From assembly GCF_001618865.1 (NCBI RefSeq), contig NZ_CP015136.1, positions 7,289,001-7,353,000 of the forward strand: DNA of 64,000 nucleotides, in the 5' to 3' direction. Below are positions 1-64,000 of this stretch, piece after piece; position 1 is the first letter of the stretch, and every line of letters starts with the position of its first letter. The stretch is from Luteitalea pratensis (lineage in GTDB: Bacteria; Acidobacteriota; Vicinamibacteria; Vicinamibacterales; Vicinamibacteraceae). Below the pieces are notes generated by a model that was given only the letters and a program-made list of their open reading frames with translations, was not told the DNA's origin and searched no databases. Position numbers and translations under genes: made by a program.

Positions 1-369
1 CGAGCGCGTGGGAATGGTGACGCACCCGCCCTGGTCGTGCGGCTTCACCACGCCGCAGGCCGTCACCTGCGCCAGTTCGGCGAGTTGCCCCCACGCCTCG
101 ACCCGTGCGGGGCTGTCGTGGTTGCCGGCGATCACCACCGACGGCACGTCGAGCTGGCCGACGCGGCGGAAGAATCGGAAGACGAGCCGCTCGGCCTCGG
201 CCGACGGCGACGCGACGTCGAAGACGTCCCCGGTCATCAGGACGAGATCGATCCGCTCGCGCTCGACCGCCACGGCGAGATCGTCGAGCACGGCCTCGAG
301 CTCCTGGATGCGCGATTGCCCTTTCCACGCCTTGCCAGCGTGCCAGTCTGAGGTGTGGAGGATTCGCAA
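1..369 (-). CDS. sbcD: SbcD-like exonuclease/metallophosphoesterase, 5' part only
   Basis: This is the N-terminal 123 residues of a calcineurin-like phosphoesterase; the gene runs off the left edge. The start is a TTG giving MRILHTSDWHAGK, the classic opening of SbcD (Mre11-type subunit of the SbcCD nuclease). Three metal-binding motifs are readable in order: SDWH near residue 8, GDVFD near residue 47 and GNHD near residue 80. SbcD normally pairs with SbcC to process hairpin and double-strand-break ends; sbcC would be expected beyond the left edge but is not visible. No good ribosome binding site precedes the TTG, because a GGGAGTC heptamer array begins four bases upstream of it. The family call is strong; the exact start is less certain. 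Confidence 0.82.
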   Translation of the reverse strand, partial: MRILHTSDWHAGKAWKGQSRIQELEAVLDDLAVAVERERIDLVLMTGDVFDVASPSAEAERLVFRFFRRVGQLDVPSVVIAGNHDSPARVEAWGQLAELAQVTACGVVKPHDQGGCVTIPTRS

Positions 370-372
370 GAA

Positions 373-427
373 GGGTCGGGAGTCGGGAGTCGGGAGTCGA
401 AATCGGGTACCGGGTACCGGGTACCGG
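373..427. repeat. Heptamer arrays GGGAGTC and GGGTACC
   Basis: Three to four copies of the 7-bp unit GGGAGTC are followed by three copies of GGGTACC. The block sits immediately upstream of the sbcD start and replaces any recognisable Shine-Dalgarno sequence. It is one of many heptamer arrays in this window. Confidence 0.85.
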
Positions 428-480
428 CAGATCCAGGCGTCGGTGTAGCCGCCGACCTTCAGGTCGGCGGTAGGCAAGCA

Positions 481-503
481 TTAAGCGTTAGGCGTTAGGC
501 GTT
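481..503. repeat. Heptamer array (TTAGGCG)n at a stop codon
   Basis: About three copies of a TTAGGCG-type 7-bp unit. On the minus strand the array begins at the TAA stop codon of the rhodanese gene, so the repeat touches the end of the reading frame. Confidence 0.7.
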
Positions 504-1404
504 ACTGAGGTGCGCTTCCGGTTTTGACGGGCGCGCTCTCAGTGCGCGACCACTCCTCATATGAGCCGTCGAACAGCTTCACGTCGTAGCCGAGCATGCG
601 GGCCACGAAATACGGGACGGTCGCCTGCTGGCCGATATGACAGTAGGTGGCGACAGTCGTGCCGGTCCTGGCCCCGGCGGCCTTCAGCATCGCCTCGAGT
701 TCCGCGCGCGGCTTGAAGGAGCCGTCCTCGCGGACCCATGTGTCAAACGGCGCGCTCACCGCGCCAGCCACATGGCCGGGCCGCGGAATCCGTCCGTTGT
801 TGTTGCTCTCGCCGGTGTAGAACTGCGTGTTACGGGCGTCGATCACCACGCAGTCCGACTTGCCCGCATGAGACTGCACCCACGCGAGATCTGCTACCGC
901 CTCCGGGCGCGCCTTGATCGTGAGCGTACCCGTCGCTGGCGCCGCAGGCACGTCCGTGACCACGGCCTTCCCTGCCGCCTTCCATGCTTGCATCCCGCCG
1001 TCGAGCACCATCGTCCGGCCACCGAGCCCCGCGTAGTCGAGCGTGAATACCACGCGCGTGAGGGGACTGATCCAGTCCTTGCCCATGTAGACGACGATGC
1101 GTGAGGTGTCGCTGATACCGAGCGCCTCGAGCTTCGTTTCGAGCTCGGCGGGTATCGGCAATTGCAGGGTCAGCCCTCCCTGCTGTGGCGTGGCGGCCAG
1201 CGACCGGACCTCGATGTGCCGTGCGCCGGGAAGGTGCTCTGCGTCATATTCGGCCTTGTCGCCGACATGGAGGAGCACGAGTGCGCGATCGGCGAGCATC
1301 GGCTCGAGTTGCGTCGGCGTGATCAGGGAAGGTGCGTTGGACTGCGCATGAGCGGCGACGCTGGCGGCGACGAGACAGGCGAGACCCAGGATGGCTTGGC
1401 GCAT
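502..1404 (-). CDS. Secreted tandem-rhodanese sulfurtransferase
   Basis: A 300-residue protein with two rhodanese domains, the layout of thiosulfate/3-mercaptopyruvate sulfurtransferases. It starts with a Sec signal peptide (residues 1-20, ending AHA), so it should act in the periplasm. The N-terminal domain (about 25-150) lacks a catalytic cysteine: its active loop reads YMGKDW. The C-terminal domain (about 165-295) carries Cys255 in the loop CHIGQQA, a variant of the usual CRxGxR loop. Persulfide transfer at Cys255 is therefore expected, but the sulfur donor and acceptor cannot be told from the sequence. The gene appears monocistronic. Confidence 0.88.
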   Translation of the reverse strand: MRQAILGLACLVAASVAAHAQSNAPSLITPTQLEPMLADRALVLLHVGDKAEYDAEHLPGARHIEVRSLAATPQQGGLTLQLPIPAELETKLEALGISDTSRIVVYMGKDWISPLTRVVFTLDYAGLGGRTMVLDGGMQAWKAAGKAVVTDVPAAPATGTLTIKARPEAVADLAWVQSHAGKSDCVVIDARNTQFYTGESNNNGRIPRPGHVAGAVSAPFDTWVREDGSFKPRAELEAMLKAAGARTGTTVATYCHIGQQATVPYFVARMLGYDVKLFDGSYEEWSRTESAPVKTGSAPQ

Positions 1405-1449
1405 GTGATCAGGATGCCACCAAACGCGGCGGGCCGGCGCCCGTCACCT

Positions 1450-1594
1450 AATGCCGGAATGCCGGGATGCCGGACTGTCGAGTGCTTGGGGCTTGACCCC
1501 ATGACGGCGTGAGCGCCGTCCGGCGCTCGGGCGGGCCGGCACGAACGCACTCAGGAGGTTTCGACATTCTCGGCATTTCAGCATTTCAGCATTG
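1450..1594. repeat. 8-mer arrays in the gap upstream of the NHL gene
   Basis: The 207-base gap 1405-1611 contains tandem TGCCGGAA-type units at about 1450-1478 and GCATTTCA-type units at about 1571-1594. The second array ends 17 bases before the GTG start of the following gene. No obvious sigma-70 promoter was seen between them. Confidence 0.65.
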
Positions 1595-1611
1595 CGTGGT
1601 TCGATCCCCCT

Positions 1612-4245
1612 GTGCGTCTCACCCGCCTCATCTGGGTGCTGCTGGCCCTCGTCCTCGCGGTCGCCCTGGCGGTGACGTGGGTGTTGACGCGCCCGCAGGG
1701 CCCCGAGCCGCCATGGCTGGGGGCGGTCGGCGTGCTTGCGGGCGACGGACGGGATGGCTGGCAGGACGGCTCGGCCGATGACGCCCGCTTCTCAGAGCCG
1801 TTCGGGCTGGCTGCCACGCCGGACGGGCGGATCTTCGTGAGCGACGCCGGCTCGTCGCATCGCATCCGCCAGATCGCAATCGACGGTACGGTGACGACGG
1901 TTGCCGGTGGCGGACGTGGATTCGCGGATGGTGTTGGCAGCCAGGCGCGGTTTGCCACGCCCTCGGGCCTTGCGCTCGCGCCTGACGGCTCGCTCGTGGT
2001 CGCCGACACCGGCAATCATGCGATCCGGCGTGTCAGCCCTGGTGGCGCCGTCACGACGATTGCAGGTGACGGCATCTCCGGTTACGTCGATGGCCCCTCG
2101 GCGCAGGCGCGGTTCAACGCGCCGGTGGGCGTCGCCGTGGACGCCGCGGGACGCATCATCGTCGCCGACACCTACAACGACCGCATCCGAGTGATCGACC
2201 CGGACGGGCAGGTCCGCACGCTCGCCGGTGGCGACGATGACGACGCCACTGACGCTGGTAGGGCCGGCTCTCCGCTCGCGCGCCGAAGCCTTGCCGGAGG
2301 CGGGAGCCCGGCCAGCAACGTCGACGGTAGGGCCCGCCCTCCGGGCGCGGCCTCTGATGGCGACGGTGCCGCGGCCCGTCACCGCGACGGACCTGGCCCA
2401 GGCGCGCGTTTCGACACGCCGTGCGGCGTCGCTGTCGCGACGGACGGTCGCGTACTCGTCGCCGATACCGGAAACGGCCTGATCCGCGCCATCGGCGCCG
2501 ACGGGGAGGTCAGCACCGTGCTCTCGCCCATCGTCGGCTACGAACGCCCGATAGCTCTCGTCACCGCCGCGACCGGTGACCTCTACATCGTCGACGAGCG
2601 CGGCGCGGTGGTCCTGGTGCCGGTTCGCGGCGACGCGCGTCTGTTGGCCGGGGGGAGCGCGGGGTTTGCCGACGGCGTCGCGACTGAGGCAAGATTTCGC
2701 CGCCCCTCAGGGATCGCGCTGGTGGGGCCCGCTCTCCGAGCGGGCCGACCACCGGCCGAACCACGCCTCGTCGTGGCCGACGCCGGCAACGCCATGGTGC
2801 GCCTGGTGCTCCAGAACTTCGGTGCAGCCGGCGCCAGACTATCGACGGCGCCGCGCTCGTCTGACCCCGTGCGCCAGGCGCGGCGGCCCGAGTGGCCGTG
2901 GACCACGCCAGTTCTACCCGTGCCGCCACGTCCGCGTGTGCCACCCACATTCGACGTGGATGCCTTCGCGCGCACGCCTCTCCTGTGGCCGGTCGCACCA
3001 CTCGAAGGACCGCACGAAGTGGCAGGCACCTTCGGCGAGGCACGTGGGGGAGCCGGACAGGAACGCTTCCACGCTGGTCTCGATGTGCGCGAGAACCAGG
3101 GAACACCTGTCCGCGCCGTTCGCGACGGCATCGTCGCGAGCCCGATCGCCACGACTGCGTTCGATACGTTGAACGAGTCGCTGCGCATCGGTCCGCTGAC
3201 GTACGTCCACATTCGGGCTGGGCGAAGCACGCGTCGGAGAGCGGGTACCGCGTACCGGGTACCGGGTACGGGAAATTCAGACGGCGGCACCGCGCGAACG
3301 CGCTCAGGGACCGGATCGCGGGTCCTGGGCGGCGGGAGGCCGAACTCGGTAGGTGTAGGTGCCGCACTTCCGCCTCCGCCCGTCGGCTACGGCGGACAGG
3401 TCGTCCGGCACGAATCGGCCGACGTGGACTTCGAGCGATTCGCGCCTGTCTACGACGCCGACGGCATGATGATCCGCATGCGTGCGAAGAGGGGAGCCTT
3501 CTTCACGACCGGAGACGAGGTGGGCACCGTGAATGCGTTCAACCACGTGCACCTCAACGTCGGATGGTCGGGTGAGGAGTACAACCCCCTGCGCTTCCGG
3601 CTCGTGCAGTTCACGGACAGCGTCGCGCCCAGCATTGCCACAGCCGGGATACGTCTCTTCGACGAGGCATGGGCGCCACTCAATCCGGACAGGCTCGGTG
3701 CGATGCGTGGCCGTGGACGAAGGCGGCGTCCCTCGCGGCTCCCGCCCTTGGAGCCTGTCGTCGTGCGTGGCCGCGTTCGCATCGTCGTGGATGCCTGGGA
3801 CCAGGCGGATGGCAACAAGGCGTCCCGGCGGCTCGGCTTATATGCGATCGGGTACAGCGTCGCCACAACGGTAGGGCCCGCTCTCCGCCCGGCTGACAGA
3901 ACGCCGAACGCTGAACGCAAGACGCCGTCGTTTGCGGACGCATCGGTCGGCTCCTTGTCGACCGAGAATGTGCCGTGGCCCCTGACCCAAGTGTTCGACC
4001 GCATGCGGCGCGAAGCCGATGCTGCAAGGCGGGTCTACGCGACTGGCAGCGGCATCCCGGTGTACGGTGCGAGCCGTACGCAGTTCCTGTATGTCGCGAC
4101 GACCTCGTATCACGACGGCATCGCGACCGAGGGGTTCTGGGACACGACGACAGTGACTCCTGGCGAGCACGTGTTGCGGGTGTTCGTGCAGGACTTCAGT
4201 GGGAACCGCACGAGTCGTGATCTGCGAGTGGTCGTCGTGCCGTAG
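1612..4245 (+). CDS. NHL-repeat protein with M23-like peptidase domain, carrying repeat insertions
   Basis: An 877-residue protein starting at GTG with one N-terminal membrane anchor (about residues 5-22). Residues about 45-400 contain six NHL-type beta-propeller units (recurring VADTGN-like strands). A LytM/M23-like domain follows, with candidate zinc ligands His487 and Asp491 (FHAGLD) and His645/His647 (HVHL); the region after 650 is beta-rich and unassigned. The frame is interrupted without being broken by foreign-looking stretches: residues about 215-262 (two palindromes), about 371-384 (one palindrome), about 540-605 (heptamer array plus a YGGQ-encoding repeat inside the M23 domain) and about 753-770 (one palindrome). 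Cell-wall binding or hydrolysis is plausible, but the insertion within the M23 fold makes activity uncertain. Confidence 0.75.
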   Translation: MRLTRLIWVLLALVLAVALAVTWVLTRPQGPEPPWLGAVGVLAGDGRDGWQDGSADDARFSEPFGLAATPDGRIFVSDAGSSHRIRQIAIDGTVTTVAGGGRGFADGVGSQARFATPSGLALAPDGSLVVADTGNHAIRRVSPGGAVTTIAGDGISGYVDGPSAQARFNAPVGVAVDAAGRIIVADTYNDRIRVIDPDGQVRTLAGGDDDDATDAGRAGSPLARRSLAGGGSPASNVDGRARPPGAASDGDGAAARHRDGPGPGARFDTPCGVAVATDGRVLVADTGNGLIRAIGADGEVSTVLSPIVGYERPIALVTAATGDLYIVDERGAVVLVPVRGDARLLAGGSAGFADGVATEARFRRPSGIALVGPALRAGRPPAEPRLVVADAGNAMVRLVLQNFGAAGARLSTAPRSSDPVRQARRPEWPWTTPVLPVPPRPRVPPTFDVDAFARTPLLWPVAPLEGPHEVAGTFGEARGGAGQERFHAGLDVRENQGTPVRAVRDGIVASPIATTAFDTLNESLRIGPLTYVHIRAGRSTRRRAGTAYRVPGTGNSDGGTARTRSGTGSRVLGGGRPNSVGVGAALPPPPVGYGGQVVRHESADVDFERFAPVYDADGMMIRMRAKRGAFFTTGDEVGTVNAFNHVHLNVGWSGEEYNPLRFRLVQFTDSVAPSIATAGIRLFDEAWAPLNPDRLGAMRGRGRRRRPSRLPPLEPVVVRGRVRIVVDAWDQADGNKASRRLGLYAIGYSVATTVGPALRPADRTPNAERKTPSFADASVGSLSTENVPWPLTQVFDRMRREADAARRVYATGSGIPVYGASRTQFLYVATTSYHDGIATEGFWDTTTVTPGEHVLRVFVQDFSGNRTSRDLRVVVVP
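2258..2353. repeat. Two GTAGGG palindromes inside the NHL gene
   Basis: Two degenerate copies of the GTAGGGCC(N)CTCCG palindrome lie about 70 bases apart (2258-2286 and 2327-2353). They fall within a low-complexity stretch that separates two NHL units and keeps the reading frame. Confidence 0.65.
2721..2748. repeat. GTAGGG-type palindrome inside the NHL gene
   Basis: A well-preserved copy with the stem GGCCCGCTC / GAGCGGGCC around TCC. It encodes the peptide VGPALRAGR in the middle of an NHL blade. The same stem recurs intergenically at 15372 and 21717. Confidence 0.75.
3236..3405. repeat. Heptamer array and YGGQ repeat inserted in the M23 domain
   Basis: Copies of GGGTACC at 3240-3274 are followed by an unrelated GC-rich stretch. 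A CGTCGGCTACGGCGGACAGG element lies at about 3375-3400; it encodes GYGGQ and resembles the elements at 7572 and 21696. Together they add about 65 codons between the two halves of the peptidase-like domain. Confidence 0.65.
3870..3896. repeat. GTAGGG palindrome in the 3' part of the NHL gene
   Basis: Fourth copy of the palindrome in this one gene, encoding TVGPALRPAD in frame. It is followed by GAACGCCGAACGCTGAACGC, a GAACGCC heptamer array, at about 3899-3918. Confidence 0.7.
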
Positions 4246-4299
4246 GTGTGGGCCTCCCTCTGAGGCGCACAGTGTGTGATGACTGGGAAGGAGCCGGCG

Positions 4300-4728
4300 C
4301 TACGGTCGAGAGAGGGCCTTGGCGAGTGCCTTCGCGGCGCGGCAGAGCGCGAGGTCCGCGCTCGAGAAGAACGTCTGGTCGACGCCGGCGCCGAGGGCAA
4401 TCTCGTAGGCGGCCAGATGGAGGCTGTCGTAGGCGCGCAGACGGTATCGCTCTGCAAGGTCGCCTGCCCCAGCGCACAGTGCGGGCGTGACGTCGAGGTG
4501 GATGAAGGCGGGCCACTCTGTGTCGAGCAGTCGCCTGCCTCCAGCGAGACCGCGGGGCGACAGCAGACGCTCGCGACGACGACGCGCAAGTGCGGCCCTC
4601 ACCTCCGTGTACGTCAGCGTCAGCGTCGCGACGACGTCGGCAGACTCCACGCGATCGAGCACCTCCACGCTGCCTGGCTCGTCCACGTACAGCTTCAGCA
4701 GGCTGCTCGTGCCGAGATAGCGCGTCAT
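4300..4728 (-). CDS. VapC-like PIN-domain toxin, first catalytic Asp replaced
   Basis: A 142-residue PIN-domain protein, the usual length of VapC ribonuclease toxins. The opening reads MTRYLGTSSLLKLYV where VapC proteins normally have LDTS: the first metal-binding Asp is Gly6 (GGC instead of GAC). The other acidic residues are present: Glu in YTEVRAAL, Asp in AYDSLHLA and Asp in SSADLALC. It overlaps its antitoxin gene by 4 bases (ATGA), the normal coupling of such pairs. Loss of the first Asp predicts an inactive or weak nuclease, kept perhaps as a DNA-binding partner of the antitoxin or as a decaying gene. Confidence 0.82.
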   Translation of the reverse strand: MTRYLGTSSLLKLYVDEPGSVEVLDRVESADVVATLTLTYTEVRAALARRRRERLLSPRGLAGGRRLLDTEWPAFIHLDVTPALCAGAGDLAERYRLRAYDSLHLAAYEIALGAGVDQTFFSSADLALCRAAKALAKALSRP

Positions 4729-4997
4729 CCGCGATCCTCGATCACGGCGTCCGACACCCTCGCGCCGCCCTCGAGCCGAACTCGCGAGCGACTGCCGGCT
4801 GGCTTCCCGCCATTCCAGTGCGCCCGCCCTTCCCGCACCATCTTCCAGGCCCAGTCCATGTCGGCCCTGGCGTTCACGGGTGAAATCGTCGCCACCTCGC
4901 GTCCGCGGTCAGTCACCACAAGGGTCATGCCCTCGCGCACGCGTTGCAAGTGCAGACTCAGTCTCGCCTTCAAGTCCCGGATTCCCACCTTCTCCAT
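4725..4997 (-). CDS. Phd/YefM-type antitoxin (VapB partner)
   Basis: A 90-residue antitoxin. The N-terminal part has the Phd/YefM DNA-binding pattern (VGIRDLKARLSLHLQRVREG, then VVTDRGREVA). The C-terminal half is loosely charged, as expected of a toxin-neutralising tail. The ATG at 4997 is chosen over a GTG six bases upstream because GAGGAG lies five bases before it. The gene is first in the pair and shares 4 bases with the toxin. An inverted repeat at 5038-5067, just upstream, is a likely autoregulatory operator. Confidence 0.82.
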   Translation of the reverse strand: MEKVGIRDLKARLSLHLQRVREGMTLVVTDRGREVATISPVNARADMDWAWKMVREGRAHWNGGKPAGSRSRVRLEGGARVSDAVIEDRG

Positions 4998-5037
4998 GGT
5001 CACTCCTCTGGCGCGACCGATTCGCCTCGCATTTGAC

Positions 5038-5067
5038 GTGACTACCAGTCTAGTCGCATGTAGTCAC
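5038..5067 (-). promoter_or_regulatory. Inverted repeat upstream of the antitoxin gene
   Basis: GTGACTAC and GTAGTCAC form perfect 8-bp arms separated by 14 bases, centred about 55 bases before the antitoxin start. Phd/YefM antitoxins bind such palindromes to repress their own operon, so this is a candidate operator. The rest of 5068-5260 shows no recognisable gene. Confidence 0.55.
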
Positions 5068-5260
5068 ATCGCCACGACACCGACCAAGAACCCGTTCCCT
5101 CTTAGGGCCATCGACAGCGTCGACAGCGTGCGACCCTCGAGGTCCGCTCCAAGCGCTACGAGCGAAGTCGCCTAGACCAGCTCACGCGATTCATGCCCTC
5201 GGACCGTCGCCGATTCGACTTGCCACGGCGGCCCGAGCGCTGATCAGCAGGCCATGACCT

Positions 5261-5690
5261 TCACATCGATTGCCACTTCACTTGCGGTTCGACCATGAGC
5301 GCCCAGCCGATGGTCACCCGCTCTGGATTGTTGTATTCCCTGGCCTGCAACCAAAGTCGAGCGTCGCCCGGAAGGCGAAGGTAGATGCCCCTCGCCACAC
5401 TGAGACTGCGCCCGGCATTCCGTTCCCAGCGGGCCAGGAATGCCAGGTCCTGCATGGCCTCGAACTCCGGCAGGCCGGAGCGGAGTCGTCGCGACCACCG
5501 CTCAAGATGAACGGCGGCTGCCAAGGACGCGCTCTTGTCTGAGTTACATCGCTCGTCGGCGAACACGAAGTTGTCGAGGCTGTCATCCGGGTAACGCGAC
5601 CAGGGGGATGAAGTGATCGACATGTCCGTTGGTCACATCAGCTACGCGACGGTCGCAATAGAAGCATCGACTGCAGTTGGCGTGGCAGCA
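5261..5690 (-). pseudogene. HNH endonuclease remnant, frameshifted and 5'-truncated
   Basis: Two minus-strand frames join into one HNH-nuclease sequence. The upstream frame (to about 5605) reads CSRCFYCDRRV...GHVDHFIP and the downstream frame continues as WSRYPDDSLDNFVFADERCN. The break coincides with a run of five C residues (5603-5607 on the plus strand as G); removing one C restores IPWSRYPDD exactly. Upstream of about 5690 the homologous N-terminus is missing and the sequence instead resembles a transporter on the other strand. This is either a decayed gene or, for the frameshift alone, a homopolymer sequencing error; the missing N-terminus argues for decay. Confidence 0.72.
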
Positions 5691-5805
5691 GGTGCCATCT
5701 GAGCGCTTGGCCCTGCTGGGCAACGGATCGGTGCCGTGGTACGAGTTGCTCGAGGCCTGGACCGTGCCGGTCGTCGGATCGAGGCTGGCGGTGGAGTTGC
5801 TGTCG

Positions 5806-6008
5806 TGGAGACAGCCTCGGTGTTCGACAGCGCGGGCGTGTTCGTGGTCGCGTGCTTCGGGCTGTTCACGGCGATCGGAGGCCCGTTGAGCGCGTGGGTC
5901 GGGTTGTGCACCGGTTTCGTGGTCTGGATCGCCGGTGCCACGATTGGCTGGCCGGCCCCGTACGTCACCGCGCTCGCGGCATCGGTGATGGCCTATCTCG
6001 TGCAGTAG
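5806..6008 (+). pseudogene. C-terminal remnant of a sodium:solute symporter
   Basis: The frame ending at the TAG at 6006-6008 encodes two hydrophobic segments joined by FGLFTAIGGPLSAW and ending PYVTALAASVMAYLVQ. This resembles the last two helices of SSS-family permeases. Nothing upstream in this frame continues the family (which is normally 450-550 residues), and the fragment directly abuts the HNH remnant on the opposite strand. It is best read as a leftover from a rearrangement. Confidence 0.55.
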
Positions 6009-6071
6009 TAGCGCAGCCACAGCAGCCATCGTGTCGGCCGTCTGACCGGGAGAAGCTGAGGACCCTGCGCG

Positions 6072-6320
6072 TCAGCTGCGTGTTGCCGGACTTCCGGCGG
6101 TCAACTCGGGAAAGTCCACGTTCGGGCGTCCGGCTGCGGGCGGGATGGCCATCCCTGCGGCGCGGGCTGCCTCGAGCCAAAGGTCGATGGCCGTCTGCGC
6201 CGACTCGACGGCCTCGACCGGCGTGCTTCCGTGCGCCATGCACCCTAGAAGTTCAGGCACTCGGACGACGAAAACAGCGTCTTCAGCACTCCAGAAGACG
6301 ATCAGTTCGTACCTGTGCAT
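6072..6320 (-). CDS. hicB: HicB-type antitoxin
   Basis: An 82-residue protein beginning MHRYELIVFWSAEDAVFVV with the HicB pattern: a short beta-rich partial RNase-H fold, VPELLGCMAHGSTPVEAVE and a helix AQTAIDLWLEAAR. The downstream ATG at 6320 is chosen over one 42 bases upstream because it gives the standard HicB opening and places the start one base after the stop of hicA. HicB binds and neutralises HicA. There is no C-terminal ribbon-helix-helix extension, so it is the short form. Confidence 0.82.
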   Translation of the reverse strand: MHRYELIVFWSAEDAVFVVRVPELLGCMAHGSTPVEAVESAQTAIDLWLEAARAAGMAIPPAAGRPNVDFPELTAGSPATRS

Positions 6321-6321
6321 G

Positions 6322-6618
6322 TCAGACCTCGAGATCGAGATTGTACGCGAGGATGACCGCACGAACCTGCCGCACCTGGTAGGGTTTGGCCTTGTTGCCG
6401 GCCCGTTGTAGCGTCAGTGGGCGATCCAGTTTCGGTCTCATCAGGGCATGGTGGCTCCCGCGGACGCGCTGACGGAACCCCAATGCCATCAGCAGGGTAA
6501 TCACGTCATCGAAGTCGAGATTCGCGTCCGCCTCGCCGTTGATCACTCGTTCCCACGTTCGGCGGATGCGGCCCACGTGGCGTCGCACGCTGCACAGCCC
6601 GTTCCCGAGGCCGAGCAT
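6322..6618 (-). CDS. hicA: HicA-type mRNA interferase toxin
   Basis: The conserved part is RRTWERVINGEADANLDFDD, then LLMALGFRQRVRGSHHALMR and KAKPYQVRQVRAVILAYNL. This is the HicA double-stranded-RNA-binding-like fold with the catalytic His in GSHH. The family is usually 60-85 residues; from the ATG at 6618 the product is 98 residues, and a GTG at 6576 would give 84. The ATG is used here but the shorter form is equally plausible. The gene precedes hicB by one base, the order found in hicAB operons. Confidence 0.78.
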   Translation of the reverse strand: MLGLGNGLCSVRRHVGRIRRTWERVINGEADANLDFDDVITLLMALGFRQRVRGSHHALMRPKLDRPLTLQRAGNKAKPYQVRQVRAVILAYNLDLEV

Positions 6619-6752
6619 CTCGATCGGCTCGATTGCCCGAGGCCGAGGCGCGGTGCGTACACAAAAGGACGCGCCGGCCTCAAATCGGCGTCGCAGAAAC
6701 TGCGCTGCCGGTGCGGCTAGACACATGAGCTGCGCCTTCGCGCCGCGCCCCC

Positions 6753-7148
6753 CTACTCGTCCGGCGAGAACGCGAGCGAAATGTCGAGCGCCTGGGCTGC
6801 GCTCGCGAGGCGCATGTCGTAGGTCGCCAACGCGACCTGCTGGCGCTGGCTCCGTAGATACTCGATTGCACTCAGGTGCAGCGCGTCGAGCGTGCGGACG
6901 ACGAGTGGAAAGGGCTCGAGGGCCCGCTGCGTCGCGAGAGGGTGCATTTCGACAACGCCCAGACGTGCGAGGACCTCACGGGCGGCCTCGGCGTGACTGG
7001 TTCCAAGGCCGCGCGCATGGAGGTTCACCCACGTCTCGAAGTGTGTGAGGCGGCTGGTGACGAGGGATTCGCTCCACAGTGACGCGGGAGGCTGTCGCTG
7101 CTCGTCGAGCAGGTGAGCCAGCAGCACCGACGTGTCGACGTAGATCAA
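6753..7148 (-). CDS. VapC-type PIN-domain toxin
   Basis: A 131-residue PIN-domain ribonuclease. All four expected acidic positions are visible: Asp5 in YVDTSVLLAH, Glu in FETWVNLH, Asp in RTLDALHLSA and Asp in ATYDMRLA. Unlike the first VapC of this island it should be catalytically competent. It overlaps the upstream antitoxin by 4 bases. Targets of VapC toxins are usually tRNA or rRNA; the target here cannot be deduced. Confidence 0.88.
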   Translation of the reverse strand: MIYVDTSVLLAHLLDEQRQPPASLWSESLVTSRLTHFETWVNLHARGLGTSHAEAAREVLARLGVVEMHPLATQRALEPFPLVVRTLDALHLSAIEYLRSQRQQVALATYDMRLASAAQALDISLAFSPDE

Positions 7149-7444
7149 CGGTCCGCCCGGGACTCGTCCAGCTGGCGCAGCAACTCCTCGGTTGTCATCA
7201 ACGGTTTCCGCGGCGGTGGCTCCGCGGAGCGCGAGACCGGTGGCGTGACGATACCGGCACGGACGGCCTCGGCCAGCAGCGCGTCATGCACGTACTCGCT
7301 CCGATGCGACTCCGGCGCGATCAACTCGGCGACCACGCGGTCGCGGTCGGTCACGAGAATCCGCTCGCCGTTGGCGGCCAGCCGTACGTATTCGCTCAGC
7401 TTGTTTTTCAGCACTTTCAGCCCCACGGCTCGCATGTCCTCCAT
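7145..7444 (-). CDS. Phd/YefM-type antitoxin
   Basis: A 99-residue antitoxin with the Phd/YefM N-terminus (VGLKVLKNKLSEYVRLAANG, then VTDRDRVVAEL) and a polar C-terminal tail for toxin binding. The start at 7444 is an ATG; a second ATG lies three codons in. A perfect inverted repeat (GGTAGCT/AGCTACC, 7445-7464) abuts the start codon and probably serves as its operator, overlapping the ribosome binding region. Confidence 0.85.
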   Translation of the reverse strand: MEDMRAVGLKVLKNKLSEYVRLAANGERILVTDRDRVVAELIAPESHRSEYVHDALLAEAVRAGIVTPPVSRSAEPPPRKPLMTTEELLRQLDESRADR

Positions 7445-7464
7445 GGTAGCTTCCGGGAGCTACC
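7445..7464 (-). promoter_or_regulatory. Operator-like palindrome at the antitoxin start
   Basis: GGTAGCT and AGCTACC form perfect 7-bp arms with a 6-base spacer, ending at the ATG of the antitoxin gene. A repressor bound here would cover the ribosome binding and promoter-proximal region. The role is inferred from position and symmetry. Confidence 0.55.
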
Positions 7465-7499
7465 GGATCAACGCCACCTCAATCTCCGGACAGATCACT

Positions 7500-7720
7500 G
7501 ACCGTCGAGCAAGCTCGACGGCTACGGCGCCCCGGAGACAGCTACCGACCGTCTCGTGCCCGTCGACCTGACTTGTCCGCCGTAGCCTTGGCGAAGGTGG
7601 AAGGTCGACGGCTACGCGAAACTCTGGTCGACGGCTACGCAAAACTCAGATCGACAGCTCGCGCAACTCAGATCCGACGGCTACGCGAAACTCAGGTCGA
7701 CGCGACAGTCGCCGGTGCGG
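7500..7720. repeat. Tandem TCGACGGCTACGCGAAACTC repeats and AKATADK/YGGQ element
   Basis: The 307-base gap between two TA pairs is almost entirely repeat. About four imperfect 25-28 bp units containing TCGACGGCTACGCGAAACTC lie at about 7605-7705. They are preceded by TTGTCCGCCGTAGCCTTGG (7577-7596), the element also present near 21700 and 3380, and by a small palindrome GTCGAGCAAGCTCGAC (7504-7519). No coding potential is convincing here. Confidence 0.75.
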
Positions 7721-7751
7721 CCGTGGACGGCGTGCGGCAGTCGAGACCGGG

Positions 7752-8102
7752 TCAGGCGAGCACGGCCTGGGCGACGTCGCGCAGCGCGCGGTCCCGCGTG
7801 ATCAACGGGACCGCCGCGAGCCGCGCCGACGCGAGCAGATGCAGGTCGACCCACCCCAGCCCCCGGCCGCCGAGACGATGGCCCTCGAGAAGGTGGTGGA
7901 CCTCAGTCTCGGTGGCGAGGGGCGCCTCCGGCAGGTGCCGCAGATGCCCCAGCACTACCTCGCGCTGGCGCAGGGTGCCGCACGCGATCTCGCCGATCAC
8001 GAACGGGTGGACGAGCACCATGCCTTCCTCGAGCAGCGCCGCGAGTTCGGCGTCGCCGCGGCGCAAGTGGTCGATCCACACCGACGTGTCGACGAGCGTC
8101 AT
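7752..8102 (-). CDS. vapC: VapC-type PIN-domain toxin
   Basis: A 116-residue PIN-domain toxin starting MTLVDTSVWIDHLRRGD, the typical VapC opening. Asp5, Glu in VIGEIACG, Asp in GWVDLHLLA and Asp in ITRDRALR supply the catalytic set. The ATG at 8102 is used because it overlaps the vapB stop by 4 bases. It belongs to the VapC group partnered by ribbon-helix-helix VapB proteins. Confidence 0.88.
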   Translation of the reverse strand: MTLVDTSVWIDHLRRGDAELAALLEEGMVLVHPFVIGEIACGTLRQREVVLGHLRHLPEAPLATETEVHHLLEGHRLGGRGLGWVDLHLLASARLAAVPLITRDRALRDVAQAVLA

Positions 8103-8299
8103 GGCTTCGGACGGCGTCGCGACCGATCGGCCACCGAGGCCTCCGGGTCCGACCCCGCGAGGCGACGTAACCGCGATGAATGCTCGCGGGCGATGAGGGC
8201 CCGCAAGCCCTCGTGCACCAGCGCCGTCTTCTCCGTGACCCCCGTGAGCCGGCGGGCCTCCTCCAGCAACGTGTCGTCCAGGATCATGGTCGTCCTCAT
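8099..8299 (-). CDS. vapB: VapB-type antitoxin
   Basis: A 66-residue protein, MRTTMILDDTLLEEARRLTG followed by VTEKTALVHEGLRALIAREH. This is the ribbon-helix-helix N-terminus of VapB antitoxins, with a basic C-terminal tail. A second ATG four codons in has AGGA six bases upstream and may be the true start. It is translationally coupled to the downstream vapC. Confidence 0.82.
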   Translation of the reverse strand: MRTTMILDDTLLEEARRLTGVTEKTALVHEGLRALIAREHSSRLRRLAGSDPEASVADRSRRRPKP

Positions 8300-8537
8300 G
8301 CATATGAGTATGGCTCATTTCGTGCCTCTCGTCGAGCGGGAACGAGGGCGGTCCAATCGGGACGAACGCAGAACGCTGGATGCCGAACGCCGAGCAGACC
8401 GTCAACTGCATCGTCAGCGTCAACGAGGCACGAACCGCGCCGTTTGAACACCGTGGACTGGCGCAGGGAACCTGGCGTCGCGGATCGCCGATGTGGCAGG
8501 AACTGCCGCGGCGGAGGGGGATGGGGGTGGCAAAAAG

Positions 8538-8611
8538 GCATGCCTCATGCCTCATGCCTCATGCCTAACGCTTGACGCTTGACGCTTGAGGCTTGAGGCT
8601 TGAGGCTTGAC
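8538..8611. repeat. Heptamer arrays GCATGCCTCAT- and GCTTGAG-type
   Basis: About four CATGCCT units are followed by three ACGCTTG and four GGCTTGA units in direct succession. One array appears to mutate stepwise into the next while keeping the 7-bp period. The rest of the 526-base gap 8300-8825 holds a short GAACGCC array (about 8368-8395) and no gene I can support. Confidence 0.85.
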
Positions 8612-8825
8612 GCGTCGGGGCCTGACGGCGAACACACGGCGACATGAGGATCGAGGCGGCGGCACGCCGGCGCGCAGGCCGCGGAGAGGCCACCACACCG
8701 ACCGGGCGCCGAAGCTGAGGCACGCGCCAAATGTCTTCGGACTCAACGTGTCCGGGCGTCCAGACGCCATCCGGCAACCAACGCCCTGGCCGGACGCTCG
8801 ACGGAGTGGCTACCTGGACGGAGGC

Positions 8826-10631
8826 CTACTCGCGGTCGCCGCGGTCCTTGCGCACCATGACGCGGCGGCCGCGCACCTTGGCGTTGCGCAACGAAATCAT
8901 GATCCGCGTGGCGAGTGCCTCGGGGACGTCCACGAGCGACGACTCCTCGCCGATGCGGATGGCGCCGATGACGCCGCTGTCGACGTCGGCCTCGCCCGCG
9001 ATCGCGCCGACGAGATCGGCCGGCCGCACACCCGCTGCCTTGCCGATATTGATGTGCAGCACGGCGCGGGCACCACCGGCGCCCCGTGGCCCGCCGGCGC
9101 GCGACGGACGACTCGGCGGACCTTCCTTGCCCTCACGAGCGCGACGGGGTCGTTCCTCATCATCCCGGCCGCGGGCAGGGCGTTCGGAGTACGCCGGCCG
9201 ACGCTCGGCGGCGGCCATGGCTTCGTCGAGGGACGGTCCTGCCGCCGCCTCTCCGGCCTCGCGCTTCGACCCACCCTTGGCCTTCCCCTTCGTTGTCGTG
9301 GTGCCAGCCGGATCGTCGTGCAGCAGGCGGATCGCCGCCGCGGCGACGTCGAGCACGTCGAACTCCTGCGCGAGACGATCGACAACGGCACGGGCCTGCT
9401 CGAGGCCGCCTTCGACGATCTGCGCGCGGACGGCGGCAAGCGTCGTATCCAGCCGACGTGCCTGCAGGTCCGCTTCGGTCGGGATCGGGAGGATCTCGAT
9501 CTTCGACCGGACGGCTCCCTCGATCGACCGCAGTTGGCGATGCTGTCGCGGATCGACCAGGGAGATGGCCATGCCCTCGCGACCGGCGCGGCCGGTGCGG
9601 CCGATGCGGTGCACGTACACCTCGGGCGTCATCGGCAGGTCGTAGTTGACGACGTGGGAGACGTGCTCGATGTCGAGTCCACGCGCCGCGACATCGGTGG
9701 CGACGAGCACGTCCGCCTGCCCGGTGCGGAACATCTGCATCACGCGATCGCGCGCCTTCTGCTCCATGCCGCCATGCAGCGCCTTGGCGCCGTAGCCGTG
9801 GGCTGCGAGCGTGTCCGTGAGCTCGTCGACCTCGGTGCGCGTCCGGCAGAACACGATCGCCGACGAGGGCGTCTCGACGTCCAGCACGCGCCCGAGCGCC
9901 GCGGTCTTCTGCTGGCGCGGCACCAGGTAGGCCACCTGGCGGATGCGTGGCAGCTTGCCCGCCGCACGCTTCTCCTTGGCGATCGCCACCCGCACCGGAT
10001 CGGTCAGGTGCGTGGACGCGATGGACTCCAGCCGTGGCGCCATCGTCGCCGCAAAGAGCGCCGTCTGTCGCTCGTCCGGGGCATTGGCCAGGATGCTCTC
10101 GATGTCCTCGGCAAAACCCATGTCGATCATCTCGTCGGCCTCGTCCAGCACCACGATCCGCAGCGCGCGCAGATCGAGTGTGTGACGGCGGAGGTGATCG
10201 AGCGCCCGTCCAGGCGTGGCGACGACGATCGACACGCCGCGGCGCAGGGCGCGGATCTGCACGTCCATCGGTGCGCCGCCGTAGAGCGGAGCCACCGCGA
10301 GGTCCGTACCGCGGGCGTACTTGTGCAGTGCCTCGGCGACCTGCATGGCCAGTTCGCGCGTCGGCACCAGCACGAGACCGCGAGGGGCGAGGCTCTTGGC
10401 GCCCTTGCGCGACAGCAGTTCAATCATCGGCAGGGCGAAGGCGGCGGTCTTGCCGGTGCCCGTGCCAGCCATGCCGAGGACGTCCTTGCCGTCGAGCAGC
10501 ACCGGAATCGCTTCGCGCTGGATGGGGGTGGGCTCCTCGTAGCCGAGCGCGGACACGGCAGAGACGAGGGCATCGGACAACCCGAGGGAGGAGAAGCCGG
10601 TGGGGGCTTCGGAGGAGGGATCGGTACTCAC
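8826..10631 (-). CDS. deaD: DEAD-box ATP-dependent RNA helicase, DeaD/CsdA type
   Basis: A 601-residue DEAD-box helicase. Visible motifs are the Q motif (ending Gln38), Walker A AGTGTGKT (55-62), PTRELA (90-95), DEAD (163-166), AAT in place of the usual SAT (194-196) and HRIGRTGR (341-348). After a charged linker (about 440-520, rich in Arg/Glu/Gly) the last 75 residues form a DbpA-type RNA-binding domain (VLHINIGKAAGVRPADLVGAI). The architecture matches DeaD/CsdA, which remodels structured RNA during ribosome assembly and cold growth. It is monocistronic with a divergent neighbour 83 bases away. Confidence 0.92.
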   Translation of the reverse strand: MSTDPSSEAPTGFSSLGLSDALVSAVSALGYEEPTPIQREAIPVLLDGKDVLGMAGTGTGKTAAFALPMIELLSRKGAKSLAPRGLVLVPTRELAMQVAEALHKYARGTDLAVAPLYGGAPMDVQIRALRRGVSIVVATPGRALDHLRRHTLDLRALRIVVLDEADEMIDMGFAEDIESILANAPDERQTALFAATMAPRLESIASTHLTDPVRVAIAKEKRAAGKLPRIRQVAYLVPRQQKTAALGRVLDVETPSSAIVFCRTRTEVDELTDTLAAHGYGAKALHGGMEQKARDRVMQMFRTGQADVLVATDVAARGLDIEHVSHVVNYDLPMTPEVYVHRIGRTGRAGREGMAISLVDPRQHRQLRSIEGAVRSKIEILPIPTEADLQARRLDTTLAAVRAQIVEGGLEQARAVVDRLAQEFDVLDVAAAAIRLLHDDPAGTTTTKGKAKGGSKREAGEAAAGPSLDEAMAAAERRPAYSERPARGRDDEERPRRAREGKEGPPSRPSRAGGPRGAGGARAVLHINIGKAAGVRPADLVGAIAGEADVDSGVIGAIRIGEESSLVDVPEALATRIMISLRNAKVRGRRVMVRKDRGDRE

Positions 10632-10714
10632 GAGAAGATCGTAGCAGTTCGAGAGAAGTGGGGCCGACGCCCGGTGTTTGACGAGTGCGCCGGGAGGCTG
10701 TCACCCTCGGCGTC

Positions 10715-11233
10715 ATGGCTCCGTTGACCGACACCGTGCAGGCATTGATCGCGGCTGATCCACAGGGCGGGTGGCTGCGCCGTATGTTCGAGCAGCTCGA
10801 GGAGGTGCACTGGGGCGCCCTTCGTACGCCTGGCACGATCACGGCGGGCCCGGTCGTTCGCGAGGTCCCGCTGGTCGATGGCGTGGTGACGATGCCGTGC
10901 GTCGTGGAGACCGATACGTTGTTACTTGCCCTCGAGGATGCTCGTTCGACGCCCCTCGCCACCGGGACCGCCGCCGATCCGAAGCGGCACCAGGTGTCCA
11001 GGGTGATCGAGGCTCTCCGCGTGCTCGCCAGGGCCAGGACCACCGATCGTGCCCACGATGCCGACCCCCTTTTCGGCGTCATCGTCGTCGGCGGGTCCGA
11101 CGTGCCAGAGCCGCACCGCACGACGATTCTCGAAGGGTTGCCGCACATCCAGCGCGAACAGGCCGAGGACCTCTACGCGAATTATTGGGGGCGGCTCGGT
11201 CCCGACGCGTTCGAGGCGCTCAGGATCGCTTAG
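10715..11233 (+). CDS. Hypothetical soluble protein
   Basis: I do not recognise this 172-residue protein. It begins MAPLTDTVQALIAADPQGGW, is predicted soluble and mixed alpha/beta, and has no signal peptide or cysteine-rich motif. A GTG at 10685 would add ten residues; the ATG is preferred as the commoner start codon, though neither has a well-spaced ribosome binding site. Base composition and third-position GC resemble the neighbours. It ends in a 14-base convergent overlap with the next gene. Confidence 0.62.
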   Translation: MAPLTDTVQALIAADPQGGWLRRMFEQLEEVHWGALRTPGTITAGPVVREVPLVDGVVTMPCVVETDTLLLALEDARSTPLATGTAADPKRHQVSRVIEALRVLARARTTDRAHDADPLFGVIVVGGSDVPEPHRTTILEGLPHIQREQAEDLYANYWGRLGPDAFEALRIA

Positions 11234-12719
11234 GGGCGGGGCGACTGGACGATGCGGCGACGGCGACGAGCAGGAACGCCAGGACGAGGAAGTAGTAGTT
11301 GAGGAAGGCCTTCTTGCCGAACGCGGCGAGGAGGAAGCATGTCACGCCCAGGGATGCCGCGAAGCCGGCTGGCGTGCGCGGCGCACGCCACCAGGCGAGG
11401 CCGATGCCGGCCAGTCCCGCCGTCAGCGACAACGCCATGGCCATCTGCTTGTTTACAGAGATGCCGAACTGCAGGAGTTCGCGCGTGAAGCTGAGCGAAT
11501 CGAGTCGGAAGGGTTCACGCAGCTGCAGCAGGACCGCCGATCGCCAGAAGGCATCGAGGTCGAGCAGCGCAAACGGCACGGTGACGACGGCCCCCACCGC
11601 GACGGCCTTCAGCACGAACCTGGCGACCTCGACCCAACGCGCAACTCGCGTGTCGCGATACCTCTTCGGCGAGACTTTCTCGGCGATTCCCGATTCCCGA
11701 CTCCCGACTTCCGTGTCCTGATCCGTGCTCTCCGGCCCCTTCCCGGCGACTCCCGACTCCCGACTCCCGAGTCCCGATTCCGACGATGGCATGAGCATCG
11801 GCGCAAACAGGAGCCCGAGCGCCATGTGCTGCTTCGATGCGATCAGCAGCCCCAACGGTAGCCACGCGCGGTCGGGCCGGCGCAGTGCGGTGGCGACGGT
11901 GATCGCCAGCAACATGATCGGGAACGGCTCGGTCCACCCTTGTTCGAGGTGAAAGACGAGACGGGGCGCCAGGAGCAGGGCGGCGGCGCAGAGCAGTCCC
12001 AGGCCATCGGACATCCAGACGATCAATCCCGCGGCGACGACGATCGCCAGGACCTCGCTGTATCGCAGGTCGCCGAGGAGCGCGTAGCCGGGCCAGGCGA
12101 GCAGCAGGCTGAGTGGCGGATAGGGGAAACCGAACAGCACCTTCCCTCCCCTGCGCATGCTCGGCGTGTAGAACGCCTCGTCGGGCCTGTAGATGTCATC
12201 GAAGGTGATGACGTAAGGGCTTTTGCCGCGCGACAGTGCGGCAAACGCCTCGACATGCACCGGGATGACGTCGATGTGGGGTTTCGGGGATTCGCGCACG
12301 GTCCAGGCACCGAGCCACAGCCCGACCGCGAGGATCACGATCGCCGCCAGGCGGCGGGCCATTGCGCCATGCGCGGGACGAACGCTGATCGCCACGAGGC
12401 ACGCCACGGTTACAGCCACGAGCAGGTCCGGATGCGCCGACGGCCTCGGGTCCGGCATGTAAAGCGCCAGTGGCTTGCTGACCAGCGCGGTGGTGCTCAC
12501 GAGCACCCCGACCGTCAACAGCAGCCGGAACGGTTCGTCATCACGATCCGCATCCGTACCCCACGGCCAGCGGACACCTGTCAGCCCAAGGATGGCGGCA
12601 ATCAGCGACAGGCCCAGCCACACGAGCGTCGGCTCGTCGTAGAAGCCCGCGGAGAGCTGGAGCGTCAGGCTCAGGCCGATCGCGGCGACGATGAGCCATC
12701 GTCGGGATAGCGTACGCAC
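11220..12719 (-). CDS. Polytopic membrane protein, GT-C/mannosyltransferase-like
   Basis: A 499-residue protein with about ten hydrophobic segments, resembling the GT-C glycosyltransferase-type (DUF2029/GT87) polytopic proteins. The start is placed at a GTG immediately before RTLSRRWLIVAAIGL, the first helix; a GTG at 12845 would add 42 low-complexity residues. Between two membrane segments the frame contains SGLGSRESGVAGK and GSRESGIAEKV, encoded by heptamer arrays at about 11682-11790. These lie in a cytoplasmic or periplasmic loop and keep the frame. A lipid-linked sugar donor is usual for the family; substrate unknown. Confidence 0.68.
   Translation of the reverse strand: MRTLSRRWLIVAAIGLSLTLQLSAGFYDEPTLVWLGLSLIAAILGLTGVRWPWGTDADRDDEPFRLLLTVGVLVSTTALVSKPLALYMPDPRPSAHPDLLVAVTVACLVAISVRPAHGAMARRLAAIVILAVGLWLGAWTVRESPKPHIDVIPVHVEAFAALSRGKSPYVITFDDIYRPDEAFYTPSMRRGGKVLFGFPYPPLSLLLAWPGYALLGDLRYSEVLAIVVAAGLIVWMSDGLGLLCAAALLLAPRLVFHLEQGWTEPFPIMLLAITVATALRRPDRAWLPLGLLIASKQHMALGLLFAPMLMPSSESGLGSRESGVAGKGPESTDQDTEVGSRESGIAEKVSPKRYRDTRVARWVEVARFVLKAVAVGAVVTVPFALLDLDAFWRSAVLLQLREPFRLDSLSFTRELLQFGISVNKQMAMALSLTAGLAGIGLAWWRAPRTPAGFAASLGVTCFLLAAFGKKAFLNYYFLVLAFLLVAVAASSSRPAPKRS
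11682..11790. repeat. In-frame heptamer arrays (GATTCCC / GACTCCC)n
   Basis: Two clusters of 7-bp units are separated by about 35 bases: CGATTCCCGATTCCCGACTC near 11692-11711 and CCCGACTCCCGACTCCCGAG near 11752-11771. Both lie inside the membrane-protein gene. They are the complement of the GGGAGTC units found at 373 and 20886. Confidence 0.82.
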
Positions 12720-12769
12720 GCCAGAAGCGTGAGCCACGTCGGCGGTTCCGGCAAGGTGAACCTTACTCG

Positions 12770-12994
12770 TCAGTTCTCGCGACTGAGAACGACCCAGCCC
12801 CGGGCGACGAGTTCGTCGTCGCCGGCCAGGGCGTCGAGGGCCCACAGAGCGGGCGCCCGCACGACAGGAGTCGGGATGGAGACCTGCGCGACGTGGGCGA
12901 GGACGGGCGCGTGGAATGCGGACGCGCGCGCCGACAGGCGACGACTCGGACGGGTGGCGCGGATCAGGCGATCGGGGCGGGGATCAAGACACAT
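12770..12994 (-). CDS. Small hypothetical protein
   Basis: A possible 74-residue product starting MCLDPRPDRLIRATRPSRRL. The ATG is preceded at seven bases by GAGGAG, a good ribosome binding site, which is the main support. Composition is Ala/Arg/Val-rich with no motif I recognise. It would lie 50 bases upstream of the GT-C-like gene on the same strand. Confidence 0.38.
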   Translation of the reverse strand: MCLDPRPDRLIRATRPSRRLSARASAFHAPVLAHVAQVSIPTPVVRAPALWALDALAGDDELVARGWVVLSREN

Positions 12995-13211
12995 GACGAC
13001 TCCTCGAGAACTCTGACCGGAGCCGCCGCCATGCCGAAGGCATGGAACACGCGCTTGCGACAGCACCTGCTGTCGCCACATCGATGCCGGACTGCGACGT
13101 GCCCTCATGGGGTCGACGTCCCTGGCATCGGGGCACCCTGGCGTGTTGCCGGGGTTGCCGGGCGCGTTACCGCGCCACTCCGGATGTACGAGTCGAAGCG
13201 TGCCATGCAGA

Positions 13212-13238
13212 ACAGGCGCAGCCAAGGGCTGCGCCTGT
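13212..13238. terminator. Strong hairpin, possible terminator or small structured repeat
   Basis: A perfect 12-bp stem (ACAGGCGCAGCC / GGCTGCGCCTGT) with a 3-base loop. No T-run follows on either side, so it is not a textbook intrinsic terminator. It lies just downstream of the histone-like gene (minus strand). A smaller hairpin GCGACAG/CTGTCGC lies at about 13056-13076. The remainder of 12995-13274 shows no gene. Confidence 0.5.
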
Positions 13239-13274
13239 CATGTGGCGACCTATGACACAGCCAGGCCGTCAGGC

Positions 13275-13853
13275 CTAGCGGCGCTTCGTGCCCCTGCGAG
13301 CCGCCACTACCTTCCTCGCGACTACCTTCCTCACGACGGCTCTCTTCGCGGCCTCGACCACCACCGCCTTGAGGAGCTCGCGGGCCACGGCGTCACGGAC
13401 GACCTTCCTCGCGACGGCCTTCCTCACGACGGCCCGTCGGACGGCCTTCTTCACGACCGCCTTGCGCACGGCCTTCTTCGCGGCCGCCTTGCCGACGGCC
13501 TTCCTCGCGACGGCCTTCCTCACGACGGCGCGGCGAACGGCCTTCTTCACGACCGCCTTGCGGACAGCCCGCTTCACGACCGCCTTGCGGACGGCCCGCT
13601 TCACGGCCGCCTTGCGGACGGCCTTCTTCACGGCCGCCTTGCGGACGGCTTTCTTCACGACCGCCTTGCGGATGGCCCGCTTCACGACCGCCTTCTTCAC
13701 GGCCGCCCTGCGGACCGCCTTCTTCACCACCCTCTTCGCGGCGGCCTTGCGGGCGACCTTCGCGACCGCCGAGGCCGCAAGGGTCTCGGCAGCCGGCGTC
13801 GCTTCAGTGGCCGGCGTGCTGCCAGCGTCGATGGTCTCGTTCACGTCGTTCAT
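13275..13853 (-). CDS. Histone-H1-like Lys/Ala/Val repeat protein
   Basis: A 192-residue, extremely basic protein. After an acidic N-terminal tail (MNDVNETIDAGSTPATEATP) the rest is a run of about fifteen imperfect units of the KAVRKAVVK type, nine residues (27 bases) in the clearest part. It ends ARRGTKRR. There are no aromatic residues. Proteins of this type resemble bacterial histone-H1-like nucleoid proteins (HC1/HctB, AlgP) that bind DNA non-specifically. The ATG at 13853 is chosen because GGGAGG sits five bases upstream. The richness in Val rather than Pro is unlike AlgP. DNA binding is inferred from charge and repeat pattern. Confidence 0.72.
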   Translation of the reverse strand: MNDVNETIDAGSTPATEATPAAETLAASAVAKVARKAAAKRVVKKAVRRAAVKKAVVKRAIRKAVVKKAVRKAAVKKAVRKAAVKRAVRKAVVKRAVRKAVVKKAVRRAVVRKAVARKAVGKAAAKKAVRKAVVKKAVRRAVVRKAVARKVVRDAVARELLKAVVVEAAKRAVVRKVVARKVVAARRGTKRR

Positions 13854-14324
13854 CGTGCCTCCCATGCACAAGTGCCCGCACGCGCGGGTTCATTGGGTCC
13901 TTGCAAGGCCGTATCGGCATGACGCAAGGACATCTACAGGATCGCGCACGAGCATACCCGCAAAAATTTCAAGTGGTGAGGACAATCTCGCGAAGAAACC
14001 CTATCGGGATGCGCATGCGCGAGTCGTACGAACGTCTCGGTGCGGCTGTGAGCGAGTGGAAGTGTCTGTGGTCACGCTCTGCGACATTGGTCGCGTCATG
14101 CACCGCAAGACGCGTCGGTTGATCTGGTCGCAGCGGCACTGCATGTCCCAACGCTCGTGCGGCGCGCAATGGACCCGCGTGCTGCAGTTCATCGTGTGAG
14201 TGAGGGCGATCCCGTTTTCGATCGCTCGCGTCGTCGCAAGCGCTGCCCAGGCGTGACGTCCAAGCGCCACGTTCGCCAACCGAATTACTGCTGGCGAGTC
14301 CAATCTCGACTTCCAGCGTCCAAC

Positions 14325-14404
14325 TCGCGATTCGCGATTCCGGGCTCCCGGTTCCCGATTACCGGTTCCCGATTACCGTCCCGATTCCCGGTCCCCGGTT
14401 CGCA
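14325..14404. repeat. Mixed heptamer array (GATTCCC, GGTTCCC, GATTACC)
   Basis: About ten 7-bp units with drifting sequence, ending about ten bases before the TATACT box of the next gene. The rest of the 591-base gap 13854-14444 contains a locally AT-richer stretch (13955-14010) and no open frame I can support. Confidence 0.8.
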
Positions 14405-14410
14405 GAATCG

Positions 14411-14440
14411 CTATACTCCCGGTGATCGTCACCAAGGAGC
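14411..14440 (+). promoter_or_regulatory. Possible -10 box and ribosome binding site
   Basis: CTATACT at 14411-14417 resembles a -10 element, but no clear -35 can be seen because the heptamer array occupies that position. AAGGAG at 14434-14439 lies five bases before the ATG at 14445 and fixes that start. Confidence 0.4.
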
Positions 14441-14444
14441 GTCC

Positions 14445-15356
14445 ATGCGATTCAGTCAATGCCTGCTCGCCGCGGCCGTGGCATCCGCACTTGTGGGTCT
14501 CGGCGCCGTCACCCCAGAGATACCCGTGTCAGCCGCTCGCCTCGCGCAAGCCCCCTTGTACAAGAACCCGATTGCACTACAGCTCTACAGCTTCCGGGAG
14601 AGCTTCAAGACTACCGGCGTGCCCGCGACGCTTGCCAAGGTCAAGGCGATGGGGTTCACGCACGTCGAGTTGGCCGGTACCTATGGTCTGACCCGCGAAC
14701 AGTTCAAGGCGGAACTCGAAAAGGCCGGCCTCACCGCGATCTCGACGCACGTCGACATCAAGCTGCTCGCGAGCCCTGCCGACTCCGGCAAGCTGCTCGA
14801 CGATGCGAAGTTCTACGGGGTGAAGTACATCGGCTGTGCCTGGTTCCCGCATGAGGGGACCTTCGACGAGGCCGATGCCGACGCAGCCATCAAGGCGTTC
14901 AACGCCGCGGGCAAGAACGCCGCGGCCGCCGGGCTGCAGTTCTTCTATCACGCGCACGGATACGAGTTCGCCCCCGGTGCGGCCAAGGGCACGCTGTTCG
15001 ACAAGGTCCTGACACAGACCGACCCCAAAACCGTGAAGTTCGAGCTCGACATCTTCTGGGCGTATCACGGCGGCGCCGATCCGGTGGCGCTCCTCAAGGC
15101 ACATCCGGACCGTTTCGTGCTGACCCACCTGAAGGACATGAAGCCCGGCACCAAGAAGGACAACACCGGCCACGCGCCCGATGACTCGAGCGTCGCCCTT
15201 GGTTCCGGCGAGGTGCCCGTCAAGGGAGTGGTCGAGGCGGCGCGCTCGACTGCCGTGCAGTGGCACATCATCGAAGAGGAGTCGCCCGAGCCGGACAAGA
15301 ACGTTCCGGCTGGACTCGCCTACCTCAAGTCGCTCGCGGGCGGCCCCAAGAGCTGA
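14445..15356 (+). CDS. Secreted sugar phosphate isomerase/epimerase-like TIM barrel
   Basis: A 303-residue protein with a signal peptide (residues 1-29) followed by an AP-endonuclease-2/xylose-isomerase-like TIM barrel. It opens IALQLYSFRESF and continues GFTHVELAGTYGLT. Metal-ligand candidates follow the family order: Glu in HVELAG, His in YHAHGYEF, Glu/Asp in KFELDIFW and His in VLTHLKDMK, with Glu in IIEEESP near the end. Secreted members of this family are common in Acidobacteriota and Planctomycetes, but substrates are mostly unknown. AAGGAG upstream decides the start. Confidence 0.85.
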   Translation: MRFSQCLLAAAVASALVGLGAVTPEIPVSAARLAQAPLYKNPIALQLYSFRESFKTTGVPATLAKVKAMGFTHVELAGTYGLTREQFKAELEKAGLTAISTHVDIKLLASPADSGKLLDDAKFYGVKYIGCAWFPHEGTFDEADADAAIKAFNAAGKNAAAAGLQFFYHAHGYEFAPGAAKGTLFDKVLTQTDPKTVKFELDIFWAYHGGADPVALLKAHPDRFVLTHLKDMKPGTKKDNTGHAPDDSSVALGSGEVPVKGVVEAARSTAVQWHIIEEESPEPDKNVPAGLAYLKSLAGGPKS

Positions 15357-15371
15357 CCCTCGGCATGTCCG

Positions 15372-15403
15372 GGCACGGCCCGCTCGGAGAGCGGGCCCTA
15401 CCT
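15372..15403. repeat. GTAGGG palindrome
   Basis: A near-perfect copy of the GGCCCGCTC-GGA-GAGCGGGCC stem followed by CTACC, lying between the isomerase-like and GNAT genes. It ends four bases before the chosen GNAT start codon. A longer GNAT frame would read through it as GERALPS. Confidence 0.82.
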
Positions 15404-15406
15404 TCG

Positions 15407-15967
15407 ATGCAGTTACCCCTCCGCCTGCACGAGCTGCTGCCACTCCGCACACCCAGGCTGCGACTCGTCGAGCTCGACCTCTCCCATCTCTCCCCGCTGG
15501 CGGCGATGCTGGCCGACCCGGTCGTGATGCGGTACTTCCCGCGCGTGATGACGAAGGCCGAGTCCGAGCAGTGGCTCCGCCGTACCATCGACCGCTATCG
15601 TCGGCACGGCACGGGGCTGCTCGCCGTCCTGCAAGACCGCGACGGCACCACCGCGTTTCTCGGCGACTGCGGCCTGCAGGTCCGGACCTTCGCCGGCCGG
15701 GCGCATCTCGAACTGGGATACCACTTCACGCGTGCGGCGTGGGGACGAGGCTATGCGACAGAGGCGGCGCAGGCCTGCGTCACGCTGGCCTTGCGACACC
15801 TCGCGGTCTCGGAAGTGATCGCGCTGATTCGCCCGGAGAACGTCCCCTCCATCGGCGTTGCCCGGCGGATCGGCATGTCGCGGGCCGGTTGTGTGCTCCA
15901 TTCGGGTCTCGTGCACGACGTCTGGCGGCTGACGCGAGAGGCCTGCGAAGCACTCGCCCTACAATAG
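15407..15967 (+). CDS. GNAT family N-acetyltransferase (RimJ-like)
   Basis: A 186-residue acetyltransferase of the RimJ/RimL type. It opens TPRLRLVELDLSHL and shows ELGYHFTRAAWGRGYATEAA (acetyl-CoA-binding motif A) and RPENVPSIGVARRIGM. The ATG at 15407 is chosen; an upstream ATG at 15365 would require translating the palindromic repeat. It sits 12 bases before the UPF0182 gene and may be cotranscribed with it. The acetyl acceptor is unknown. Confidence 0.87.
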   Translation: MQLPLRLHELLPLRTPRLRLVELDLSHLSPLAAMLADPVVMRYFPRVMTKAESEQWLRRTIDRYRRHGTGLLAVLQDRDGTTAFLGDCGLQVRTFAGRAHLELGYHFTRAAWGRGYATEAAQACVTLALRHLAVSEVIALIRPENVPSIGVARRIGMSRAGCVLHSGLVHDVWRLTREACEALALQ

Positions 15968-15979
15968 GGCGGTCCCGAC

Positions 15980-18931
15980 ATGGCGCTCCGAAAGATCCCG
16001 CGCGCACCGCTCATCGCTCTCGGCGTGTTCCTCCTGATGGCGGTGCCGTCGTTTGCCGAGTTCTATACCGATTGGCTGTGGTTCGGCGAGGTCGGCTACC
16101 GGCCGGTCTTCCTGAAATCGCTCACCGCGCGGTCGGCGATGGGCAGCGCGGTGTTCGTGCTGGCCGGCGCCTTCATCGCCTTCAACCTGTTTGTCGCCCT
16201 CAGCGCCGTCCCCCTCCGCAACATCGTCGTCGTCACGCCCGAAGGACCGCGGACGATCTCGTTGCAGCCGCGGCGGCTGCGTCCGGTGGTCTGGATGGTG
16301 TCCGGGTTGATGGCATTGCTGCTTGCCGGCTATGCCTCGTCGGGCTGGAGCAGCTATCTCGCCTACACGCAGGCCGTGCCGTTCGGGCAGGTCGACCCCG
16401 TGCTCGGGTACGACGTGTCCTTCTACCTGTTCCAGTGGCCATTCCTGTCGCTGGCCCAGCACCTGTTCGCCGCGATTGCGCTGCTCTCCGTGGTGGGCAC
16501 GGCGGCAGCCTACGCCCTGGCCGGAAACCTCGGCCTGCGGATAGGGCGCGGCGTGTTCATCACCGAGAGCACTCGCCGGCACCTGTCGATCCTCGTGGGA
16601 CTGCTGCTGCTGTCGCTGGCGCTGGGCGACTGGCTCGAGATTCCGCAGCAGTTGTTCGAGCCCTCGGGCATCATCACCGGCCCGTCGTACACCGACGTGC
16701 ACGCGCGCATCCCGGCGCTGCGCGTGCTGGCGAGCGTCGGCGTACTCGGCGCATTGCTGGCCGTGGTCCAGGCGTTCAGCGTGCGGCTGTGGCCAATCAC
16801 GCTCGCGATTGGCGGCTACGTGCTCGTCTCGCTCGGTGGGACGGTCTACGCCACGGCGATCCAGCGCGTCTACGTCGCACCAAACGAGCAGGTGCGCGAA
16901 ACACCGTTCATCCAGTACAACATCTCGGCCACGAGGGCCGCCTTCGGGCTCGATGCGGTCGAGGAGCGCCAGTTGTCGGGTGACGCCACGCTGACCCGCC
17001 GTGACCTCGAGAGGAACGCGGACACGATCGACAACGTGCCGCTGTGGGATCACCAGCCCCTGCTCGACACCTTCTCGCAGATCCAGGAGATCCGGACCTA
17101 CTACGACTTCGTGTCGGTCGACAACGACCGTTACACGATCAACGGACGCTACCGGCAGATCATGTTGTCGGCGCGCGAGCTCAACTCCGAGAGCCTGCCG
17201 AACCGGACGTGGATCAACGAGCAGTTGACGTTCACGCACGGCTACGGGCTGACGCTGGGCCCCGTGAACGAGGTGACGCCGGAGGGGTTGCCGATTCTTT
17301 TCATCAAGAACCTGCCGCCCGAATCGACCGTCGACCTCAAGGTCACCGAGCCGTCGATCTACTTCGGCGAACTCTCCAACGACCACGTGTTCGTCAAGAC
17401 CAACACCAAGGAGTTCCATTACCCGTCGGGTGACGACAACGTCTTTGCCGAGTACCAGGGCAGTGGTGGCGTGTCCATCGGGTCGTTCTGGCGCAAGCTG
17501 CTCTTCGCCATCCGCTTCGGGTCCGGCAAGGCGCTCCTGTCCGACGACCTTCGGCCCGACAGCAAGGTCATCTACTACCGGCGGATCAGCGAGCGCGTCC
17601 GCAAGATCGCCCCGTTCCTGACCTACGACCAGGACCCGTACATGGCGATCGCCGACGGGCGTCTCTACTGGATTCAGGACGCGTACACCACCAGCAACCG
17701 TTACCCCTACTCGGGCACCGTCGCCAGCGGCACGAACTCGTCGTTCACCAACGGCTCGATCAACTACATTCGCAACTCGATCAAGGTCGTCATCGACGCC
17801 TATCACGGCACGACGAACTTCTACCTCGTCGATCCGACCGACCCGATTGCGCAGACCTACGGCCGCATCTTCCCCGGGCTGCTGCGGCCACTCGACGACA
17901 TGCCGGCGTCGCTGCGGCAGCGGCTGCGGTATCCGCAGGACATCTTCGCGGTCCAGGCGAGCATGTTCGCGACCTACCACATGCAGGGCCCGGCGGTGTT
18001 CTACAACAAGGAAGATCAGTGGGAAGTGCCCTCGATCGAGATCGGCGACCAGCCGGTGCGGATGGAGCCGTACTACACGATCATGAAGTTGCCTGGCGAG
18101 ACCGGCGCGGAGTTCATCCAGATGCTGCCCTTCACGCCACGACAGAAGGACAACCTCGCGGCGTGGATGATCGCCCGCAGCGATCGCGAGCACTACGGCA
18201 AGCTGGCCGTGTTCCAGTTCCCGAAGCAGAAGGTGGTCTTCGGACCGCGGCAGGTAGTGGCGCGGATCAACCAGGACCAGGTCATCGCGCCGCAGATCAC
18301 GCTCTGGAACCAGCAGGGCTCCGAGGTGATCCAGGGCACGCTGCTGGTGATCCCGATCGAGGAATCGCTGATCTACATCCGGCCGCTCTACCTGCGTGCG
18401 TCAGGGGGGCAGATTCCCGAACTGAACCGCGTCATCGTTGCGCATCAGGATCGGATCGTCATGGCCGAGACGCTGGCGGCCGCTCTCGACCTCATCTTCC
18501 CCGCAGATGGCTCGGCGCCCCCGGTGTCGAGGCCGTTGGAGGAGACGCGGACGACGGCGCCAGCCGCTCCGCTGGGCGGGGCGGGGTCTGCACCGGGCAG
18601 CGCAGACGTCACGACTGACGGGGCGAGCCCGACCTCCCCGGGTGGATCTTCGGGAACGCGCCAGGCGGCGGCGCCGCAGCCGGCGATCAACACGCCGGGA
18701 CAGGCGCCCGACATGCGATCGCTCGTACAGCAGGCGGAAAGCTACTATCGTGCCGCCATGACCGCGCAGCGTGCCGGCGACTGGGCGGCCTACGGCGAGC
18801 AGATTCGACTGCTTGGCCGCACGCTGTCGGACCTGCGCATGGCTGACCAGCGGCAAGCGCCCACACCAGCGCCGACGCAGGCGCCACGGCCAGCCAGGCC
18901 ATCGTCGCCCCCCCCAACTCCGCCTCGCTAG
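15980..18931 (+). CDS. UPF0182 family membrane protein
   Basis: A 983-residue protein of the UPF0182 (COG1615) family. The first 310 residues hold seven hydrophobic segments, beginning ALIALGVFLLMAVPSF. The large remainder is an extracytoplasmic domain with the family's conserved stretches such as YDFVSVDNDRY, VKTNTKEFHYPSGDDN and GRIFPGLLRPLDDMP. After residue 900 there is a Pro/Ala-rich tail ending RPARPSSPPPTPPR. Members occur in actinobacteria, cyanobacteria and acidobacteria; the function is not established. Length is typical. Confidence 0.93.
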   Translation: MALRKIPRAPLIALGVFLLMAVPSFAEFYTDWLWFGEVGYRPVFLKSLTARSAMGSAVFVLAGAFIAFNLFVALSAVPLRNIVVVTPEGPRTISLQPRRLRPVVWMVSGLMALLLAGYASSGWSSYLAYTQAVPFGQVDPVLGYDVSFYLFQWPFLSLAQHLFAAIALLSVVGTAAAYALAGNLGLRIGRGVFITESTRRHLSILVGLLLLSLALGDWLEIPQQLFEPSGIITGPSYTDVHARIPALRVLASVGVLGALLAVVQAFSVRLWPITLAIGGYVLVSLGGTVYATAIQRVYVAPNEQVRETPFIQYNISATRAAFGLDAVEERQLSGDATLTRRDLERNADTIDNVPLWDHQPLLDTFSQIQEIRTYYDFVSVDNDRYTINGRYRQIMLSARELNSESLPNRTWINEQLTFTHGYGLTLGPVNEVTPEGLPILFIKNLPPESTVDLKVTEPSIYFGELSNDHVFVKTNTKEFHYPSGDDNVFAEYQGSGGVSIGSFWRKLLFAIRFGSGKALLSDDLRPDSKVIYYRRISERVRKIAPFLTYDQDPYMAIADGRLYWIQDAYTTSNRYPYSGTVASGTNSSFTNGSINYIRNSIKVVIDAYHGTTNFYLVDPTDPIAQTYGRIFPGLLRPLDDMPASLRQRLRYPQDIFAVQASMFATYHMQGPAVFYNKEDQWEVPSIEIGDQPVRMEPYYTIMKLPGETGAEFIQMLPFTPRQKDNLAAWMIARSDREHYGKLAVFQFPKQKVVFGPRQVVARINQDQVIAPQITLWNQQGSEVIQGTLLVIPIEESLIYIRPLYLRASGGQIPELNRVIVAHQDRIVMAETLAAALDLIFPADGSAPPVSRPLEETRTTAPAAPLGGAGSAPGSADVTTDGASPTSPGGSSGTRQAAAPQPAINTPGQAPDMRSLVQQAESYYRAAMTAQRAGDWAAYGEQIRLLGRTLSDLRMADQRQAPTPAPTQAPRPARPSSPPPTPPR

Positions 18932-18964
18932 GGACGTAGGCGCCAGGGCGCCAAGGCGTCAAGA

Positions 18965-19052
18965 CGCTCGCAATGCCGGAAATGCCGCGAATGCCGAAAT
19001 GTCGAGATCCGCTGGCCCTCGACATTCCAGCATTCAGCATTCCGGCATTTTG
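18965..19052. repeat. Inverted 8-mer arrays (AATGCCGG / CCGGCATT)
   Basis: AATGCCGGAAATGCCGCGAA-type units at 18971-18998 face GCATTCC-type units at 19023-19050. The two blocks are roughly reverse complements and could form a long imperfect hairpin after the UPF0182 gene. The same pair of blocks recurs around 19854-19945 and 54430-54480. Confidence 0.7.
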
Positions 19053-19170
19053 TGATTGCGGTGGTTTTCGAACCCGAAGCGTTGGTGCGCCCCTTGCAAC
19101 CCTCCGGTGACATCGTGCTGTGGTGCACGGATTCTTACTCGTCTGCTGATCACGAGCCGGGAGGTCTTAC

Positions 19171-19848
19171 ATGCTGCGTATCATTCCCACGACCGCCGTG
19201 CTGGCGGCCTGCGCCTTCGTCGCGCCCGCGAGTGCCCATGCCGATGAGCCGGTCTCACCTGCTCCAGCCGCCGCGGCCGCTCCCTCGTTCCTGCGCGACG
19301 TGCTGGCCAGGGCGTGGGAACCTTCGAGCACGGCGACCGGGCATGCAGTCGCAGCGACGCAGGCGTCACGACGCAGGCCAAACGCAGGTCCGAACATCGA
19401 ATCGGTGGGGCTCGGCGCCGTGGGTGGGCTGTCCGAGTTCGAACTCGGTCCCAGTTTCCGGTACTGGGCCACCGAGCGCTTCGGGGTCCAGGCGCATCTG
19501 GGCTTCGGCGGCGAGGACGACTTCCGCCGCGGCGACGTGCAGTTCATGCGCTTCGAGCCGACGTTCATCGTCGCCATCGGGGATTTCGGGAATGCTGCCG
19601 TGAACGTGCGGCCGTATGCCGGTGGGGGGCTGCGCCTGATGCGGACAGACATCGGCGACTTCTCGGACACCGACCTGCGGCCGGCAGGCGTCGGCGGCGT
19701 CGAGTTCGGCTTCCAGGGCGTCCCGCGGCTCAAGGTGAGTGCCGAACTCAGTCTCTCGACCGATCCCGGGTTCGAGGACTTCGACTTCGGCGACGTGCCG
19801 ACGCCCGGCGGCGCACGACTCTCTGCGCTGCTGCATTACTTCTTTTGA
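19171..19848 (+). CDS. Outer-membrane beta-barrel protein
   Basis: A 225-residue protein with a Sec signal peptide (cleavage about residue 24, SAHA|DE). It then has alternating hydrophobic strands typical of small OmpW/OmpA-like barrels (LGAVGGLSEFELGPSFRYW, VNVRPYAGGGLRLMRTD). It ends in aromatic residues (LLHYFF), the C-terminal barrel signature recognised by the BAM machinery. GGGAGG lies upstream of the ATG. Ligand or role unknown. Confidence 0.8.
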   Translation: MLRIIPTTAVLAACAFVAPASAHADEPVSPAPAAAAAPSFLRDVLARAWEPSSTATGHAVAATQASRRRPNAGPNIESVGLGAVGGLSEFELGPSFRYWATERFGVQAHLGFGGEDDFRRGDVQFMRFEPTFIVAIGDFGNAAVNVRPYAGGGLRLMRTDIGDFSDTDLRPAGVGGVEFGFQGVPRLKVSAELSLSTDPGFEDFDFGDVPTPGGARLSALLHYFF

Positions 19849-19853
19849 TTGAA

Positions 19854-19945
19854 ATGCCGGAAGGCTGGAGTGCTGGAATGTCGAGGGCATGCGTCTTGCG
19901 ACTTTCCCGGCATTGCGGCATCGCGGCATTTCCGGCATTACGGGT
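19854..19945. repeat. 8-mer arrays between convergent genes
   Basis: GAAATGCCGGAAGGCTGGAG at about 19855-19874 and CCCGGCATTGCGGCATCGCG at about 19907-19926 repeat the TGCCGGAA / CCGGCATT theme. They fill the gap between the barrel gene and the convergent haloperoxidase-like gene. Confidence 0.7.
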
Positions 19946-19947
19946 CT

Positions 19948-21582
19948 CTATATCTCTATGGTGTTGCCGTCGAACGCGCGGAGCGTGAACGCACCGTGAG
20001 GTTCGGGCAGGAGTTCGCGAAGCTCGCGCAGCAGCGCGACCGCGACGGTTTCGCCGAGGCTCAGGCCGGCCTCGGCGTCGCTGCGCCATTGCACGCCGGC
20101 GAACGCGCGGCCGATCGCGAGGTTCCACGCAAGCTTGTCGAGTTCGTCTCCCACCGTGAGGCTTGCGTCAATCGGTCGCACGTCGCTGCCGTCGAGGCTG
20201 GGCTCGACGACATCGGGCATCACCCATTCCTCGGCGTAGTACGCCTTGAGCACGGTGACCATCGCCCCGGCCGTGGCCGCGTGTGCCGAGGGATAGGCCG
20301 GGTGCAGCGGCGCGCCCTCGGGCCACGCCATGGGCAGCAGGCAGGTGCCGGTGCGGCGCCGCATCTCGGCAAAGGCGTCGGACTGGACGAACCGGGTGTC
20401 CGGCCACGCCACGATCGGCGCGCCGGCGGCCCCGGCCTCGAGACGCCCGCCCAGTTCCTCGGGGCGCAGCCTGCGGTGCAGCACCCATTTCTGGAACCAC
20501 GACGCGCGCAATGCATGCATGGCGACGCGCGAGGCGAGGTCGACAATGAACGGCAAGCCGAACGTGACGTATCCGGCCTGGTTGCGAGAGCGCACGTACG
20601 GATGCTGCGGTGTCACCGGTGCACGCATCGCCTCGAGCAGGAGAGCAGCCTGGACACCGGCCTGCCCGGGGTAATCCGTGCGCGTCCATGTCGCGAGGTC
20701 GCGGCCGCAACAGATGAAGCGTCGGCCCGCGTATGTCGCCTCCCGGGATGGCAGGTGCCCGTTCTGGGAGGCGAGCCACTCGTCCCACGTCGCCAGGAAT
20801 GACTCGCCCGGTGCCTGCGCGGGAACGCGGGGCGACAGCAGCTGCGCACCCATCGGGACGGCACGCAGAAGGAACTGGGATACCACGGGACCCGGGAGTC
20901 GGGAGTCGGGAGTCCGGCGTGGGGCGTCGGGCGTCGGGCGTCGGCCGAACAGGGTCCGCGGCGTCACGTTGCGGCCCGACCGCGAGAGATCGCTGACCGC
21001 GCGCGCCACAAGCGGGTCGTCGCCGTACGCACCGAACGGCACGTCGCGCAGGAGCGCCATCCAGTAGGTCTCGATCGCTTCGGTGGCGTATGCGGCCGAC
21101 TCCCACGCCGGAGGCGGAGGCGCTTCCAGCATCGCGGCATCGAGCCCGTCGAGGGCGAAGGCAAACGCTGCCTGCGGCGAGACGAGCCGCCTGGTGCCCC
21201 CGAGCGGCACGTCCTCGAAGCGCGCTTCGCGCGCGCCCGCGGCGGCACGGGCGAGGAGGCGGTAGGCCTCGGGATCGACGAGGCCGAAGGCGTCGTGCGG
21301 AAGCCCCTTGGTGAACATCGCAAGGTAGGCCGGCACACGCGTCTCGTCGGTCGCGCCGTCGCGCCGAGGGATGTTCGCGCTCGCGGCCGCAAAGGCCGCC
21401 TTCACGCGCAGGTCGTAGGCGCGCAGCCGGCGCGGTTCGGCCGGCGACGTCGGCAATGCCTCACGCAGCCACGCCGCGCGGTCGCCCATCGCGGTCGTCA
21501 GCGTCGGCGGCAGGTCGCTGCCGGGCACGACGCCAGCAGCACCCGCGGCAGCGAGTCGGCGAAGCCAGTCGCGACGGGTCAT
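19948..21582 (-). CDS. Vanadium-haloperoxidase-like protein, vanadate-binding His replaced by Gln
   Basis: A 544-residue protein with a twin-arginine-like leader (MTRRDWLRRLAAAGAAG) and the vanadium haloperoxidase/PAP2 active-site layout. Visible are Lys365 in FQKWVLHRRLRPEE with Arg373, the PSAH loop with His434, and AIGRAFAGVQWRSD with Arg492. In characterised vanadium haloperoxidases the position of Gln498 is the histidine that binds the vanadium atom (GVHWR). Here the codon is CAA. Vanadate coordination is therefore doubtful; phosphatase-like or non-enzymatic roles are possible. A heptamer array at 20886-20946 adds RRPTPDAPRRTPDSRLPG in frame. Confidence 0.8.
   Translation of the reverse strand: MTRRDWLRRLAAAGAAGVVPGSDLPPTLTTAMGDRAAWLREALPTSPAEPRRLRAYDLRVKAAFAAASANIPRRDGATDETRVPAYLAMFTKGLPHDAFGLVDPEAYRLLARAAAGAREARFEDVPLGGTRRLVSPQAAFAFALDGLDAAMLEAPPPPAWESAAYATEAIETYWMALLRDVPFGAYGDDPLVARAVSDLSRSGRNVTPRTLFGRRPTPDAPRRTPDSRLPGPVVSQFLLRAVPMGAQLLSPRVPAQAPGESFLATWDEWLASQNGHLPSREATYAGRRFICCGRDLATWTRTDYPGQAGVQAALLLEAMRAPVTPQHPYVRSRNQAGYVTFGLPFIVDLASRVAMHALRASWFQKWVLHRRLRPEELGGRLEAGAAGAPIVAWPDTRFVQSDAFAEMRRRTGTCLLPMAWPEGAPLHPAYPSAHAATAGAMVTVLKAYYAEEWVMPDVVEPSLDGSDVRPIDASLTVGDELDKLAWNLAIGRAFAGVQWRSDAEAGLSLGETVAVALLRELRELLPEPHGAFTLRAFDGNTIEI
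20886..20946. repeat. In-frame heptamer arrays GGGAGTC and GGGCGTC
   Basis: Three GGGAGTC units followed by four GGCGTCG-type units, inside the haloperoxidase-like gene at residues about 212-232. The array is translated without interrupting the frame and lies in a region where alignments would be expected to show a loop. Confidence 0.82.
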
Positions 21583-21689
21583 TGCGGATCACAGAGTAAT
21601 TGGAATTCGGGAACTCGAAAGACCCGACGATCCTATCGGTTCGAAGCGATGGCGCCTTCAGAGCTCCGCCCGAGGGTGTCTGGGCCGCG

Positions 21690-21745
21690 CTCCACCTCCG
21701 CCAAGGCTACGGCGGACAAGTCGGAGAGCGGGCCCTACCCTCGGT
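21690..21745. repeat. Composite element: YGGQ repeat nested with GTAGGG palindrome
   Basis: CCTCCGCCAAGGCTACGGCG (21698-21717) followed by GACAAGTCGGAGAGCGGGCC and CTACC. One frame reads LRQGYGGQ and another SAKATADKS. The left half matches the element at 7577 and the right half matches the GTAGGG palindrome. Here they are fused in one unit, with the loop of the palindrome occupied by the other repeat. The rest of 21583-21769 shows no gene. Confidence 0.75.
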
Positions 21746-21769
21746 GGCGAGGCATTCTCGGGATCAGCC

Positions 21770-23584
21770 CTACCGGCTGGGTTCAGGGTCCAGCAGGAAA
21801 ACGGTCGCCGGATAGTCAGGGTCCGGAATCCGGCCGACGAGAGTCAACCCAGGGGTCCGGCGCAGGCGAGCGTCGAAATCCAGGAAGTCCACGGGCTCAT
21901 AACGATCCTCGTGCACCACGACGTAACGCACGTCCTGCTGGCGGAGCGCGGCCAGGCTGTCGCCGCGGGGGAACCGCATCATCGCACCGAGCACATTGAG
22001 GTAGCGCCGCGGGAAATAGCCGCTATAGCCGTTGACCATCGGGTGCTTGTGCGTGCGCCCGTAGAACGCCCACTCGGCCTCGAAGAGGGGCAGCGTGTTG
22101 GCCCGGGCGATCGGCAGGTCCACGACCGCGCCAGGCGGCTGCATGCGCAGCCACGCGGCGTAGATGGGCACCCGCTGTATCCACGGGTGCAGCGACCTCA
22201 CGTCGGACGCATACTCGCAGGCCAGCATCGCGAGCATCGCCGCGCCGATGGCGTGCTGGCGCCAGCCGCGCGGCATCCGCGCGAGCACCCATGCGGCACC
22301 GATACCGGCCAGCACCGACAAGGCCAATGCGACCATCATGCCGAACCGCGCCGGCGCTCGCAGGCCCTGCAGCGGGGGCACGACCACCATCGCGAGTCGG
22401 TACACCGGCGTGTTCGAGCCCAGGGCGAACAGGATCGAGAGCACCAGCATCGCGCCGTACATCCACGTCGCGGCCACGCGCCGCGTGGTCCACAGCCCGA
22501 TCGCGCCCAACAACAGGGCGACGACGCCAGACCACAGGCGCCCCTCGGGTCCGCCGTTGTCTGCCGTCCAGCCGTACAGCCGGCTGTCGGCGGGGGCAGA
22601 CACGAAGCTGCCCGGCGTCGCGCTCCACCGCTGGATATCGTGGGCGGTGCGACCACCGAGGACCTGCTGGTTGGCCCGGTACGGAGCCGCGTACATCAGC
22701 AACGGCGGCCCGCAGACGACGGCACCGACGACCAGTGCGCGAGCGATACCCACGAGTGTCGCCCGCTCGCGAGCCAACAGCAGCAATGGCGCCACGAGCG
22801 CCAGCGTCATCACCAGGAACACGCCGTAATAGATGCAGCTGAGGAACTGCGCGAGCACGAACACGGCCGTGAGCACGCCGTCGCGTACGCGTCCCCGCTG
22901 CACGGTGCGGTGCAGCGCCCAGCACGCCAGCGGCATCCACTGCGACCACTGCAACTCCAGGTGCATCATGTGCTCGACGCGATACGGCAGCAGGGCGAAG
23001 ATCGTCCCTGCGATCAACGCGGGCCAGTAGGGACCGGGAACGGGTAACGGGTGCCGGGTAACGGGTACCGGGTGCGGGGTGCCCTGCGGGTGGGCGGCGA
23101 TTTCCGAGTCTGGTCGCTGGCCCTCCGCCTCGACGCGTCCCGCTTCCCGACCCCCGCTTCCCGACAACCCTGCCCCCGCCCGTCCCGCGAGGAGATCGCG
23201 CACGAGCAGGTACATCGCCAGGGCAGACAGCCACGGGCCGAGCAGGAGGATCGCGTTGCTGACCGGCAGGATCGGCGCTCCGGCAGCGAGCAGCGGCGTC
23301 GCAAGGAGCCCCTGCAGCAGGACTGCGTCCGAGAACGCGAGCACTCGCGTAGCCGGGTGGAGAATCGGCGGATCGAACAGTCGCGACGGTTGCGTCGTGA
23401 GCGCCTCGGCAATCCACGACAGCCGCCACATGTTGAACAGCGAGTCCTGATGCGCGTGGCCGTGCGTCAGCCAGCGCGCCGGCTGCGGCCACAGCACTAT
23501 GAATGTCAACGCGGCGAACAGCAGGCCGGCGCCCAGCCATTCGCGCAGCCTGGAACCCCTGGATCGTATGGTCGGCACCTGCAC
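21770..23584 (-). CDS. Polytopic membrane protein, GT-C/YfhO-like
   Basis: A 604-residue protein with about eleven membrane segments and a short periplasmic C-terminal domain. The stretch after helix 1 (HQDSLFNMWRLSWIAEAL) contains the Asp-rich first loop found in GT-C glycosyltransferases. It is a paralogue of the protein at 40036-42114 (shared AMYLLVRDL / HMMHLELQWSQWMPL pattern). Start is a GTG. At residues about 165-185 a heptamer array adds PVPVTRHPLPVPGP in frame. It diverges from the S66 peptidase gene with only 23 bases between starts. Substrate unknown. Confidence 0.7.
   Translation of the reverse strand: MQVPTIRSRGSRLREWLGAGLLFAALTFIVLWPQPARWLTHGHAHQDSLFNMWRLSWIAEALTTQPSRLFDPPILHPATRVLAFSDAVLLQGLLATPLLAAGAPILPVSNAILLLGPWLSALAMYLLVRDLLAGRAGAGLSGSGGREAGRVEAEGQRPDSEIAAHPQGTPHPVPVTRHPLPVPGPYWPALIAGTIFALLPYRVEHMMHLELQWSQWMPLACWALHRTVQRGRVRDGVLTAVFVLAQFLSCIYYGVFLVMTLALVAPLLLLARERATLVGIARALVVGAVVCGPPLLMYAAPYRANQQVLGGRTAHDIQRWSATPGSFVSAPADSRLYGWTADNGGPEGRLWSGVVALLLGAIGLWTTRRVAATWMYGAMLVLSILFALGSNTPVYRLAMVVVPPLQGLRAPARFGMMVALALSVLAGIGAAWVLARMPRGWRQHAIGAAMLAMLACEYASDVRSLHPWIQRVPIYAAWLRMQPPGAVVDLPIARANTLPLFEAEWAFYGRTHKHPMVNGYSGYFPRRYLNVLGAMMRFPRGDSLAALRQQDVRYVVVHEDRYEPVDFLDFDARLRRTPGLTLVGRIPDPDYPATVFLLDPEPSR
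23036..23085. repeat. In-frame heptamer array GGGTAAC/GGGTGCC
   Basis: Six to seven 7-bp units (GGGAACG, GGTAACG, GGTGCCG, GGTAACG, GGTACCG, GGTGCGG) lie inside the membrane-protein gene. They encode a Pro/Val/Arg-rich loop between two helices. Confidence 0.82.
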
Positions 23585-23607
23585 GCGAGCAGGGTACTAT
23601 CTCGCGC

Positions 23608-24666
23608 ATGTCGAGTACGCGCCGGGCATTCCTGCAGCAGTCGCTCATCGCCCCCGTGGCCACCGGCGGGTTGGCGCTGCAGCCTTCGCCGCAGGGGCAG
23701 TCGAGGGGAGCCGGAGCGCCGCGCAAACCGCGCCGCCTGCGGCCCGGAGACGTCGTCGGCATCGTGGATCCCGCGTCGGCGACCTGGGATCCCGTGGACG
23801 TCGACATCGTCGTCGAATCGCTGGCCGCGCTGGGACTGAAGGCACGGCTCGGCGCGCACCTGATGGACCGCCACGGCTACCTCGCGGGCCGCGACGAAGA
23901 CCGCGCCGCCGATGTCATGGCGATGTTCACCGATCCCGGCGTCGCCGCCGTGCATGCGCTGCGGGGTGGCTGGGGCTGCGCACGCTTGCTGCCGCACCTC
24001 GACTTCGAGGCCATCGCGAAGAATCCGAAGATCCTGCTCGGCTACAGCGACATCACCGCCCTGCTACTGCCGGTGTACGCGAAGGGTCGGTTCGTGACCT
24101 TCCACGGCATGAACGGCGACTCGGAATGGAACCGCTTCAATGTCGACTGGTTCCGCCGCGTGCTGATGCAGGGCGAGGCGGTGACGATGACCAACCCGCT
24201 GTCGGCGGGTGACCAGCTCGTGCCGGTGGAGAACCGCATCCGGACCATCACCCCCGGGCAAGCACGAGGACACCTCGTGGGCGGCAACCTCACCGTGCTG
24301 ACGACCATCGTCGGGTCCGGGCTGCTGCCCGATTTCACCGACGCGATCCTGTTCGTCGAAGACGTGCAGGAGGCGCCCTACCGCATCGACCGCATGTTCA
24401 TGCAGCTGTCGCTGTCGGGCGTCCTCGGCAAGCTGAAGGGCGTGATTTTCGGCCGTTGCACCAAGTGCGAACCCGGCGATGGCGGCTACGGCTCACTGAC
24501 GATCAGCGACATCCTGGACGACTACCTGAAGCCGCTGAAGGTGCCCGCGTGGGAAGGGGCGCAGATCGGCCACATCGACCGACAGTTCATCATGCCGCTC
24601 GGAGTCCAGGCCGAGATCGACGCCGACCGTGGCAGCATCCGGCTGCTCGAACCGGCGGTCACGTAA
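23608..24666 (+). CDS. Tat-exported S66 (LD-carboxypeptidase/MccF-like) peptidase
   Basis: A 352-residue serine peptidase of family S66. A twin-arginine leader (STRRAFLQQS, residues 3-12) suggests folded export. The catalytic triad is visible: Ser147 in LLGYSDIT, Glu251 in LFVEDVQEAPYRIDR and His322 in IGHIDRQF. S66 enzymes trim L,D-bonds in murein peptides (LdcA) or cleave acyl-sulfamoyl conjugates (MccF); location and length fit LdcA-like recycling or detoxification equally well. The divergent promoter region shared with the GT-C-like gene is very short. Confidence 0.88.
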   Translation: MSSTRRAFLQQSLIAPVATGGLALQPSPQGQSRGAGAPRKPRRLRPGDVVGIVDPASATWDPVDVDIVVESLAALGLKARLGAHLMDRHGYLAGRDEDRAADVMAMFTDPGVAAVHALRGGWGCARLLPHLDFEAIAKNPKILLGYSDITALLLPVYAKGRFVTFHGMNGDSEWNRFNVDWFRRVLMQGEAVTMTNPLSAGDQLVPVENRIRTITPGQARGHLVGGNLTVLTTIVGSGLLPDFTDAILFVEDVQEAPYRIDRMFMQLSLSGVLGKLKGVIFGRCTKCEPGDGGYGSLTISDILDDYLKPLKVPAWEGAQIGHIDRQFIMPLGVQAEIDADRGSIRLLEPAVT

Positions 24667-24700
24667 GAATTTCAGGATTTCAGAATTTCAGAATTTCACC
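24664..24700. repeat. 8-mer array (ATTTCAGA)n at the stop codon
   Basis: Three to four ATTTCAGA/AATTTCAG units begin at the TAA stop of the S66 peptidase gene. Part of the complement recurs at 24740-24760 (TGCAATTCTGCAATTAC), at the 3' end of the convergent regulator gene. Confidence 0.75.
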
Positions 24701-24756
24701 TTCGTCATCGGTCGTTCGCACACCGGCGGTGGCGGTGAAATCCTGCAATTCTGCAA

Positions 24757-25116
24757 TTACGTGATCAGCTGCCGTACCTGCTCTCCCACGGTCATCGGAT
24801 CGAATGGCTTGAAGATGACGCCGCGTGCGCCCGCCGCCAGCGCTTCCTGCTCGGCGCCCTCATGCGTGGCCCCAGTGAGGAACACGATCGGCACACGTGC
24901 CCACGCGGGATCGGCCTGCAGCTGCCGGCAGACGTCGATGCCATCCTGGTCGGGCATGTTCCAGTCCAGAACCAGCGCGTCGAAGGCGGCCTCGCGGGCC
25001 GCCAGGAGCGCCGACAGGCCTCCGTCGACGACGGTCACGGTGAACCCCGCCCGACGCAGCCCCAGGCAGGCCACCCTGGCAATCGACTCGTCGTCATCGG
25101 CTAACAGAATGTGCAC
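24757..25116 (-). CDS. Stand-alone response regulator receiver domain
   Basis: A 119-residue CheY-like receiver with no output domain. Acidic pocket Asp7-Asp8-Asp9, phospho-acceptor Asp51 (LVLDWNMPDQDG), Thr81 and Lys103 (IFKPFDP) are all present. No histidine kinase gene is adjacent; the nearest neighbour is glutamine synthetase on the same strand, separated by heptamer arrays. The partner kinase cannot be named. Confidence 0.88.
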   Translation of the reverse strand: MHILLADDDESIARVACLGLRRAGFTVTVVDGGLSALLAAREAAFDALVLDWNMPDQDGIDVCRQLQADPAWARVPIVFLTGATHEGAEQEALAAGARGVIFKPFDPMTVGEQVRQLIT

Positions 25117-25124
25117 GGTGGACG

Positions 25125-25216
25125 CTCGCGTCTCAGGTCTCAGGTCTCAGGTTCTCAGGGATTACGCGCAGCCTGAGACTTGAGCCCTGAGGCTTGAGAC
25201 CTGAGCCCTGAGACCT
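25125..25216. repeat. Heptamer arrays CAGGTCT and CTGAGAC-type
   Basis: Three CAGGTCT units face several CTTGAGA/CCTGAGA units further on, giving a partly inverted pair of arrays between the response regulator and glutamine synthetase genes. The last unit ends at the glnA stop codon (TAG within CCTAGTAG). Confidence 0.82.
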
Positions 25217-26627
25217 AGTAGACCTTCAAATACCGCCCAATCTCCCACGCACTGACCTGCTGGAGATACTCGAACCACTCGCGACGTTTCGCCTCGATGA
25301 AGTGCTCGAAGATGTGGTCGCCGAGCGTGTCGCGCATCAGCGCACTGCGCTCCAGCTGATCGAGCGCGGCATCGAGGTTCTGCGGCAGTTCGTCGATGCG
25401 CAGCGATCGACGCTCGCGCTGCGACATCTTGTAGATGTTCTTGCTCACCGGCGCGCCAGGGTCGAGATCGTTGTCGATGCCGTCGAGGCCGGCGCGCAGC
25501 ATCGCCGCAAAGGCGAGGTACGGGTTGCACGACGGGTCGGGCATGCGGAGCTCGATGCGCGTCGACGCGCCACGCGTCGCCGGAATCCGGATGAGGGGGC
25601 TGCGGTTCCGCTCGGACCAGGCGATATGCGTGGGGGCCTCGTAGCCGGGCACGAGTCGCTTGTAGGAGTTCACCAGCGGGTTGGTGATCGCGCAGAAGGC
25701 CTCGGCGTGCTGGAGCAGGCCGCCGATGTAGTTCATGCAGATGCGACTCAGTTCGAACGGCCCGTCGGCATCGTGGAACGCGTTCACGCCGTCGCGCAGC
25801 AGCGACTGGTGCGTGTGCATGCCGGATCCGTTGACGCCGAAGACCGGCTTGGGCATGAACGTGGCGTGCACCCCGTTGCGTCGTGCGACGTTCTTGACGA
25901 CGAACCGGAAGGTGCTGACGTTGTCGGCCGCGGTCAGCACGTCGTCATGCCTGAAGTCGATTTCGTGCTGGCCCCAGGCCGCCTCGTGATGCGAGGCCTC
26001 GACCTCGAAACCCATCTGCTCCAGCATCAGCACGATCTGGCGACGCACGTCCTCGCCTTGATCCACCGGCGTGAGGTCGAAGTACCCCGCCGCGTCATGC
26101 GTCTCGGTCGTCGGTTCCTCGTCACGCGTCTGGAACAGGAAAAACTCGGCCTCGGGGCCGGCACTCATGCTGAAGCCGCGCGATCCGGCCTGCTCGATCG
26201 CACGCTTGAGCGTCTGCCGCGGGCACCCGGCAAAGGAGGTGCCGTCCGGGTTGGTGATGTCACAGATGAGGCGGGCCACCTTCTCGCCCGACGGGTCAGT
26301 CCACGGGAAGATCCGGAACGTCGAGAGATCCGGCGTGAGGAACATGTCGGATTCCTCGATACGCACGAATCCTTCAATCGAGGAACCGTCGAACATCACC
26401 TTGCCGTCGAGGGCGGTGGCGAACTGCCGGTCAGGCACCTCGACGTTCTTGATCACGCCGAGGATGTCGGTGAACTGCAGCCGGAGGAACTTCACGCCGC
26501 TTGCGTCGGCCTCGGCGAGGATCTCCCGCTTCCGGGTCTCCAAGGCCGGATCCTGTACTTGTTGCTTCAAAGTGATCTCCGTGACGTGTCGCTCCTGCGT
26601 CAACGCGGGTACGCGCGAGTCTGTCAC
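25215..26627 (-). CDS. glnA: Type I glutamine synthetase (alpha-type)
   Basis: A glutamine synthetase of up to 470 residues: ATP-dependent amidation of glutamate. Catalytic landmarks include DGSSIEGFVRIEESD, PEAEFFLFQ, HHEAAWGQHEIDFRHDD, HTHQSLLRDG and NRSPLIRIPATRG. The adenylylation motif of beta-type enzymes (NLYDLPP-like) is absent and the C-terminus (WFEYLQQVSAWEIGRYLKVY) is of the Bacillus/alpha type, so feedback rather than adenylylation control is expected. The longest form starts at a GTG (26627). A TTG about 20 codons later, with GGAG six bases upstream, gives MKQQVQDPALETRK and may be the real start. No GlnR-type site was recognised. Confidence 0.93.
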   Translation of the reverse strand: MTDSRVPALTQERHVTEITLKQQVQDPALETRKREILAEADASGVKFLRLQFTDILGVIKNVEVPDRQFATALDGKVMFDGSSIEGFVRIEESDMFLTPDLSTFRIFPWTDPSGEKVARLICDITNPDGTSFAGCPRQTLKRAIEQAGSRGFSMSAGPEAEFFLFQTRDEEPTTETHDAAGYFDLTPVDQGEDVRRQIVLMLEQMGFEVEASHHEAAWGQHEIDFRHDDVLTAADNVSTFRFVVKNVARRNGVHATFMPKPVFGVNGSGMHTHQSLLRDGVNAFHDADGPFELSRICMNYIGGLLQHAEAFCAITNPLVNSYKRLVPGYEAPTHIAWSERNRSPLIRIPATRGASTRIELRMPDPSCNPYLAFAAMLRAGLDGIDNDLDPGAPVSKNIYKMSQRERRSLRIDELPQNLDAALDQLERSALMRDTLGDHIFEHFIEAKRREWFEYLQQVSAWEIGRYLKVY

Positions 26628-26714
26628 AAGTGTAATCCGCTGAGCGTCAACCTTCCCGCTAGCATTTCCGTCTCACGTAACCGAACCATGAAAACGGCTC
26701 CCAGGAGGATTCCG

Positions 26715-27869
26715 ATGCAGACCCGACTCTGGCTCGCCAGCAGCGTCACGGTGGCGATCGTCGCCGCCGGCGTGTTCGTGGCCGGCCCCATCGTGCACGG
26801 CCAGGCGCCGCAAGCCCCCGGGGCGGGCGCCATTCCCGACTCCGCCGCGTTCTCACGCGACGTCCAGCAGGCGGTACAGGACGCCCTCGACGAGGCCGGC
26901 CTGCGCAATGGTCCCTTCAAGGTCGATGTCCATCGCCTGGTCGAGGACGCGACCCGCGCCGCTCAGGACGCCGTCCGCGACCTGGACGTCAAGGTCTTCG
27001 TTGACGACGCGATGCAGGATGTGCCCGACATGGCGATGCTGGGCGGACGGCCGAGGATCGGCGTGCGCACCAGGGACGTGACGGCGGAGGAGGCCAAGGC
27101 GGCCGGGCTCCAGGGCATCACGGGTGCCTTCGTGAGCGAGGTGCCGGCCGATTCAGTCGCCGGCAAGGCCGGCCTGCAGGAGAAGGACATCATCGTCTCG
27201 GTGGACGGCGAGACCATCCGCAGCGCTCGCCAGCTGTCGCGGGTGATCGCCGAGTCGCCGGAGGGGCGCGCCCTCCAGATCGCGTACGTGCGCGGCACGG
27301 CCAGGAACACGGTGACCGTCACGCCAGCGTCGCCGGCGATGACGTGGAACTTTTCGGGCCCGGCCGGTGAGGGTCCGGTCATTCGCAAGTTCGAACGTCG
27401 CGTCGATCCGGCCCATCCCGACGCGCCGCCTCACCAGTTCGACCTGCTAATCCCGCCCGGTGGCCCCGAGGCCGGGAACCGGCAGTTCTTCTACCGACAG
27501 GGTCCGGACGGCGATGTGCGCTTCTGGACCGGTCGCGGCCGGCTCGGTGTGATGGTGCAGCCGGTGACCGACCAACTCGCCACCTATTTCGGCGTCAAGG
27601 ACGGCGTGCTCGTCACCCAGGTGACGGAAGGATCGGCGGCAGCCAAGGCGGGGATCAAGGCCGGTGACGTGATTACGGCCGTGAACGCCAAGCCGGTCAA
27701 GGACACCGGTGACATCGTCGATGCGCTGAAAGGCATCGAGGACGGTAAGGTCATCCCGGTGGAACTCACCCGTGACAAGAAGGTGCAGACGATTTCGGTG
27801 ACGCTGCAGGCGCCGTCGGACACCAACAGGGACCGTTCCGTCACACGAAGGCAGCGGTTCACGGCATAA
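26715..27869 (+). CDS. Periplasmic double-PDZ protein without a protease domain
   Basis: A 384-residue protein with a signal anchor (residues 5-28). Two PDZ domains are visible: one at about 105-200 (RIGVRTRDVTAEEAKAAGL ... AGLQEKDIIVSVDGETI) and one at about 280-365 (RLGVMVQPVTDQLATYFGV ... AGIKAGDVITAVNAKPV). The spacing resembles DegP/HtrA, but no trypsin-like domain with a His-Asp-Ser triad is present. It may act as an adaptor or chaperone for a separate protease. AGGAGG seven bases before the ATG fixes the start. The gene diverges from glnA. Confidence 0.82.
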   Translation: MQTRLWLASSVTVAIVAAGVFVAGPIVHGQAPQAPGAGAIPDSAAFSRDVQQAVQDALDEAGLRNGPFKVDVHRLVEDATRAAQDAVRDLDVKVFVDDAMQDVPDMAMLGGRPRIGVRTRDVTAEEAKAAGLQGITGAFVSEVPADSVAGKAGLQEKDIIVSVDGETIRSARQLSRVIAESPEGRALQIAYVRGTARNTVTVTPASPAMTWNFSGPAGEGPVIRKFERRVDPAHPDAPPHQFDLLIPPGGPEAGNRQFFYRQGPDGDVRFWTGRGRLGVMVQPVTDQLATYFGVKDGVLVTQVTEGSAAAKAGIKAGDVITAVNAKPVKDTGDIVDALKGIEDGKVIPVELTRDKKVQTISVTLQAPSDTNRDRSVTRRQRFTA

Positions 27870-27953
27870 CCATTGCGGGGGTCGAACCATGACCCCCGTC
27901 CATCCGTCTACTTTCGACACCGCCGGAGTCCGTATTTTCGAGGGAGAGTAGCC

Positions 27954-28268
27954 GTGACCTGTGCTGTCGTGCGAGTGGGAATCGGCGCGTACGTGATGGC
28001 GTTGACGACGGCAGTCCATGCCGCAACTCCCATCACGCTGCCGTTCGCCGACTTCGGTTTCCAGACAGGGTCAGGGATGGATCTGCCACTGCCCCCGCCA
28101 CCGCAGGTCGCGCGGCCTGACCTCACGCAGATGCGACTGGTGATCATCAAGCCCCAGCGCCCGCACGGCTGCGACCAGGAGGAGAGTCGCCCTCAGGCAG
28201 GGGAGCGACGTCAGGCCGTGATCGAAGCGCGGACCGGCGCCGCGCCTAAACCGACTCGGTTGGGATGA
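27954..28268 (+). CDS. Small secreted protein, hypothetical
   Basis: A 104-residue product from a GTG preceded by GGGAGAG. The first 30 residues look like a signal peptide (VGIGAYVMALTTAVHAA). The mature part has a proline-rich segment (MDLPLPPPPQVARPD) and a basic, Gln/Glu-rich tail. I recognise no family. It ends in a 23-base convergent overlap with the GAF-domain gene. Confidence 0.5.
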   Translation: MTCAVVRVGIGAYVMALTTAVHAATPITLPFADFGFQTGSGMDLPLPPPPQVARPDLTQMRLVIIKPQRPHGCDQEESRPQAGERRQAVIEARTGAAPKPTRLG

Positions 28269-29490
28269 GCACGGCGAGTTGCGCCGCCACGATCTGCGCG
28301 AGAGCGCGGGTGGTGGTGGCGGATTCGCGGCCGTGTCGAATCTCGGCCGCCAGCACTCCGACGCATCCCTGCGGCACGAGCAACGGCACGGCGATGGCGC
28401 CCGGCGCAGAATCGGTCGCGTCCACCACCTGAGTCACCGCGTCCCGCCAGGCTGCGGCGGTGGCGTTGTCCTGGTCCTTGGGCAACGTCGGAATGCGTCG
28501 CAGCGCCTCTTCCGGATACCCATAGGTCAGCAACGGCTTCAGCGACTTACCGCCGCCGTCGGTCACCCACACGATGACGCCGGACGCGTCGAGCAAGCGC
28601 GCGGCGCGGCCGAGCGCGTCGCGAAGTTCGTCGGCGTCCTTGACCCGAGCCAGATCGGTACAGACCTTGGCAGCAGCGTCGAGGGAGTCCTCTGGCAACG
28701 CCGTCGCCACGCTGGCACGCCGGCTCTCGACAGGGACCGGCGCGGGCGCCGGCGGAGGCGCCACCACCGGTTCGGCGATCGGGCCGCGCATCGAGTCAGC
28801 GGCCGGCGACGCCATTACCGGCGGATCGACGCGTAGCGGCCGCTCGCTCAGGTGCAGCGAGCCCGCTGGGGCGTGCAATTCGACTTCGGGTTCGGTCCTG
28901 CGTCCCGTGGGCAGGAGCAGGAGCGACACGAAGATGCCGGCACCGGCCGCGGCGCCGGCGATCATGTACTGCATGCGTCGCTCGTCGTACCCGGTGCGGG
29001 CCGGCCCGACGAGTGCGGCAAGCGCCTGCTCGACACTGGAGCGGATCACGCCGGAGGTCTTCAGGCCGTCCTCGTACACGGCGTCGGCTGCCATGAGGTC
29101 GGTGTTGTTGACCACGAACCCGCGGATCTTGCGGTCCACGCCTTCGTAGACCTTGAGGGCGCGATCGGCCGCGTCGAGTGCCTCGACTGCGGCTGGCTGG
29201 CCGTTGGCCTGTGCGCGCAGCGCCGCCAGGCCCTGCGTCAGGCCGGCGGTCGCCTCCGCGAACTTGGCTTCCCAGAAATCGAGGCCCTGCCCCTTGGCGA
29301 GGTAGGCTTGCTGCGCGGTCCGCGAGTCGTCGATGGCGTGCAGCACCTGCTCGCGTACTGCGTCGAGTGACTGCTGCTGGCGCAGCCCGTCGAGGCGCCG
29401 CTTCTCGAGCATGTACAGCTGCCAGCCGGCAGCACCGACGCCAGCGATCAGCAGCAGGACCAGCACGAGCCGGACAGCGGGGCGCGTCAT
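28246..29490 (-). CDS. Membrane protein with GAF-like C-terminal domain
   Basis: A 414-residue protein. An N-terminal helix (PAVRLVLVLLLIAGVGAAGW) and a second at about 170-190 (MIAGAAAGAGIFVSLLLL) bracket a helical periplasmic sensor-like region containing QAYLAKGQGLDFWEAKFAEA. After a Pro/Ala-rich linker, residues about 265-410 resemble a GAF domain (LARVKDADELRDALGRAARLL, GVIVWVTDGG, PGAIAVPLLVPQGCVGVLAAE). No kinase, cyclase or methyl-acceptor output domain follows, so it may signal through a partner. Start chosen at the ATG directly before the first helix. Confidence 0.68.
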   Translation of the reverse strand: MTRPAVRLVLVLLLIAGVGAAGWQLYMLEKRRLDGLRQQQSLDAVREQVLHAIDDSRTAQQAYLAKGQGLDFWEAKFAEATAGLTQGLAALRAQANGQPAAVEALDAADRALKVYEGVDRKIRGFVVNNTDLMAADAVYEDGLKTSGVIRSSVEQALAALVGPARTGYDERRMQYMIAGAAAGAGIFVSLLLLPTGRRTEPEVELHAPAGSLHLSERPLRVDPPVMASPAADSMRGPIAEPVVAPPPAPAPVPVESRRASVATALPEDSLDAAAKVCTDLARVKDADELRDALGRAARLLDASGVIVWVTDGGGKSLKPLLTYGYPEEALRRIPTLPKDQDNATAAAWRDAVTQVVDATDSAPGAIAVPLLVPQGCVGVLAAEIRHGRESATTTRALAQIVAAQLAVLIPTESV

Positions 29491-29604
29491 GTCGTCAGGA
29501 CTCCCGGCACGTTCCACACCGCGCAGTCGGATGCATGCGGTCGGTACTATAGCACCCGACTCCACCATGACTGACCCACGCCGACGGCACATCCGGGACC
29601 CGAA

Positions 29605-30501
29605 ATGACCGTAGATCTGATCGTGAACCCCGCGTCGGGTCCCGTGGTCGGTCGCCTGCCGCGACGCGATCGCGTGCACGCGGTGAGTCACCAATTGCGC
29701 ACGCTTGGCGCCACGACCATCCGGGCCACGGAGACCGTCGGACACGGCGATGCGGCCGAGGCCGTACGTCGGGCCCTCGATGCGGGTTCGGATCGGGTCG
29801 TGGTGTGGGGCGGCGACGGCACGCTCAACGAAGTGGCCAGCAGCCTGCTCGACACGGGGATGCGACTGGGCGTCGTCCCCGGCGGGTCCGGCAACGGCTT
29901 TGCGCGTGGGCTCGGTCTGCCCCTCGGCCTGCACGCTGCGGTGCACGTCGCCATGCTCGGAAGTCCACGCGACATCGACACCGGCCTTGTCAACGGCCGT
30001 TCGTTCCTGAACCTCGCCGGTATCGGCTTCGACGCCGCCGTCGCCGAACGGTTCAACACGAGCAATCTCCGCCGCGGCCTGGTGCCGTACCTCACCTCGA
30101 TCCTGCACGAGTGGCGGACGGCCGCACCGCAACACTTCCGCATCAGGCTGGACGAATCGATGCCGATCGAGATCGACGCCGACCTCGTCGTGGTCTGCAA
30201 TGGCCAGCAGTACGGACACGGCGCGCGCGTGGCGCCCGAAGCGTCATTCGACGACGGCCTCTTCGACGTGGTGGCCGTGCCGCGCATCACGGCTGCGCGC
30301 ATCCTCGGTCATGGCTGGCGGCTGTTCAGCGGCACGCTGGCGCAGGTGCCCGGCGTCTTCACGGGCCGCGCGCGACGCGTCGAGGTGTCGCAAGCCAACG
30401 CGGTGCCGATCCACCTCGATGGAGAGGTGGCGAATGCCGAGACCGCACGCACGTTCGAGGTACGGCCCGGCTCGCTACGGATCATGGCAGGTAATGCCTG
30501 A
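29605..30501 (+). CDS. Diacylglycerol/sphingosine kinase-like lipid kinase (YegS/BmrU family)
   Basis: A 298-residue lipid kinase. It opens VDLIVNPASG, carries the nucleotide-binding GGDGTLNEVASSLL motif at about residue 70 and PGGSGNGFARGLGLP at about 92, then the beta-sandwich domain ending EVRPGSLRIMAG. Family members phosphorylate diacylglycerol or related lipids at the inner membrane face; the exact lipid is unknown. An array of heptamers begins directly after the stop codon. Confidence 0.88.
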   Translation: MTVDLIVNPASGPVVGRLPRRDRVHAVSHQLRTLGATTIRATETVGHGDAAEAVRRALDAGSDRVVVWGGDGTLNEVASSLLDTGMRLGVVPGGSGNGFARGLGLPLGLHAAVHVAMLGSPRDIDTGLVNGRSFLNLAGIGFDAAVAERFNTSNLRRGLVPYLTSILHEWRTAAPQHFRIRLDESMPIEIDADLVVVCNGQQYGHGARVAPEASFDDGLFDVVAVPRITAARILGHGWRLFSGTLAQVPGVFTGRARRVEVSQANAVPIHLDGEVANAETARTFEVRPGSLRIMAGNA

Positions 30502-30625
30502 TGCCTGGTGCGTCAAGCCTCGAGCCTCGAGCCTCGAGCCTCAAGCCTCAAGCCTCAAGCCTCAAGCCTCAAGCCTCAAGCCTCAAGTCTCAGGTCTCAG
30601 GTCTCAAGGCTCAGGGCTTACGGCT
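30502..30625. repeat. Long heptamer arrays (CCTCGAG)n, (CCTCAAG)n, (TCTCAGG)n
   Basis: Three CCTCGAG units pass into about eight CCTCAAG units and then TCTCAGG units, with single-base steps between types. This is the longest uniform array in the window (about 90 bases). The remaining gap to 30862 contains a palindrome GCGTCGAGCTTGCTCGACGC (30700-30719) and a TCGACGGCTAC element (about 30799) and no gene. Confidence 0.88.
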
Positions 30626-30862
30626 TAGCGGCCAAGGTGCCAGCGCCGCAGGGTCGGTGTCCATGGCGAGGTCAGCCCCCCGGCGCGCAGGGTGATGTAG
30701 GCGTCGAGCTTGCTCGACGCGAAGACGCAAGCCTGGAACAGCCCGCGCTTCCTCACCGCCGATTCTCGATTTCGATCCCTGCGCGCCCGTCGACCAAGGT
30801 CGACGGCTACAACCCAAATGACGTCGCCGACTTCCCACTCTCGATTCCCGACGCCGATGCGA

Positions 30863-31792
30863 TCAGCGCCGACGGCGCGTGGGCATGGGCTGCGGCTTCA
30901 CGTCGACAACGAATCCACCACTGTTGTCGCCGACCTCATCGTCGTTCACACCCAGGAACAGTTCGCCCGTGGCCGGCATGGGGACGATGGTCTGGTTGCC
31001 GATGCCGAACGGCGCACCACTGCCGATGCGGCCGACCAGCGCGCCTGCAAGGGCACTGGGCAGGGGCGCCCGGTCGGCGGCGCGACGTCCGCCGGCGGCG
31101 CCAGCCGCCGTGGCCCGATCGTCACTCGAGGTGCTCAGCTGCACCTCGCCCTGTACGTTGAAGTTGACCGTCTGCCCTTCGTTGACGCGGACGCCAGTCG
31201 CCGTCCAGGGCCGGTTGGCTGGAACGCGCACGCCTGATGCGGATTCCGGCATCGAGAGCGCGCTGCTGGTCGCGGCTCCGGCGGCCCCCTGCGCGGCCGG
31301 AAACTGACCGAGGTAGACCCGCCCGACCTGCTCGGCTGCGACACGACGTTCCTCGCCTCCAGTTGTCCTGAAGATGTACACCCGGCGGTCGTCAGGCTTG
31401 TCGGAGCCGACGCCCCCCTCGATGTCCACGAGGTGTCCCGGCACGATCTGGCTGTTACGCAGGACCATGACGTGATCGGCGCCCCGCGCGGGTCCGAGTT
31501 CCGTTTCGGGCAAGCCCTGCGCACCCCCCACGTAATCGATGAGCGCCACCTGCGAGACGGGTAGTTTCCGCTGGTCGTGCGTGCTCACGCGCACGAACAA
31601 TGTCCCGTTGTTGAGGTCTTCGAGCCGGCCGCTGATGCGCTCGCCCGAGCGCAGCAACACGGTGATGTCATCGGATCCCTGCGCCCAGATCTGCCCGGGC
31701 ACCGTGAGTGCGCCCGCGAGCAGCGTGGCCGTAGTGATGTGACGGAACGTGAGCACGTGTCGCACGATCGCCTCCTGGAGGTAGGTCTTCAT
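30863..31792 (-). CDS. Secreted protein with PA-IL (LecA)-like carbohydrate-binding C-terminus
   Basis: A 309-residue exported protein (signal peptide about residues 1-37, ending IWAQ). The N-terminal half contains an SH3/Sm-like repeat (DITVLLRSGERISGRLEDL). The C-terminal 120 residues resemble a PA-IL-like lectin domain: WTATGVRVNEGQTVNFNVQG, LVGRIGSG and FLGVNDDEVGDNSGGFVVDV. Such domains bind galactose-type sugars via calcium in LecA. The ATG at 31792 is chosen because GAGGAG lies upstream. It lies downstream of nuoG but is probably separate, since a hairpin separates them. Confidence 0.75.
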   Translation of the reverse strand: MKTYLQEAIVRHVLTFRHITTATLLAGALTVPGQIWAQGSDDITVLLRSGERISGRLEDLNNGTLFVRVSTHDQRKLPVSQVALIDYVGGAQGLPETELGPARGADHVMVLRNSQIVPGHLVDIEGGVGSDKPDDRRVYIFRTTGGEERRVAAEQVGRVYLGQFPAAQGAAGAATSSALSMPESASGVRVPANRPWTATGVRVNEGQTVNFNVQGEVQLSTSSDDRATAAGAAGGRRAADRAPLPSALAGALVGRIGSGAPFGIGNQTIVPMPATGELFLGVNDDEVGDNSGGFVVDVKPQPMPTRRRR

Positions 31793-31865
31793 TGCCTGGC
31801 TCCTCTGCAAGGGCGAGGCCAGCGGTGCCGACATCTCGAATGGGCAGCAGGTTCGCCTGAAACGC

Positions 31866-31890
31866 GAAGGGCGCCTCGTTTGAGGCGCCT
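31866..31890 (-). terminator. Terminator-like hairpin after nuoG
   Basis: GGCGCCTC and GAGGCGCC form a perfect 8-bp stem around a 4-base loop, extended by a mismatched AAG/CTT pair. It lies 33 bases downstream of the nuoG stop on the minus strand. No strong T-run follows. Confidence 0.5.
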
Positions 31891-31922
31891 TCGGCGTTCG
31901 GCGTTCAACGTTCGGAGTTCTT

Positions 31923-33707
31923 TCAATCCACTTTGCGAAGCGGGATGACGTCGCCCGCGGGTCTGGGCCTGAGCATGTCGGCGAACTTCACCGGCGGCAG
32001 GTCCTGGAACAGCGTGTCCCACTTGACGCGCTCGGACGCGTTGCTCGACTGCAACCAGTGCGTCGCCGCCCGGGCCTCGCCGAACGTCGCCGAACCGATG
32101 CCAGCCAGGCCCGGCTCATCGGGCAGCGTCTCGGCGATGGCGTGACGCACGGCGGCACCCGACGCGTAGCCGAGGTCGTACCCGGTGGCCTTCGCGACCT
32201 TGAGGACGATCGCGGCGTCCTCGAGTGCCTCGCCGGGAGCGGGGAACGCGCGCGAGGCGAACTGCAGGCGTCCCTGGTCGTTCGTGTACGAGGCGTCCTT
32301 CTCGATGAACGCTGCGCCGGGAAGGACGATGTCCGCAGACGCGGCAAGCGGGGTCATCAACACGCCCTGAACCACAAGTGTGCCGATCCTGCCGGCCTTC
32401 TTCGCATCGACGATCCAGGTCGTGTCGCCAATCGAACCCTCGGGGCCCGGGTCGAACACGTACAGGACCTTGACCGAGCCGTCGCCAACCGCCTGCTTGA
32501 GGCCGGCGATATCGGGTGCGCTCGTGACGTCGTCAACCAGGCCGAACATCCGTGCCCCTGCCACGTTGGGCGCGTCTACTGGTGGGACGACGAATTTCGT
32601 GTTGGGCGGCTGCACCTTCACCGACGATGTCCAGGCGACGTCGAACGCGTGCTGCGCCTTGTCACCGAGAAGCGCCTGTCCGAGCTTCGCGAAGACGAAA
32701 AGTTCTTCGTGGCTGGCGTGCGCCGAGAGCAGGAAGCGGATCTGCCCATCGGCGGCAGTCAACTCGTCGCGAAGGCGATCCAGCGCCTGATTCCAGGTGG
32801 CCGCCTGCTGCCCCTGCGCACTGCTGACAATCGGCCGCGTCAGTCGCTGGTCGCTCTCGATCCAGTGGTAATTGAAGCGTCCGACGTCGCACATCCAGAA
32901 CTGGTTCACGTCCGGGTTCAGGCGCGGCGTGAAGCGCACGAGCGTGGCGCCCTTGGCCCACTCCGGCTTGGCGCGCAGCCAGGCCGTGGTGTTGCAGCCC
33001 TTCTCGCACAGGGTGCAGATCGTGTCGACGGCGCTGGGGTTGTCCCACGGCCGCGACTTGAACCGGTAGTCGCGGGTGGTGATGGCGCCGACCGGGCACA
33101 CGTCCATCAGGTTGCCCGAGAGGATCGAGTGGATGCCGCGCTCCTCGAAGGTCGCGATCTCGCTGCTGTTGCCGCGTGCCAGGACCCCGATCTGCGCGTC
33201 ACCGTCGATCTCGCGCATGAAGCGGATGCACCGCGTGCACATGATGCAGCGGTTGCGGTTCAGCATCAGCGTCGGTCCGAAGTCGACGTCGGCCTTGACG
33301 CCTTCGCCGTCGAACACGCGGCGCGAGAACTCGTTGCGGCTCGAGTCGGGGCCGAAGCTGTAGGAGAAGTCCTGCAGCGGGCACTCACCGCCCTTGTCGC
33401 AGACCGGGCAGTCGAGCGGGTGGTTCAGCAGCAGGAACTCGAACACGCCGGCGCGTGCCTTGACGACGTCGGGGGTCTGTGTGTGCACCACCATGCCTTC
33501 GGCCGCCGTGATCGAGCACGACACCTGCAGCTTGGGCATCTTTTCGACCTTGACGAGACAGACGCGACAGTTGCCATCCACACCGAGGCCGGGGTGGTAG
33601 CAGTAGTACGGCACGTTGATCCCGCTCTCGATCGCGGCCTGCAGCACCGTGGTGCCCTTGGCAACGGTGACCTCGCGGCCGTCGATGGTGAGGGTGACTG
33701 TGTCCAT
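31923..33707 (-). CDS. nuoG: NADH-quinone oxidoreductase subunit G
   Basis: A 594-residue complex I subunit of the peripheral arm. The ferredoxin-like N-terminus holds a 2Fe-2S site (Cys36, Cys47, Cys50, Cys64). HPLDCPVCDKGGEC supplies the His/Cys 4Fe-4S cluster, CIMCTRC with CPVG a second 4Fe-4S site, and TICTLCEKGC a further cluster as in the N7-containing enzymes. The molybdopterin-like C-terminal domain is shortened (NuoG is often 700-900 residues). No other nuo gene is adjacent on either side, which is unusual. Confidence 0.92.
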   Translation of the reverse strand: MDTVTLTIDGREVTVAKGTTVLQAAIESGINVPYYCYHPGLGVDGNCRVCLVKVEKMPKLQVSCSITAAEGMVVHTQTPDVVKARAGVFEFLLLNHPLDCPVCDKGGECPLQDFSYSFGPDSSRNEFSRRVFDGEGVKADVDFGPTLMLNRNRCIMCTRCIRFMREIDGDAQIGVLARGNSSEIATFEERGIHSILSGNLMDVCPVGAITTRDYRFKSRPWDNPSAVDTICTLCEKGCNTTAWLRAKPEWAKGATLVRFTPRLNPDVNQFWMCDVGRFNYHWIESDQRLTRPIVSSAQGQQAATWNQALDRLRDELTAADGQIRFLLSAHASHEELFVFAKLGQALLGDKAQHAFDVAWTSSVKVQPPNTKFVVPPVDAPNVAGARMFGLVDDVTSAPDIAGLKQAVGDGSVKVLYVFDPGPEGSIGDTTWIVDAKKAGRIGTLVVQGVLMTPLAASADIVLPGAAFIEKDASYTNDQGRLQFASRAFPAPGEALEDAAIVLKVAKATGYDLGYASGAAVRHAIAETLPDEPGLAGIGSATFGEARAATHWLQSSNASERVKWDTLFQDLPPVKFADMLRPRPAGDVIPLRKVD

Positions 33708-33828
33708 ATGATCAGGATTTCCGCAGAAAAATGGCGGTATTTCGGGCTCTCGGCCTTGGGCGCCGAAGCGTTGGCGAAGGCGGCCCGTAACGGCGGATCA
33801 TAGCAGACCGAGGGGGCGACGGGGCCGG

Positions 33829-36543
33829 CTACCGCTTCCGTTCGATGCGCACGAGCGCGCCGAAGTCCTCGTTGAATCGGACCTCGCGCACACGGCCGGT
33901 GGCGGGCACCTGCACCTCGGTCACCTGGTCGGTGACGACGGCGAGCACCTGCTCTGCACGCCCGTCGGCGTACACGATGGTCGCCGTGACCGGAACGTCG
34001 TGGACCTTGGGGCCCTGCTCGAGGATGAGGCGCAAGGTACTCCCGGCGGGGGCCTGGCCGTCGGCACCGGCCGTGACGAGATCAACCTGCTCCCAGCTCG
34101 TCCGCAAAACCGGGATGTCGGCGCCGTAGACCCACCGCTCGAAGAACCGCACGAGCGGGCGTCCGTACTCGGTCTCCATCGCCGCACGCAGGTCGTCGGT
34201 GCCGACGCGGCGGAAGCGGCTCTGACCATAGAACCGCTGCAGACCACGGGAAAACGCCGCCTCCCCCATCAGGCGCCGCAGCATGTGGAGCACGAGGGCG
34301 CTCTTGTTGTACACGGTGGCACGAAAGACCCGGCTCTCCCCCTTCATGTGACCGAGCCGGTAGCCGAGCCAGATCGGCCCCTGGTCGCTGACCTCGAGCG
34401 CGGACCGATACATCTGTCGGAACACGCCGGCGACGGTTTCTTTCGGCCGGACCTTCTGCGCGTACAACAGCGCAAAATATTGGGCGAAGCCTTCGCTGAT
34501 CCACTGCTCGTGGTAGTTCTCGCCCGCGACCGCCTGTCCCCAGAACTGGTGCGCCAGTTCGTGGGCGATGAAGTACTGCGGGAAGTCGTCGAATGCCACC
34601 GGGTCGCGTGCCCAGGTGAACGGTGTGCCCGGCATCGGCTGGTTCAGCAAGGCGAAGTACGCCGGGCTGTGGCCGCCAGGCAGCGTGTCTTCAGCGAGGA
34701 CGAGTCGCAGGCTCGGGAACGGCAGGTCATCCACCAGGTCGCCGTAGAAGCGCATGATGTCGGTCGTCGTGTCGAGGAGGTCCCTGGCGCGGGATGTCTG
34801 GCGCGGCTGGCTCCACATCTCGACCGACGTCTCGTCGTAGAACACGCCCTCACCGCTTCTCGACAGCCTGGGGGATGCGGCCGCGTCATCGGTTGCCGTT
34901 GCCGCCCGCCGCGAGACGTCGGCCGACACCACCTGGACGAACCGGCTGATCGCGATCGAGAGGTACCGGATCGGCTGCAACGCCCGGAACGTGAACGCCC
35001 GGCGAGGCCGCCCATCTGGCGTCGTCGTCACGGTTGGAGGGTCGGGGATGCCACTACCGAGCACCGTGAAATCGGGCGGCACCGTCACCCGGATCCGGGC
35101 CTTGGCAAAGGCCGTCACGCTGCTCTGCGGGTACCAGTAGGAGCGGTGGGAGTAGACGAAGCGCGGCTCGGGCTCGAGCGCCACTTCCGAAAGCATCTGC
35201 TGCCCGACCGTGACGGCTTCCCTCTCTGCAGGCACGGGCGGCAGCCGCCCGCCGTACGCGACGCGCAGACGAAGCGTCTGTCCGCGGCGCAGTGAGTCCG
35301 GCAGGTTGACGACGATGTTGTTCTGTCCGCGCACCCTCAAGGCGAGCAGCCGGCCGAACTCGTCGGAGGTCACCGCGCGCAGGACCAGCGGTTCGGCGAG
35401 GCGAAGCGTCAGCGTCTGCGCCGCGGCGCTGGTGATTCGCAGGTCCAGATCGGCGCGGCCCTCGAGCCAGAGGCGGGCTGGATCGAACGACACATCGACG
35501 TTGTACTGCTCGACGACGTAGTCGAGCCGATCCTCTTCGTTGTAGCGGCGCGTGCCGCGCATCGCGAGGTTGCGTTGCGACGTGTAGACCGACAGGTTCT
35601 TCCTGCGCTTGCGGTCGAACAAGGAAATGTCTTCGGAGTCGCCGCCGCTGCGGGCGTAGGAGATCTGGCCGAAGCGGGCGAGATCCATGTCGACGAGCAG
35701 GTCGCCGATGGGCGGCACCAGGTTCCAGGTCTCTCGACTCAGGTCGTTGAGGTCGAGGCTGTACGACTGTCCGACCTGGTCGCCAAAGAGCCGCCGCGCG
35801 CGATCGAGCATGCCGCGATCGGTCTCCATCGGCTTGAGCGAGTCGAGCGAAACGTGTTGGGCGACATCGGCCGGGTTCACCCGCAGGAACAGGCGCGAGA
35901 CCTTCGACCGCAGTACTTCGTCGCCGGCGACGAGGCGCAGTTGCCCCTTCTCCGATTCCGGCTTGGGCGAGAACGTGACCTCGCCGTCACCGATGACGAC
36001 AAGGGCCGTGATCATGCCGCGCACTTCGGCGGCGTAGGCGACGCCTGACGCAATCGCGACGTCGAGATCCTCGCCGCGGATGTGGAGATCGCGCACGGCG
36101 TACTGCCGCTCGGACAGGGCCAGGCGGACCAGGCCATCGACGATGCTGAGGCGCGCGGCGGCGCGAACCCGCCTGGATTGGTCGGCCGCCGCGGAGGGCG
36201 GCGCGATATCGAGTCGCCAGGTGGAGACGTGTGCCAGCGCCGCCGTCTCGATCAGGATGTCGGCGATCACACGGGTGACGCCATCGGCGAGATCCTGCCG
36301 GTCGCGCTCGCGGACGACCGCGCGTGTGGTGCGGTCGCCTGCCGACTCGTCGGCCATCGCATCGATCTGGGCGCGGTCGGCGCCTTCGTCGAAGAGAGGC
36401 AACAGCGTCGGCGCGTCGGCGCCGGTGGCGAGCGCCTGCTCCATGCGCACGAGGAGCGCGCCGACAGCGTCGGCTGGCTGCGCCGCAGCGGGCGGGGCCC
36501 ACCACGACACCATGACGATGAGGAACACCGCGCAGGCTCGCAT
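33829..36543 (-). CDS. Secreted M1-family zinc aminopeptidase with long N-terminal domain
   Basis: A 904-residue protein with a signal peptide (residues 1-21, APPAAAQ). The C-terminal half is an M1 metallopeptidase: beta-sandwich at about 350-550, then HELAHQFWG (His661, Glu662, His665) and the third zinc ligand Glu684 in WISEGFA. The usual GAMEN exopeptidase motif is not obvious; the corresponding stretch reads GGHSPAYFAL. About 330 residues precede the M1 part and match no domain I can name. Peptide cleavage in the periplasm is likely. The start avoids an upstream stretch encoded by a GTAGGG palindrome. Confidence 0.85.
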   Translation of the reverse strand: MRACAVFLIVMVSWWAPPAAAQPADAVGALLVRMEQALATGADAPTLLPLFDEGADRAQIDAMADESAGDRTTRAVVRERDRQDLADGVTRVIADILIETAALAHVSTWRLDIAPPSAAADQSRRVRAAARLSIVDGLVRLALSERQYAVRDLHIRGEDLDVAIASGVAYAAEVRGMITALVVIGDGEVTFSPKPESEKGQLRLVAGDEVLRSKVSRLFLRVNPADVAQHVSLDSLKPMETDRGMLDRARRLFGDQVGQSYSLDLNDLSRETWNLVPPIGDLLVDMDLARFGQISYARSGGDSEDISLFDRKRRKNLSVYTSQRNLAMRGTRRYNEEDRLDYVVEQYNVDVSFDPARLWLEGRADLDLRITSAAAQTLTLRLAEPLVLRAVTSDEFGRLLALRVRGQNNIVVNLPDSLRRGQTLRLRVAYGGRLPPVPAEREAVTVGQQMLSEVALEPEPRFVYSHRSYWYPQSSVTAFAKARIRVTVPPDFTVLGSGIPDPPTVTTTPDGRPRRAFTFRALQPIRYLSIAISRFVQVVSADVSRRAATATDDAAASPRLSRSGEGVFYDETSVEMWSQPRQTSRARDLLDTTTDIMRFYGDLVDDLPFPSLRLVLAEDTLPGGHSPAYFALLNQPMPGTPFTWARDPVAFDDFPQYFIAHELAHQFWGQAVAGENYHEQWISEGFAQYFALLYAQKVRPKETVAGVFRQMYRSALEVSDQGPIWLGYRLGHMKGESRVFRATVYNKSALVLHMLRRLMGEAAFSRGLQRFYGQSRFRRVGTDDLRAAMETEYGRPLVRFFERWVYGADIPVLRTSWEQVDLVTAGADGQAPAGSTLRLILEQGPKVHDVPVTATIVYADGRAEQVLAVVTDQVTEVQVPATGRVREVRFNEDFGALVRIERKR

Positions 36544-36625
36544 GGCGACGGGCCCGGCCCGACGGACCGGCAAACGTGTCTGAGTCTTGATTCTAGACCT
36601 CACCGGGCACAGGGCGATGGGCCGG

Positions 36626-36722
36626 GCTCGGAGAGCCGGCCCTACCGACGCCTCCACCCTTCGGCCTTCTCCCTTGGACCTTCGCCTTTTCGCTTCGGCG
36701 TTCAGCGTTCAGCGTTCAGCGT
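36626..36722. repeat. GTAGGG palindrome and GTTCAGC heptamers
   Basis: The stem GGGCTCGGAGAGCCGGCCCTACC (as two arms) lies at 36626-36648, followed by three to four TTCAGCG units at 36700-36722. They separate the M1 peptidase gene from the stop codon of the PP2C gene, which falls inside the heptamer array. Confidence 0.75.
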
Positions 36723-37894
36723 TCGTCGTTATTCGATCCATCCGCCATCGGTATTGGCGGCGGCGCCTCCGTATCCAGGCGACGGCAGACGAGCACCGTC
36801 AGGTCGTCAAACAGCACGGAGTCGTCGGTATGGGCCTTGACCTCATCGATCACGCGGCGCGCGACCAGGCCGGCGCTCAGCCCGCCCATCTGGTCGGCCA
36901 GCACGCGTAATCCCTCGTCTTCGAACGCAACACCGGCGGGTGATTCCGCTTCGGTGATGCCGTCGCTGTAGGCCAGCAGCAGGTCGCCCGGCCCCAGCGT
37001 CAGGGTGTTCTCCTCGTAGGTCGCCTTGCGGGAGAGCCCGAGTGCCATGCCGGTGGGTGGCAGCCACTCCAGCCGCCCCGACACGCGGCGCACCATGGGT
37101 GGGTTCTGCCCGGCATTCACGTAGCGCATCTCGTTCGTGCGCGGATCGAACAGCGCGATGAACGCGGTGATGAAGCGCGATCGCGGCGAGTGGCGCATGA
37201 GCTGCTCGTTCAGGCGGAGGGCCAGAACGGCCGGCGGCAGGGCCTCGTCGAGCAGCGTCCGGGTCATGGCCAGGAAAAGGGCCATGAGGAGGGCCGCAGG
37301 TGTGCCCTTGCCGGCGACATCGCCGAGGATGACCAGCACCTGGCCGTCGACGCGCGGCAGGATGTCGAAGAAGTCGCCGCCGACGGTGTTGGCCGGCTGC
37401 GTTTCGCCGTGGGCCTCGATGGTGCCGACTGTGAGCGTGCCGGCGGGCAGCATCGCGCGCTGGATGTCGCGCGCCACGTTCAGCTCGTGCTTGAGCGTGA
37501 GTCGATCGGCGACCTCGAGCAGCAGGATCAGGTGGATCAGCCCGAATGCGACGAGCAGCTTGACGATGCCGGTGTCCCACAGGGGCTCGCCGGGATCGGG
37601 CGTGAGGCCGTCGATCAGGCCGATCACGAACAGCACCGCGGCGCCCGCGTAGAGCATGCGGCGGGCCGCAGTCAGCCGCATCGCGAAGGCGAGGAAGAAC
37701 TGGCGCGCGTTGCGGAACGGGTGCCGCAGCAGGTCCTTCTGGGTGACGTCGGCCTGCTGCGTGCCCTGCGTGAAGAAGGACACCATCGCCCGCGTCTCAC
37801 GCGTGAAGACGCGCTGCAGATCACGCGCCGTCAGATCGCGGGTGTAGTCGTCGATGAACGTCCGGGCGCGGTCACCAAACTTCGGCTTCGCCAC
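36716..37894 (-). CDS. Membrane-anchored PP2C/SpoIIE-type phosphatase (RsbU-like)
   Basis: A 392-residue protein. Two membrane segments (about 80-95 and 108-126) precede a PP2C-type SpoIIE domain. Metal-binding motifs include NTVGGDFFD, GDVAGKGTPAALLMA, YSDGITEAESP and FDDLTVLV. RsbU-like phosphatases dephosphorylate anti-anti-sigma factors in partner-switching stress responses. No STAS or anti-sigma gene is adjacent, so the partner is unknown. The start (ATG) gives a soluble 75-residue N-terminal helix bundle. Confidence 0.88.
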   Translation of the reverse strand: MAKPKFGDRARTFIDDYTRDLTARDLQRVFTRETRAMVSFFTQGTQQADVTQKDLLRHPFRNARQFFLAFAMRLTAARRMLYAGAAVLFVIGLIDGLTPDPGEPLWDTGIVKLLVAFGLIHLILLLEVADRLTLKHELNVARDIQRAMLPAGTLTVGTIEAHGETQPANTVGGDFFDILPRVDGQVLVILGDVAGKGTPAALLMALFLAMTRTLLDEALPPAVLALRLNEQLMRHSPRSRFITAFIALFDPRTNEMRYVNAGQNPPMVRRVSGRLEWLPPTGMALGLSRKATYEENTLTLGPGDLLLAYSDGITEAESPAGVAFEDEGLRVLADQMGGLSAGLVARRVIDEVKAHTDDSVLFDDLTVLVCRRLDTEAPPPIPMADGSNNDER

Positions 37895-37904
37895 TGGATT
37901 GGTC

Positions 37905-38030
37905 GGCCTTCGTCATTCGGCCATCGGCCTTCGCCGGTTCGGCGTTTCAGGGTTCGGCGCTCGAGGTTCAGCGTTCAGTGTGCGCGGTTTCAGCGTTCGG
38001 CGTTTGACGTTCGGCGTTTCAGACAATCCC
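37905..38030. repeat. Heptamer arrays (TTCGGCG, TTCAGCG and relatives)
   Basis: A loose 120-base block of CGGCCTTCG and GTTCGGCGTTTCAG-type units between the PP2C and AKB ligase genes. It extends to within a few bases of the kbl stop codon. Period is seven in most places with single-base additions. Confidence 0.72.
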
Positions 38031-39212
38031 CATCTCCCGGCCCACGCTTCCAAATACGTCGAGGGCGAACTGAAGTTCGGCGCGCGTGTGGGCGGCCGAG
38101 ACGATGGTGCGCACGCGCGCCTTGTCGCGCGCGACGGTCGGGAAGGCAATGCCCATCGCGAAGACGCCCGCCTGGAAGAGACGATCCGAGAACTGCATGG
38201 CCCGGGCGCCATCGCCCACCATGACCGGCGTGATCGGGCTCTGGCTGATGCCGGTGTCGAAACCGAGCGCCTGCAGGCCGTCCTTGAAGAAGCGGGTGTT
38301 CTCCCAGAGCCGGTCGATCAACTGCGGCTCCTCGAGGAGCAGATCGAGCGCGGCCAGGCAGCTGGCCGTGACCGACGGCGGGTGCGACGTGGAGAACAGG
38401 AACGGGCGCGCCCGGTGATACAGGAACTCGATCAGGCTGCGGTTACCCGCAACGTAGCCACCGAGCGAACCGATGGCCTTGGACAAGGTGCCGACCTGCA
38501 CGTCGACGCGACCGTGCATGCCGAAGTGGTCGACCGTCCCACGGCCATTCCGGCCGAACACGCCACTGGCATGGGCATCGTCCACCATCATGATCGCACC
38601 GTAGGCCTCGGCGGCGTCGCACAGCGCCGGCAGCGGACCGAGATCGCCGTCCATGCTGAAGACGCCATCGGTAATCAGCAGCTTGCGCTGTCGGGATGGC
38701 AACTCGCTGAGGATCCTGCGCGCGGCGTCGGCGTCGCCGTGTGGATAGACCTTGATGGTGGCGCGACTGAGGCGGGCGCCGTCGATGATGCTCGCGTGGT
38801 TCAGTTCGTCGGAGATGATCGCGTCCTCGCGCGTGAGGATGGCCGACACGGTCCCGGCGTTCGAGGCAAAGCCGCTCTGGAAGACGACGACGGCCTCGGT
38901 GTGCTTGAACTCGGCCAGGCGGCGCTCGAGTTCCATGTGCATCGCCATCGTTCCGGAGATGCTGCGCACCGCGCCGGATCCGACGCCGAACTGCTCGATG
39001 GCCTCGATCGCCTTCTGCTTCAGCCTGGGATGGGTGGTCAGCCCGAGATAGTTGTTGGAGGAGAGATTGACGACCGACTTGCCGTCATAGACCGAGGTGG
39101 CCTTCGCCTCGCTCTCGAGAATGCGCAGGGATCGGTAGAGCCCTTGCGTCCTGAGGTCCTCGAGCTGGTCTCCGAGATACGCGAGTGGATCGCTGCGCAT
39201 GGCGCCGCTCAC
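38019..39212 (-). CDS. kbl: Glycine C-acetyltransferase (2-amino-3-ketobutyrate CoA ligase)
   Basis: A 397-residue alpha-oxoamine synthase. SSNNYLGLTTHPRLKQKAIEA, NHASIIDGARLS, MMVDDAHASGVFG and the PLP-lysine motif GTLSKAIGSLGG are all present. The overall sequence is closest in style to Kbl, which cleaves 2-amino-3-ketobutyrate with CoA to glycine and acetyl-CoA in threonine breakdown. BioF (8-amino-7-oxononanoate synthase) is the main alternative. Neither tdh nor bio genes are adjacent, so the assignment rests on sequence style. A second ATG lies four codons in. Confidence 0.82.
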   Translation of the reverse strand: MSGAMRSDPLAYLGDQLEDLRTQGLYRSLRILESEAKATSVYDGKSVVNLSSNNYLGLTTHPRLKQKAIEAIEQFGVGSGAVRSISGTMAMHMELERRLAEFKHTEAVVVFQSGFASNAGTVSAILTREDAIISDELNHASIIDGARLSRATIKVYPHGDADAARRILSELPSRQRKLLITDGVFSMDGDLGPLPALCDAAEAYGAIMMVDDAHASGVFGRNGRGTVDHFGMHGRVDVQVGTLSKAIGSLGGYVAGNRSLIEFLYHRARPFLFSTSHPPSVTASCLAALDLLLEEPQLIDRLWENTRFFKDGLQALGFDTGISQSPITPVMVGDGARAMQFSDRLFQAGVFAMGIAFPTVARDKARVRTIVSAAHTRAELQFALDVFGSVGREMGIV

Positions 39213-39236
39213 TATAGCAAGGCGACCTCAGGCAAT

Positions 39237-39412
39237 TCAGAATTCAAAATTCAGAATGAAGCGCGGGTCCGCCCACCATCACGCTCCGCAGCGCGCTCTC
39301 TGCATTGTGATTTGTAACGTTGCGGCCGAGTGAATTCCTGCTGTGTTCCACCGACTTCCCGCGGCAGCGTCGAGGTGCCGGCCCCGCACTGCATTGTGAA
39401 TTCTGAATGTCG
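39237..39412. repeat. Two inverted copies of the GAATTCA/GGGTCCG composite repeat
   Basis: Left copy 39237-39297 reads CAGAATTC... then GCGGGTCCG and CACGCTCCGC. Right copy 39345-39412 is the reverse orientation (CCCGCGGCAG ... GTGAATTCTGAATG). The pair fills the gap between kbl and the small membrane protein gene. The same unit recurs four times at 56792-57153 and once at 63841. Confidence 0.72.
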
Positions 39413-39427
39413 CGGCAGAGACCTGAA

Positions 39428-39847
39428 TTAGTGAGGAACAGAGGTGAACACCCACATCCAGGGCAGCAGGGCTGCACACACGTAGAAGGCCGTGAGGACG
39501 GCGACGATCCGGTGCACATTCGTGAGGTGGAGGATCATGCCGCACCCCGCCGCGGCGAGCTTGGCCGAGGCGAGCGCGGGCCCTTCACCGATCGAGAACA
39601 TCAGTGAGGCCAGCAGCGGGTTGCCTTCGATGTCGCGGCCGTGCAGGGCCACGCCCCAGTAGGTAAAGGCGGCATCCAGTGCTTGCGCGATGAAGAAGGC
39701 GAGAATAGCCAGTTCTCCCTTCGACAACGAACGCGTCCGGAACTTGCGCAGCAGGCTGGCCATGGCGGTATGGAGCTCCGAGGACTCCGCCCTGGAGTCT
39801 TCAAGTCCGGTGCCGCCCTCGCATAGCAGGAAAACCGCTCGAAACAT
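39428..39847 (-). CDS. Small integral membrane protein (DUF5658-like)
   Basis: A 139-residue protein with four hydrophobic segments (ELAILAFFIAQALDAAFTYW, LASAKLAAAGCGMIL and IVAVLTAFYVCAALLPWMWV among them). The motif ALDAAFTYWGVALHGRDIEGNPLLASLM, read here in pieces, resembles DUF5658 proteins. GGGAGG lies about six bases before the ATG. An internal ATG at residue 29 (MASLLRK) is an alternative start. Function unknown. Confidence 0.65.
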   Translation of the reverse strand: MFRAVFLLCEGGTGLEDSRAESSELHTAMASLLRKFRTRSLSKGELAILAFFIAQALDAAFTYWGVALHGRDIEGNPLLASLMFSIGEGPALASAKLAAAGCGMILHLTNVHRIVAVLTAFYVCAALLPWMWVFTSVPH

Positions 39848-39917
39848 ACGCGCCCTCCCGGTGGTGTGCTCCTACCGCACACGCACATGCGCCAACAGTG
39901 TGCCATGGGGACACACA

Positions 39918-40012
39918 CGGGAGGACGGAGGACGGAGGACGGAGGAAGGAGGACGGACGAGGGAGGAGGGAGGACGGAGGAGGGAGGAAAGAGGAGCGGG
40001 GGCCGAGGGAGG
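39918..40012. repeat. Heptamer array (GGAGGAC)n
   Basis: About twelve purine-rich GGAGGAC/GGAGGGA units in a 95-base block between two convergently unrelated minus-strand genes. Such a strand-asymmetric purine tract could adopt non-B structures. Confidence 0.85.
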
Positions 40013-40035
40013 ACCAGCCGCCGTCGAGTCGGCGG

Positions 40036-42114
40036 TCAGCGCCGGAGCTGCCAGATTTCGGTGGTGTCGACCTGGGCGAGGCGTGTGGCGCCGTTGTGGA
40101 GGAGCCAGCGACGCAGGGCATCGGGCGCCTGGGAGGACGGCCAGGAGTCCCGGTGGAGCAGGACGTGGGTGGCGCCGCGGGTACGGATGGCCTGCATGGC
40201 TGCGTCCGGCAATGTGTCGGCGGCGGGGCCGCCCTCGAGGGCGCCGGGAAGGTCGACCAACGTCTGCTGCAGCGCGAGGTGACCCGGCGGTACGTCGCCG
40301 CTGTAGCCGTTCAGCCGGCGCCGCCAGTGTCCGATCGAGAGGTACTGCCACCACAGTTCGTCCGGCACCGCCCCGAAAGGCAGGTCCACGAGGACGGCAT
40401 CGGCAGGCAGGGCCGCAATTGCCCGTGCGACCGGGTGGTCCGACGGCCTGGGCGGCACCGGCTCGGCTCGGCCCTGTCCGTACGACGCCTCGTACGTGTG
40501 GCGCACCGGCACAGGGGCAGGCCAACTCTCTGCGACGAAAGCCACGGCGAGTACACCGCTCGCCAGCGCTCCCGCGCGTCGCCGCGAGAGCGACGCGACC
40601 GCGAGCCCGCCGATCACGCTCAGCGCCAGGGCCGTCACCATCGCGATGCGGGGCGGTACGCGCAACGCATCCGCGCCGGGGACGACGCGGTACGCGGCGG
40701 CGTAGAGCGAGGGCCAGGTGCGTGCCGTGCGGGCGCCGATGTGGACGATGGGGCCGAACGACAGCCACACGGTGAACGCTCCGAGCACCGTCCAGAGAAC
40801 GACCGGGTGCTGCGGTTCGTCGCGGAGCACGGCGCGGGAGCGAGGTGAGACGAGGACCAGCAGCCCAGCGCTCAGCACGAGGCCGAGGAGCAGGCGTGTG
40901 CCGTCCGTGATGCTGATCGTCACCGGTCCGAGGTAGAGGCGCTGCTGCCCTGCAAACAGCGCCGCGAGAATCCCCAGGACATGCCCGATGGCAAGGATCG
41001 CCAGGCCTGATGCGACGACACCGCGAAGCCGGCCAAAGGCAGACGCACGATGGCGGCCGTTGACGCCGGTGGCGTCTGCCGACTGACGCCAGCGTCGCAG
41101 GCCAACCAGGGCGATGGCCACGAGCACCAGCATCAGCGGCACGACACCGGGGAAGAGATCGCCCTCGGGGCGCACGAGCGTCTTTAGGCGCGATCCCCAG
41201 AAGCGCAGTTGCTCGTTGGCGGTGAGCCAGGCGTAGGTATCGGCGCTGTACTGCACGACGGCCACGATCGGCCGTGGCGGCTGCCCGAGCGCGCGCAGCC
41301 GCGCGTAGGGATAGAGAAAGGGCGCGGTCAGCCCGATGCCGACGCCCGCGCAGACGAGGGGCCCGAGCCACGCGCGACGATCACGCAATCGCCCACGGAG
41401 TGCGATCTGCGCCAGGACGTACGGCGGCAGCCAGAGCGCGGCGTAGACCAGGAAATAGCCGTTCGACAGGTTCTGCAGTGCCAGGGCCACACCGGCCATC
41501 GCGGCGTGCCTGAGGCGTCCGTGCTGCCACCATTCGTGCAGGCCCCAGAGCACGAAGGGGAACCACTGCGAGGACAGGACCTGCAGGTGTGGTCCCTGGT
41601 TGACGCGGTACAGCGCGAAGCCATAGAGCAGCCCGGCGACAACGCCAGCAAACGCGTCGCGCGTGAGTCTGCGCACGAGCAGGAACGCACCGAGTGCCGC
41701 GAGCACGAACGACGACAAAAACAGCAGGTTATAGGTGAGCAGGATGTTACCGGTCAGGGCGTAGATCGGCGCGCCCTGCAATGCCTGCGCGACCAGTAGC
41801 TCAGACTGTCCGAGCGCGTACGACGAGGGATGGAAGATGTTGGGATGCCACCAGTCGGCCAAGGCGCCGAGATCCCCGTGCAGGACGCGCCCGGCCTGGT
41901 GGAAGTGCCAGGCGAGAATCCAGCAGTTCAGCAGCGGATCGCCGAGATCCCAGGGCACGTCGCTGGCGAGCCCCGTGACCAGCGGCCACGTCCAGGCGAC
42001 CGCGAGGAGCGCGTAGAGCAGCGTCGCGTGGACGGCGCTGACCCCGCGCAGCCACCCGTCCCCTGAGGATCCGGCAGAGCCGAGGGGCCTGTCGGCGTCC
42101 TGCCCGCGGTTCAC
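40036..42114 (-). CDS. Polytopic membrane protein, GT-C-like
   Basis: A 692-residue protein with about twelve membrane segments. The first loop (ASDVPWDLGDPLLNCWILAW) has the acidic pair typical of GT-C glycosyltransferases, followed by NIFHPSSYALGQSELL. It is a longer paralogue of the protein at 21770-23584. The GTG start overlaps the aminotransferase stop codon by 4 bases, so the two are translationally coupled. The C-terminal 130 residues (VDLPFGAVPDELWWQYLSIGHW and a CPx-free periplasmic part) match the paralogue. Substrate unknown. Confidence 0.72.
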   Translation of the reverse strand: MNRGQDADRPLGSAGSSGDGWLRGVSAVHATLLYALLAVAWTWPLVTGLASDVPWDLGDPLLNCWILAWHFHQAGRVLHGDLGALADWWHPNIFHPSSYALGQSELLVAQALQGAPIYALTGNILLTYNLLFLSSFVLAALGAFLLVRRLTRDAFAGVVAGLLYGFALYRVNQGPHLQVLSSQWFPFVLWGLHEWWQHGRLRHAAMAGVALALQNLSNGYFLVYAALWLPPYVLAQIALRGRLRDRRAWLGPLVCAGVGIGLTAPFLYPYARLRALGQPPRPIVAVVQYSADTYAWLTANEQLRFWGSRLKTLVRPEGDLFPGVVPLMLVLVAIALVGLRRWRQSADATGVNGRHRASAFGRLRGVVASGLAILAIGHVLGILAALFAGQQRLYLGPVTISITDGTRLLLGLVLSAGLLVLVSPRSRAVLRDEPQHPVVLWTVLGAFTVWLSFGPIVHIGARTARTWPSLYAAAYRVVPGADALRVPPRIAMVTALALSVIGGLAVASLSRRRAGALASGVLAVAFVAESWPAPVPVRHTYEASYGQGRAEPVPPRPSDHPVARAIAALPADAVLVDLPFGAVPDELWWQYLSIGHWRRRLNGYSGDVPPGHLALQQTLVDLPGALEGGPAADTLPDAAMQAIRTRGATHVLLHRDSWPSSQAPDALRRWLLHNGATRLAQVDTTEIWQLRR

Positions 42115-43331
42115 GCCGTGCGGCCGGCCAGGAACTCGCCCGTGAACTCCGCCACCAGATCGTAGATGCGATGCAGTTCCGCCGGAGCGGCGAGGAACAC
42201 GACACGAAAGGCGCCCATGGCCGGATCGGTGCCGAAGCCGGACCCGAAGACGGTGAGCACACCGGTGGCGCGCAGCAGGCCGAGCACGTAATCGACGTCG
42301 GTCCTGCCGGCCGGGAGTTCGACCTGCGGCATTGCGTAGAACGCGCCGCGGGCGGGGACGCAGCGCATGCCGGGAATGGCGTTGAGGCGAGCGGTCGTGA
42401 TGTCGGCGCGCTCACGCAATTGGTCGCGAAGGGCACCCTGGAACGTGCGGTCGCCGCGCATCGCGGCGGTGATGGCGTACTGCATCGGCCCCGGGCTGCA
42501 CAGGCGGCCATCGGCGAGCTTGCGCAGGCCGCCGAGCAGGCCGTCGAGGCGAGGCGTGCGGCCCACGGCCATCCAGCCGGCCCGCCACCCTGGCGCGAGA
42601 TAGGCCTTCGAGAGCGACGAGTACGAAATGATCGCCGCGTCCGGATCGATCAGCCCGAGGGGCTCCACGGGGCCGTCGTAGGCCAGGTCTCCGTAGACCT
42701 CGTCGGCAATCAGCAGCAGCCCGTGCCGCTCCGAGAACTCCACCAGCGACCGCCGCACGTCTGCCGGATAGACCGCGCCCGTGGGGTTGTTGGGGTCGAT
42801 GACCACCAGGGCGCGCGTACGCGGCGTCACCAGCGTGGCGAGGTGGTCCAGGTCCGGCAGCCACCCGCGAGATGGATCGGTCCGGTAGTACCGCTCCACC
42901 GCACCGAGCTTTGCAATCACCGCCGTGTACAACGGATAGGTCGGCGTCGGGACGAGCACTTCGTCGCCGGCGTTGAGCAGCGCCGTCAGCGTCAGCTCGA
43001 TGCCCTCCGACGTGCCCGAGGTCAGCAGCACACGTTCAGGATCGACGGCCAGCCCCCGGGACGTGAAGTCGTCGGCCACGGCCACGCGCGCCTCGAGGAT
43101 TCCGGGCGAGGGCGTGTAGCCGTTGTGGCCGTCCCGCATGGCCCCGGCGATCGCCTCGACGAGATGTGGCGGGCTGACGAACCCGAACGGGATCGGGTCG
43201 CCGATATTCAGGTACGCCACCTTGCGGCCGGCGGCTTCCACCTTCTTTGCCTCGACCACGATGTTCCGGATCGCGTAGCTGAACCCGCTGACACGGTCAG
43301 CGACAGGCAACGATGTGCTGGTGAGCGCCAT
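42111..43331 (-). CDS. Class I/II pyridoxal-phosphate aminotransferase
   Basis: A 406-residue fold-type I aminotransferase of the AspC/AlaA group. IGDPIPFGF, NGYTPSPGILEARVAVA, TSGTSEGIELTLTALL, DPNNPTGAVYP, IADEVYGDLAYDG and the PLP-lysine motif SYSSLSKAYLAPGWRAGW are visible. It could be an alanine or aspartate aminotransferase; specificity cannot be read from the sequence. It is the first gene of a two-gene unit with the GT-C-like protein, a pairing with no obvious metabolic reason. Confidence 0.87.
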   Translation of the reverse strand: MALTSTSLPVADRVSGFSYAIRNIVVEAKKVEAAGRKVAYLNIGDPIPFGFVSPPHLVEAIAGAMRDGHNGYTPSPGILEARVAVADDFTSRGLAVDPERVLLTSGTSEGIELTLTALLNAGDEVLVPTPTYPLYTAVIAKLGAVERYYRTDPSRGWLPDLDHLATLVTPRTRALVVIDPNNPTGAVYPADVRRSLVEFSERHGLLLIADEVYGDLAYDGPVEPLGLIDPDAAIISYSSLSKAYLAPGWRAGWMAVGRTPRLDGLLGGLRKLADGRLCSPGPMQYAITAAMRGDRTFQGALRDQLRERADITTARLNAIPGMRCVPARGAFYAMPQVELPAGRTDVDYVLGLLRATGVLTVFGSGFGTDPAMGAFRVVFLAAPAELHRIYDLVAEFTGEFLAGRTA

Positions 43332-43464
43332 GGCCGGATTGTAGCCCTACAGGATGTGACCCGTGCCGACGACAACGGAGTCGAGGTTTCTCCTCGTGCG
43401 CCGCGTGCCGATGTCGGTGGGCGAGGTCCGTGGACGCCTTCACCGACCCAGTGGAGCGTAAGAC

Positions 43465-43491
43465 TTACACGCTCGGTGCATTTATTACACT
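43465..43491 (+). promoter_or_regulatory. Possible sigma-70 promoter for the VWFA gene
   Basis: In a locally AT-rich stretch, TTACAC (43465-43470) and TACACT (43486-43491) are 15 bases apart, about 90 bases before the ATG. Spacing is short of the optimum of 17, so this is tentative. Confidence 0.3.
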
Positions 43492-43582
43492 GTTTTGCTC
43501 TGCCTTGGGGCGAAACGGAGAAACTCCCCAGCATTTCGTGAACCGTGGGGCTGGCAAACATCTTGAAGTAGAGAGGGCTGTC

Positions 43583-44530
43583 ATGAAGCAGACGTGGCTG
43601 AACGGAATCGTCGGCCTGCTGGCCGCAACACTGGTGACGTCACCAGTGTTGGCGCAGCAACGCGTGCCGACGTTCCGCAGCAGCGTGAGTCTGGTTTCGG
43701 TCAACGCGGTCGTCAAGGACCGCCGTGGCCGCCCGGTGCGCAACCTCAAACGCGACGACTTCCAGATTTTCGAGAACGGTGCGGCCCGGCCCATCGTCGA
43801 CTTCGGCTTCTCGGACGAGGGTCCGGTGACCTTCGGTGTCCTGGTCGACCAGAGCGGCAGCATGAACCTGTCCAACAACCTGGACGCAGCGCGCGAGGTG
43901 ATTCGACATCTCCTCGCCTGGTTCGACGCAGGCAAGGACGAAGTCGCCCTGTTTGCGTTCGACCAGCACCTGCAGGAAGTGCAGCCCTTCACGAGCAACG
44001 CAAGCATGGTGCTGGACGCGTTGCCCAGACTGTCCGCGTACGGCACCACGGCGCTGTACGACGCGATCGGCGAAACCGCCTCGCGTCTCGAGTCGCGGCC
44101 ATCGCCGCGGCGCGCGGTCATCGTGGTGACCGACGGACTCGACACCGTCAGCACCAAGACGGTCGAGGCCGTGTCCGGCATCGCCAGCGCCATCGACGTC
44201 CCGGTGTACGTCGTGGTGGTGATGACGCCCGGCAACAATCCGCAGCGCGGCGGGGAGCCGCTGCGCACGGACGGTGAGCCCATCACGACGCGGCTCGCCA
44301 ACCTCGCCTACTGGACGGGCGGGGACATGTTGATCGCGTCGACACCCGCCGAGACGAGCCTGATCGCTCGCCGGCTCGTGGTGGACCTCCGGCACCAGTA
44401 CCAGCTGGCGTTCGAGTCGTCCACTCGGGCGGGGTGGCACCAGGTCGCTGTGCGTACCCGCAACCCGGACCTGCAGGTGCGCGCGCGTTCCGGATACTTC
44501 GCCCAGCCGTCAGTCAACGGCAACAACTAG
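43583..44530 (+). CDS. Exported VWFA-domain protein (Acidobacteria-type)
   Basis: A 315-residue protein with a signal peptide (residues 1-24, PVLAQ). It opens SSVSLVSVNAVVKDRRGRPV and NLKRDDFQIFENG, the pattern of the VWFA-related family abundant in Acidobacteriota. A complete MIDAS follows: DQSGSMN, Thr in YGTTALYD and Asp in VTDGLD. These domains bind protein ligands via a divalent metal; partners are unknown. The next gene encodes an OmpA-like lipoprotein 34 bases downstream, so the two may be cotranscribed and function at the outer membrane. Confidence 0.88.
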   Translation: MKQTWLNGIVGLLAATLVTSPVLAQQRVPTFRSSVSLVSVNAVVKDRRGRPVRNLKRDDFQIFENGAARPIVDFGFSDEGPVTFGVLVDQSGSMNLSNNLDAAREVIRHLLAWFDAGKDEVALFAFDQHLQEVQPFTSNASMVLDALPRLSAYGTTALYDAIGETASRLESRPSPRRAVIVVTDGLDTVSTKTVEAVSGIASAIDVPVYVVVVMTPGNNPQRGGEPLRTDGEPITTRLANLAYWTGGDMLIASTPAETSLIARRLVVDLRHQYQLAFESSTRAGWHQVAVRTRNPDLQVRARSGYFAQPSVNGNN

Positions 44531-44564
44531 GACAGCCAGCGTTTACATACCGAGGAGAACGACC

Positions 44565-45233
44565 ATGATGCACCGAGCCCTGATCGCACTGACCGTGAGC
44601 GCACTTGCCATCACCGGCAGTACCGCCTGCGCCACCAAGAAGTACGTCAACACGAAGGTTGGAGACGTCGACGGCAAGGTCACGACCCTGTCTGGCGATG
44701 TCGAGAAGAACCAGCAGCGCATCAACGAGGTGGACCAGAAGGCCGGCGCCGCCGGTGACGCCGCTCGCGCCGCCGACGCTCGCGCCGCCGCCGCCGGTGA
44801 GGCAGCCGGAGCGGCCCGTTCCGCCGCCGATTCGGCCGGGTCGAAGGCCGATGCCATCGACAAGAACGGCCGCCGCCTCGTCTACGAGGTCGTGCTGAAC
44901 GAGGCCAAGGGTGGCTTCAAGTTCAACAAGACCGAGCTGCCCGATGACGCCAAGGCCGCGCTGGACAAGGTGATTACCGACCTGCAGGCGGACCCGAAGG
45001 GCGTGTACTTCGAGATCGAGGGACACACCGACAGCAGGGGCGACACCAGATACAACGAGCAGCTCGGCATGAAGCGCGCCGAAGCCGTCAAGCGCTACCT
45101 CTACGAGACGCACCAGGTGCCGCTGCACAAGATCAACGTGATTTCGTACGGCGAGGACAAGCCGGTCGCCGACAACAAGACCAAGGAAGGCCGCGCCGAG
45201 AACCGCCGCATCGTCGTCCGGTTGCTGTCGTAG
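44565..45233 (+). CDS. OmpA/Pal-like envelope lipoprotein with coiled-coil
   Basis: A 222-residue protein. The N-terminal hydrophobic segment ends ITGSTACATKK, a loose lipobox with Cys22. Residues about 30-95 are an Ala/Asp-rich helical stretch likely to form a coiled coil. Residues about 105-222 are an OmpA-like peptidoglycan-binding domain: FEIEGHTDSRGDTRYNEQLG and NRRIVVRLLS. It should tether the outer membrane to murein. GAGGAG lies upstream of two consecutive ATGs (44565, 44568). A strong terminator follows. Confidence 0.85.
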   Translation: MMHRALIALTVSALAITGSTACATKKYVNTKVGDVDGKVTTLSGDVEKNQQRINEVDQKAGAAGDAARAADARAAAAGEAAGAARSAADSAGSKADAIDKNGRRLVYEVVLNEAKGGFKFNKTELPDDAKAALDKVITDLQADPKGVYFEIEGHTDSRGDTRYNEQLGMKRAEAVKRYLYETHQVPLHKINVISYGEDKPVADNKTKEGRAENRRIVVRLLS

Positions 45234-45239
45234 GACGGA

Positions 45240-45321
45240 CCACGATCGGCCTTCGTCGGTCGGCCTTGGGCCTTCGCTCAGAGCGGAGGCCTAAGGCATC
45301 AGGCATCAGGCATGAGGCATG
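45240..45321. repeat. Heptamer array (GGCATCA/GGCATGA)n
   Basis: Degenerate GGCCTTCG units at 45247-45275 pass into about five GGCATCA/GGCATGA units (45294-45321) directly before the terminator hairpin. Confidence 0.78.
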
Positions 45322-45362
45322 ACGAAAGGGCCGGTCTTCCCACGGGAGGCCGGCCCTTTCGT
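45322..45362 (+). terminator. Intrinsic terminator after the OmpA-like gene
   Basis: ACGAAAGGGCCGG pairs with CCGGCCCTTTCGT, giving a 13-bp perfect stem extended by further pairs around CCCACGGGA. It is followed by GTTAAG rather than a long T-run. It lies about 90 bases after the OmpA-like stop codon. Confidence 0.7.
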
Positions 45363-45427
45363 GTTAAGCACGTAAAATCTGGCGGCTTTGGCCACGCGGC
45401 GCCCCGCCGCGATGCTAGATTCGGTTC

Positions 45428-47386
45428 ATGCCTTCCGCTCTGCGGTCCTGGGGCCCGCTCGTGCTCGCGGGTGTGCTTGCCGCGTTGCTGCTCGCGCTCG
45501 CCTCGCTGCAGTGGCGATGGCTCGGCCAGATCAGCGCCGATGAGCGCAACCGCATGCAGACGAGCCTGCGCACGCAGGTCACGCAGTTCACTCAGGAGTT
45601 CGATCGCGAGTTGACGCGAGCGTACTTCTGGCTACAGGCCGATCGCGGCCCTTCGCCGGTAGTCACCGCCTTTGACTCCGTCGGCCACTTCCAGCGCTGG
45701 TTCACGACCGCACCCCACCCCGGCCTCGTCCGGCAGATCTACGTGGTGTCGTTGCCGCCTCATGGCGACACGGCCGGTCTCCTATCGGTGTCGCGATACG
45801 ACAGGGAGCGCGAGGCACTCGTGTCGATCCCGGCGCTCCCAGCCGAGTTGACGCCGATTACCGCTCGCCTGCGCACCATGCCCGAGCCGACGTTCGACCG
45901 CGGTCCCATCAGCTTCGTGCCCCCTGTGGCAAGCGAGGGTCCCGCCCTCGTGATTCCCCGGCCGCCCGTCCCCATCGTCAACGCTGGCGGCGCGATCGTG
46001 TTCTCGCGCGACGAGCGGCCCTGGGACTACACCATCGTCGTGCTGGACACCACGTACATGCGCGAGACGTTCCTGCCCGAGTTGCTCAAGCGGCATTTCG
46101 GCGATGCGCGCGCGGCGGCATACCGGGTGTCGATCGTCGACCGCGCCAGCAAGGCGCAGGTGTTCTGCTCGGACGCCGAGGCGTCGCGCTGCGCCATCGC
46201 CGCCCCCGACGCGTCCGAAGACTTCTTCGACGTTCGGCTGCGCGAGTTCAACCGCTTCGTTGTCGTCGACGATCGTCGCGGCCAGCAGCCACGAACGGGC
46301 CAGACGGCAGCGCCCTCGTCGAATGCGTCGGGCGTCGGAGCGCCTGGCGCGCCGTCGCCGGTGGAGGACGCGGCCCGCGTGCTGCCCCCCGGAAACGTGA
46401 TGGTGACCGTACAGCGCGAGCGCGCCACCGATGGCGATCCTCGTCGTCCCGAGCGCCAGCCACTGTGGCGTGCCGACTTCGCGCACCAGGCCGGGTCGCT
46501 CGAGGCAGTAGTCGCCTCAACCCGCCGTCGCAACTTGTTCGTGAGTTCGAGCGTGCTGCTGCTGCTTGGCGCGAGCATCGGCATGCTGGTGATCTCGAAT
46601 GCGCGTGCCCGCACCCTGGCCGCACAGCAGATGGAATTCGTCGCTGGCGTGTCGCATGAACTGCGTACCCCACTCGCGGTGATCCGGTCGGCGGCGGAAA
46701 ACCTGGCCGATGGGGTGGTCGCGGACAAGGACCAGGTGCAGCGGTACGGCCAGTTGATTGCCGACGAGGGTCGACGGCTCACGGAGATGGTCGAGCAGGT
46801 GATGGAGTTTGCCGGCTTCGACGCGGGACGCACGCTCGACGTCCGGCCAGTCGCCGCCGTGGAAGTGGTCCAGGCGGCCATCGACTCGTCGGAGCCACTG
46901 CTGTCGCAGACTGACGCGCGCGTGGACTTCGAGACACCCGACGAGCCGCTCCTGGTGCGCGCCAATCACGCCGCACTGGCCCGGTCGGTGCAGAACCTGA
47001 TCTCGAATGCCGTCAAGTACGGCGGCATGGACCGCTGGGTTGGCGTGCGCATCGCGCCGGCAGATGGTCGCATGGTCGGCATCGCGGTTTCCGATCACGG
47101 CACCGGCATTCCCGAGTCCGACGTCCCGCGCATCTTCGAGCCGTTCTACCGCGGCCAGCATGCGCTGGACGGCGGCGTGCATGGCAGTGGGCTCGGCCTC
47201 AGCCTCGTCGACCGTATCGTCGGTCAGCACGGCGGACGCGTGAAGGTGCAAAGCACTTCGCGCGGCACCACCTTCACGCTGCTAATTCCGTCGGCGCCGG
47301 AAGCGACAGCTACAGCTCCCGTCGTCGCCGACGCTACATTGGCCGCCGTCGATGCACGCCTCGATCGCCGCGGTCACGCCTCGTGA
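45428..47386 (+). CDS. Sensor histidine kinase
   Basis: A 652-residue membrane kinase. Helix 1 (residues about 10-30) and helix 2 (about 365-385, VSSSVLLLLGASIGMLVI) enclose a large periplasmic sensor region of unknown ligand. His410 in FVAGVSHELRTPLAVIRS is the phosphorylation site. N-box (SVQNLISNAVKYGG), G1 (VSDHGTGIPESD), F-box (IFEPFYRG) and G2 (HGSGLGLSLVD) follow. It overlaps the response regulator gene by 4 bases. No HAMP domain is apparent between helix 2 and the dimerisation helix. Confidence 0.9.
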   Translation: MPSALRSWGPLVLAGVLAALLLALASLQWRWLGQISADERNRMQTSLRTQVTQFTQEFDRELTRAYFWLQADRGPSPVVTAFDSVGHFQRWFTTAPHPGLVRQIYVVSLPPHGDTAGLLSVSRYDREREALVSIPALPAELTPITARLRTMPEPTFDRGPISFVPPVASEGPALVIPRPPVPIVNAGGAIVFSRDERPWDYTIVVLDTTYMRETFLPELLKRHFGDARAAAYRVSIVDRASKAQVFCSDAEASRCAIAAPDASEDFFDVRLREFNRFVVVDDRRGQQPRTGQTAAPSSNASGVGAPGAPSPVEDAARVLPPGNVMVTVQRERATDGDPRRPERQPLWRADFAHQAGSLEAVVASTRRRNLFVSSSVLLLLGASIGMLVISNARARTLAAQQMEFVAGVSHELRTPLAVIRSAAENLADGVVADKDQVQRYGQLIADEGRRLTEMVEQVMEFAGFDAGRTLDVRPVAAVEVVQAAIDSSEPLLSQTDARVDFETPDEPLLVRANHAALARSVQNLISNAVKYGGMDRWVGVRIAPADGRMVGIAVSDHGTGIPESDVPRIFEPFYRGQHALDGGVHGSGLGLSLVDRIVGQHGGRVKVQSTSRGTTFTLLIPSAPEATATAPVVADATLAAVDARLDRRGHAS

Positions 47387-48081
47387 GCGACTCCGCGCGC
47401 ATCCTGCTCGTAGAGGACGAACCCGGGCTGCAGCTCACCCTGTCCGATCGCCTGCGGCGCGAGGGCTATGAGGTGGACACGGCCGCCGACGGCCAGAGTG
47501 GCCTGGACAAGGCGGCGACGGGTGAGTTCGATCTCGTACTCCTCGACGTGATGCTGCCGCGCAAGAACGGCTTCGACGTACTGCGCGACCTGCGGCAACG
47601 TGGCCTCGAGACGCCGGTCATCATGCTCACCGCGCGTGGCCAGGTGGTCGACACCGTCGTCGGCCTGAAGCTCGGCGCCGACGACTACCTCTCCAAGCCA
47701 TTCGAGATGATGGAGCTGCTCGCGCGCATCGAGGCGCGCCTGCGGCGACGCACCACGCCGCCCGCGACGACGCCCGCCGCGGAGGGATACCAGTTCGGCG
47801 AGGTGCGGATGGACTTTCGCAGCGCCGAGGTGTTCCGCGGTGCCGATCCGATAGAACTCTCGGCCCGCGAGTACCAGTTGCTGCGATACATGATCGAGCA
47901 CCGCAACGAGGTCATCTCGCGCGATCAGCTGCTCAACGAAGTCTGGGGCTACAACGCGATGCCGTCGACGCGGACCGTCGACGTGCACGTCGCCTGGCTA
48001 CGACAGAAGATCGAACCGAACCCGCGGCACCCGCAGTTCCTGCTCACCGTCCACGGCCTCGGGTACCGGTTCGTTGGGTAG
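47383..48081 (+). CDS. OmpR/PhoB-family response regulator
   Basis: A 232-residue transcription regulator from a GTG start. The receiver has Asp10-Glu11-Asp12-type acidic residues, phospho-acceptor Asp55 (LVLLDVMLPRKNG), Thr83 and Lys105 (SKPFE). The C-terminal winged helix (about 135-232) shows LSAREYQLLRYMIEHRNEVISRD, split here, and TVDVHVAWLRQKIEPNPRHP. It is coupled to the kinase gene by the 4-base GTGA overlap. Target genes are not evident nearby. Confidence 0.92.
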   Translation: MSDSARILLVEDEPGLQLTLSDRLRREGYEVDTAADGQSGLDKAATGEFDLVLLDVMLPRKNGFDVLRDLRQRGLETPVIMLTARGQVVDTVVGLKLGADDYLSKPFEMMELLARIEARLRRRTTPPATTPAAEGYQFGEVRMDFRSAEVFRGADPIELSAREYQLLRYMIEHRNEVISRDQLLNEVWGYNAMPSTRTVDVHVAWLRQKIEPNPRHPQFLLTVHGLGYRFVG

Positions 48082-48099
48082 TCCGGGAGAACGGGACCA

Positions 48100-48217
48100 G
48101 ACGAACGCTGAACGCCGAACGCCGAACGCCGACAGGGAACGCCGGAGCGGCCGGCGGCGCATGGGCATGAGGCGTGGACCCATCAGGCATCAGGCATGAG
48201 GCGTCAGGCATCGGTCA
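48100..48217. repeat. Heptamer arrays (GAACGCC)n and (GGCATCA)n
   Basis: Four GAACGCC/GAACGCT units at 48103-48132 are followed after about 40 bases by six GGCATCA-type units at 48176-48216, abutting the stop codon of the class V aminotransferase gene. Confidence 0.82.
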
Positions 48218-49519
48218 TTACGCAGTGGCCGGCAGCCCCTTCTCGAGAATCCGCTCCATCGTCGTCGCGAACGTATCCACTTCCTCCAGCGTCGTGTAGA
48301 CGTTGGGCGTCACGCGCATGCCTTCGAACTCCGCATGCTTGATCGGCGTGACGATGATGCGGTGCTGCGCGTAGAGGTGGGCTGCGAGGCGCGCGGGGTC
48401 GAGGCCCGGCGTGGACACGTTGCCTATCGCGCCGCTCTGGGCCGGGTCGAAGCTGGTGAGGATCCTGGCCTTGGGGTGGTCGGCAAGGCGGCGCATCCAG
48501 CGATCTCGCAGGTAGCGCAACCGTGCGATCTTGCGCTCGCCACCGATCGTGTGGTGATAGACGCGCGCTTCGGCGATGGCGTTGTGGTTCGCGGCCGGGT
48601 GGGTCCCGATCTCCTCGAACTTGCGGATGTCGCCCGCCTTGCTCCCGGCTGCGGGCGTGAGCGGCCACAGATCGGGAATCCGCTCGCGTCGCACGTAGAG
48701 GAAGCCGGTCCCGATCGGGGCGAGCAGCCACTTGTGCAGGCTCGTGCCGTAGTAGTCGCAGCCCAGGTCACGGATCGCGAACGGGAAGTGCCCGAACGCG
48801 TGCGCCCCGTCGACGATGGTCTGGATGCCGCGAACACGGGCAATTCTGCAGATGTCGGTCACCGGGAAGATTTGCCCGGTGAGGTTGGTGATGTGGCAGA
48901 AGTGCAGGACCTTCGTTCGCGGACCCAGCGCGCGTTCGAGGCGCTGCGTCAGATCCGCCATCGAGGGCGGTGGCACCGGGAACGAGATCTTCGTCAGCGT
49001 GATGCCATCACGACGAGCACGCTGCTCCCACGTGTCGAGCATGCGCCCGTAGTCCTGGGTTGTGGTGACGACCTCGTCGCCCGCCTTCAGGTCGATGCCG
49101 AGCTGCGCGATCTGGAGGGCCTCGCTTGCGTTTCGGGTGATTGCGAGTTCTTCGACATCGCAGCCTGCATCTTGTGCCAGGCCGGCTCGCACCCGCTCCA
49201 GGTTGGGTTCCTGCTCCTGCCACATGTTGAAGACGGGCGCCTGGTTGGCGTGGTCGAGATACCGCTTGAAGGCCTCGTGGACGACGCGGGGGCTGGGACA
49301 GACGCCGCCGTTGTTGAGGTTGATGACGGTGCGGTCAAGAGTGAAGCCCAGCTGGACTTCGCGCCAGAAATCTTCGTCGGCGGCGATGTCGGCAGCGGAC
49401 CGGCCACGCACCTGTTCGGCGGCCCTGGCCATCAGCGCCAGGCCGTTGCTGTTGAGCGCGGCCGCTACGAGCGATCCCGAAGATCCGAGGCGGGAAAGAA
49501 AAGCACGTCGAGAGGTCAT
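48218..49519 (-). CDS. Tat-exported class V aminotransferase (isopenicillin-N-epimerase-like)
   Basis: A 433-residue PLP enzyme of the class V/CefD-like group. It starts MTSRRAFLSRLGSSG, a twin-arginine leader, so a periplasmic location is likely, unusual for PLP enzymes. Landmarks are FTLDRTVINLNNGGVCPSP, TRNASEALQIAQLGID, VDGAHAFGHFPF and the PLP-lysine in YGTSLHKWLLAPIG. The substrate is unknown; family members include epimerases and cysteine desulfurase relatives. The ATG at 49519 has AGGAG seven bases upstream. Its first 13 bases lie in the duplicated segment that begins the PEP-CTERM locus. Confidence 0.85.
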   Translation of the reverse strand: MTSRRAFLSRLGSSGSLVAAALNSNGLALMARAAEQVRGRSAADIAADEDFWREVQLGFTLDRTVINLNNGGVCPSPRVVHEAFKRYLDHANQAPVFNMWQEQEPNLERVRAGLAQDAGCDVEELAITRNASEALQIAQLGIDLKAGDEVVTTTQDYGRMLDTWEQRARRDGITLTKISFPVPPPSMADLTQRLERALGPRTKVLHFCHITNLTGQIFPVTDICRIARVRGIQTIVDGAHAFGHFPFAIRDLGCDYYGTSLHKWLLAPIGTGFLYVRRERIPDLWPLTPAAGSKAGDIRKFEEIGTHPAANHNAIAEARVYHHTIGGERKIARLRYLRDRWMRRLADHPKARILTSFDPAQSGAIGNVSTPGLDPARLAAHLYAQHRIIVTPIKHAEFEGMRVTPNVYTTLEEVDTFATTMERILEKGLPATA

Positions 49520-49676
49520 CGGCGACTCCTGCAGGGGTAGCCGGAGCGTACCACGGCGCAACTGTCCTTTGCGAAGCCGGTTTTAAGTCGCCAAGACGAA
49601 TGACCTTTTGGGCTGACCACTTGCTGGCTACAAACGCAAACTACTGTAAATAAAACACTTGCGTGCCGCAACCGGA

Positions 49677-49692
49677 TGGCATGTCCCGTGCT
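49677..49692 (+). promoter_or_regulatory. Sigma-54 (-24/-12) promoter of the first PEP-CTERM gene
   Basis: TGGCATGTCCCGTGCT matches the sigma-54 consensus TGGCAY-N5-TTGCW in spacing and in the GG and GC dinucleotides, with one mismatch in the -12 box. It lies 93 bases upstream of the ATG. An AT-rich motif (CTGTAAATAAAACACTTGCG, 49644-49663) shared with copy 2 lies just upstream and could be an activator site. Confidence 0.72.
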
Positions 49693-49784
49693 TCACTTAC
49701 CAGGCATACGCGTCCGTGCCTCGGGGGGAGGCTTGATGGAACCGCTTCGGATCCGTCAGACGCGTTACGGGAGGAAAAGGATCC

Positions 49785-50438
49785 ATGAAAAACTTCTTTG
49801 GAACAGGCGCATTGGTGCTGGCGCTCGGAGCGGGCGGGCTGACGACGAGTGCGGAAGCTGCTCTCATCGTCACGCCCGGTGTTTCCAACATCGGTACCGA
49901 CAATGTCGTGTCGGCGGCGTGTACTGGGGGAGCGAACGGTCCGTCCCTCACCATCACTGGGTGCTTGAATACGGATCACAGTTTCCTGGTGAATTTCACC
50001 AGCGACGAGAACATCTTCTTTGACGCGGGCGGTCAGGCGAGGGTGGTCGGCAGCGATGGCGGGTTCAGCCAACTGACAATTGGCACAGTCGCACCTGCGA
50101 CGTTTGACAAGATCGTCCTCAATATCGACGTCATCAACGGGCTGAGTGGGTCAGTCTACTTCGTGGGCGTTCCCGGTGGGTCGACGCTGCCCACGACCTT
50201 CGCGCTCGGCAATGGTGCGAATTTCTTCACCATCACCGGCAGCGCAGGGGAGGGATTCTCGTCGATGAGCTTCTTCGTCTCAAGTGGACTGGACGTGGTC
50301 TCCGATGTGCAGCAGGTTCGCTTGGGACCCACGGTGTGCACCACGGACTGCGACCCGGGCGATGTCCCGGAGCCGACGTCGATGTTGCTCCTGGGTCTTG
50401 GGTTGCTCGGCGCGGGCATCGCTCGCCGCCGCAAGTAG
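49785..50438 (+). CDS. PEP-CTERM sorting-domain protein
   Basis: A 217-residue exported protein. Signal peptide residues 1-26 (GAGGLTTSAEA) are followed by a beta-rich passenger with no family I recognise. The C-terminus is a complete PEP-CTERM tag: DVPEPTSMLLLGLGLLGAGI then ARRRK. Such proteins are processed by an exosortase at the inner membrane and exported with exopolysaccharide. No exosortase gene is in this window. GGGAGG lies upstream of the ATG and a sigma-54 promoter precedes it. Confidence 0.88.
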   Translation: MKNFFGTGALVLALGAGGLTTSAEAALIVTPGVSNIGTDNVVSAACTGGANGPSLTITGCLNTDHSFLVNFTSDENIFFDAGGQARVVGSDGGFSQLTIGTVAPATFDKIVLNIDVINGLSGSVYFVGVPGGSTLPTTFALGNGANFFTITGSAGEGFSSMSFFVSSGLDVVSDVQQVRLGPTVCTTDCDPGDVPEPTSMLLLGLGLLGAGIARRRK

Positions 50439-50466
50439 CTGCCCCCAGCCTCTCCTCGAATCACGC

Positions 50467-50495
50467 AACGCCGGCGCCCTGTGGGCGCCGGCGTT
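50467..50495 (+). terminator. Intrinsic terminator, PEP-CTERM gene 1
   Basis: AACGCCGGCGCCC and GGGCGCCGGCGTT form a perfect 13-bp stem with a TGT loop, followed by GTAGTTTCG. It lies 29 bases after the stop codon. Confidence 0.78.
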
Positions 50496-50801
50496 GTAGT
50501 TTCGCGGCGTCACGATTCACCCGATTGCTATCCGACTGATGGAGATCGAATGGGCCCAGTTGGGAGAACGGCGGCGGCTGGGGTGACAATACCGTCGAGC
50601 CGGGCGCCACCGTGCCACCGCCTCCACTGCCGTCGAGAGGTCATCGGCGACTCCTGCGGGGGGGAAGCCCGAGCGTACCACCGCACAACTTTCCATTGCA
50701 AAGCCGGCTTAAGTCGCCAAGGCGAGTGACTTTTCAGCAGGCCACCTGCTGCCGACAAAACAAAACGACTGCAAACAAAGCACTTGCGTCCAGCTATCTT
50801 A

Positions 50802-50817
50802 TGGCATGTGGCGTGCT
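50802..50817 (+). promoter_or_regulatory. Sigma-54 promoter of the second PEP-CTERM gene
   Basis: TGGCATGTGGCGTGCT, the same -24/-12 arrangement as copy 1, 93 bases before the ATG. The upstream motif CTGCAAACAAAGCACTTGCG (50769-50788) corresponds to that of copy 1. Confidence 0.72.
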
Positions 50818-50909
50818 TAGATTATCAGGCAGTGCGTCCGTGCCTCGGGGGAGGCCTGACAGAACCGCTCTTGGGTCCGTCGGACGCGTTACGGGAGGAC
50901 ATAGACTTT

Positions 50910-51569
50910 ATGAAGAACGCTAACTTCACCGCCGGCGCCTTAGCGCTGGCATTGTCGATCGGTGGCCTGGCCACCACCGCGAACGCGGCAACAATTTACA
51001 TTGGCGATTGCTACACTGGCGCTTGCGGCACTCTCACGGGCTCGGTGAGGGTGGATTTGACCCAGTGGTCCGCCGACCAGACGCGTCTGGTCATTACCAA
51101 CAATACGAACGGCTTCATCGACGAGCTGGGCCTGTTCTACACGGGCGGCTTGCCGGCCAACACGATCATCGCAGCGTTCAGTGCGTTGACCGGAACGGTG
51201 GCGCAGCCGAGTCTCAGCTTTGCCCCGACTCAGAACGACAACAGTGGTCAGGCGCTGAACGTCGGTTTCGACTATCAGAACAGTAATCAGGGCGGCGGCC
51301 GATTCGAGGCTGGTGAGGCCGTACAGTTCAACCTCGACTCGGCAACGGCCAACATCAACATCTTAGCCAACCTGTTCACCAACCTGGGCTTCGCGCACAT
51401 TCAGGCGATCGCTCCGGGCGGCGGCAGTGCCAAGATCACGGCCTGCGTCGCTCCGGACGCCAACTGCGACAACATCCCAGACACTCCCGACGTGCCCGAG
51501 CCTACCGTGATGGCTCTCCTCGGCCTCGGCCTGTTCAGTGCGGGCTTGGCCCGCCGCCGCAAACAGTAA
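50910..51569 (+). CDS. PEP-CTERM sorting-domain protein
   Basis: A 219-residue exported protein. The leader (MKNANFTAGALALALSIGGL) resembles that of the preceding PEP-CTERM protein, and the tail DVPEPTVMALLGLGLFSAGL-ARRRKQ is a full sorting signal. The middle, with CYTGACGTLTGSVRVDL and a Gln/Asn-rich stretch, shows no similarity to its neighbour. GGGAGG precedes the ATG by 12 bases, a wide spacing. It is probably exosortase-processed and associated with extracellular matrix. Confidence 0.87.
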   Translation: MKNANFTAGALALALSIGGLATTANAATIYIGDCYTGACGTLTGSVRVDLTQWSADQTRLVITNNTNGFIDELGLFYTGGLPANTIIAAFSALTGTVAQPSLSFAPTQNDNSGQALNVGFDYQNSNQGGGRFEAGEAVQFNLDSATANINILANLFTNLGFAHIQAIAPGGGSAKITACVAPDANCDNIPDTPDVPEPTVMALLGLGLFSAGLARRRKQ

Positions 51570-51600
51570 GCGTTCTCTCGCCTCGGGGCGAGGGTACCAG

Positions 51601-51640
51601 CGCCGGCTCTCCTTCCAGAGAGCCGGCGTTTCTGTTTCTC
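51601..51640 (+). terminator. Intrinsic terminator, PEP-CTERM gene 2
   Basis: CGCCGGCTCTC and GAGAGCCGGCG form an 11-bp stem around a 6-base loop, followed by TTTCTGTTTCTC. This is the best T-rich terminator in the window. Confidence 0.8.
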
Positions 51641-51684
51641 GGCGTCACGATTCACGCGGTTGCTACCCGGGGCACGAAGACGAC

Positions 51685-52572
51685 ATGCTGGAGGAGAGGC
51701 GTACACGGTCCTTGGTCAATTGTTCGCTCTTGTTCACGCTGCTCCTGATGGCAGCCATGCCGCTGCCGGCCAGTGGTCAAAACGTCGCCCTGGCCAGAGC
51801 AGGGGCAAGGGCGTCGGCTTCCAGCGTGTACAGCGGCGGCCGTTTCTACCCGCCCGCCGGCGCGATTGATGGCGATCGGACGGGCACCAACTGGGAGAAT
51901 GGTGGCGTCTGGGCCGACGACACCGTCGACCAGTTCCCAGACTGGCTGCGGGTCGACTTCGCGGGGGCGAGGACGATCGACAGGATCATCGTAACGACCG
52001 TGCAGGACGACTACGCCAACCCTGTGGACCCCGGCGCCGGCCTGACGTTCGCCCTGTTCGGGCTCTCTGACTTCTCGCTGCAGTACTGGGACGGCGCGCA
52101 GTGGCAGGAGGTTCCTGGCGGCGCAATCGCGGGCAATCGCCAGGTGCTGCGTGAGGTGAACTTCAGACCGCTGACCACCACGAGCATCGGTGTCCTGGTG
52201 ACGGGCGCCCTCGCCGGGTACAGCCGCATCGTGGAAATCGAGGCGTACGAGCCGGGCGGCACCGCGCCAGCGCCTCCACCGCCGGCCACCCCTGCCGCAT
52301 CGCCAAGCGTGCGGCTGGCATGGGATCCGAATCCAGAAGCCGACCTCGCCGGGTACGTTCTGGTCTGGGGCCCGTCGCCGGGCGTCTACACGCAGTCGTG
52401 GACGCTGGACGCGACAGCGACCACGCACGAAGTGACAAGCCTGGCGTGGGGCTCACGCTACTACTTCGCCATCCGGGCATTCAACATTGCAGGGGTTCAG
52501 TCGCTCCAATCCGACGAGGTCACCGTGCTGACCGACCCTGCACCTGCGTACATGCGCGTGGACGTGCCCTGA
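51685..52572 (+). CDS. Secreted discoidin (F5/8 type C) and fibronectin-III protein
   Basis: A 295-residue exported protein with a leader at about residues 9-32 (LFTLLLMAAMPLPASG). Residues about 33-190 resemble a discoidin-like carbohydrate-binding domain (GAIDGDRTGTNWENGGVWAD, WLRVDFAGARTIDRIIVTT). A Pro/Ala linker leads to a fibronectin type III domain (VRLAWDPNPEADLAGYVLVW, SRYYFAIRAFN). No PEP-CTERM tag is present although all neighbours have one. Binding to polysaccharide of the matrix is plausible. Confidence 0.8.
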   Translation: MLEERRTRSLVNCSLLFTLLLMAAMPLPASGQNVALARAGARASASSVYSGGRFYPPAGAIDGDRTGTNWENGGVWADDTVDQFPDWLRVDFAGARTIDRIIVTTVQDDYANPVDPGAGLTFALFGLSDFSLQYWDGAQWQEVPGGAIAGNRQVLREVNFRPLTTTSIGVLVTGALAGYSRIVEIEAYEPGGTAPAPPPPATPAASPSVRLAWDPNPEADLAGYVLVWGPSPGVYTQSWTLDATATTHEVTSLAWGSRYYFAIRAFNIAGVQSLQSDEVTVLTDPAPAYMRVDVP

Positions 52573-52701
52573 CCTCGGTCTCGCAAGTTCTACCCGCTGC
52601 CGACCGCAAAAGGTCCCAGGGCCAGCGACTTCAACCGCGCCTCCCACCCCGAATGTCGGCGCATTCAAAACAATCCGCGCCAAACAGCACTCGTTGAGCT
52701 G

Positions 52702-52717
52702 TGGCACGAGGGTTGCC
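52702..52717 (+). promoter_or_regulatory. Consensus sigma-54 promoter of the third PEP-CTERM gene
   Basis: TGGCACGAGGGTTGCC fits the sigma-54 consensus in every conserved position of both boxes. It lies 79 bases before the ATG at 52796. Confidence 0.8.
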
Positions 52718-52795
52718 ATTGACAAGGGCAACTCGGCATCGACCCCAGACGATGCCCTTCATGCGGGTCCGATTGGGCCAGGGACTGTTCTCACA

Positions 52796-53494
52796 ATGCG
52801 TAAGACGTTTTCCATTCTCTCGCTCTCGGCCCTCTGGGCGCTCTCGCCCGTCTCGGCCAACGCCGCCGTCATCGTTGACGGGGTCGGCGACACCTTCACC
52901 GTCAATTTCAACGGCAGCGACGACAACATCAACACCAGCGTGGATCCGTGGCTGACGTCGAGCGCGCTGTTCCTCGTACAGGCCTACGGGGCCAACTCGC
53001 TCACGCTGAAGGTCACCGTCACCAACACGACGCAGTCACCCTATGTTTCGCGCGTGACCGGCATGGGGTTCGACCTCGATCCGGCAGCAATCGGCGCCGA
53101 CGTCACCGGCATCTTCACGACCGACGTGATCGGTGGCGACTTCCAGCCGCACGGCATCAACGATAACTTCGATGTCTGCGTGAAGAACGGCCAGCCTAAC
53201 AATTGCCACGCCAGCAACGGTGGTGTGGCGCAGGGCACCTCCGGCGACTTCTACCTGACGCTGAACTTCGGCTCGTCGATCGTGCCGGGCGTGAGCTTCA
53301 GCAACTTCGCGGTCCGCTACCAGGCGATCGTGTACCCGCAGGGCCAGAGCGGCTCCGGTTCGGGCGTCGGCCGCGGCTGCGTCGACGACGAAGCCGATTG
53401 CGGCAGCGACTCCGATGTGCCCGAGCCGACGTCCATGGCGCTCCTCGGTATCGGCATGCTCGGCGCCGGGGTGGCGGCTCGCCGCAAGCGGTAA
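52796..53494 (+). CDS. PEP-CTERM sorting-domain protein
   Basis: A 232-residue exported protein: leader residues 1-22 (LSPVSANAA), a beta-sandwich-like passenger and the tail DVPEPTSMALLGIGMLGAGV-AARRKR. The passenger has two Cys pairs (DVCVKNGQPNNCHA; GCVDDEADCG). It is a paralogue of the next gene. The ATG at 52796 is used because the sigma-54 promoter lies at 52702 and any longer frame would start within it. Confidence 0.87.
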   Translation: MRKTFSILSLSALWALSPVSANAAVIVDGVGDTFTVNFNGSDDNINTSVDPWLTSSALFLVQAYGANSLTLKVTVTNTTQSPYVSRVTGMGFDLDPAAIGADVTGIFTTDVIGGDFQPHGINDNFDVCVKNGQPNNCHASNGGVAQGTSGDFYLTLNFGSSIVPGVSFSNFAVRYQAIVYPQGQSGSGSGVGRGCVDDEADCGSDSDVPEPTSMALLGIGMLGAGVAARRKR

Positions 53495-53687
53495 GTCGCC
53501 GTTCTACGGTCGGCTCCCCAGCCTGCGAGGCTCCGGACGACGCGCTCAGCGCTCGTCTGGGGCCTTTCGCTTTTGGGAATGGAACCGGCCGTCAACCGGG
53601 CATTCAATCCCACAGCGTGCCGGCCGATTGCCTGACAGGCGTCGAGCCGGGCGCGGTGCGCGTTCGGCGGCCAGCCAGGAGCCGTGC

Positions 53688-54404
53688 ATGCATCTGCCGA
53701 GACAGCTGTCCCTCGTCGTCCCCATTGTCCTGATGTGCGCCGCATCCGCCACCGGCGCGCCGATCATGTACGCGGTGGGCGATTCTTTCACGGTCGGCCT
53801 GAACGGCAGCACCGGCAACATCACCGTCGGCGCCGATCCGTTCCTGTCGGCGCAGGCCAGGTTCACGGTCACACAGTGGGAAGGCACGTCGATCGTGTTC
53901 AGCGTCGACATCGCCAACACCTCGAGCACCGCGCCTGACTACCACTCGCGCATCACGGCGCTCGGCTTCAACGTCGACGGCGACGCCATCCCCGGAACGT
54001 CGGTGAGCGGCGCGTTCTCGAAGGTCGTCCTCGACGATACGGTGCACGCGCACGGCCTCGCCTCCGCGCTTGGCGGGCCCACCGATGTCTGCTTGAAGAA
54101 CGGCAGCAGCTCGGGGTGTGAATCCGGGCAGGGCGGCATCGCCGAAGGACAATCGGGACTGGCAACGCTGACGCTGAAATTCGTCGCGCTGCCGGCGTCG
54201 GTTGCGCTCACGGACTTCTTCGTCCGCTACCAGGGCGTCAGCACCCCGGCTGCGCAGGGCCTGGCCGGTGTCGGCATCGCAACCTGCGTGGATGCCGACT
54301 GCGACGACGAATCGGGGCAAACCGTTCCGGAGCCGACGGTCCTGGCCTTGTTCGGGGCCGGGCTCCTCGGCGCGTCGTACCTGCGTCGTCGACGACAGCG
54401 GTAG
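53688..54404 (+). CDS. PEP-CTERM sorting-domain protein, paralogue of the preceding gene
   Basis: A 238-residue exported protein with leader residues 1-24 and the tail TVPEPTVLALFGAGLLGASY-LRRRRQR. It aligns throughout with the preceding product: GDSFTVGLNGSTGNITVGAD, DVCLKNGSSSGCESG, DFFVRYQGV and the second Cys pair CVDADCDD. AGGAG lies before the ATG. No good -24/-12 promoter is present in the 193-base gap (GTGCCGGCCGATTGCC at about 53615 is a poor match), so it may depend on read-through from its neighbour. Confidence 0.86.
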   Translation: MHLPRQLSLVVPIVLMCAASATGAPIMYAVGDSFTVGLNGSTGNITVGADPFLSAQARFTVTQWEGTSIVFSVDIANTSSTAPDYHSRITALGFNVDGDAIPGTSVSGAFSKVVLDDTVHAHGLASALGGPTDVCLKNGSSSGCESGQGGIAEGQSGLATLTLKFVALPASVALTDFFVRYQGVSTPAAQGLAGVGIATCVDADCDDESGQTVPEPTVLALFGAGLLGASYLRRRRQR

Positions 54405-54429
54405 CGCCGACGAGGGCCGGCAGCCGGCC

Positions 54430-54617
54430 CTTGGCGGAATTGCCGGAAATGCTGGAATGCCGGGAATGCTGGAATGTCGAGTGCACTTCGGGACCTCGGC
54501 GCCTGATTGCCGATTCCTGGCCGTGGGTCGACGTACGGCGACTTGACCTGTCGATCGGAGCCTCGGCGAAGGTGGATTCGGGGCCCGGTGCCCGGTGCGC
54601 CCGGTGCCCGACTCGTG
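54430..54617. repeat. 8-mer (GGAATGCC/GGAATGCT) and GGTGCCC arrays
   Basis: Five GGAATGCT/GGAATGCC units at 54434-54480 and CCCGGTGCCCGGTGCGCCCG-type units at 54585-54608 occupy the gap between convergent PEP-CTERM and ktrA genes. Confidence 0.72.
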
Positions 54618-54627
54618 TTTGCGCCCC

Positions 54628-55296
54628 CTAACGAATCGTCTCGATCCGCGCCAGCATCTCGTTTTTTCCGAGCAACGCGACGATGTCGCCCTCGAGCAGG
54701 ACTTGATCGGCCGGCGGGGAGACCAGCGTTTCCTCCTTGCCGGCGACCTGCCGTTTGATGGCCACGAGCGTGAGGCCGTACCTGGCGCGCAGCTCGATGC
54801 TGCGCAGTGTCTGCCCCACGAATTTCGTGGGCACCGTCACCTCCACGATCGAGAAGTCCGACGAGAGCGTGATGTAGTCCAGCGCATTGGGGATGACCAG
54901 GCTCCGAGCGGTGCGCTCGGCCATCTCGCGCTCGGGGAAGATGACCCGGGTGACGCCGAGTTTCTCCAGGATCCGGCCATGCAAGGGCGTCACGGCCTTG
55001 GCGATGATGTGCGGCACGCCGAGATCCTTCACCTGCATCACCACCAGCAGGCTCGCCTCGATGTTTTCCCCGATCGAGATCACGGCCACATCCGCCGCGT
55101 TCACGCCCGCCTGACGCAGCGCCCGGATGTCGGTGGCGTCGATCTGCAGCGCGTGGGTGGTCAGCTCGCCGATCTCGCGGACGCGGTCCTCGTTGTCGTC
55201 GAGGCCGATCACGTCCTGCCCCAGTGACACGAGCGTTGAGGCCACTGCCGAGCCGAACCGGCCGAGACCGATCACTGCATAGAGACGTTTGGACAT
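54628..55296 (-). CDS. ktrA: Potassium uptake regulatory subunit KtrA/TrkA family
   Basis: A 222-residue RCK protein. The N-terminal Rossmann domain shows VIGLGRFGSAVASTLVSLG (dinucleotide-binding GxGxxG) and the acidic LDDNEDRV at the end of strand 2. A TrkA-C domain follows from about residue 140. RCK octameric rings gate a KtrB/TrkH channel in response to adenine nucleotides. The channel gene lies immediately upstream on the same strand, 114 bases away. The single RCK unit fits KtrA rather than the duplicated TrkA. Confidence 0.9.
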   Translation of the reverse strand: MSKRLYAVIGLGRFGSAVASTLVSLGQDVIGLDDNEDRVREIGELTTHALQIDATDIRALRQAGVNAADVAVISIGENIEASLLVVMQVKDLGVPHIIAKAVTPLHGRILEKLGVTRVIFPEREMAERTARSLVIPNALDYITLSSDFSIVEVTVPTKFVGQTLRSIELRARYGLTLVAIKRQVAGKEETLVSPPADQVLLEGDIVALLGKNEMLARIETIR

Positions 55297-55310
55297 GGGC
55301 GGATCACGGT

Positions 55311-55420
55311 AATTCCAGAATTGCAGAATTGCAGAAGTTCATGCCACTTCGGCGCGACGACGGTTGGCGGAGGCGCTGAAATTGTGAAATGTGAAATTCT
55401 GCAATTTCAACTATCCAATC
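55311..55420. repeat. GCAGAATT arrays between ktrB and ktrA
   Basis: CCAGAATTGCAGAATTGCAG at 55312-55331 faces GAAATGTGAAATTCTGCAAT at 55387-55406, an inverted pair of short-unit arrays bracketing 55 bases. It separates the two ktr genes. Confidence 0.68.
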
Positions 55421-56778
55421 AACACCTTTCCTTCCGGGTACCGCAGACGAGAGGATTCGCCGCGCCGCGCGACGGCCATCAGCAGCGTCAGCGGGCCGAT
55501 GCGGCCGGCAAACATCATCGCGCTGATCAGGAGCCGTCCCGACACGCTGAAGTGCCCGCTCAAGCTCAGGGGACTCGCGCCTTCGCCCGTCGACATGCCG
55601 ACCGTGCCGAACGCCGACACCACCTCGAACAGCGTTGGCAGGAGTTGCCGGCCCTCGCGCGCAAGCAGCACGGCCGCGAGTGCGTTGACTGCCAGGAAGG
55701 CGACCAGGCAGATCAGGAAGGCCCTGGCGATCTGCTCGGGCGGGATGCGCCGCCTGAAGATGACGACGTCCGACTCGCCGCGCGCCGTGGCCCATAGCGC
55801 CGCCAGGATCACACCCACCGTGCTCACCTTGACGCCACCACCGGTACTGCCTGGCGCCGCACCGATGAACATCAGGATGATCATCACAAACAGCGCGCTT
55901 GGCCGGCAGGCGCCGATCGCGATGGAGTTGAAGCCAGCCGTGCGCGTGACGACCGACTGGAACCACGCCGCCACCCAGGCCTGCCCCATTGGCAGGGCGC
56001 CAAGCGTGGCCGGGTTCCGGCGTTCCAGAAAGTAGATGGCGATCGTCCCGCCGACGAGCAAAATGCCGGTCGCGACGATGACCAACTGCGAGTGCAGGGA
56101 GAGTCGCAGCGCCCGACGCCGAATCGAGCCCAGCTCGAGGATGGTGAAGAAACCGAGGCCGCCCAGGATGACCAGGACGGACACCGTGATCAGGACGAGC
56201 GGCTGGTTCGTGGCGCCGACCAGGTTGTCCGAGAAGAGCGAGAACCCGGCGTTGTTGAACGCCGACACGGCATGAAAGACGCCGAGCCAGGCGCCGCGCG
56301 CCAGCCCATGCGTGCCCGCCCACCATGCGCCCAGCACCGTCGCACCCACGACCTCGAAGATCACCGTCACACGGAACACGCCGAGGGCGAACCTCACCAC
56401 TTCCTCCGGACTGAATGCGTTCAGCCCTTCGACGAGCGTCTGTCGCTCCTGCAGCGTGATGCGGCGGCCGAGCGCGACGCCGACGAGGGTCGAGAAGGTC
56501 ATGTAGCCGAGACCGCCGGCCTGGATCAGGAGCAGCACGACCACCTGACCGAAGAGCGAGAGGTCGAGCGACGTGTCGACGACAATGAGGCCGGTCACGC
56601 AGACTGCCGACGTCGCAGTGAACAGCGCGTCGTACCAGGCGATGCGGGTACCGGTCGATCCCGCCCATGGCAGAGACAACAGCAGCGTGCCCGTGACGAC
56701 AAGACCGAGGAAGCTGAGGATCAGCAACTGCGGCGGCGTCAGCGCCCGGGGCCGTGTCGACTTCGCCTCGGGGGGCAC
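55411..56778 (-). CDS. ktrB: Potassium channel subunit KtrB/TrkH family
   Basis: A 455-residue polytopic transporter with four MPM repeats. The selectivity-filter-like loops read SAVCVTGLIVVD, SAFNNAGFSLFSD, TRTAGFNSIAIG and SAFGTVGMSTGEG, each with the conserved Gly. GSTGGGVKVSTVG marks the intramembrane gate loop region. The start is a GTG (VPPEAKSTRPRA); upstream codons fall in the GAATTCA heptamer repeat. It forms the channel regulated by the KtrA product encoded next to it. Confidence 0.88.
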   Translation of the reverse strand: MPPEAKSTRPRALTPPQLLILSFLGLVVTGTLLLSLPWAGSTGTRIAWYDALFTATSAVCVTGLIVVDTSLDLSLFGQVVVLLLIQAGGLGYMTFSTLVGVALGRRITLQERQTLVEGLNAFSPEEVVRFALGVFRVTVIFEVVGATVLGAWWAGTHGLARGAWLGVFHAVSAFNNAGFSLFSDNLVGATNQPLVLITVSVLVILGGLGFFTILELGSIRRRALRLSLHSQLVIVATGILLVGGTIAIYFLERRNPATLGALPMGQAWVAAWFQSVVTRTAGFNSIAIGACRPSALFVMIILMFIGAAPGSTGGGVKVSTVGVILAALWATARGESDVVIFRRRIPPEQIARAFLICLVAFLAVNALAAVLLAREGRQLLPTLFEVVSAFGTVGMSTGEGASPLSLSGHFSVSGRLLISAMMFAGRIGPLTLLMAVARRGESSRLRYPEGKVLIG

Positions 56779-56791
56779 GCAGTGAATTATG

Positions 56792-57153
56792 AGTTCAAAA
56801 TTCAGAATTGAGGGCGGGTCCGGGCACCGTACGCGCTCCGCGGAAGTACCAGGCGGTGGGTAAAGGCTCAACTGAGCCCAAGTAGCCCTGCATTCTGAGT
56901 TCGGAAGCTGTTGCGCCTCCCACGGAACGCGTCCGGTGCCGGGTCTGCAGACAATTTGAGTTCTGCAGCGGGGAAGGACGCCCCCGCGGAGCGCGTACGG
57001 TGCTCCGACCCGCGCTGCATTCTGAATTCTGAATTCTGAATTCCTCTGTACTGATGGGTCCGGGTCGGGCGTGTGTGGGATCCCGAGTGCCGCCGCGGGA
57101 GCCAGGCGTTGGCCGGACGCGCGCTCAATTCTGAATTCTGAATTCTGAATTCC
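56792..57153. repeat. Four copies of the GAATTCA/GGGTCCG composite repeat, alternating orientation
   Basis: Copies at 56792-56850 (forward), 56915-56967, 56974-57043 and 57090-57153 (reverse). Each joins GAATTCT/CAGAATT heptamers to a core of GCGGGTCCG, CACC and ACGCGCTCCGCGG. The core has internal dyad symmetry (CGCGGAGCGCG). The block fills the 433-base gap between ktrB and the molybdenum hydroxylase operon. Confidence 0.78.
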
Positions 57154-57211
57154 GTGGTGGTAGTCTAGGCCTTCGACAGCACGTTCCAGTTCACTCAACA
57201 GCGAGGTACTC

Positions 57212-57868
57212 GTGTCCGAACACACGCGTTCACGCCCGGCCGGCGAGGGCTCTCTCTCCGCCACCGCGGAGGCGTCGGCGTCCGGCCCGAACTTCTCCAG
57301 ACGCACCTTTCTCAAGTCGGTTGGCGTCGCCCCCGTCGTGGCCGCCGCCATCGCGCCCGACACCGCCGACGCGCAGACGGCTGCCGTCATCGGCCCGGAC
57401 GCGGCGCCGCTGACCCTGACCATCAACGGCCAGAAGCGCACCGTGACCGTCGAGCCGCGAACGACGCTGCTCGACGCGATGCGGCAGCAACTCGACCTCA
57501 CGGGTGCCAAGCGGGTGTGCGATCGCGGTTCCTGCGGCGCCTGCACGGTGATCCTCGACAAGCGCACCGCGTATGCCTGCTCGGTACTCGCGGTGGACGC
57601 CGAGGGCGCCGACATCAGGACGATCGAGGGGCTCACCCAGGGCACCGTCCTGCACCCGGTGCAGCAGGCGATCTTCGAGAAGGACGGCACGATGTGCGGC
57701 TTCTGCACGCCGGGCTTCGTGATGTCCACCGTGGCGCTGCTCGAGGAGACGCCCAATCCGACACCCGCGCAGGCGCGCAAGGCGCTCGACGGCAACATCT
57801 GCCGCTGCGGCACCTATGTGCGTCTGCTCGAAGCCGCGTTGGCGGTGAAGGGAGGCACCCGTGGCTGA
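57212..57868 (+). CDS. paoA: Molybdenum hydroxylase iron-sulfur subunit (PaoA/YagT type)
   Basis: A 218-residue subunit with two 2Fe-2S clusters. A twin-arginine signal (SRRTFLKSVGVAP, residues about 29-41) directs export of the assembled enzyme. The ferredoxin-type site is CDRGSCGACTVILDKRTAYAC, read in two parts, and the second is CGFCTPGF with CRCGTY. Homologue of E. coli PaoA in periplasmic aldehyde oxidoreductase. The GTG start is followed by an 8-base overlap with the next gene at the 3' end. Confidence 0.92.
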   Translation: MSEHTRSRPAGEGSLSATAEASASGPNFSRRTFLKSVGVAPVVAAAIAPDTADAQTAAVIGPDAAPLTLTINGQKRTVTVEPRTTLLDAMRQQLDLTGAKRVCDRGSCGACTVILDKRTAYACSVLAVDAEGADIRTIEGLTQGTVLHPVQQAIFEKDGTMCGFCTPGFVMSTVALLEETPNPTPAQARKALDGNICRCGTYVRLLEAALAVKGGTRG

Positions 57869-60077
57869 CGAACCGATGGTGCCCATCGACAGTCCGATCG
57901 CCGGCGACCAGGTCGCCGAGGTGAACCTGCCGGCGAGTGCGAACCCGAATTCGCCGTACGCGTGGCCGAAGGAACGCAAGATCCTGAGCACGCGGGTCAA
58001 CCGGATCGACGGCCCGCTCAAGGTCTCGGGGCGCGCAAAGTACTCGTACGACGTCAAGCGACCCGGCCTGCTGTATGGCCGCATCCTGCGGTCGCCGCAT
58101 CCGCACGCCCGCATCACCTCGATCGACCTCGCGCCGGCTCTGGCCATGAAGGGCGTCAAGGCGGCGGTGACCATCGCCAAGCCCGGTGGCAAGGTGATGT
58201 ACGTCGGCGATGAAGTGGCCGCCGTGGCCGCCGCGACCGAGGATCAGGCGCGCGACGCCGCCCGCGCGATCAAGGTCGAATACGAAGTGCTGCCATTCCT
58301 CGCGTCGGTCGAGCAGGCCTTGCGGCCCGAGGCGCCGCCGGTGTTCGACGGCGGCAACGTGAAGGCCTCGCAGACCGAGGAAGAGGGCAACCTCCAGGCC
58401 GGCTTCGCTGCGGCCGCTCACGTCGTCGAGCAGACCTACAACACGCAAGTGCAAACGCACGTGTCGCTCGAGACGCACGGCTGCGTCTGCGAGTGGGAAG
58501 GCGAGAAGCTGACGGCGTGGGTCAGCACGCAGGCCGTGCACGGCACCCGCGAAGGATTCGCCACCAGCCTCGGTATCCCGCAGGCCAACGTCCGCGTGAT
58601 CACCGAGCACATGGGCGGCGGCTTCGGCAGCAAGTTCGGACCCGACGTCCAGGGGATCGCGTGCGCGCGCCTCGCGAAGGAGGCCAAGGCACCGGTCCAG
58701 TTGATGCTCGATCGCCGGGAGGAACACCTGGCGGCCGGCAACCGGCCCTCGGCCTACGCGAAGATCAAGGCGGGCGTCTCGGCCGACGGCATGCTCACCG
58801 CATTCGATGCCGAGACCTGGGGCACCGGCGGCGCCGGGGCGTCGTCCGGATTCCCGCTACCGTACATCTACACGTTCCCGAATCGCCGGCGCGTCCACAA
58901 GGACGTGTACATCAATGCGGGCCAGCAGCGGGCGATGCGCGCACCCGGTCATCCGCAGGGCTGTTTCATCACCGAGATGTTGATGGACGAGCTCGCGGAC
59001 CGCGTCAAGATGGACCCGATCGAGTTCCGCATCCGGAACCTCCCGCCGCAGGCGCCCAACGCGATGTGGCGCGAGTACTTCAAGGTCGGCGCGTCGAAGT
59101 TCGGCTGGGACAAGCGACACGCGACCGGCGATCCTGCGCCGGGACCGATCAAGCGCGGCATGGGCTGCGCGGCCAACCGGTGGGGCGGCGGCGGTCGCGG
59201 CACGCAGGCCCAGTGTGAAATTCTCCCCGATGGCGGCGTCGTCGTGCGCTGCGGCACGCAGGACCTCGGTGTCGGCACACGGACGCTGATCGCCGTCATC
59301 GCGGCAGAGACCCTGGGCCTTCAGGTGAAGGACATCAAGGTCGAGATCGGCGACAGCAACTACCCGTTCAGCGGCGGCAGCGGCGGCTCGACGACCGCGC
59401 CGGCGGTGTCGCCGGCGATCCGGGTGACGGTCAGCAAGGCCCTGCAGGAACTGGCCACGCGTGTAGCGCCGGCGATCGGGGTGCCGGCGGCGCAGGTCAC
59501 GGCCAGCAATGGTCGCGTCCACGCCAGGGACGCCCCGTCCAAGGGGCTGTCATGGGCCGATGCCTGCAAACGGCTGCAGACGACGCCGGTGTCGGTCAAC
59601 GCCGCCTGGGAGGCCGGACTCTCCGCGAGCGGCTCGAGCGGCGTGCAGTTTGCCGAAGTCTCGGTCGACGTCGAGACGGGCGTCGCGAAGGTGGACCGCA
59701 TCCTGTGCGTCCAGGACTGCGGCCTGATCGTCAACCAGCTCACCGCCGAGAGCCAGTGCATCGGCGGCATGATCATGGGCGTCGGCTACGCGCTGTACGA
59801 GGATCGCATCCTCGACCGCAACACCGCGGCGCAGGTCAACCCGAACATGGAGTGGTACATGGTGCCGGGGATGAGCGACATCCCGAAGATCGACATCATG
59901 CTCATGAACCAGCCGGAACGCGGGGTCATCGGCATCGGCGAACCGCCGACGATCTCGACGGCCGCCGCCATCGCGAATGCCGTGGCCAACGCCATCGGCG
60001 TGCGGGTGCGCAGCATCCCGCTGACACCGCAGAAGGTCATCACCGCCCTGGGTGAACGCGCGGGAGGCACGCTGTGA
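57861..60077 (+). CDS. paoC: Molybdenum hydroxylase large (molybdopterin) subunit (PaoC/YagR type)
   Basis: A 738-residue xanthine-dehydrogenase-family subunit carrying the Mo-molybdopterin cofactor. GRILRSPHPHARITSIDL, GDEVAAVAAATEDQARDA, MGGGFGSKFGPDVQG and GVGTRTLIAVIAAE line the cofactor site. The base-catalytic Glu lies in GIGEPPTISTAAAIANA near the C-terminus. The substrate is unknown; PaoABC oxidises aromatic aldehydes. No signal peptide, so it is exported with the Tat-tagged iron-sulfur subunit. Gene order (FeS, Mo, FAD) differs from E. coli paoABC, where FAD precedes Mo. Confidence 0.92.
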   Translation: MADEPMVPIDSPIAGDQVAEVNLPASANPNSPYAWPKERKILSTRVNRIDGPLKVSGRAKYSYDVKRPGLLYGRILRSPHPHARITSIDLAPALAMKGVKAAVTIAKPGGKVMYVGDEVAAVAAATEDQARDAARAIKVEYEVLPFLASVEQALRPEAPPVFDGGNVKASQTEEEGNLQAGFAAAAHVVEQTYNTQVQTHVSLETHGCVCEWEGEKLTAWVSTQAVHGTREGFATSLGIPQANVRVITEHMGGGFGSKFGPDVQGIACARLAKEAKAPVQLMLDRREEHLAAGNRPSAYAKIKAGVSADGMLTAFDAETWGTGGAGASSGFPLPYIYTFPNRRRVHKDVYINAGQQRAMRAPGHPQGCFITEMLMDELADRVKMDPIEFRIRNLPPQAPNAMWREYFKVGASKFGWDKRHATGDPAPGPIKRGMGCAANRWGGGGRGTQAQCEILPDGGVVVRCGTQDLGVGTRTLIAVIAAETLGLQVKDIKVEIGDSNYPFSGGSGGSTTAPAVSPAIRVTVSKALQELATRVAPAIGVPAAQVTASNGRVHARDAPSKGLSWADACKRLQTTPVSVNAAWEAGLSASGSSGVQFAEVSVDVETGVAKVDRILCVQDCGLIVNQLTAESQCIGGMIMGVGYALYEDRILDRNTAAQVNPNMEWYMVPGMSDIPKIDIMLMNQPERGVIGIGEPPTISTAAAIANAVANAIGVRVRSIPLTPQKVITALGERAGGTL

Positions 60078-61054
60078 AGCCGTTTGCATACGTCAAGGCT
60101 GCCAACGAGCAGCAGGCGCTGGCGGCCCTCGGGCGCGAGCGCGGCAAGGTGATGCCGCTGGCCGGGGGCATGGACCTGGTTTCGTTGCTCAAGGACCGCA
60201 TCGCGACGCCGGATCGACTGGTGAACGTCAAGGGGCTCGACGCCACCATCGCGGCGACACCGGACGGCGGGCTGCGCATCGGTGCAGCGGTGCGGCTCGT
60301 CGACCTGCAGGCCCACGGCGCGGTCACGTCGCAGTACGGCGCGCTGATGCAGGCTGCCGCCGAAGTGGGCACGCCGCAGATCCGGAACCTCGGGACCGTC
60401 GGCGGCAACCTGATGCAGCGGCCGCGGTGCTGGTACTTCCGCAACGAGGACTTCCCGTGCCTCAAGAAGGGCGGCGCGCGGTGCTACTCGGTGGACGGCG
60501 AGAACCAGTTCCACGCCATCCTCGGCGGCGGTCCGTGCCACATCGTGCATCCATCGAGCCTGGCCGTGCCGCTCGTGGCCTTCGGCGCCAAGCTGCGCAT
60601 CGCCGGACCACGCGGCGAGAAGGAGGTGCTGGCCGAGGAATTCTTCGAGCTGCCGGAACGTAATCTCTTTGGCGAGACGTCGCTGCGTCCCGATGAACTC
60701 CTCACCCACGTGATCCTGCCGGCGGCCAAGGCCATCAAGAGCGCCACGTACGAGGTGCGCTTCCGTAGCTCGCACGACTGGCCGATTGCGTTCGCGTCGG
60801 TGGCGCTGCAACTGCAGGGAACGACGGTGAGCGATGCTCGCGTGGTGCTCGGGGCAGTGGCGCCGATTCCGTGGCGGTCGCCCGAAGCGGAAGCCGTGCT
60901 GAAGGGACAGACGCTCAACGAGGCGACAGCGGCCAAGGCGGCCGATGCGGCCCTCGCGGCGGCCACCCCCATGACCCAGAACGCGTACAAGGTGCAGGTG
61001 GCGAAGACCGCGGTCAAGCGCGCGCTCCTGCACGCGGCCGGCGTCACGGCCTGA
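60074..61054 (+). CDS. paoB: Molybdenum hydroxylase FAD subunit (PaoB/YagS type)
   Basis: A 326-residue FAD-binding subunit. PLAGGMDLVSLLKD and the TVGGNLMQRPRC stretch bind FAD. The insertion CWYFRNEDFPCLKKG-GARCYSVDG and later GGGPCHIVHPSS supplies four cysteines for an extra 4Fe-4S cluster, as in PaoB and 4-hydroxybenzoyl-CoA reductase. GTG start overlapping the previous stop by 4 bases. Confidence 0.91.
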   Translation: MKPFAYVKAANEQQALAALGRERGKVMPLAGGMDLVSLLKDRIATPDRLVNVKGLDATIAATPDGGLRIGAAVRLVDLQAHGAVTSQYGALMQAAAEVGTPQIRNLGTVGGNLMQRPRCWYFRNEDFPCLKKGGARCYSVDGENQFHAILGGGPCHIVHPSSLAVPLVAFGAKLRIAGPRGEKEVLAEEFFELPERNLFGETSLRPDELLTHVILPAAKAIKSATYEVRFRSSHDWPIAFASVALQLQGTTVSDARVVLGAVAPIPWRSPEAEAVLKGQTLNEATAAKAADAALAAATPMTQNAYKVQVAKTAVKRALLHAAGVTA

Positions 61055-61064
61055 GAGGTGAACC

Positions 61065-61301
61065 GTGGCTCATCCCGTTCCTGAATCCCGCCTGGTGTCG
61101 CCGGATGTGCACTGCGCGCACCTGCGTCACAAGGGCATGTACGTCCTCACCACGCCCGATCCCGGCGAGCAGAAACACGCCGGGAACTGGGACGCCACTG
61201 CGTACTGGTGCACGCAGACGCAGAAGGCGATGGGACCCGACGGCAGTCCCGCGAACGCGTCCTGCTGCGTCTCGGGCAACGGCCGCGGTTGTTGTCACTG
61301 A
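61065..61301 (+). CDS. Small Cys/His-rich protein of the molybdenum hydroxylase operon
   Basis: A 78-residue product from a GTG with GAGGTG upstream, 10 bases after the FAD-subunit gene. It has six Cys and five His: CAHLRHKGMYV, YWCTQTQKAMGPDG, then ASCCVSGNGRGCCH at the end. The spacing suggests a metal or cluster site or disulfides. No family is recognised with certainty. Its position implies a role in maturation or as an accessory subunit of the hydroxylase. The stop codon lies in the first unit of a 15-bp tandem repeat. Confidence 0.68.
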   Translation: MAHPVPESRLVSPDVHCAHLRHKGMYVLTTPDPGEQKHAGNWDATAYWCTQTQKAMGPDGSPANASCCVSGNGRGCCH

Positions 61302-61351
61302 TTTGGTTGTCGTTGATTTGGTTGTCGTTGATTTGGTCGTCGTTGATCTGG
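61292..61351. repeat. Four tandem 15-bp units
   Basis: TTGTCACTGATTTGG, then TTGTCGTTGATTTGG twice, then TCGTCGTTGATCTGG. The first unit contains the TGA stop of the small Cys-rich gene. The array runs directly into the first GTAGGG palindrome. Confidence 0.88.
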
Positions 61352-61480
61352 TAGGGACCGCTCTCCGAGCGGTCCATCGCCAGCCGTCGGGAACCCAGAT
61401 GGACGCCTCGGAGAGGCGTCCCTACCCACTACGCCTCGGAGAGGCCCCTACCCACTACGCCTCGGAGAGGCGTCCCTACC
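61351..61480. repeat. Cluster of four GTAGGG palindromes
   Basis: Copies at 61351-61375 (GTAGGGACCGCTCTCC...), 61401-61425 (complement, ending GTCCCTAC), about 61433-61452 (truncated) and 61459-61479. Two share an ACGCCTCGGAGAGG core. The best-preserved examples of the family, here in both orientations. Confidence 0.85.
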
Positions 61481-61484
61481 CACA

Positions 61485-61523
61485 GCGAAAGGCCCGACCG
61501 CCGCGAGGCGATCGGGCCTTTCG
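61485..61523. terminator. Bidirectional terminator hairpin
   Basis: GCGAAAGGCCCGA and TCGGGCCTTTCGC form a perfect 13-bp stem, with an A-tract on one side and T-tract on the other within the stem. It separates the hydroxylase operon from the convergent CHRD-domain gene and can serve both. Confidence 0.72.
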
Positions 61524-61539
61524 CATTCCAAGCGTTGAT

Positions 61540-62130
61540 TCAGCGCGAACGACGACGCAGGAACAGGCCTGCGAGGGCCAGGCCGGCGAGCGTGAGCGAG
61601 GTGGGTTCCGGTACGTCCTGTGCCTCCAGGAATCCGCGAATTTCGCCGCCAAGAGCAACGGACGAGTGGATCTGGAAGTACGCGCGCTCGTCGTCAAGCC
61701 CCTGCAGAAACGCCACGCGAGCCTGCGGCACCGTTCCACCGGCAGCCGTCACGAAGGCCGGGTTGTAGGAGCCGCTGGCCGTCAGGCTGAAGGTCTGATC
61801 GTAGATGCCCGACGTTACGCCCAACGGGAACCCCGCGAACGTCGGAGTCGTGGTGGCGACCGGCCCGTTCTGGTCCGCGGTGTTCGCGTCTCCAGGACCG
61901 TTGATGACGTGAATGTGAGACGCGGTGGAGTTTCCGAGCAGCCCCGAAAAACTCGCCTGCACCCTCATGGTGTTGGCGACGTCATCGATCGTAACCATGG
62001 CAAAGCCCGTTGCCGGGGATGGATTCGGTTCGAGAGCGTCGGTCAGGTTGGTGCTGTAGACGATGACGGCGGCCTGCGCCGGCGCCGTAACAGCGAGCAT
62101 GAGGGCCAGTGCTGCGCCAATTCGATTCAT
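61540..62130 (-). CDS. CHRD-domain PEP-CTERM protein
   Basis: A 196-residue exported protein: leader 1-20 (VTAPAQA), then a CHRD domain (residues about 22-165) with SHIHVINGPGDANT, YFQIHSS and GGEIRGFLE, the His and Gly pattern of that family. The tail DVPEPTSLTLAGLALAGLFL-RRRSR is a full sorting signal. CHRD domains are structural beta-modules named after chordin; the role here is probably in the extracellular matrix. A sigma-54 promoter lies at 62250-62265. Confidence 0.88.
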   Translation of the reverse strand: MNRIGAALALMLAVTAPAQAAVIVYSTNLTDALEPNPSPATGFAMVTIDDVANTMRVQASFSGLLGNSTASHIHVINGPGDANTADQNGPVATTTPTFAGFPLGVTSGIYDQTFSLTASGSYNPAFVTAAGGTVPQARVAFLQGLDDERAYFQIHSSVALGGEIRGFLEAQDVPEPTSLTLAGLALAGLFLRRRSR

Positions 62131-62249
62131 GAAGGGGCCTCCAGTTGAGGTGAAGCGTCGTGGGTTGGGCAGCGAAGCTTTTCAGAAAGACGCCCCGTGC
62201 GCCGGATCGGGTTCAACGCCGGGCGATGTTTCGAGCCGTGTCTCGTTGG

Positions 62250-62265
62250 TGCAAGCCGACTGCCA
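62250..62265 (-). promoter_or_regulatory. Sigma-54 promoter of the CHRD PEP-CTERM gene
   Basis: On the minus strand TGGCAGTCGGCTTGCA matches TGGCA-N6-TTGCA without mismatch. It lies about 120 bases upstream of the ATG at 62130. Confidence 0.75.
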
Positions 62266-62374
62266 TCGCGGTGCCCGGCCTCGCGTAGGCGCGCCGCCAA
62301 CTCCGGCGCATCTTCAGTCCCAACAGCGGTGGGCTGACGCTTCGTGTGTCATGATGGCCTCTCTCAGAATTTTT

Positions 62375-62407
62375 GTGCTTTATTCGCGTACTTGGAGCAC
62401 GTAATAT
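62375..62407 (+). promoter_or_regulatory. Possible promoter/operator of the Lrp-family gene
   Basis: TAATAT at 62402-62407 lies only seven bases before the ATG at 62414, which would give a leaderless or nearly leaderless transcript. A weak dyad GTGCT/AGCAC (62375-62379 and 62396-62400) overlaps the expected -35 region and could be an autoregulatory site. Confidence 0.35.
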
Positions 62408-62413
62408 TCGCTG

Positions 62414-62950
62414 ATGGCGCTCATCGACAGAACGCTGGACACTATCGAGTTGCGGTTGTTGGGCATGCTTCAGGACTACGCGCGTGTATCCCAGGCCGAC
62501 ATGGCGCGTACGGTTGGCCTGGCTCCTTCGGCAGTGCTCGAGCGCCTGCGCAAGCTCGAGGCGCGCGGCGTCATTCGGGGATTCGCCGCTGTGCTCGATC
62601 CTCGAGCTGTTGATTTAGGTCAATTGGCCTTTGTCGCTGTCCGTGTCTCTGGTTCCGGAGAGCAGGAAGAAAATGCCGGTGCGCGCCTGGCGGCCGTGCC
62701 GGAGGTCCTCGAGGTGCATCATGTAGCTGGCGAGGACTGCTACCTCCTCAAGGTCCGCACCCGGGATGCCCAGCATCTCGGGGCCCTTCTTCGACAGCGA
62801 CTTGGCCGTATTCCCGGCGTCGTCTCCACACGCACGACCGTCGTGCTGGAGACGGTCAAGGAAACGTCCAGGTTGCCCTTGGAGACGCGCACCGACCTCA
62901 AAGCCGTGCAGGGACACGAAGCGGTAGCGGACGTGGAGGTGACGCCGTGA
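62414..62950 (+). CDS. Lrp/AsnC-family transcription regulator
   Basis: A 178-residue regulator. The winged-helix N-terminus reads LDTIELRLLGMLQDYARVSQ, with the recognition helix SAVLERLRKLEARGVI; the C-terminal RAM/AsnC ligand domain follows (VLEVHHVAGEDCYLLKVRTRD). It overlaps the DMT transporter gene by 4 bases (GTGA), so it probably controls that exporter in response to an amino acid or related metabolite. The last 20 residues extend beyond the typical family length of about 155. Confidence 0.9.
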   Translation: MALIDRTLDTIELRLLGMLQDYARVSQADMARTVGLAPSAVLERLRKLEARGVIRGFAAVLDPRAVDLGQLAFVAVRVSGSGEQEENAGARLAAVPEVLEVHHVAGEDCYLLKVRTRDAQHLGALLRQRLGRIPGVVSTRTTVVLETVKETSRLPLETRTDLKAVQGHEAVADVEVTP

Positions 62951-63927
62951 GTCGCATCACGACGAGGCAGAAGGCATACGCGGCGTTCATGGCTGTGTGC
63001 TTCTTCTGGGGTACGACCTATATCGGGATCAAGATCGCGCTCGAGACCGTACCGCCGTTCCTCCTCGGCGGCATCCGGTTCACGATCGCAGGCAGCGTGC
63101 TGGCGGTGTCTTTGCGACTCCTCGGGCATCGTTGGCCCGACTGGCGGCGCGCGCCCACGTTCCTTGTCATCGGCGTCGCGATGCTCGGGTTCGGTAACGG
63201 CGGCGTCGTGTGGGCCGAACAGTTCATGGCGAGTGGGCTGGTTGCCGTGCTGGTCGCCTCGACGCCGTTCTGGATGGTCGGCATCGAGTCCTTCGCTGGG
63301 GGCGAGCGCCTGACACGGCGCACGGTTGGCGGACTGCTGGTGGGCTTCACCGGCATCCTCCTGCTCGTCTGGCCGGATCTGACTCGAGCCCTGACTGCCA
63401 CCTCGGGCTGGACGTGGGTTGGAGGGTTGGTCTCCACCCAGCTGGCGTGCATCGGGTGGTCGGTCGGCTCGACGATTTCCAAGCAGCGCCTCAAGGACAC
63501 CGACCCGCTCGTCGCCTCGGCCTTCCAGATGCTTGCCGGCGGACTCGTCATGCTCCTCGTGGCCGCGGTCCTTGGAGAGTACGGGCGTCTCGCCTGGACG
63601 CCACGCACGCTGGCAGCGGTGGTCTACCTCTTCTTCGCAGGCAGTCTGATCGGATTCGTCGCGTACACGTACGCCCTCCGCCACCTGCCGATGTCGACCG
63701 TGTCGCTGTACCCGTACGTCAACCCGGTTGTCGCCGTCATTCTGGGCACCTGGTTGCTGCATGAGCCCCTGACGTGGCGGATCGTCGCGGCCATCGCGAT
63801 CATCCTCGCCGGCTCGGCCGTGGTGTCACGAAGGCCTAAAGCAATTCAGAATTCAGAATTCAGAATTGAGCGCGACGCCACCGCCCTTGGCTCTGCCGCA
63901 GCACTCAGAGTTCAGGGCTCGGAGTAG
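62947..63927 (+). CDS. DMT-superfamily (EamA) exporter with repeat-derived C-terminus
   Basis: A 326-residue transporter with ten membrane segments in two EamA repeats. FFWGTTYIGIKIALETVPPF opens repeat 1 and SVGSTISKQRLKD repeat 2. Start is GTG, coupled to the Lrp gene. Family members export amino acids and other small metabolites; with an Lrp partner, amino acid export is the best guess. The last 30 residues (from KAIQNSEFRIER) are encoded by the GAATTCA heptamer repeat, so the native stop was probably lost or displaced. Confidence 0.88.
   Translation: MSRITTRQKAYAAFMAVCFFWGTTYIGIKIALETVPPFLLGGIRFTIAGSVLAVSLRLLGHRWPDWRRAPTFLVIGVAMLGFGNGGVVWAEQFMASGLVAVLVASTPFWMVGIESFAGGERLTRRTVGGLLVGFTGILLLVWPDLTRALTATSGWTWVGGLVSTQLACIGWSVGSTISKQRLKDTDPLVASAFQMLAGGLVMLLVAAVLGEYGRLAWTPRTLAAVVYLFFAGSLIGFVAYTYALRHLPMSTVSLYPYVNPVVAVILGTWLLHEPLTWRIVAAIAIILAGSAVVSRRPKAIQNSEFRIERDATALGSAAALRVQGSE
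63841..63897. repeat. GAATTCA/GGGTCCG-type composite repeat at the 3' end of the exporter gene
   Basis: Three CAGAATT heptamers followed by GAGCGCGACGCCACCGCCCT, a diverged core of the family seen at 56792 and 39237. It is translated as the C-terminal extension of the exporter. Confidence 0.75.
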
Positions 63928-64000
63928 GGTGCGAGCTCCGTCGCCGTGCGGTTGACGTTGAGGACGACGAGGCTGTTGCGTAGACTGGGAGCTAACGCTT
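63912..64000 (-). CDS. Possible 3' end of a gene entering from the right
   Basis: An open minus-strand frame from the right edge ends at a TGA (63912-63914) and reads SLRNSLVVLNVNRTATELAP near its end. It has the third-position GC bias of the other genes. Too short to assign; it would overlap the exporter gene by 16 bases tail to tail. Confidence 0.35.
   Translation of the reverse strand, partial: ALAPSLRNSLVVLNVNRTATELAPYSEP

Follow-up and report, generated by a model that had tools for sequence, protein, structure and literature searches.

We found that two tandem PEP-CTERM genes of Luteitalea pratensis have similar ends around coding middles (cargos) without detectable relation to each other, and that in another genome of the genus (G001) a relative of one of these cargos stands between a different set of ends of the same locus. 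The locus lies in the window, i.e. the whole analysed stretch of 64,000 nucleotides. These observations, made on sequence, support an exchange of cargo; recombination as its means, its direction, and the expression and sorting of the products are what we infer. In the reading that we consider probable, these genes are of the ordinary PEP-CTERM/exosortase kind, and their ends serve as slots in which recombination replaces the cargo. A preliminary description had proposed a modular cassette that keeps its promoter and sorting ends while the cargo changes. With the duplication, the lack of a detectable relation between the cargos, the separate relatives of each cargo and the mismatch in G001, such a cassette, with promoter and flanks as the retained parts, is the best reading.

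The duplicated unit and its control elements

The features of the locus are as follows.

48218-49519, - strand: aminotransferase gene, left flank of the locus
49506..49519, - strand: left edge of the duplicated unit, formed by the initial 14 nt of the aminotransferase gene (direct repeat D7)
49641..49664, + strand: AT-rich upstream motif, copy 1, with TGTAAA; within the 82% identical region
49677..49692, + strand: sigma-54-like promoter, copy 1, TGGCATGTCCCGTGCT
49718..49784, + strand: presumed 5' leader RNA, copy 1, with a GCCTC-loop-GAGGC stem
49785..50438, + strand: PEP-CTERM protein P1, 217 aa (leader, cargo 1, tag); PF07589 E 1.3e-8
49860..50359, + strand: cargo 1, family C1; all-beta model resembling carbohydrate-binding modules
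50487..50534, + strand: terminator stem 3' arm and sequence past the terminator, copy 1 (repeat D4, 85% versus 51622-51669)
50533..50632, + strand: decayed F5/8-fn3 gene remnant, the duplication junction; matches the downstream gene
50631..50644, - strand: duplicated aminotransferase 5' fragment, copy 2 (direct repeat D7)
50766..50789, + strand: AT-rich upstream motif, copy 2, with TGCAAA
50802..50817, + strand: sigma-54-like promoter, copy 2, TGGCATGTGGCGTGCT
50910..51569, + strand: PEP-CTERM protein P2, 219 aa (leader, cargo 2, tag); PF07589 E 1.2e-6
50991..51487, + strand: cargo 2, family C2
51622..51669, + strand: terminator stem 3' arm and sequence past the terminator, copy 2 (repeat D4)
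51685..52572, + strand: intact gene for an F5/8 type C plus fn3 protein; the part up to ~52284 belonged to the duplicated unit
52702..52717, + strand: sigma-54-like promoter of the neighbouring end set B, TGGCACGAGGGTTGCC
52796..53494, + strand: PEP-CTERM protein P3 (cistern family), by profile match

A repeat search and segment-wise alignment confirmed the two copies of about 1 kb (49506-50534 and 50631-51669), each with a gene for a PEP-CTERM protein. Upstream, up to the start codon, they are 82% identical overall: 138 of 169 ungapped columns (81.7%) across the aminotransferase 5' end and the intergenic region, and 87 of 106 (82.1%) from the sigma-54 site to the start codon. Identity is 67.6% in the leader DNA (48/71), 72.2% in the tag DNA (57/79) and 72.8% from the stop codon to the end of homology (67/92). 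The sequence past the terminator was rightly described as common to both copies, identity reaching 85% over the 48 nt that begin with the 3' arm of the terminator stem. The aminotransferase 5' fragment is indeed duplicated (49506-49537 versus 50631-50662, 97% identical), but only 14 nt of it are coding and the remainder is intergenic region. The linker at 50533-50632 resembles 51863-51929 (80%) and 52248-52284 (89%); it is thus a remnant of the F5/8-fn3 gene, a point missed in the preliminary description, and a unit of ~1.65 kb was therefore duplicated in tandem. This unit would have run from codon 5 of the aminotransferase gene into the F5/8-fn3 gene (~52284); afterwards an unrelated passenger would have taken the place of the coding middle in one copy, and the F5/8-fn3 copy, now redundant, would have decayed. 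A stretch of 72 nt covering the P1 leader RNA (49718-49789) is closer to G001 (93%) than to P2 (82%); this counts against the preferred reading, as it would also fit a duplication that predates the divergence from G001.

For comparisons across the genus we searched for PEP-CTERM tags and obtained 113 matches, of which 10 (in G005-G006) were not used; the 103 in G000-G004, where G000 is the window genome, yielded 95 parsed genes after exclusion of six without a start and two that were not fetched. Promoter counts used 76 of these genes and rankings of end features 81. As the preliminary description held, the sigma-54-like sites are equidistant in the two copies: each starts 108 nt before the ATG, the earlier figure of 93 being counted from the last base. 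Each deviates from the -24/-12 promoter at two positions, a match in sequence alone. When no more than two mismatches are allowed, such a site occurs in 31 of 76 PEP-CTERM genes of the genus, versus 1.5 ± 1.1 in 30 shuffles. TGTAAA in the AT-rich motif of copy 1 is the complement of TTTACA, motif 1 of Haft 2006, and lies ~26 nt upstream of the promoter, closer than the published 32-92 nt (PMC1569441); by analogy with motif 1, the AT-rich motif may be an activator site. Searches of Rfam gave no match above the gathering score and one match at chance level.

Both proteins score above the cut-offs of the tag profiles TIGR02595 (P1 27.1 and P2 25.3 bits, cut-off 16) and PF07589 (35 and 28.8 bits, cut-off 20.7). 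Their N-termini, judged by inspection, have a Lys, a hydrophobic stretch and an AxA-type end and are candidate signal peptides. The genome encodes a PrsR response regulator (G000:C1:7375707-7377035, 554.6 bits, cut-off 502.6) and an exosortase (G000:C1:4017163-4017849, 130.2 bits, cut-off 105.55); a second exosortase-like match (7379232-7379948, 92.7 bits) falls under the cut-off. Sigma-54 together with a PrsR-type activator would switch on P1 and P2, the signal peptide would direct their export, and exosortase would sort them at the tag. Of the "modular display cassette" proposed earlier, modularity stands, whereas display goes beyond the evidence and is what the PEP-CTERM tag would lead one to expect.

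Leaders, tags and breakpoints

The leader and the tag had been listed among the kept parts. As protein, the leader is shared by P1 and P2, which rank 4 among 3240 pairs; as DNA it is not clearly shared (rank 363), so the left breakpoint falls between the ATG and ~codon 26. The tags are similar, but not specially so in this pair: protein scores are 100 for P1-P2, 107 for P1-P3 and 95 for P2-P3, and DNA scores 33, 40 and 39. "Kept" therefore exceeds the evidence for the tag (DNA rank 66 of 3240 for P1/P2), and the right breakpoint may be in the tag, at the terminator or at any point between them. With leaders alike in protein only and a tag common to the locus, P1 and P2 fit almost equally well a replacement of the old gene, after the duplication, by a complete foreign PEP-CTERM ORF with its own leader, cargo and tag. 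Only sequence outside the ORF would then have been kept, and the difference from the preferred reading is one of breakpoints. C1 relatives in Roseomonas, Elioraea, Methylibium, a Pyrinomonadaceae MAG and Paludisphaera likewise each carry their own leader and tag. Against such whole-gene replacement speak the high protein ranks of the leaders, also in the pair P3/G001:C88 described below (rank 28), and a second paralogue pair of the window genome with its step in identity inside the ORF, at the tag start. We regard whole-gene replacement as a live rival, if a rather unlikely one.

In that paralogue pair the ends are 95-100% identical (one indel) and the cargos 75%; upstream windows reach 95-100% and tag plus 3' flank are identical over 85 nt. 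Synonymous divergence (dS) is 0.89 in the cargo versus 0.05 in the tag, a contrast that we count in favour of cargo exchange. Ends more alike than cargos at silent sites are also what gene conversion would give, and one could suppose that P1 and P2 are unrelated neighbours in which conversion copied the ends of one gene over those of the other, without any exchange of cargo. We hold this to be improbable, since duplication of a unit that spanned the gene best accounts for the F5/8-fn3 remnant and for the piece of the aminotransferase gene found at the junction. The tags themselves offer little for recombination to act on: exact words common to tags have a mean length of 8.5 nt in G000 versus 8.1 nt in 20 synonymous shuffles, and the slight excess, seen in each of three genomes, is not convincing as recombination arms. 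Such short words are thin arms for homologous recombination, which counts against the preferred reading of cargo replacement by recombination.

Cargos and end sets across the genus

The claim that the passengers show no similarity was borne out. In a gap-tolerant DNA alignment (577 columns, 420 ungapped), 279 of the 420 ungapped columns are identical (66.4%), the same as for a codon-shuffled cargo 2 control (67.0 ± 2.1%). The DNA local score was equalled in 96 of 300 shuffles, and the protein score in 51 of 1000 with the linker left out and 23 of 1000 with it kept. The observed DNA score is 12.5, whereas 281 ± 15 is expected at 80% identity and 99 at 60%; divergence therefore does not explain the middles. 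BLASTP of P1 versus P2 gave no match at E 10, and a profile comparison of the cargos (4 versus 2 sequences) indicated no relation (probability 1.2%). Relatives outside the window genome, 48-54% identical, were found for each cargo separately, so both families seem older than the duplication. Extremely fast divergence of both from one cargo at the duplication is accordingly very improbable, even though cargos evolve faster than the flanking genes of G000, G001, G003 and G004 (80-86% DNA identity), six cross-species pairs with similar upstream DNA (E < 1e-5) hold cargo at 41-66% identity (two over 48-50 residues only), and the protein score of the two cargos is slightly above shuffles (z 1.9-2.7, yet no more than P2/P4, z 2.1): the six fast pairs can still be aligned (E 9.3e-13 or lower).

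Among 396 genomes of the phylum, a profile search with cargo 2 gave matches in the window genome and G001 only. The cargo tree is compatible with cargo 1 being nearer to G002 or nearer to Roseomonas and does not decide between them. A structure model of P1 (7 sequences, mean pLDDT 74.4) is all-beta; among solved structures a Vip1 protein ranks first (Z 8.3) and carbohydrate-binding modules hold ranks 2-10 (Z 7.6-8.2), where Z < 8 may mean a common arrangement only. The single-sequence model of P2 (pLDDT 35) is unusable for comparison with P1. The P1 model gave only poor superpositions in a viral structure library, and PDB sequence searches gave nothing under E 0.49. We identified no donor, which counts against the preferred reading.

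The mismatch between ends and cargo is seen in the G001 gene on contig C88 (G001:C88), which has a promoter, leader and 3' flank like those of P3 (gene at 52796) and only its cargo like cargo 2. Versus P2, this gene scores z 44 in the cargo and -0.8, -0.5 and -1.7 in the upstream DNA, leader and 3' flank; versus P3 the cargo scores z 1.0 and the ends 16.7, 6.4 and 5.5. For upstream DNA, leader and 3' flank the ranks among 3240 pairs are 8, 28 and 11 with P3 and 2823, 2148 and 3010 with P2. The finding, read from sequence, that a relative of cargo 2 occupies the locus's other end set supports exchange of cargo. Against it we count that G001 and G002 are draft genomes: in G001 a contig end lies 82 nt from the start of the sigma-54 site that belongs to this relative.

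Ten gene pairs have similar upstream DNA (E < 1e-5, among all 95 genes, partial and fold-back genes included), and in eight of them the cargos are related as well (E 9.3e-13 or lower). The two exceptions with unrelated cargo, P1/P2 and P3/G001:C88, are both within this locus. Fourteen pairs with lower upstream similarity (E 1e-5 to 1e-2) also lack related cargo, four in this locus and ten elsewhere, and we count them against the preferred reading. Type A upstream DNA (P1, P2, G001:C339 and G003:6351296; z 9 to 47) precedes cargo 1, cargo 2 or a third cargo. Type B (P3, G001:C88 and G003:6351858; z 8.5 to 16.7) precedes the cistern cargo, cargo 2 or nothing, the empty case being a 67-aa leader-plus-tag frame in G003. 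This frame has type B upstream DNA but a different leader (ranks 2372 and 2564 of 3240), which counts against the slot reading. The G002 upstream DNA fits no one end set (z 7.5 to P1, 5.8 to P3, 3.7 to P2 and -0.4 to G003 type A). The same aminotransferase has a match in 91 genomes; in the 30 best loci among these, a PEP-CTERM tag lies within 1.5 kb of the aminotransferase start side in three (window, G003 and G059). In G001 the promoter and leader are present at the aminotransferase before the contig (G001:C339) folds back on itself.

Comparison with known systems and significance

Exchange of pilin and surface-antigen cassettes involves silent promoterless copies and rapid switching. The present locus resembles these systems in its constant ends, variable middle and recombination as a source of variety. 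It differs in that each copy has an equidistant sigma-54-like site and an intact reading frame, so neither is a silent cassette, and in that the differences lie between species.

PEP-CTERM/exosortase (EpsH) sorting with sigma-54/PrsK-PrsR control was described by Haft 2006 (PMC1569441). The genes of that account, like ours, have a signal peptide, a variable middle, a 24-aa tag and -24/-12 promoters, and form many fast-changing paralogues subject to duplication and loss; our genome likewise has exosortase and PrsR. Unlike the present case, what that account sets out is rapid evolution, duplication and loss, not cargo exchange between retained ends, and it gives the promoter motif for Proteobacteria only. 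In Aquincola tertiaricarbonis, the RpoN-dependent pepA gene has a role in floc formation and a mapped promoter (TGGCAC + CTGCTT) with both elements as in the G001 type A promoter; it is described as a single gene, with no duplicate or exchange (PMC9850573). Neither P1 (27.1 bits) nor P2 (28 bits) reaches the cut-off of the PepA family, which is 80 bits. They are also not members of the cistern family NF033947 (19.1 and 22.1 bits, cut-off 60), to which the neighbouring genes P3 (168.9 bits, computed from a start at 52781, 5 codons upstream of 52796) and P4 (158 bits) belong. A literature search, judged by title or the start of the abstract, found nothing on PEP-CTERM cargo exchange. The present locus still shows the duplication and the scar at its junction alongside two end sets whose cargo is interchanged, and exchange can thus be separated from fast divergence.

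The standing slot at this locus would be made up of promoter, 5' leader RNA and 3' flank, with the signal peptide as a probable further part, and cargo would move between slots through recombination among PEP-CTERM genes, perhaps including genes from other bacteria. Extending this to PEP-CTERM loci at large, with fixed control ends and mature proteins routinely exchanged between slots or with incoming DNA, is a tentative proposal that we find plausible without thinking it probable. If true, the slot ends would set the timing and amount of the product, the lineage would renew surface or matrix proteins with control unchanged, and empty slots with the leader joined to the tag, as in G003, would be intermediates. 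Similar mixing in relatives suggests a possible way for bacteria to renew surface-type proteins. If general, it would help to explain why many PEP-CTERM proteins share their ends only, and would suggest a natural promoter-leader-tag frame in which new proteins might be displayed.

The tandem copies and their shared ends

The window belongs to a single-contig genome of 7.48 Mb (G000:C1:7289001-7353000). A direct repeat comparison in the window places a second copy of 49506-50534 at 50631-51669, which bears out the duplicated cassette of about 1 kb put forward in the preliminary description. We found 82% identity between the copies from the first aminotransferase codons to the start codon. A sigma-54-like site begins 108 nt before the ATG in both, consistent with the shared, equidistant promoter that had been proposed; the sequence said to be shared past the terminator amounts to 48 nt at 85% identity, starting at the 3′ arm of the terminator stems. 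In each reading frame (P1, 217 aa; P2, 219 aa) the leader resembles a signal peptide and the PEP-CTERM tag exceeds curated cut-offs.

Features of the window
49785-50438, + strand: P1, with cargo 1
50910-51569, + strand: P2, with cargo 2
52796-53494, + strand: P3, neighbouring PEP-CTERM gene
49718-49784, 50842-50909, 52735-52756: conserved hairpins of the presumed 5′ leader RNA
50331-50363, 51441-51491, 53375-53416, 54279-54323: two-Cys linker, rich in neither name nor length but bearing acidic residues, before the tag

The two-Cys acidic linker occurs in P1-P4 despite their differing cargos, and also in a gene of the congener G001 (contig G001:C88) and an empty frame of the congener G003. Upstream of P1 and P2 (type A ends), the presumed leader RNA has a conserved GCCTC-loop-GAGGC hairpin plus a second stem; upstream of P3 (type B ends), it has a GGCATCG-loop-CGATGCC hairpin with a conserved CCCCAGA stretch. 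Both are seen in relatives, and neither gave an Rfam match over threshold.

As outlined in the published PEP-CTERM scheme (PMC1569441, PMC9850573), sigma-54 RNA polymerase, aided by a PrsR-type activator, would transcribe P1 and P2, and their products would be exported and then sorted by exosortase. The genome encodes both exosortase (130.2 bits against a cut-off of 105.55) and PrsR (554.6 bits against 502.6). Of 76 PEP-CTERM genes examined across the genus, 31 are preceded by a sigma-54-like site with at most two mismatches, versus 1.5 ± 1.1 in shuffles.

The DNA joining the copies (50533-50632) aligns in two blocks with the downstream F5/8-fn3 gene (51863-51929, 80%; 52248-52284, 89%), and the second aminotransferase fragment starts directly where it ends. 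This arrangement shows that about 1.65 kb of DNA (in the second copy, 50631-52284) was duplicated in tandem, after which two pieces dropped out of the first F5/8-fn3 copy. The duplication seems to postdate the split from G003: upstream DNA is closer between P1 and P2 (80% over 242 nt) than between P1 and the slot of G003 (65% over 77 nt). The leader RNA does not fit a simple clock: P1 is 93% identical to G001 across 72 nt, P2 is 81% identical to G001 across 59 nt, and P1 and P2 are 82% identical from promoter to start. Nearer the aminotransferase, P1 and G001 share only 75%. Either P1 and G001 have kept this RNA little changed and constraint on it has loosened in P2, or the duplication predates the split from G001.

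Probable cargo replacement and the uncoupling of ends from cargo

The passengers were described as dissimilar, and they are. The local DNA score of the two cargos is 12.5, a value reached by 96 of 300 shuffles; divergence to 80% or 60% identity would leave 281 ± 15 or 99 ± 20. Cargo proteins compared with the linker left out give z 1.9 against shuffles (51 of 1000 as high), no greater than other local pairs such as P2/P4 (z 2.1). Profile comparison of the families, from only 4 and 2 sequences, returns a probability of 1.2%. On these comparisons the middles look replaced rather than diverged. Cargo 1 has relatives in the congener G002 (50%), Roseomonas (54%), Elioraea, Methylibium, a Pyrinomonadaceae MAG and Paludisphaera. 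Cargo 2 has one, in G001 (48%); matches to it came from two genomes among 162 of the order and again from two among 396 of the phylum, both times the window genome and G001. The cargo 1 model is an all-beta domain like carbohydrate-binding modules (ranks 2-10, Z 7.6-8.2), a weak hint of a fold that would suit a matrix-binding protein.

Five genomes of the genus gave 103 tag hits, from which we parsed 95 genes. Among ten pairs whose upstream DNA is related (E < 1e-5), eight have related cargo and two, P1/P2 and P3/G001:C88, lack it. A further 14 weaker pairs (E 1e-5 to 1e-2) are without related cargo, 4 within the locus and 10 elsewhere. In the G001:C88 gene, a relative of cargo 2 (z 44 to P2) sits between ends of the P3 kind. 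Upstream, leader and 3′ flank score z 16.7, 6.4 and 5.5 against P3 (ranks 8, 28 and 11 among the 3240 pairs that 81 genes form) versus –0.8, –0.5 and –1.7 against P2 (ranks 2823, 2148 and 3010). In G003, a third cargo follows type A upstream DNA (z 9.2 to P1, 11.9 to P2). An empty frame, in which a short linker joins leader to tag without cargo (67 aa; L025, 8736-8939), follows upstream DNA of type B (z 8.5 and 12.6), and its leader does not match the other type B leaders. The G001 aminotransferase also adjoins type A upstream DNA (z 38.8 to P1). At the locus, G002 has cargo 1 and lacks the aminotransferase; its ends fit neither set clearly (upstream z 7.5 to P1, 5.8 to P3, 3.7 to P2, –0.4 to G003). 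G004 has the aminotransferase, and neither a tag nor a sigma-54-like site lies within 1.5 kb of it. By sequence comparison, a cargo does not stay with its ends from one genome to another. This mismatch and the replaced-looking middles support the modular cassette with replaced cargo that had been suggested.

Possible breakpoints and a second paralogue pair

The sorting ends were also said to be kept. The 3′ flank bears this out; the tag does not discriminate, the P1 tag being closest to that of P3 (rank 1 of 3240). The right breakpoint may therefore fall past the reading frame, and exchange of the whole frame instead of cargo alone stays a live alternative. Exact words common to the tags are short, and recombination as the means of exchange is what we infer. 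G001 and G002 are draft genomes, and the sigma-54 site of the G001:C88 gene begins 82 nt from a contig end. At 3480-3925 of L029 (G001:C339) the contig doubles back on itself at its end and both strands show the type A promoter, which is probably a misassembly; because of this fold-back, no cargo is readable for the G001 type A slot.

Features noted at L031 (G000:C1:4080000-4096000)
4208-4855 and 10398-11045: PEP-CTERM pair, 6.2 kb apart
5527-6174, 8440-9567, 9768-10202, 14736-15977: further features

This pair of the window genome is 95-100% identical in upstream windows spanning about 300 nt, except for an indel of 38 nt and a few differences beside the start codon, and the two genes are identical through 85 nt that take in the tag and 3′ flank. 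Leaders share 87% and cargos 75%; dS is 0.89 in the cargo versus 0.05 in the tag, and the identity step at the tag is sharp. The pattern supports recombination with breakpoints at the cargo borders. End conversion or import of a related cargo would each produce it, and it is not an exchange for unrelated cargo. Neighbouring phage-like genes are likewise mosaic. The pair sits among two related terminase-like genes (Pfam match on one of the two) and an integrase fragment (PF00589); the locus also has a 60-nt direct repeat (90% identity), and ARAGORN found no tRNA there. PEP-CTERM genes may be carried by mobile DNA.

Overall, the duplicated cassette with dissimilar middles stands, and cargo exchange likely happened, judging from these alignments. 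The component PEP-CTERM genes are of a known kind; what is new, as far as literature searches on PEP-CTERM cargo exchange show, is that this locus still records such exchange between ends that stayed in place.
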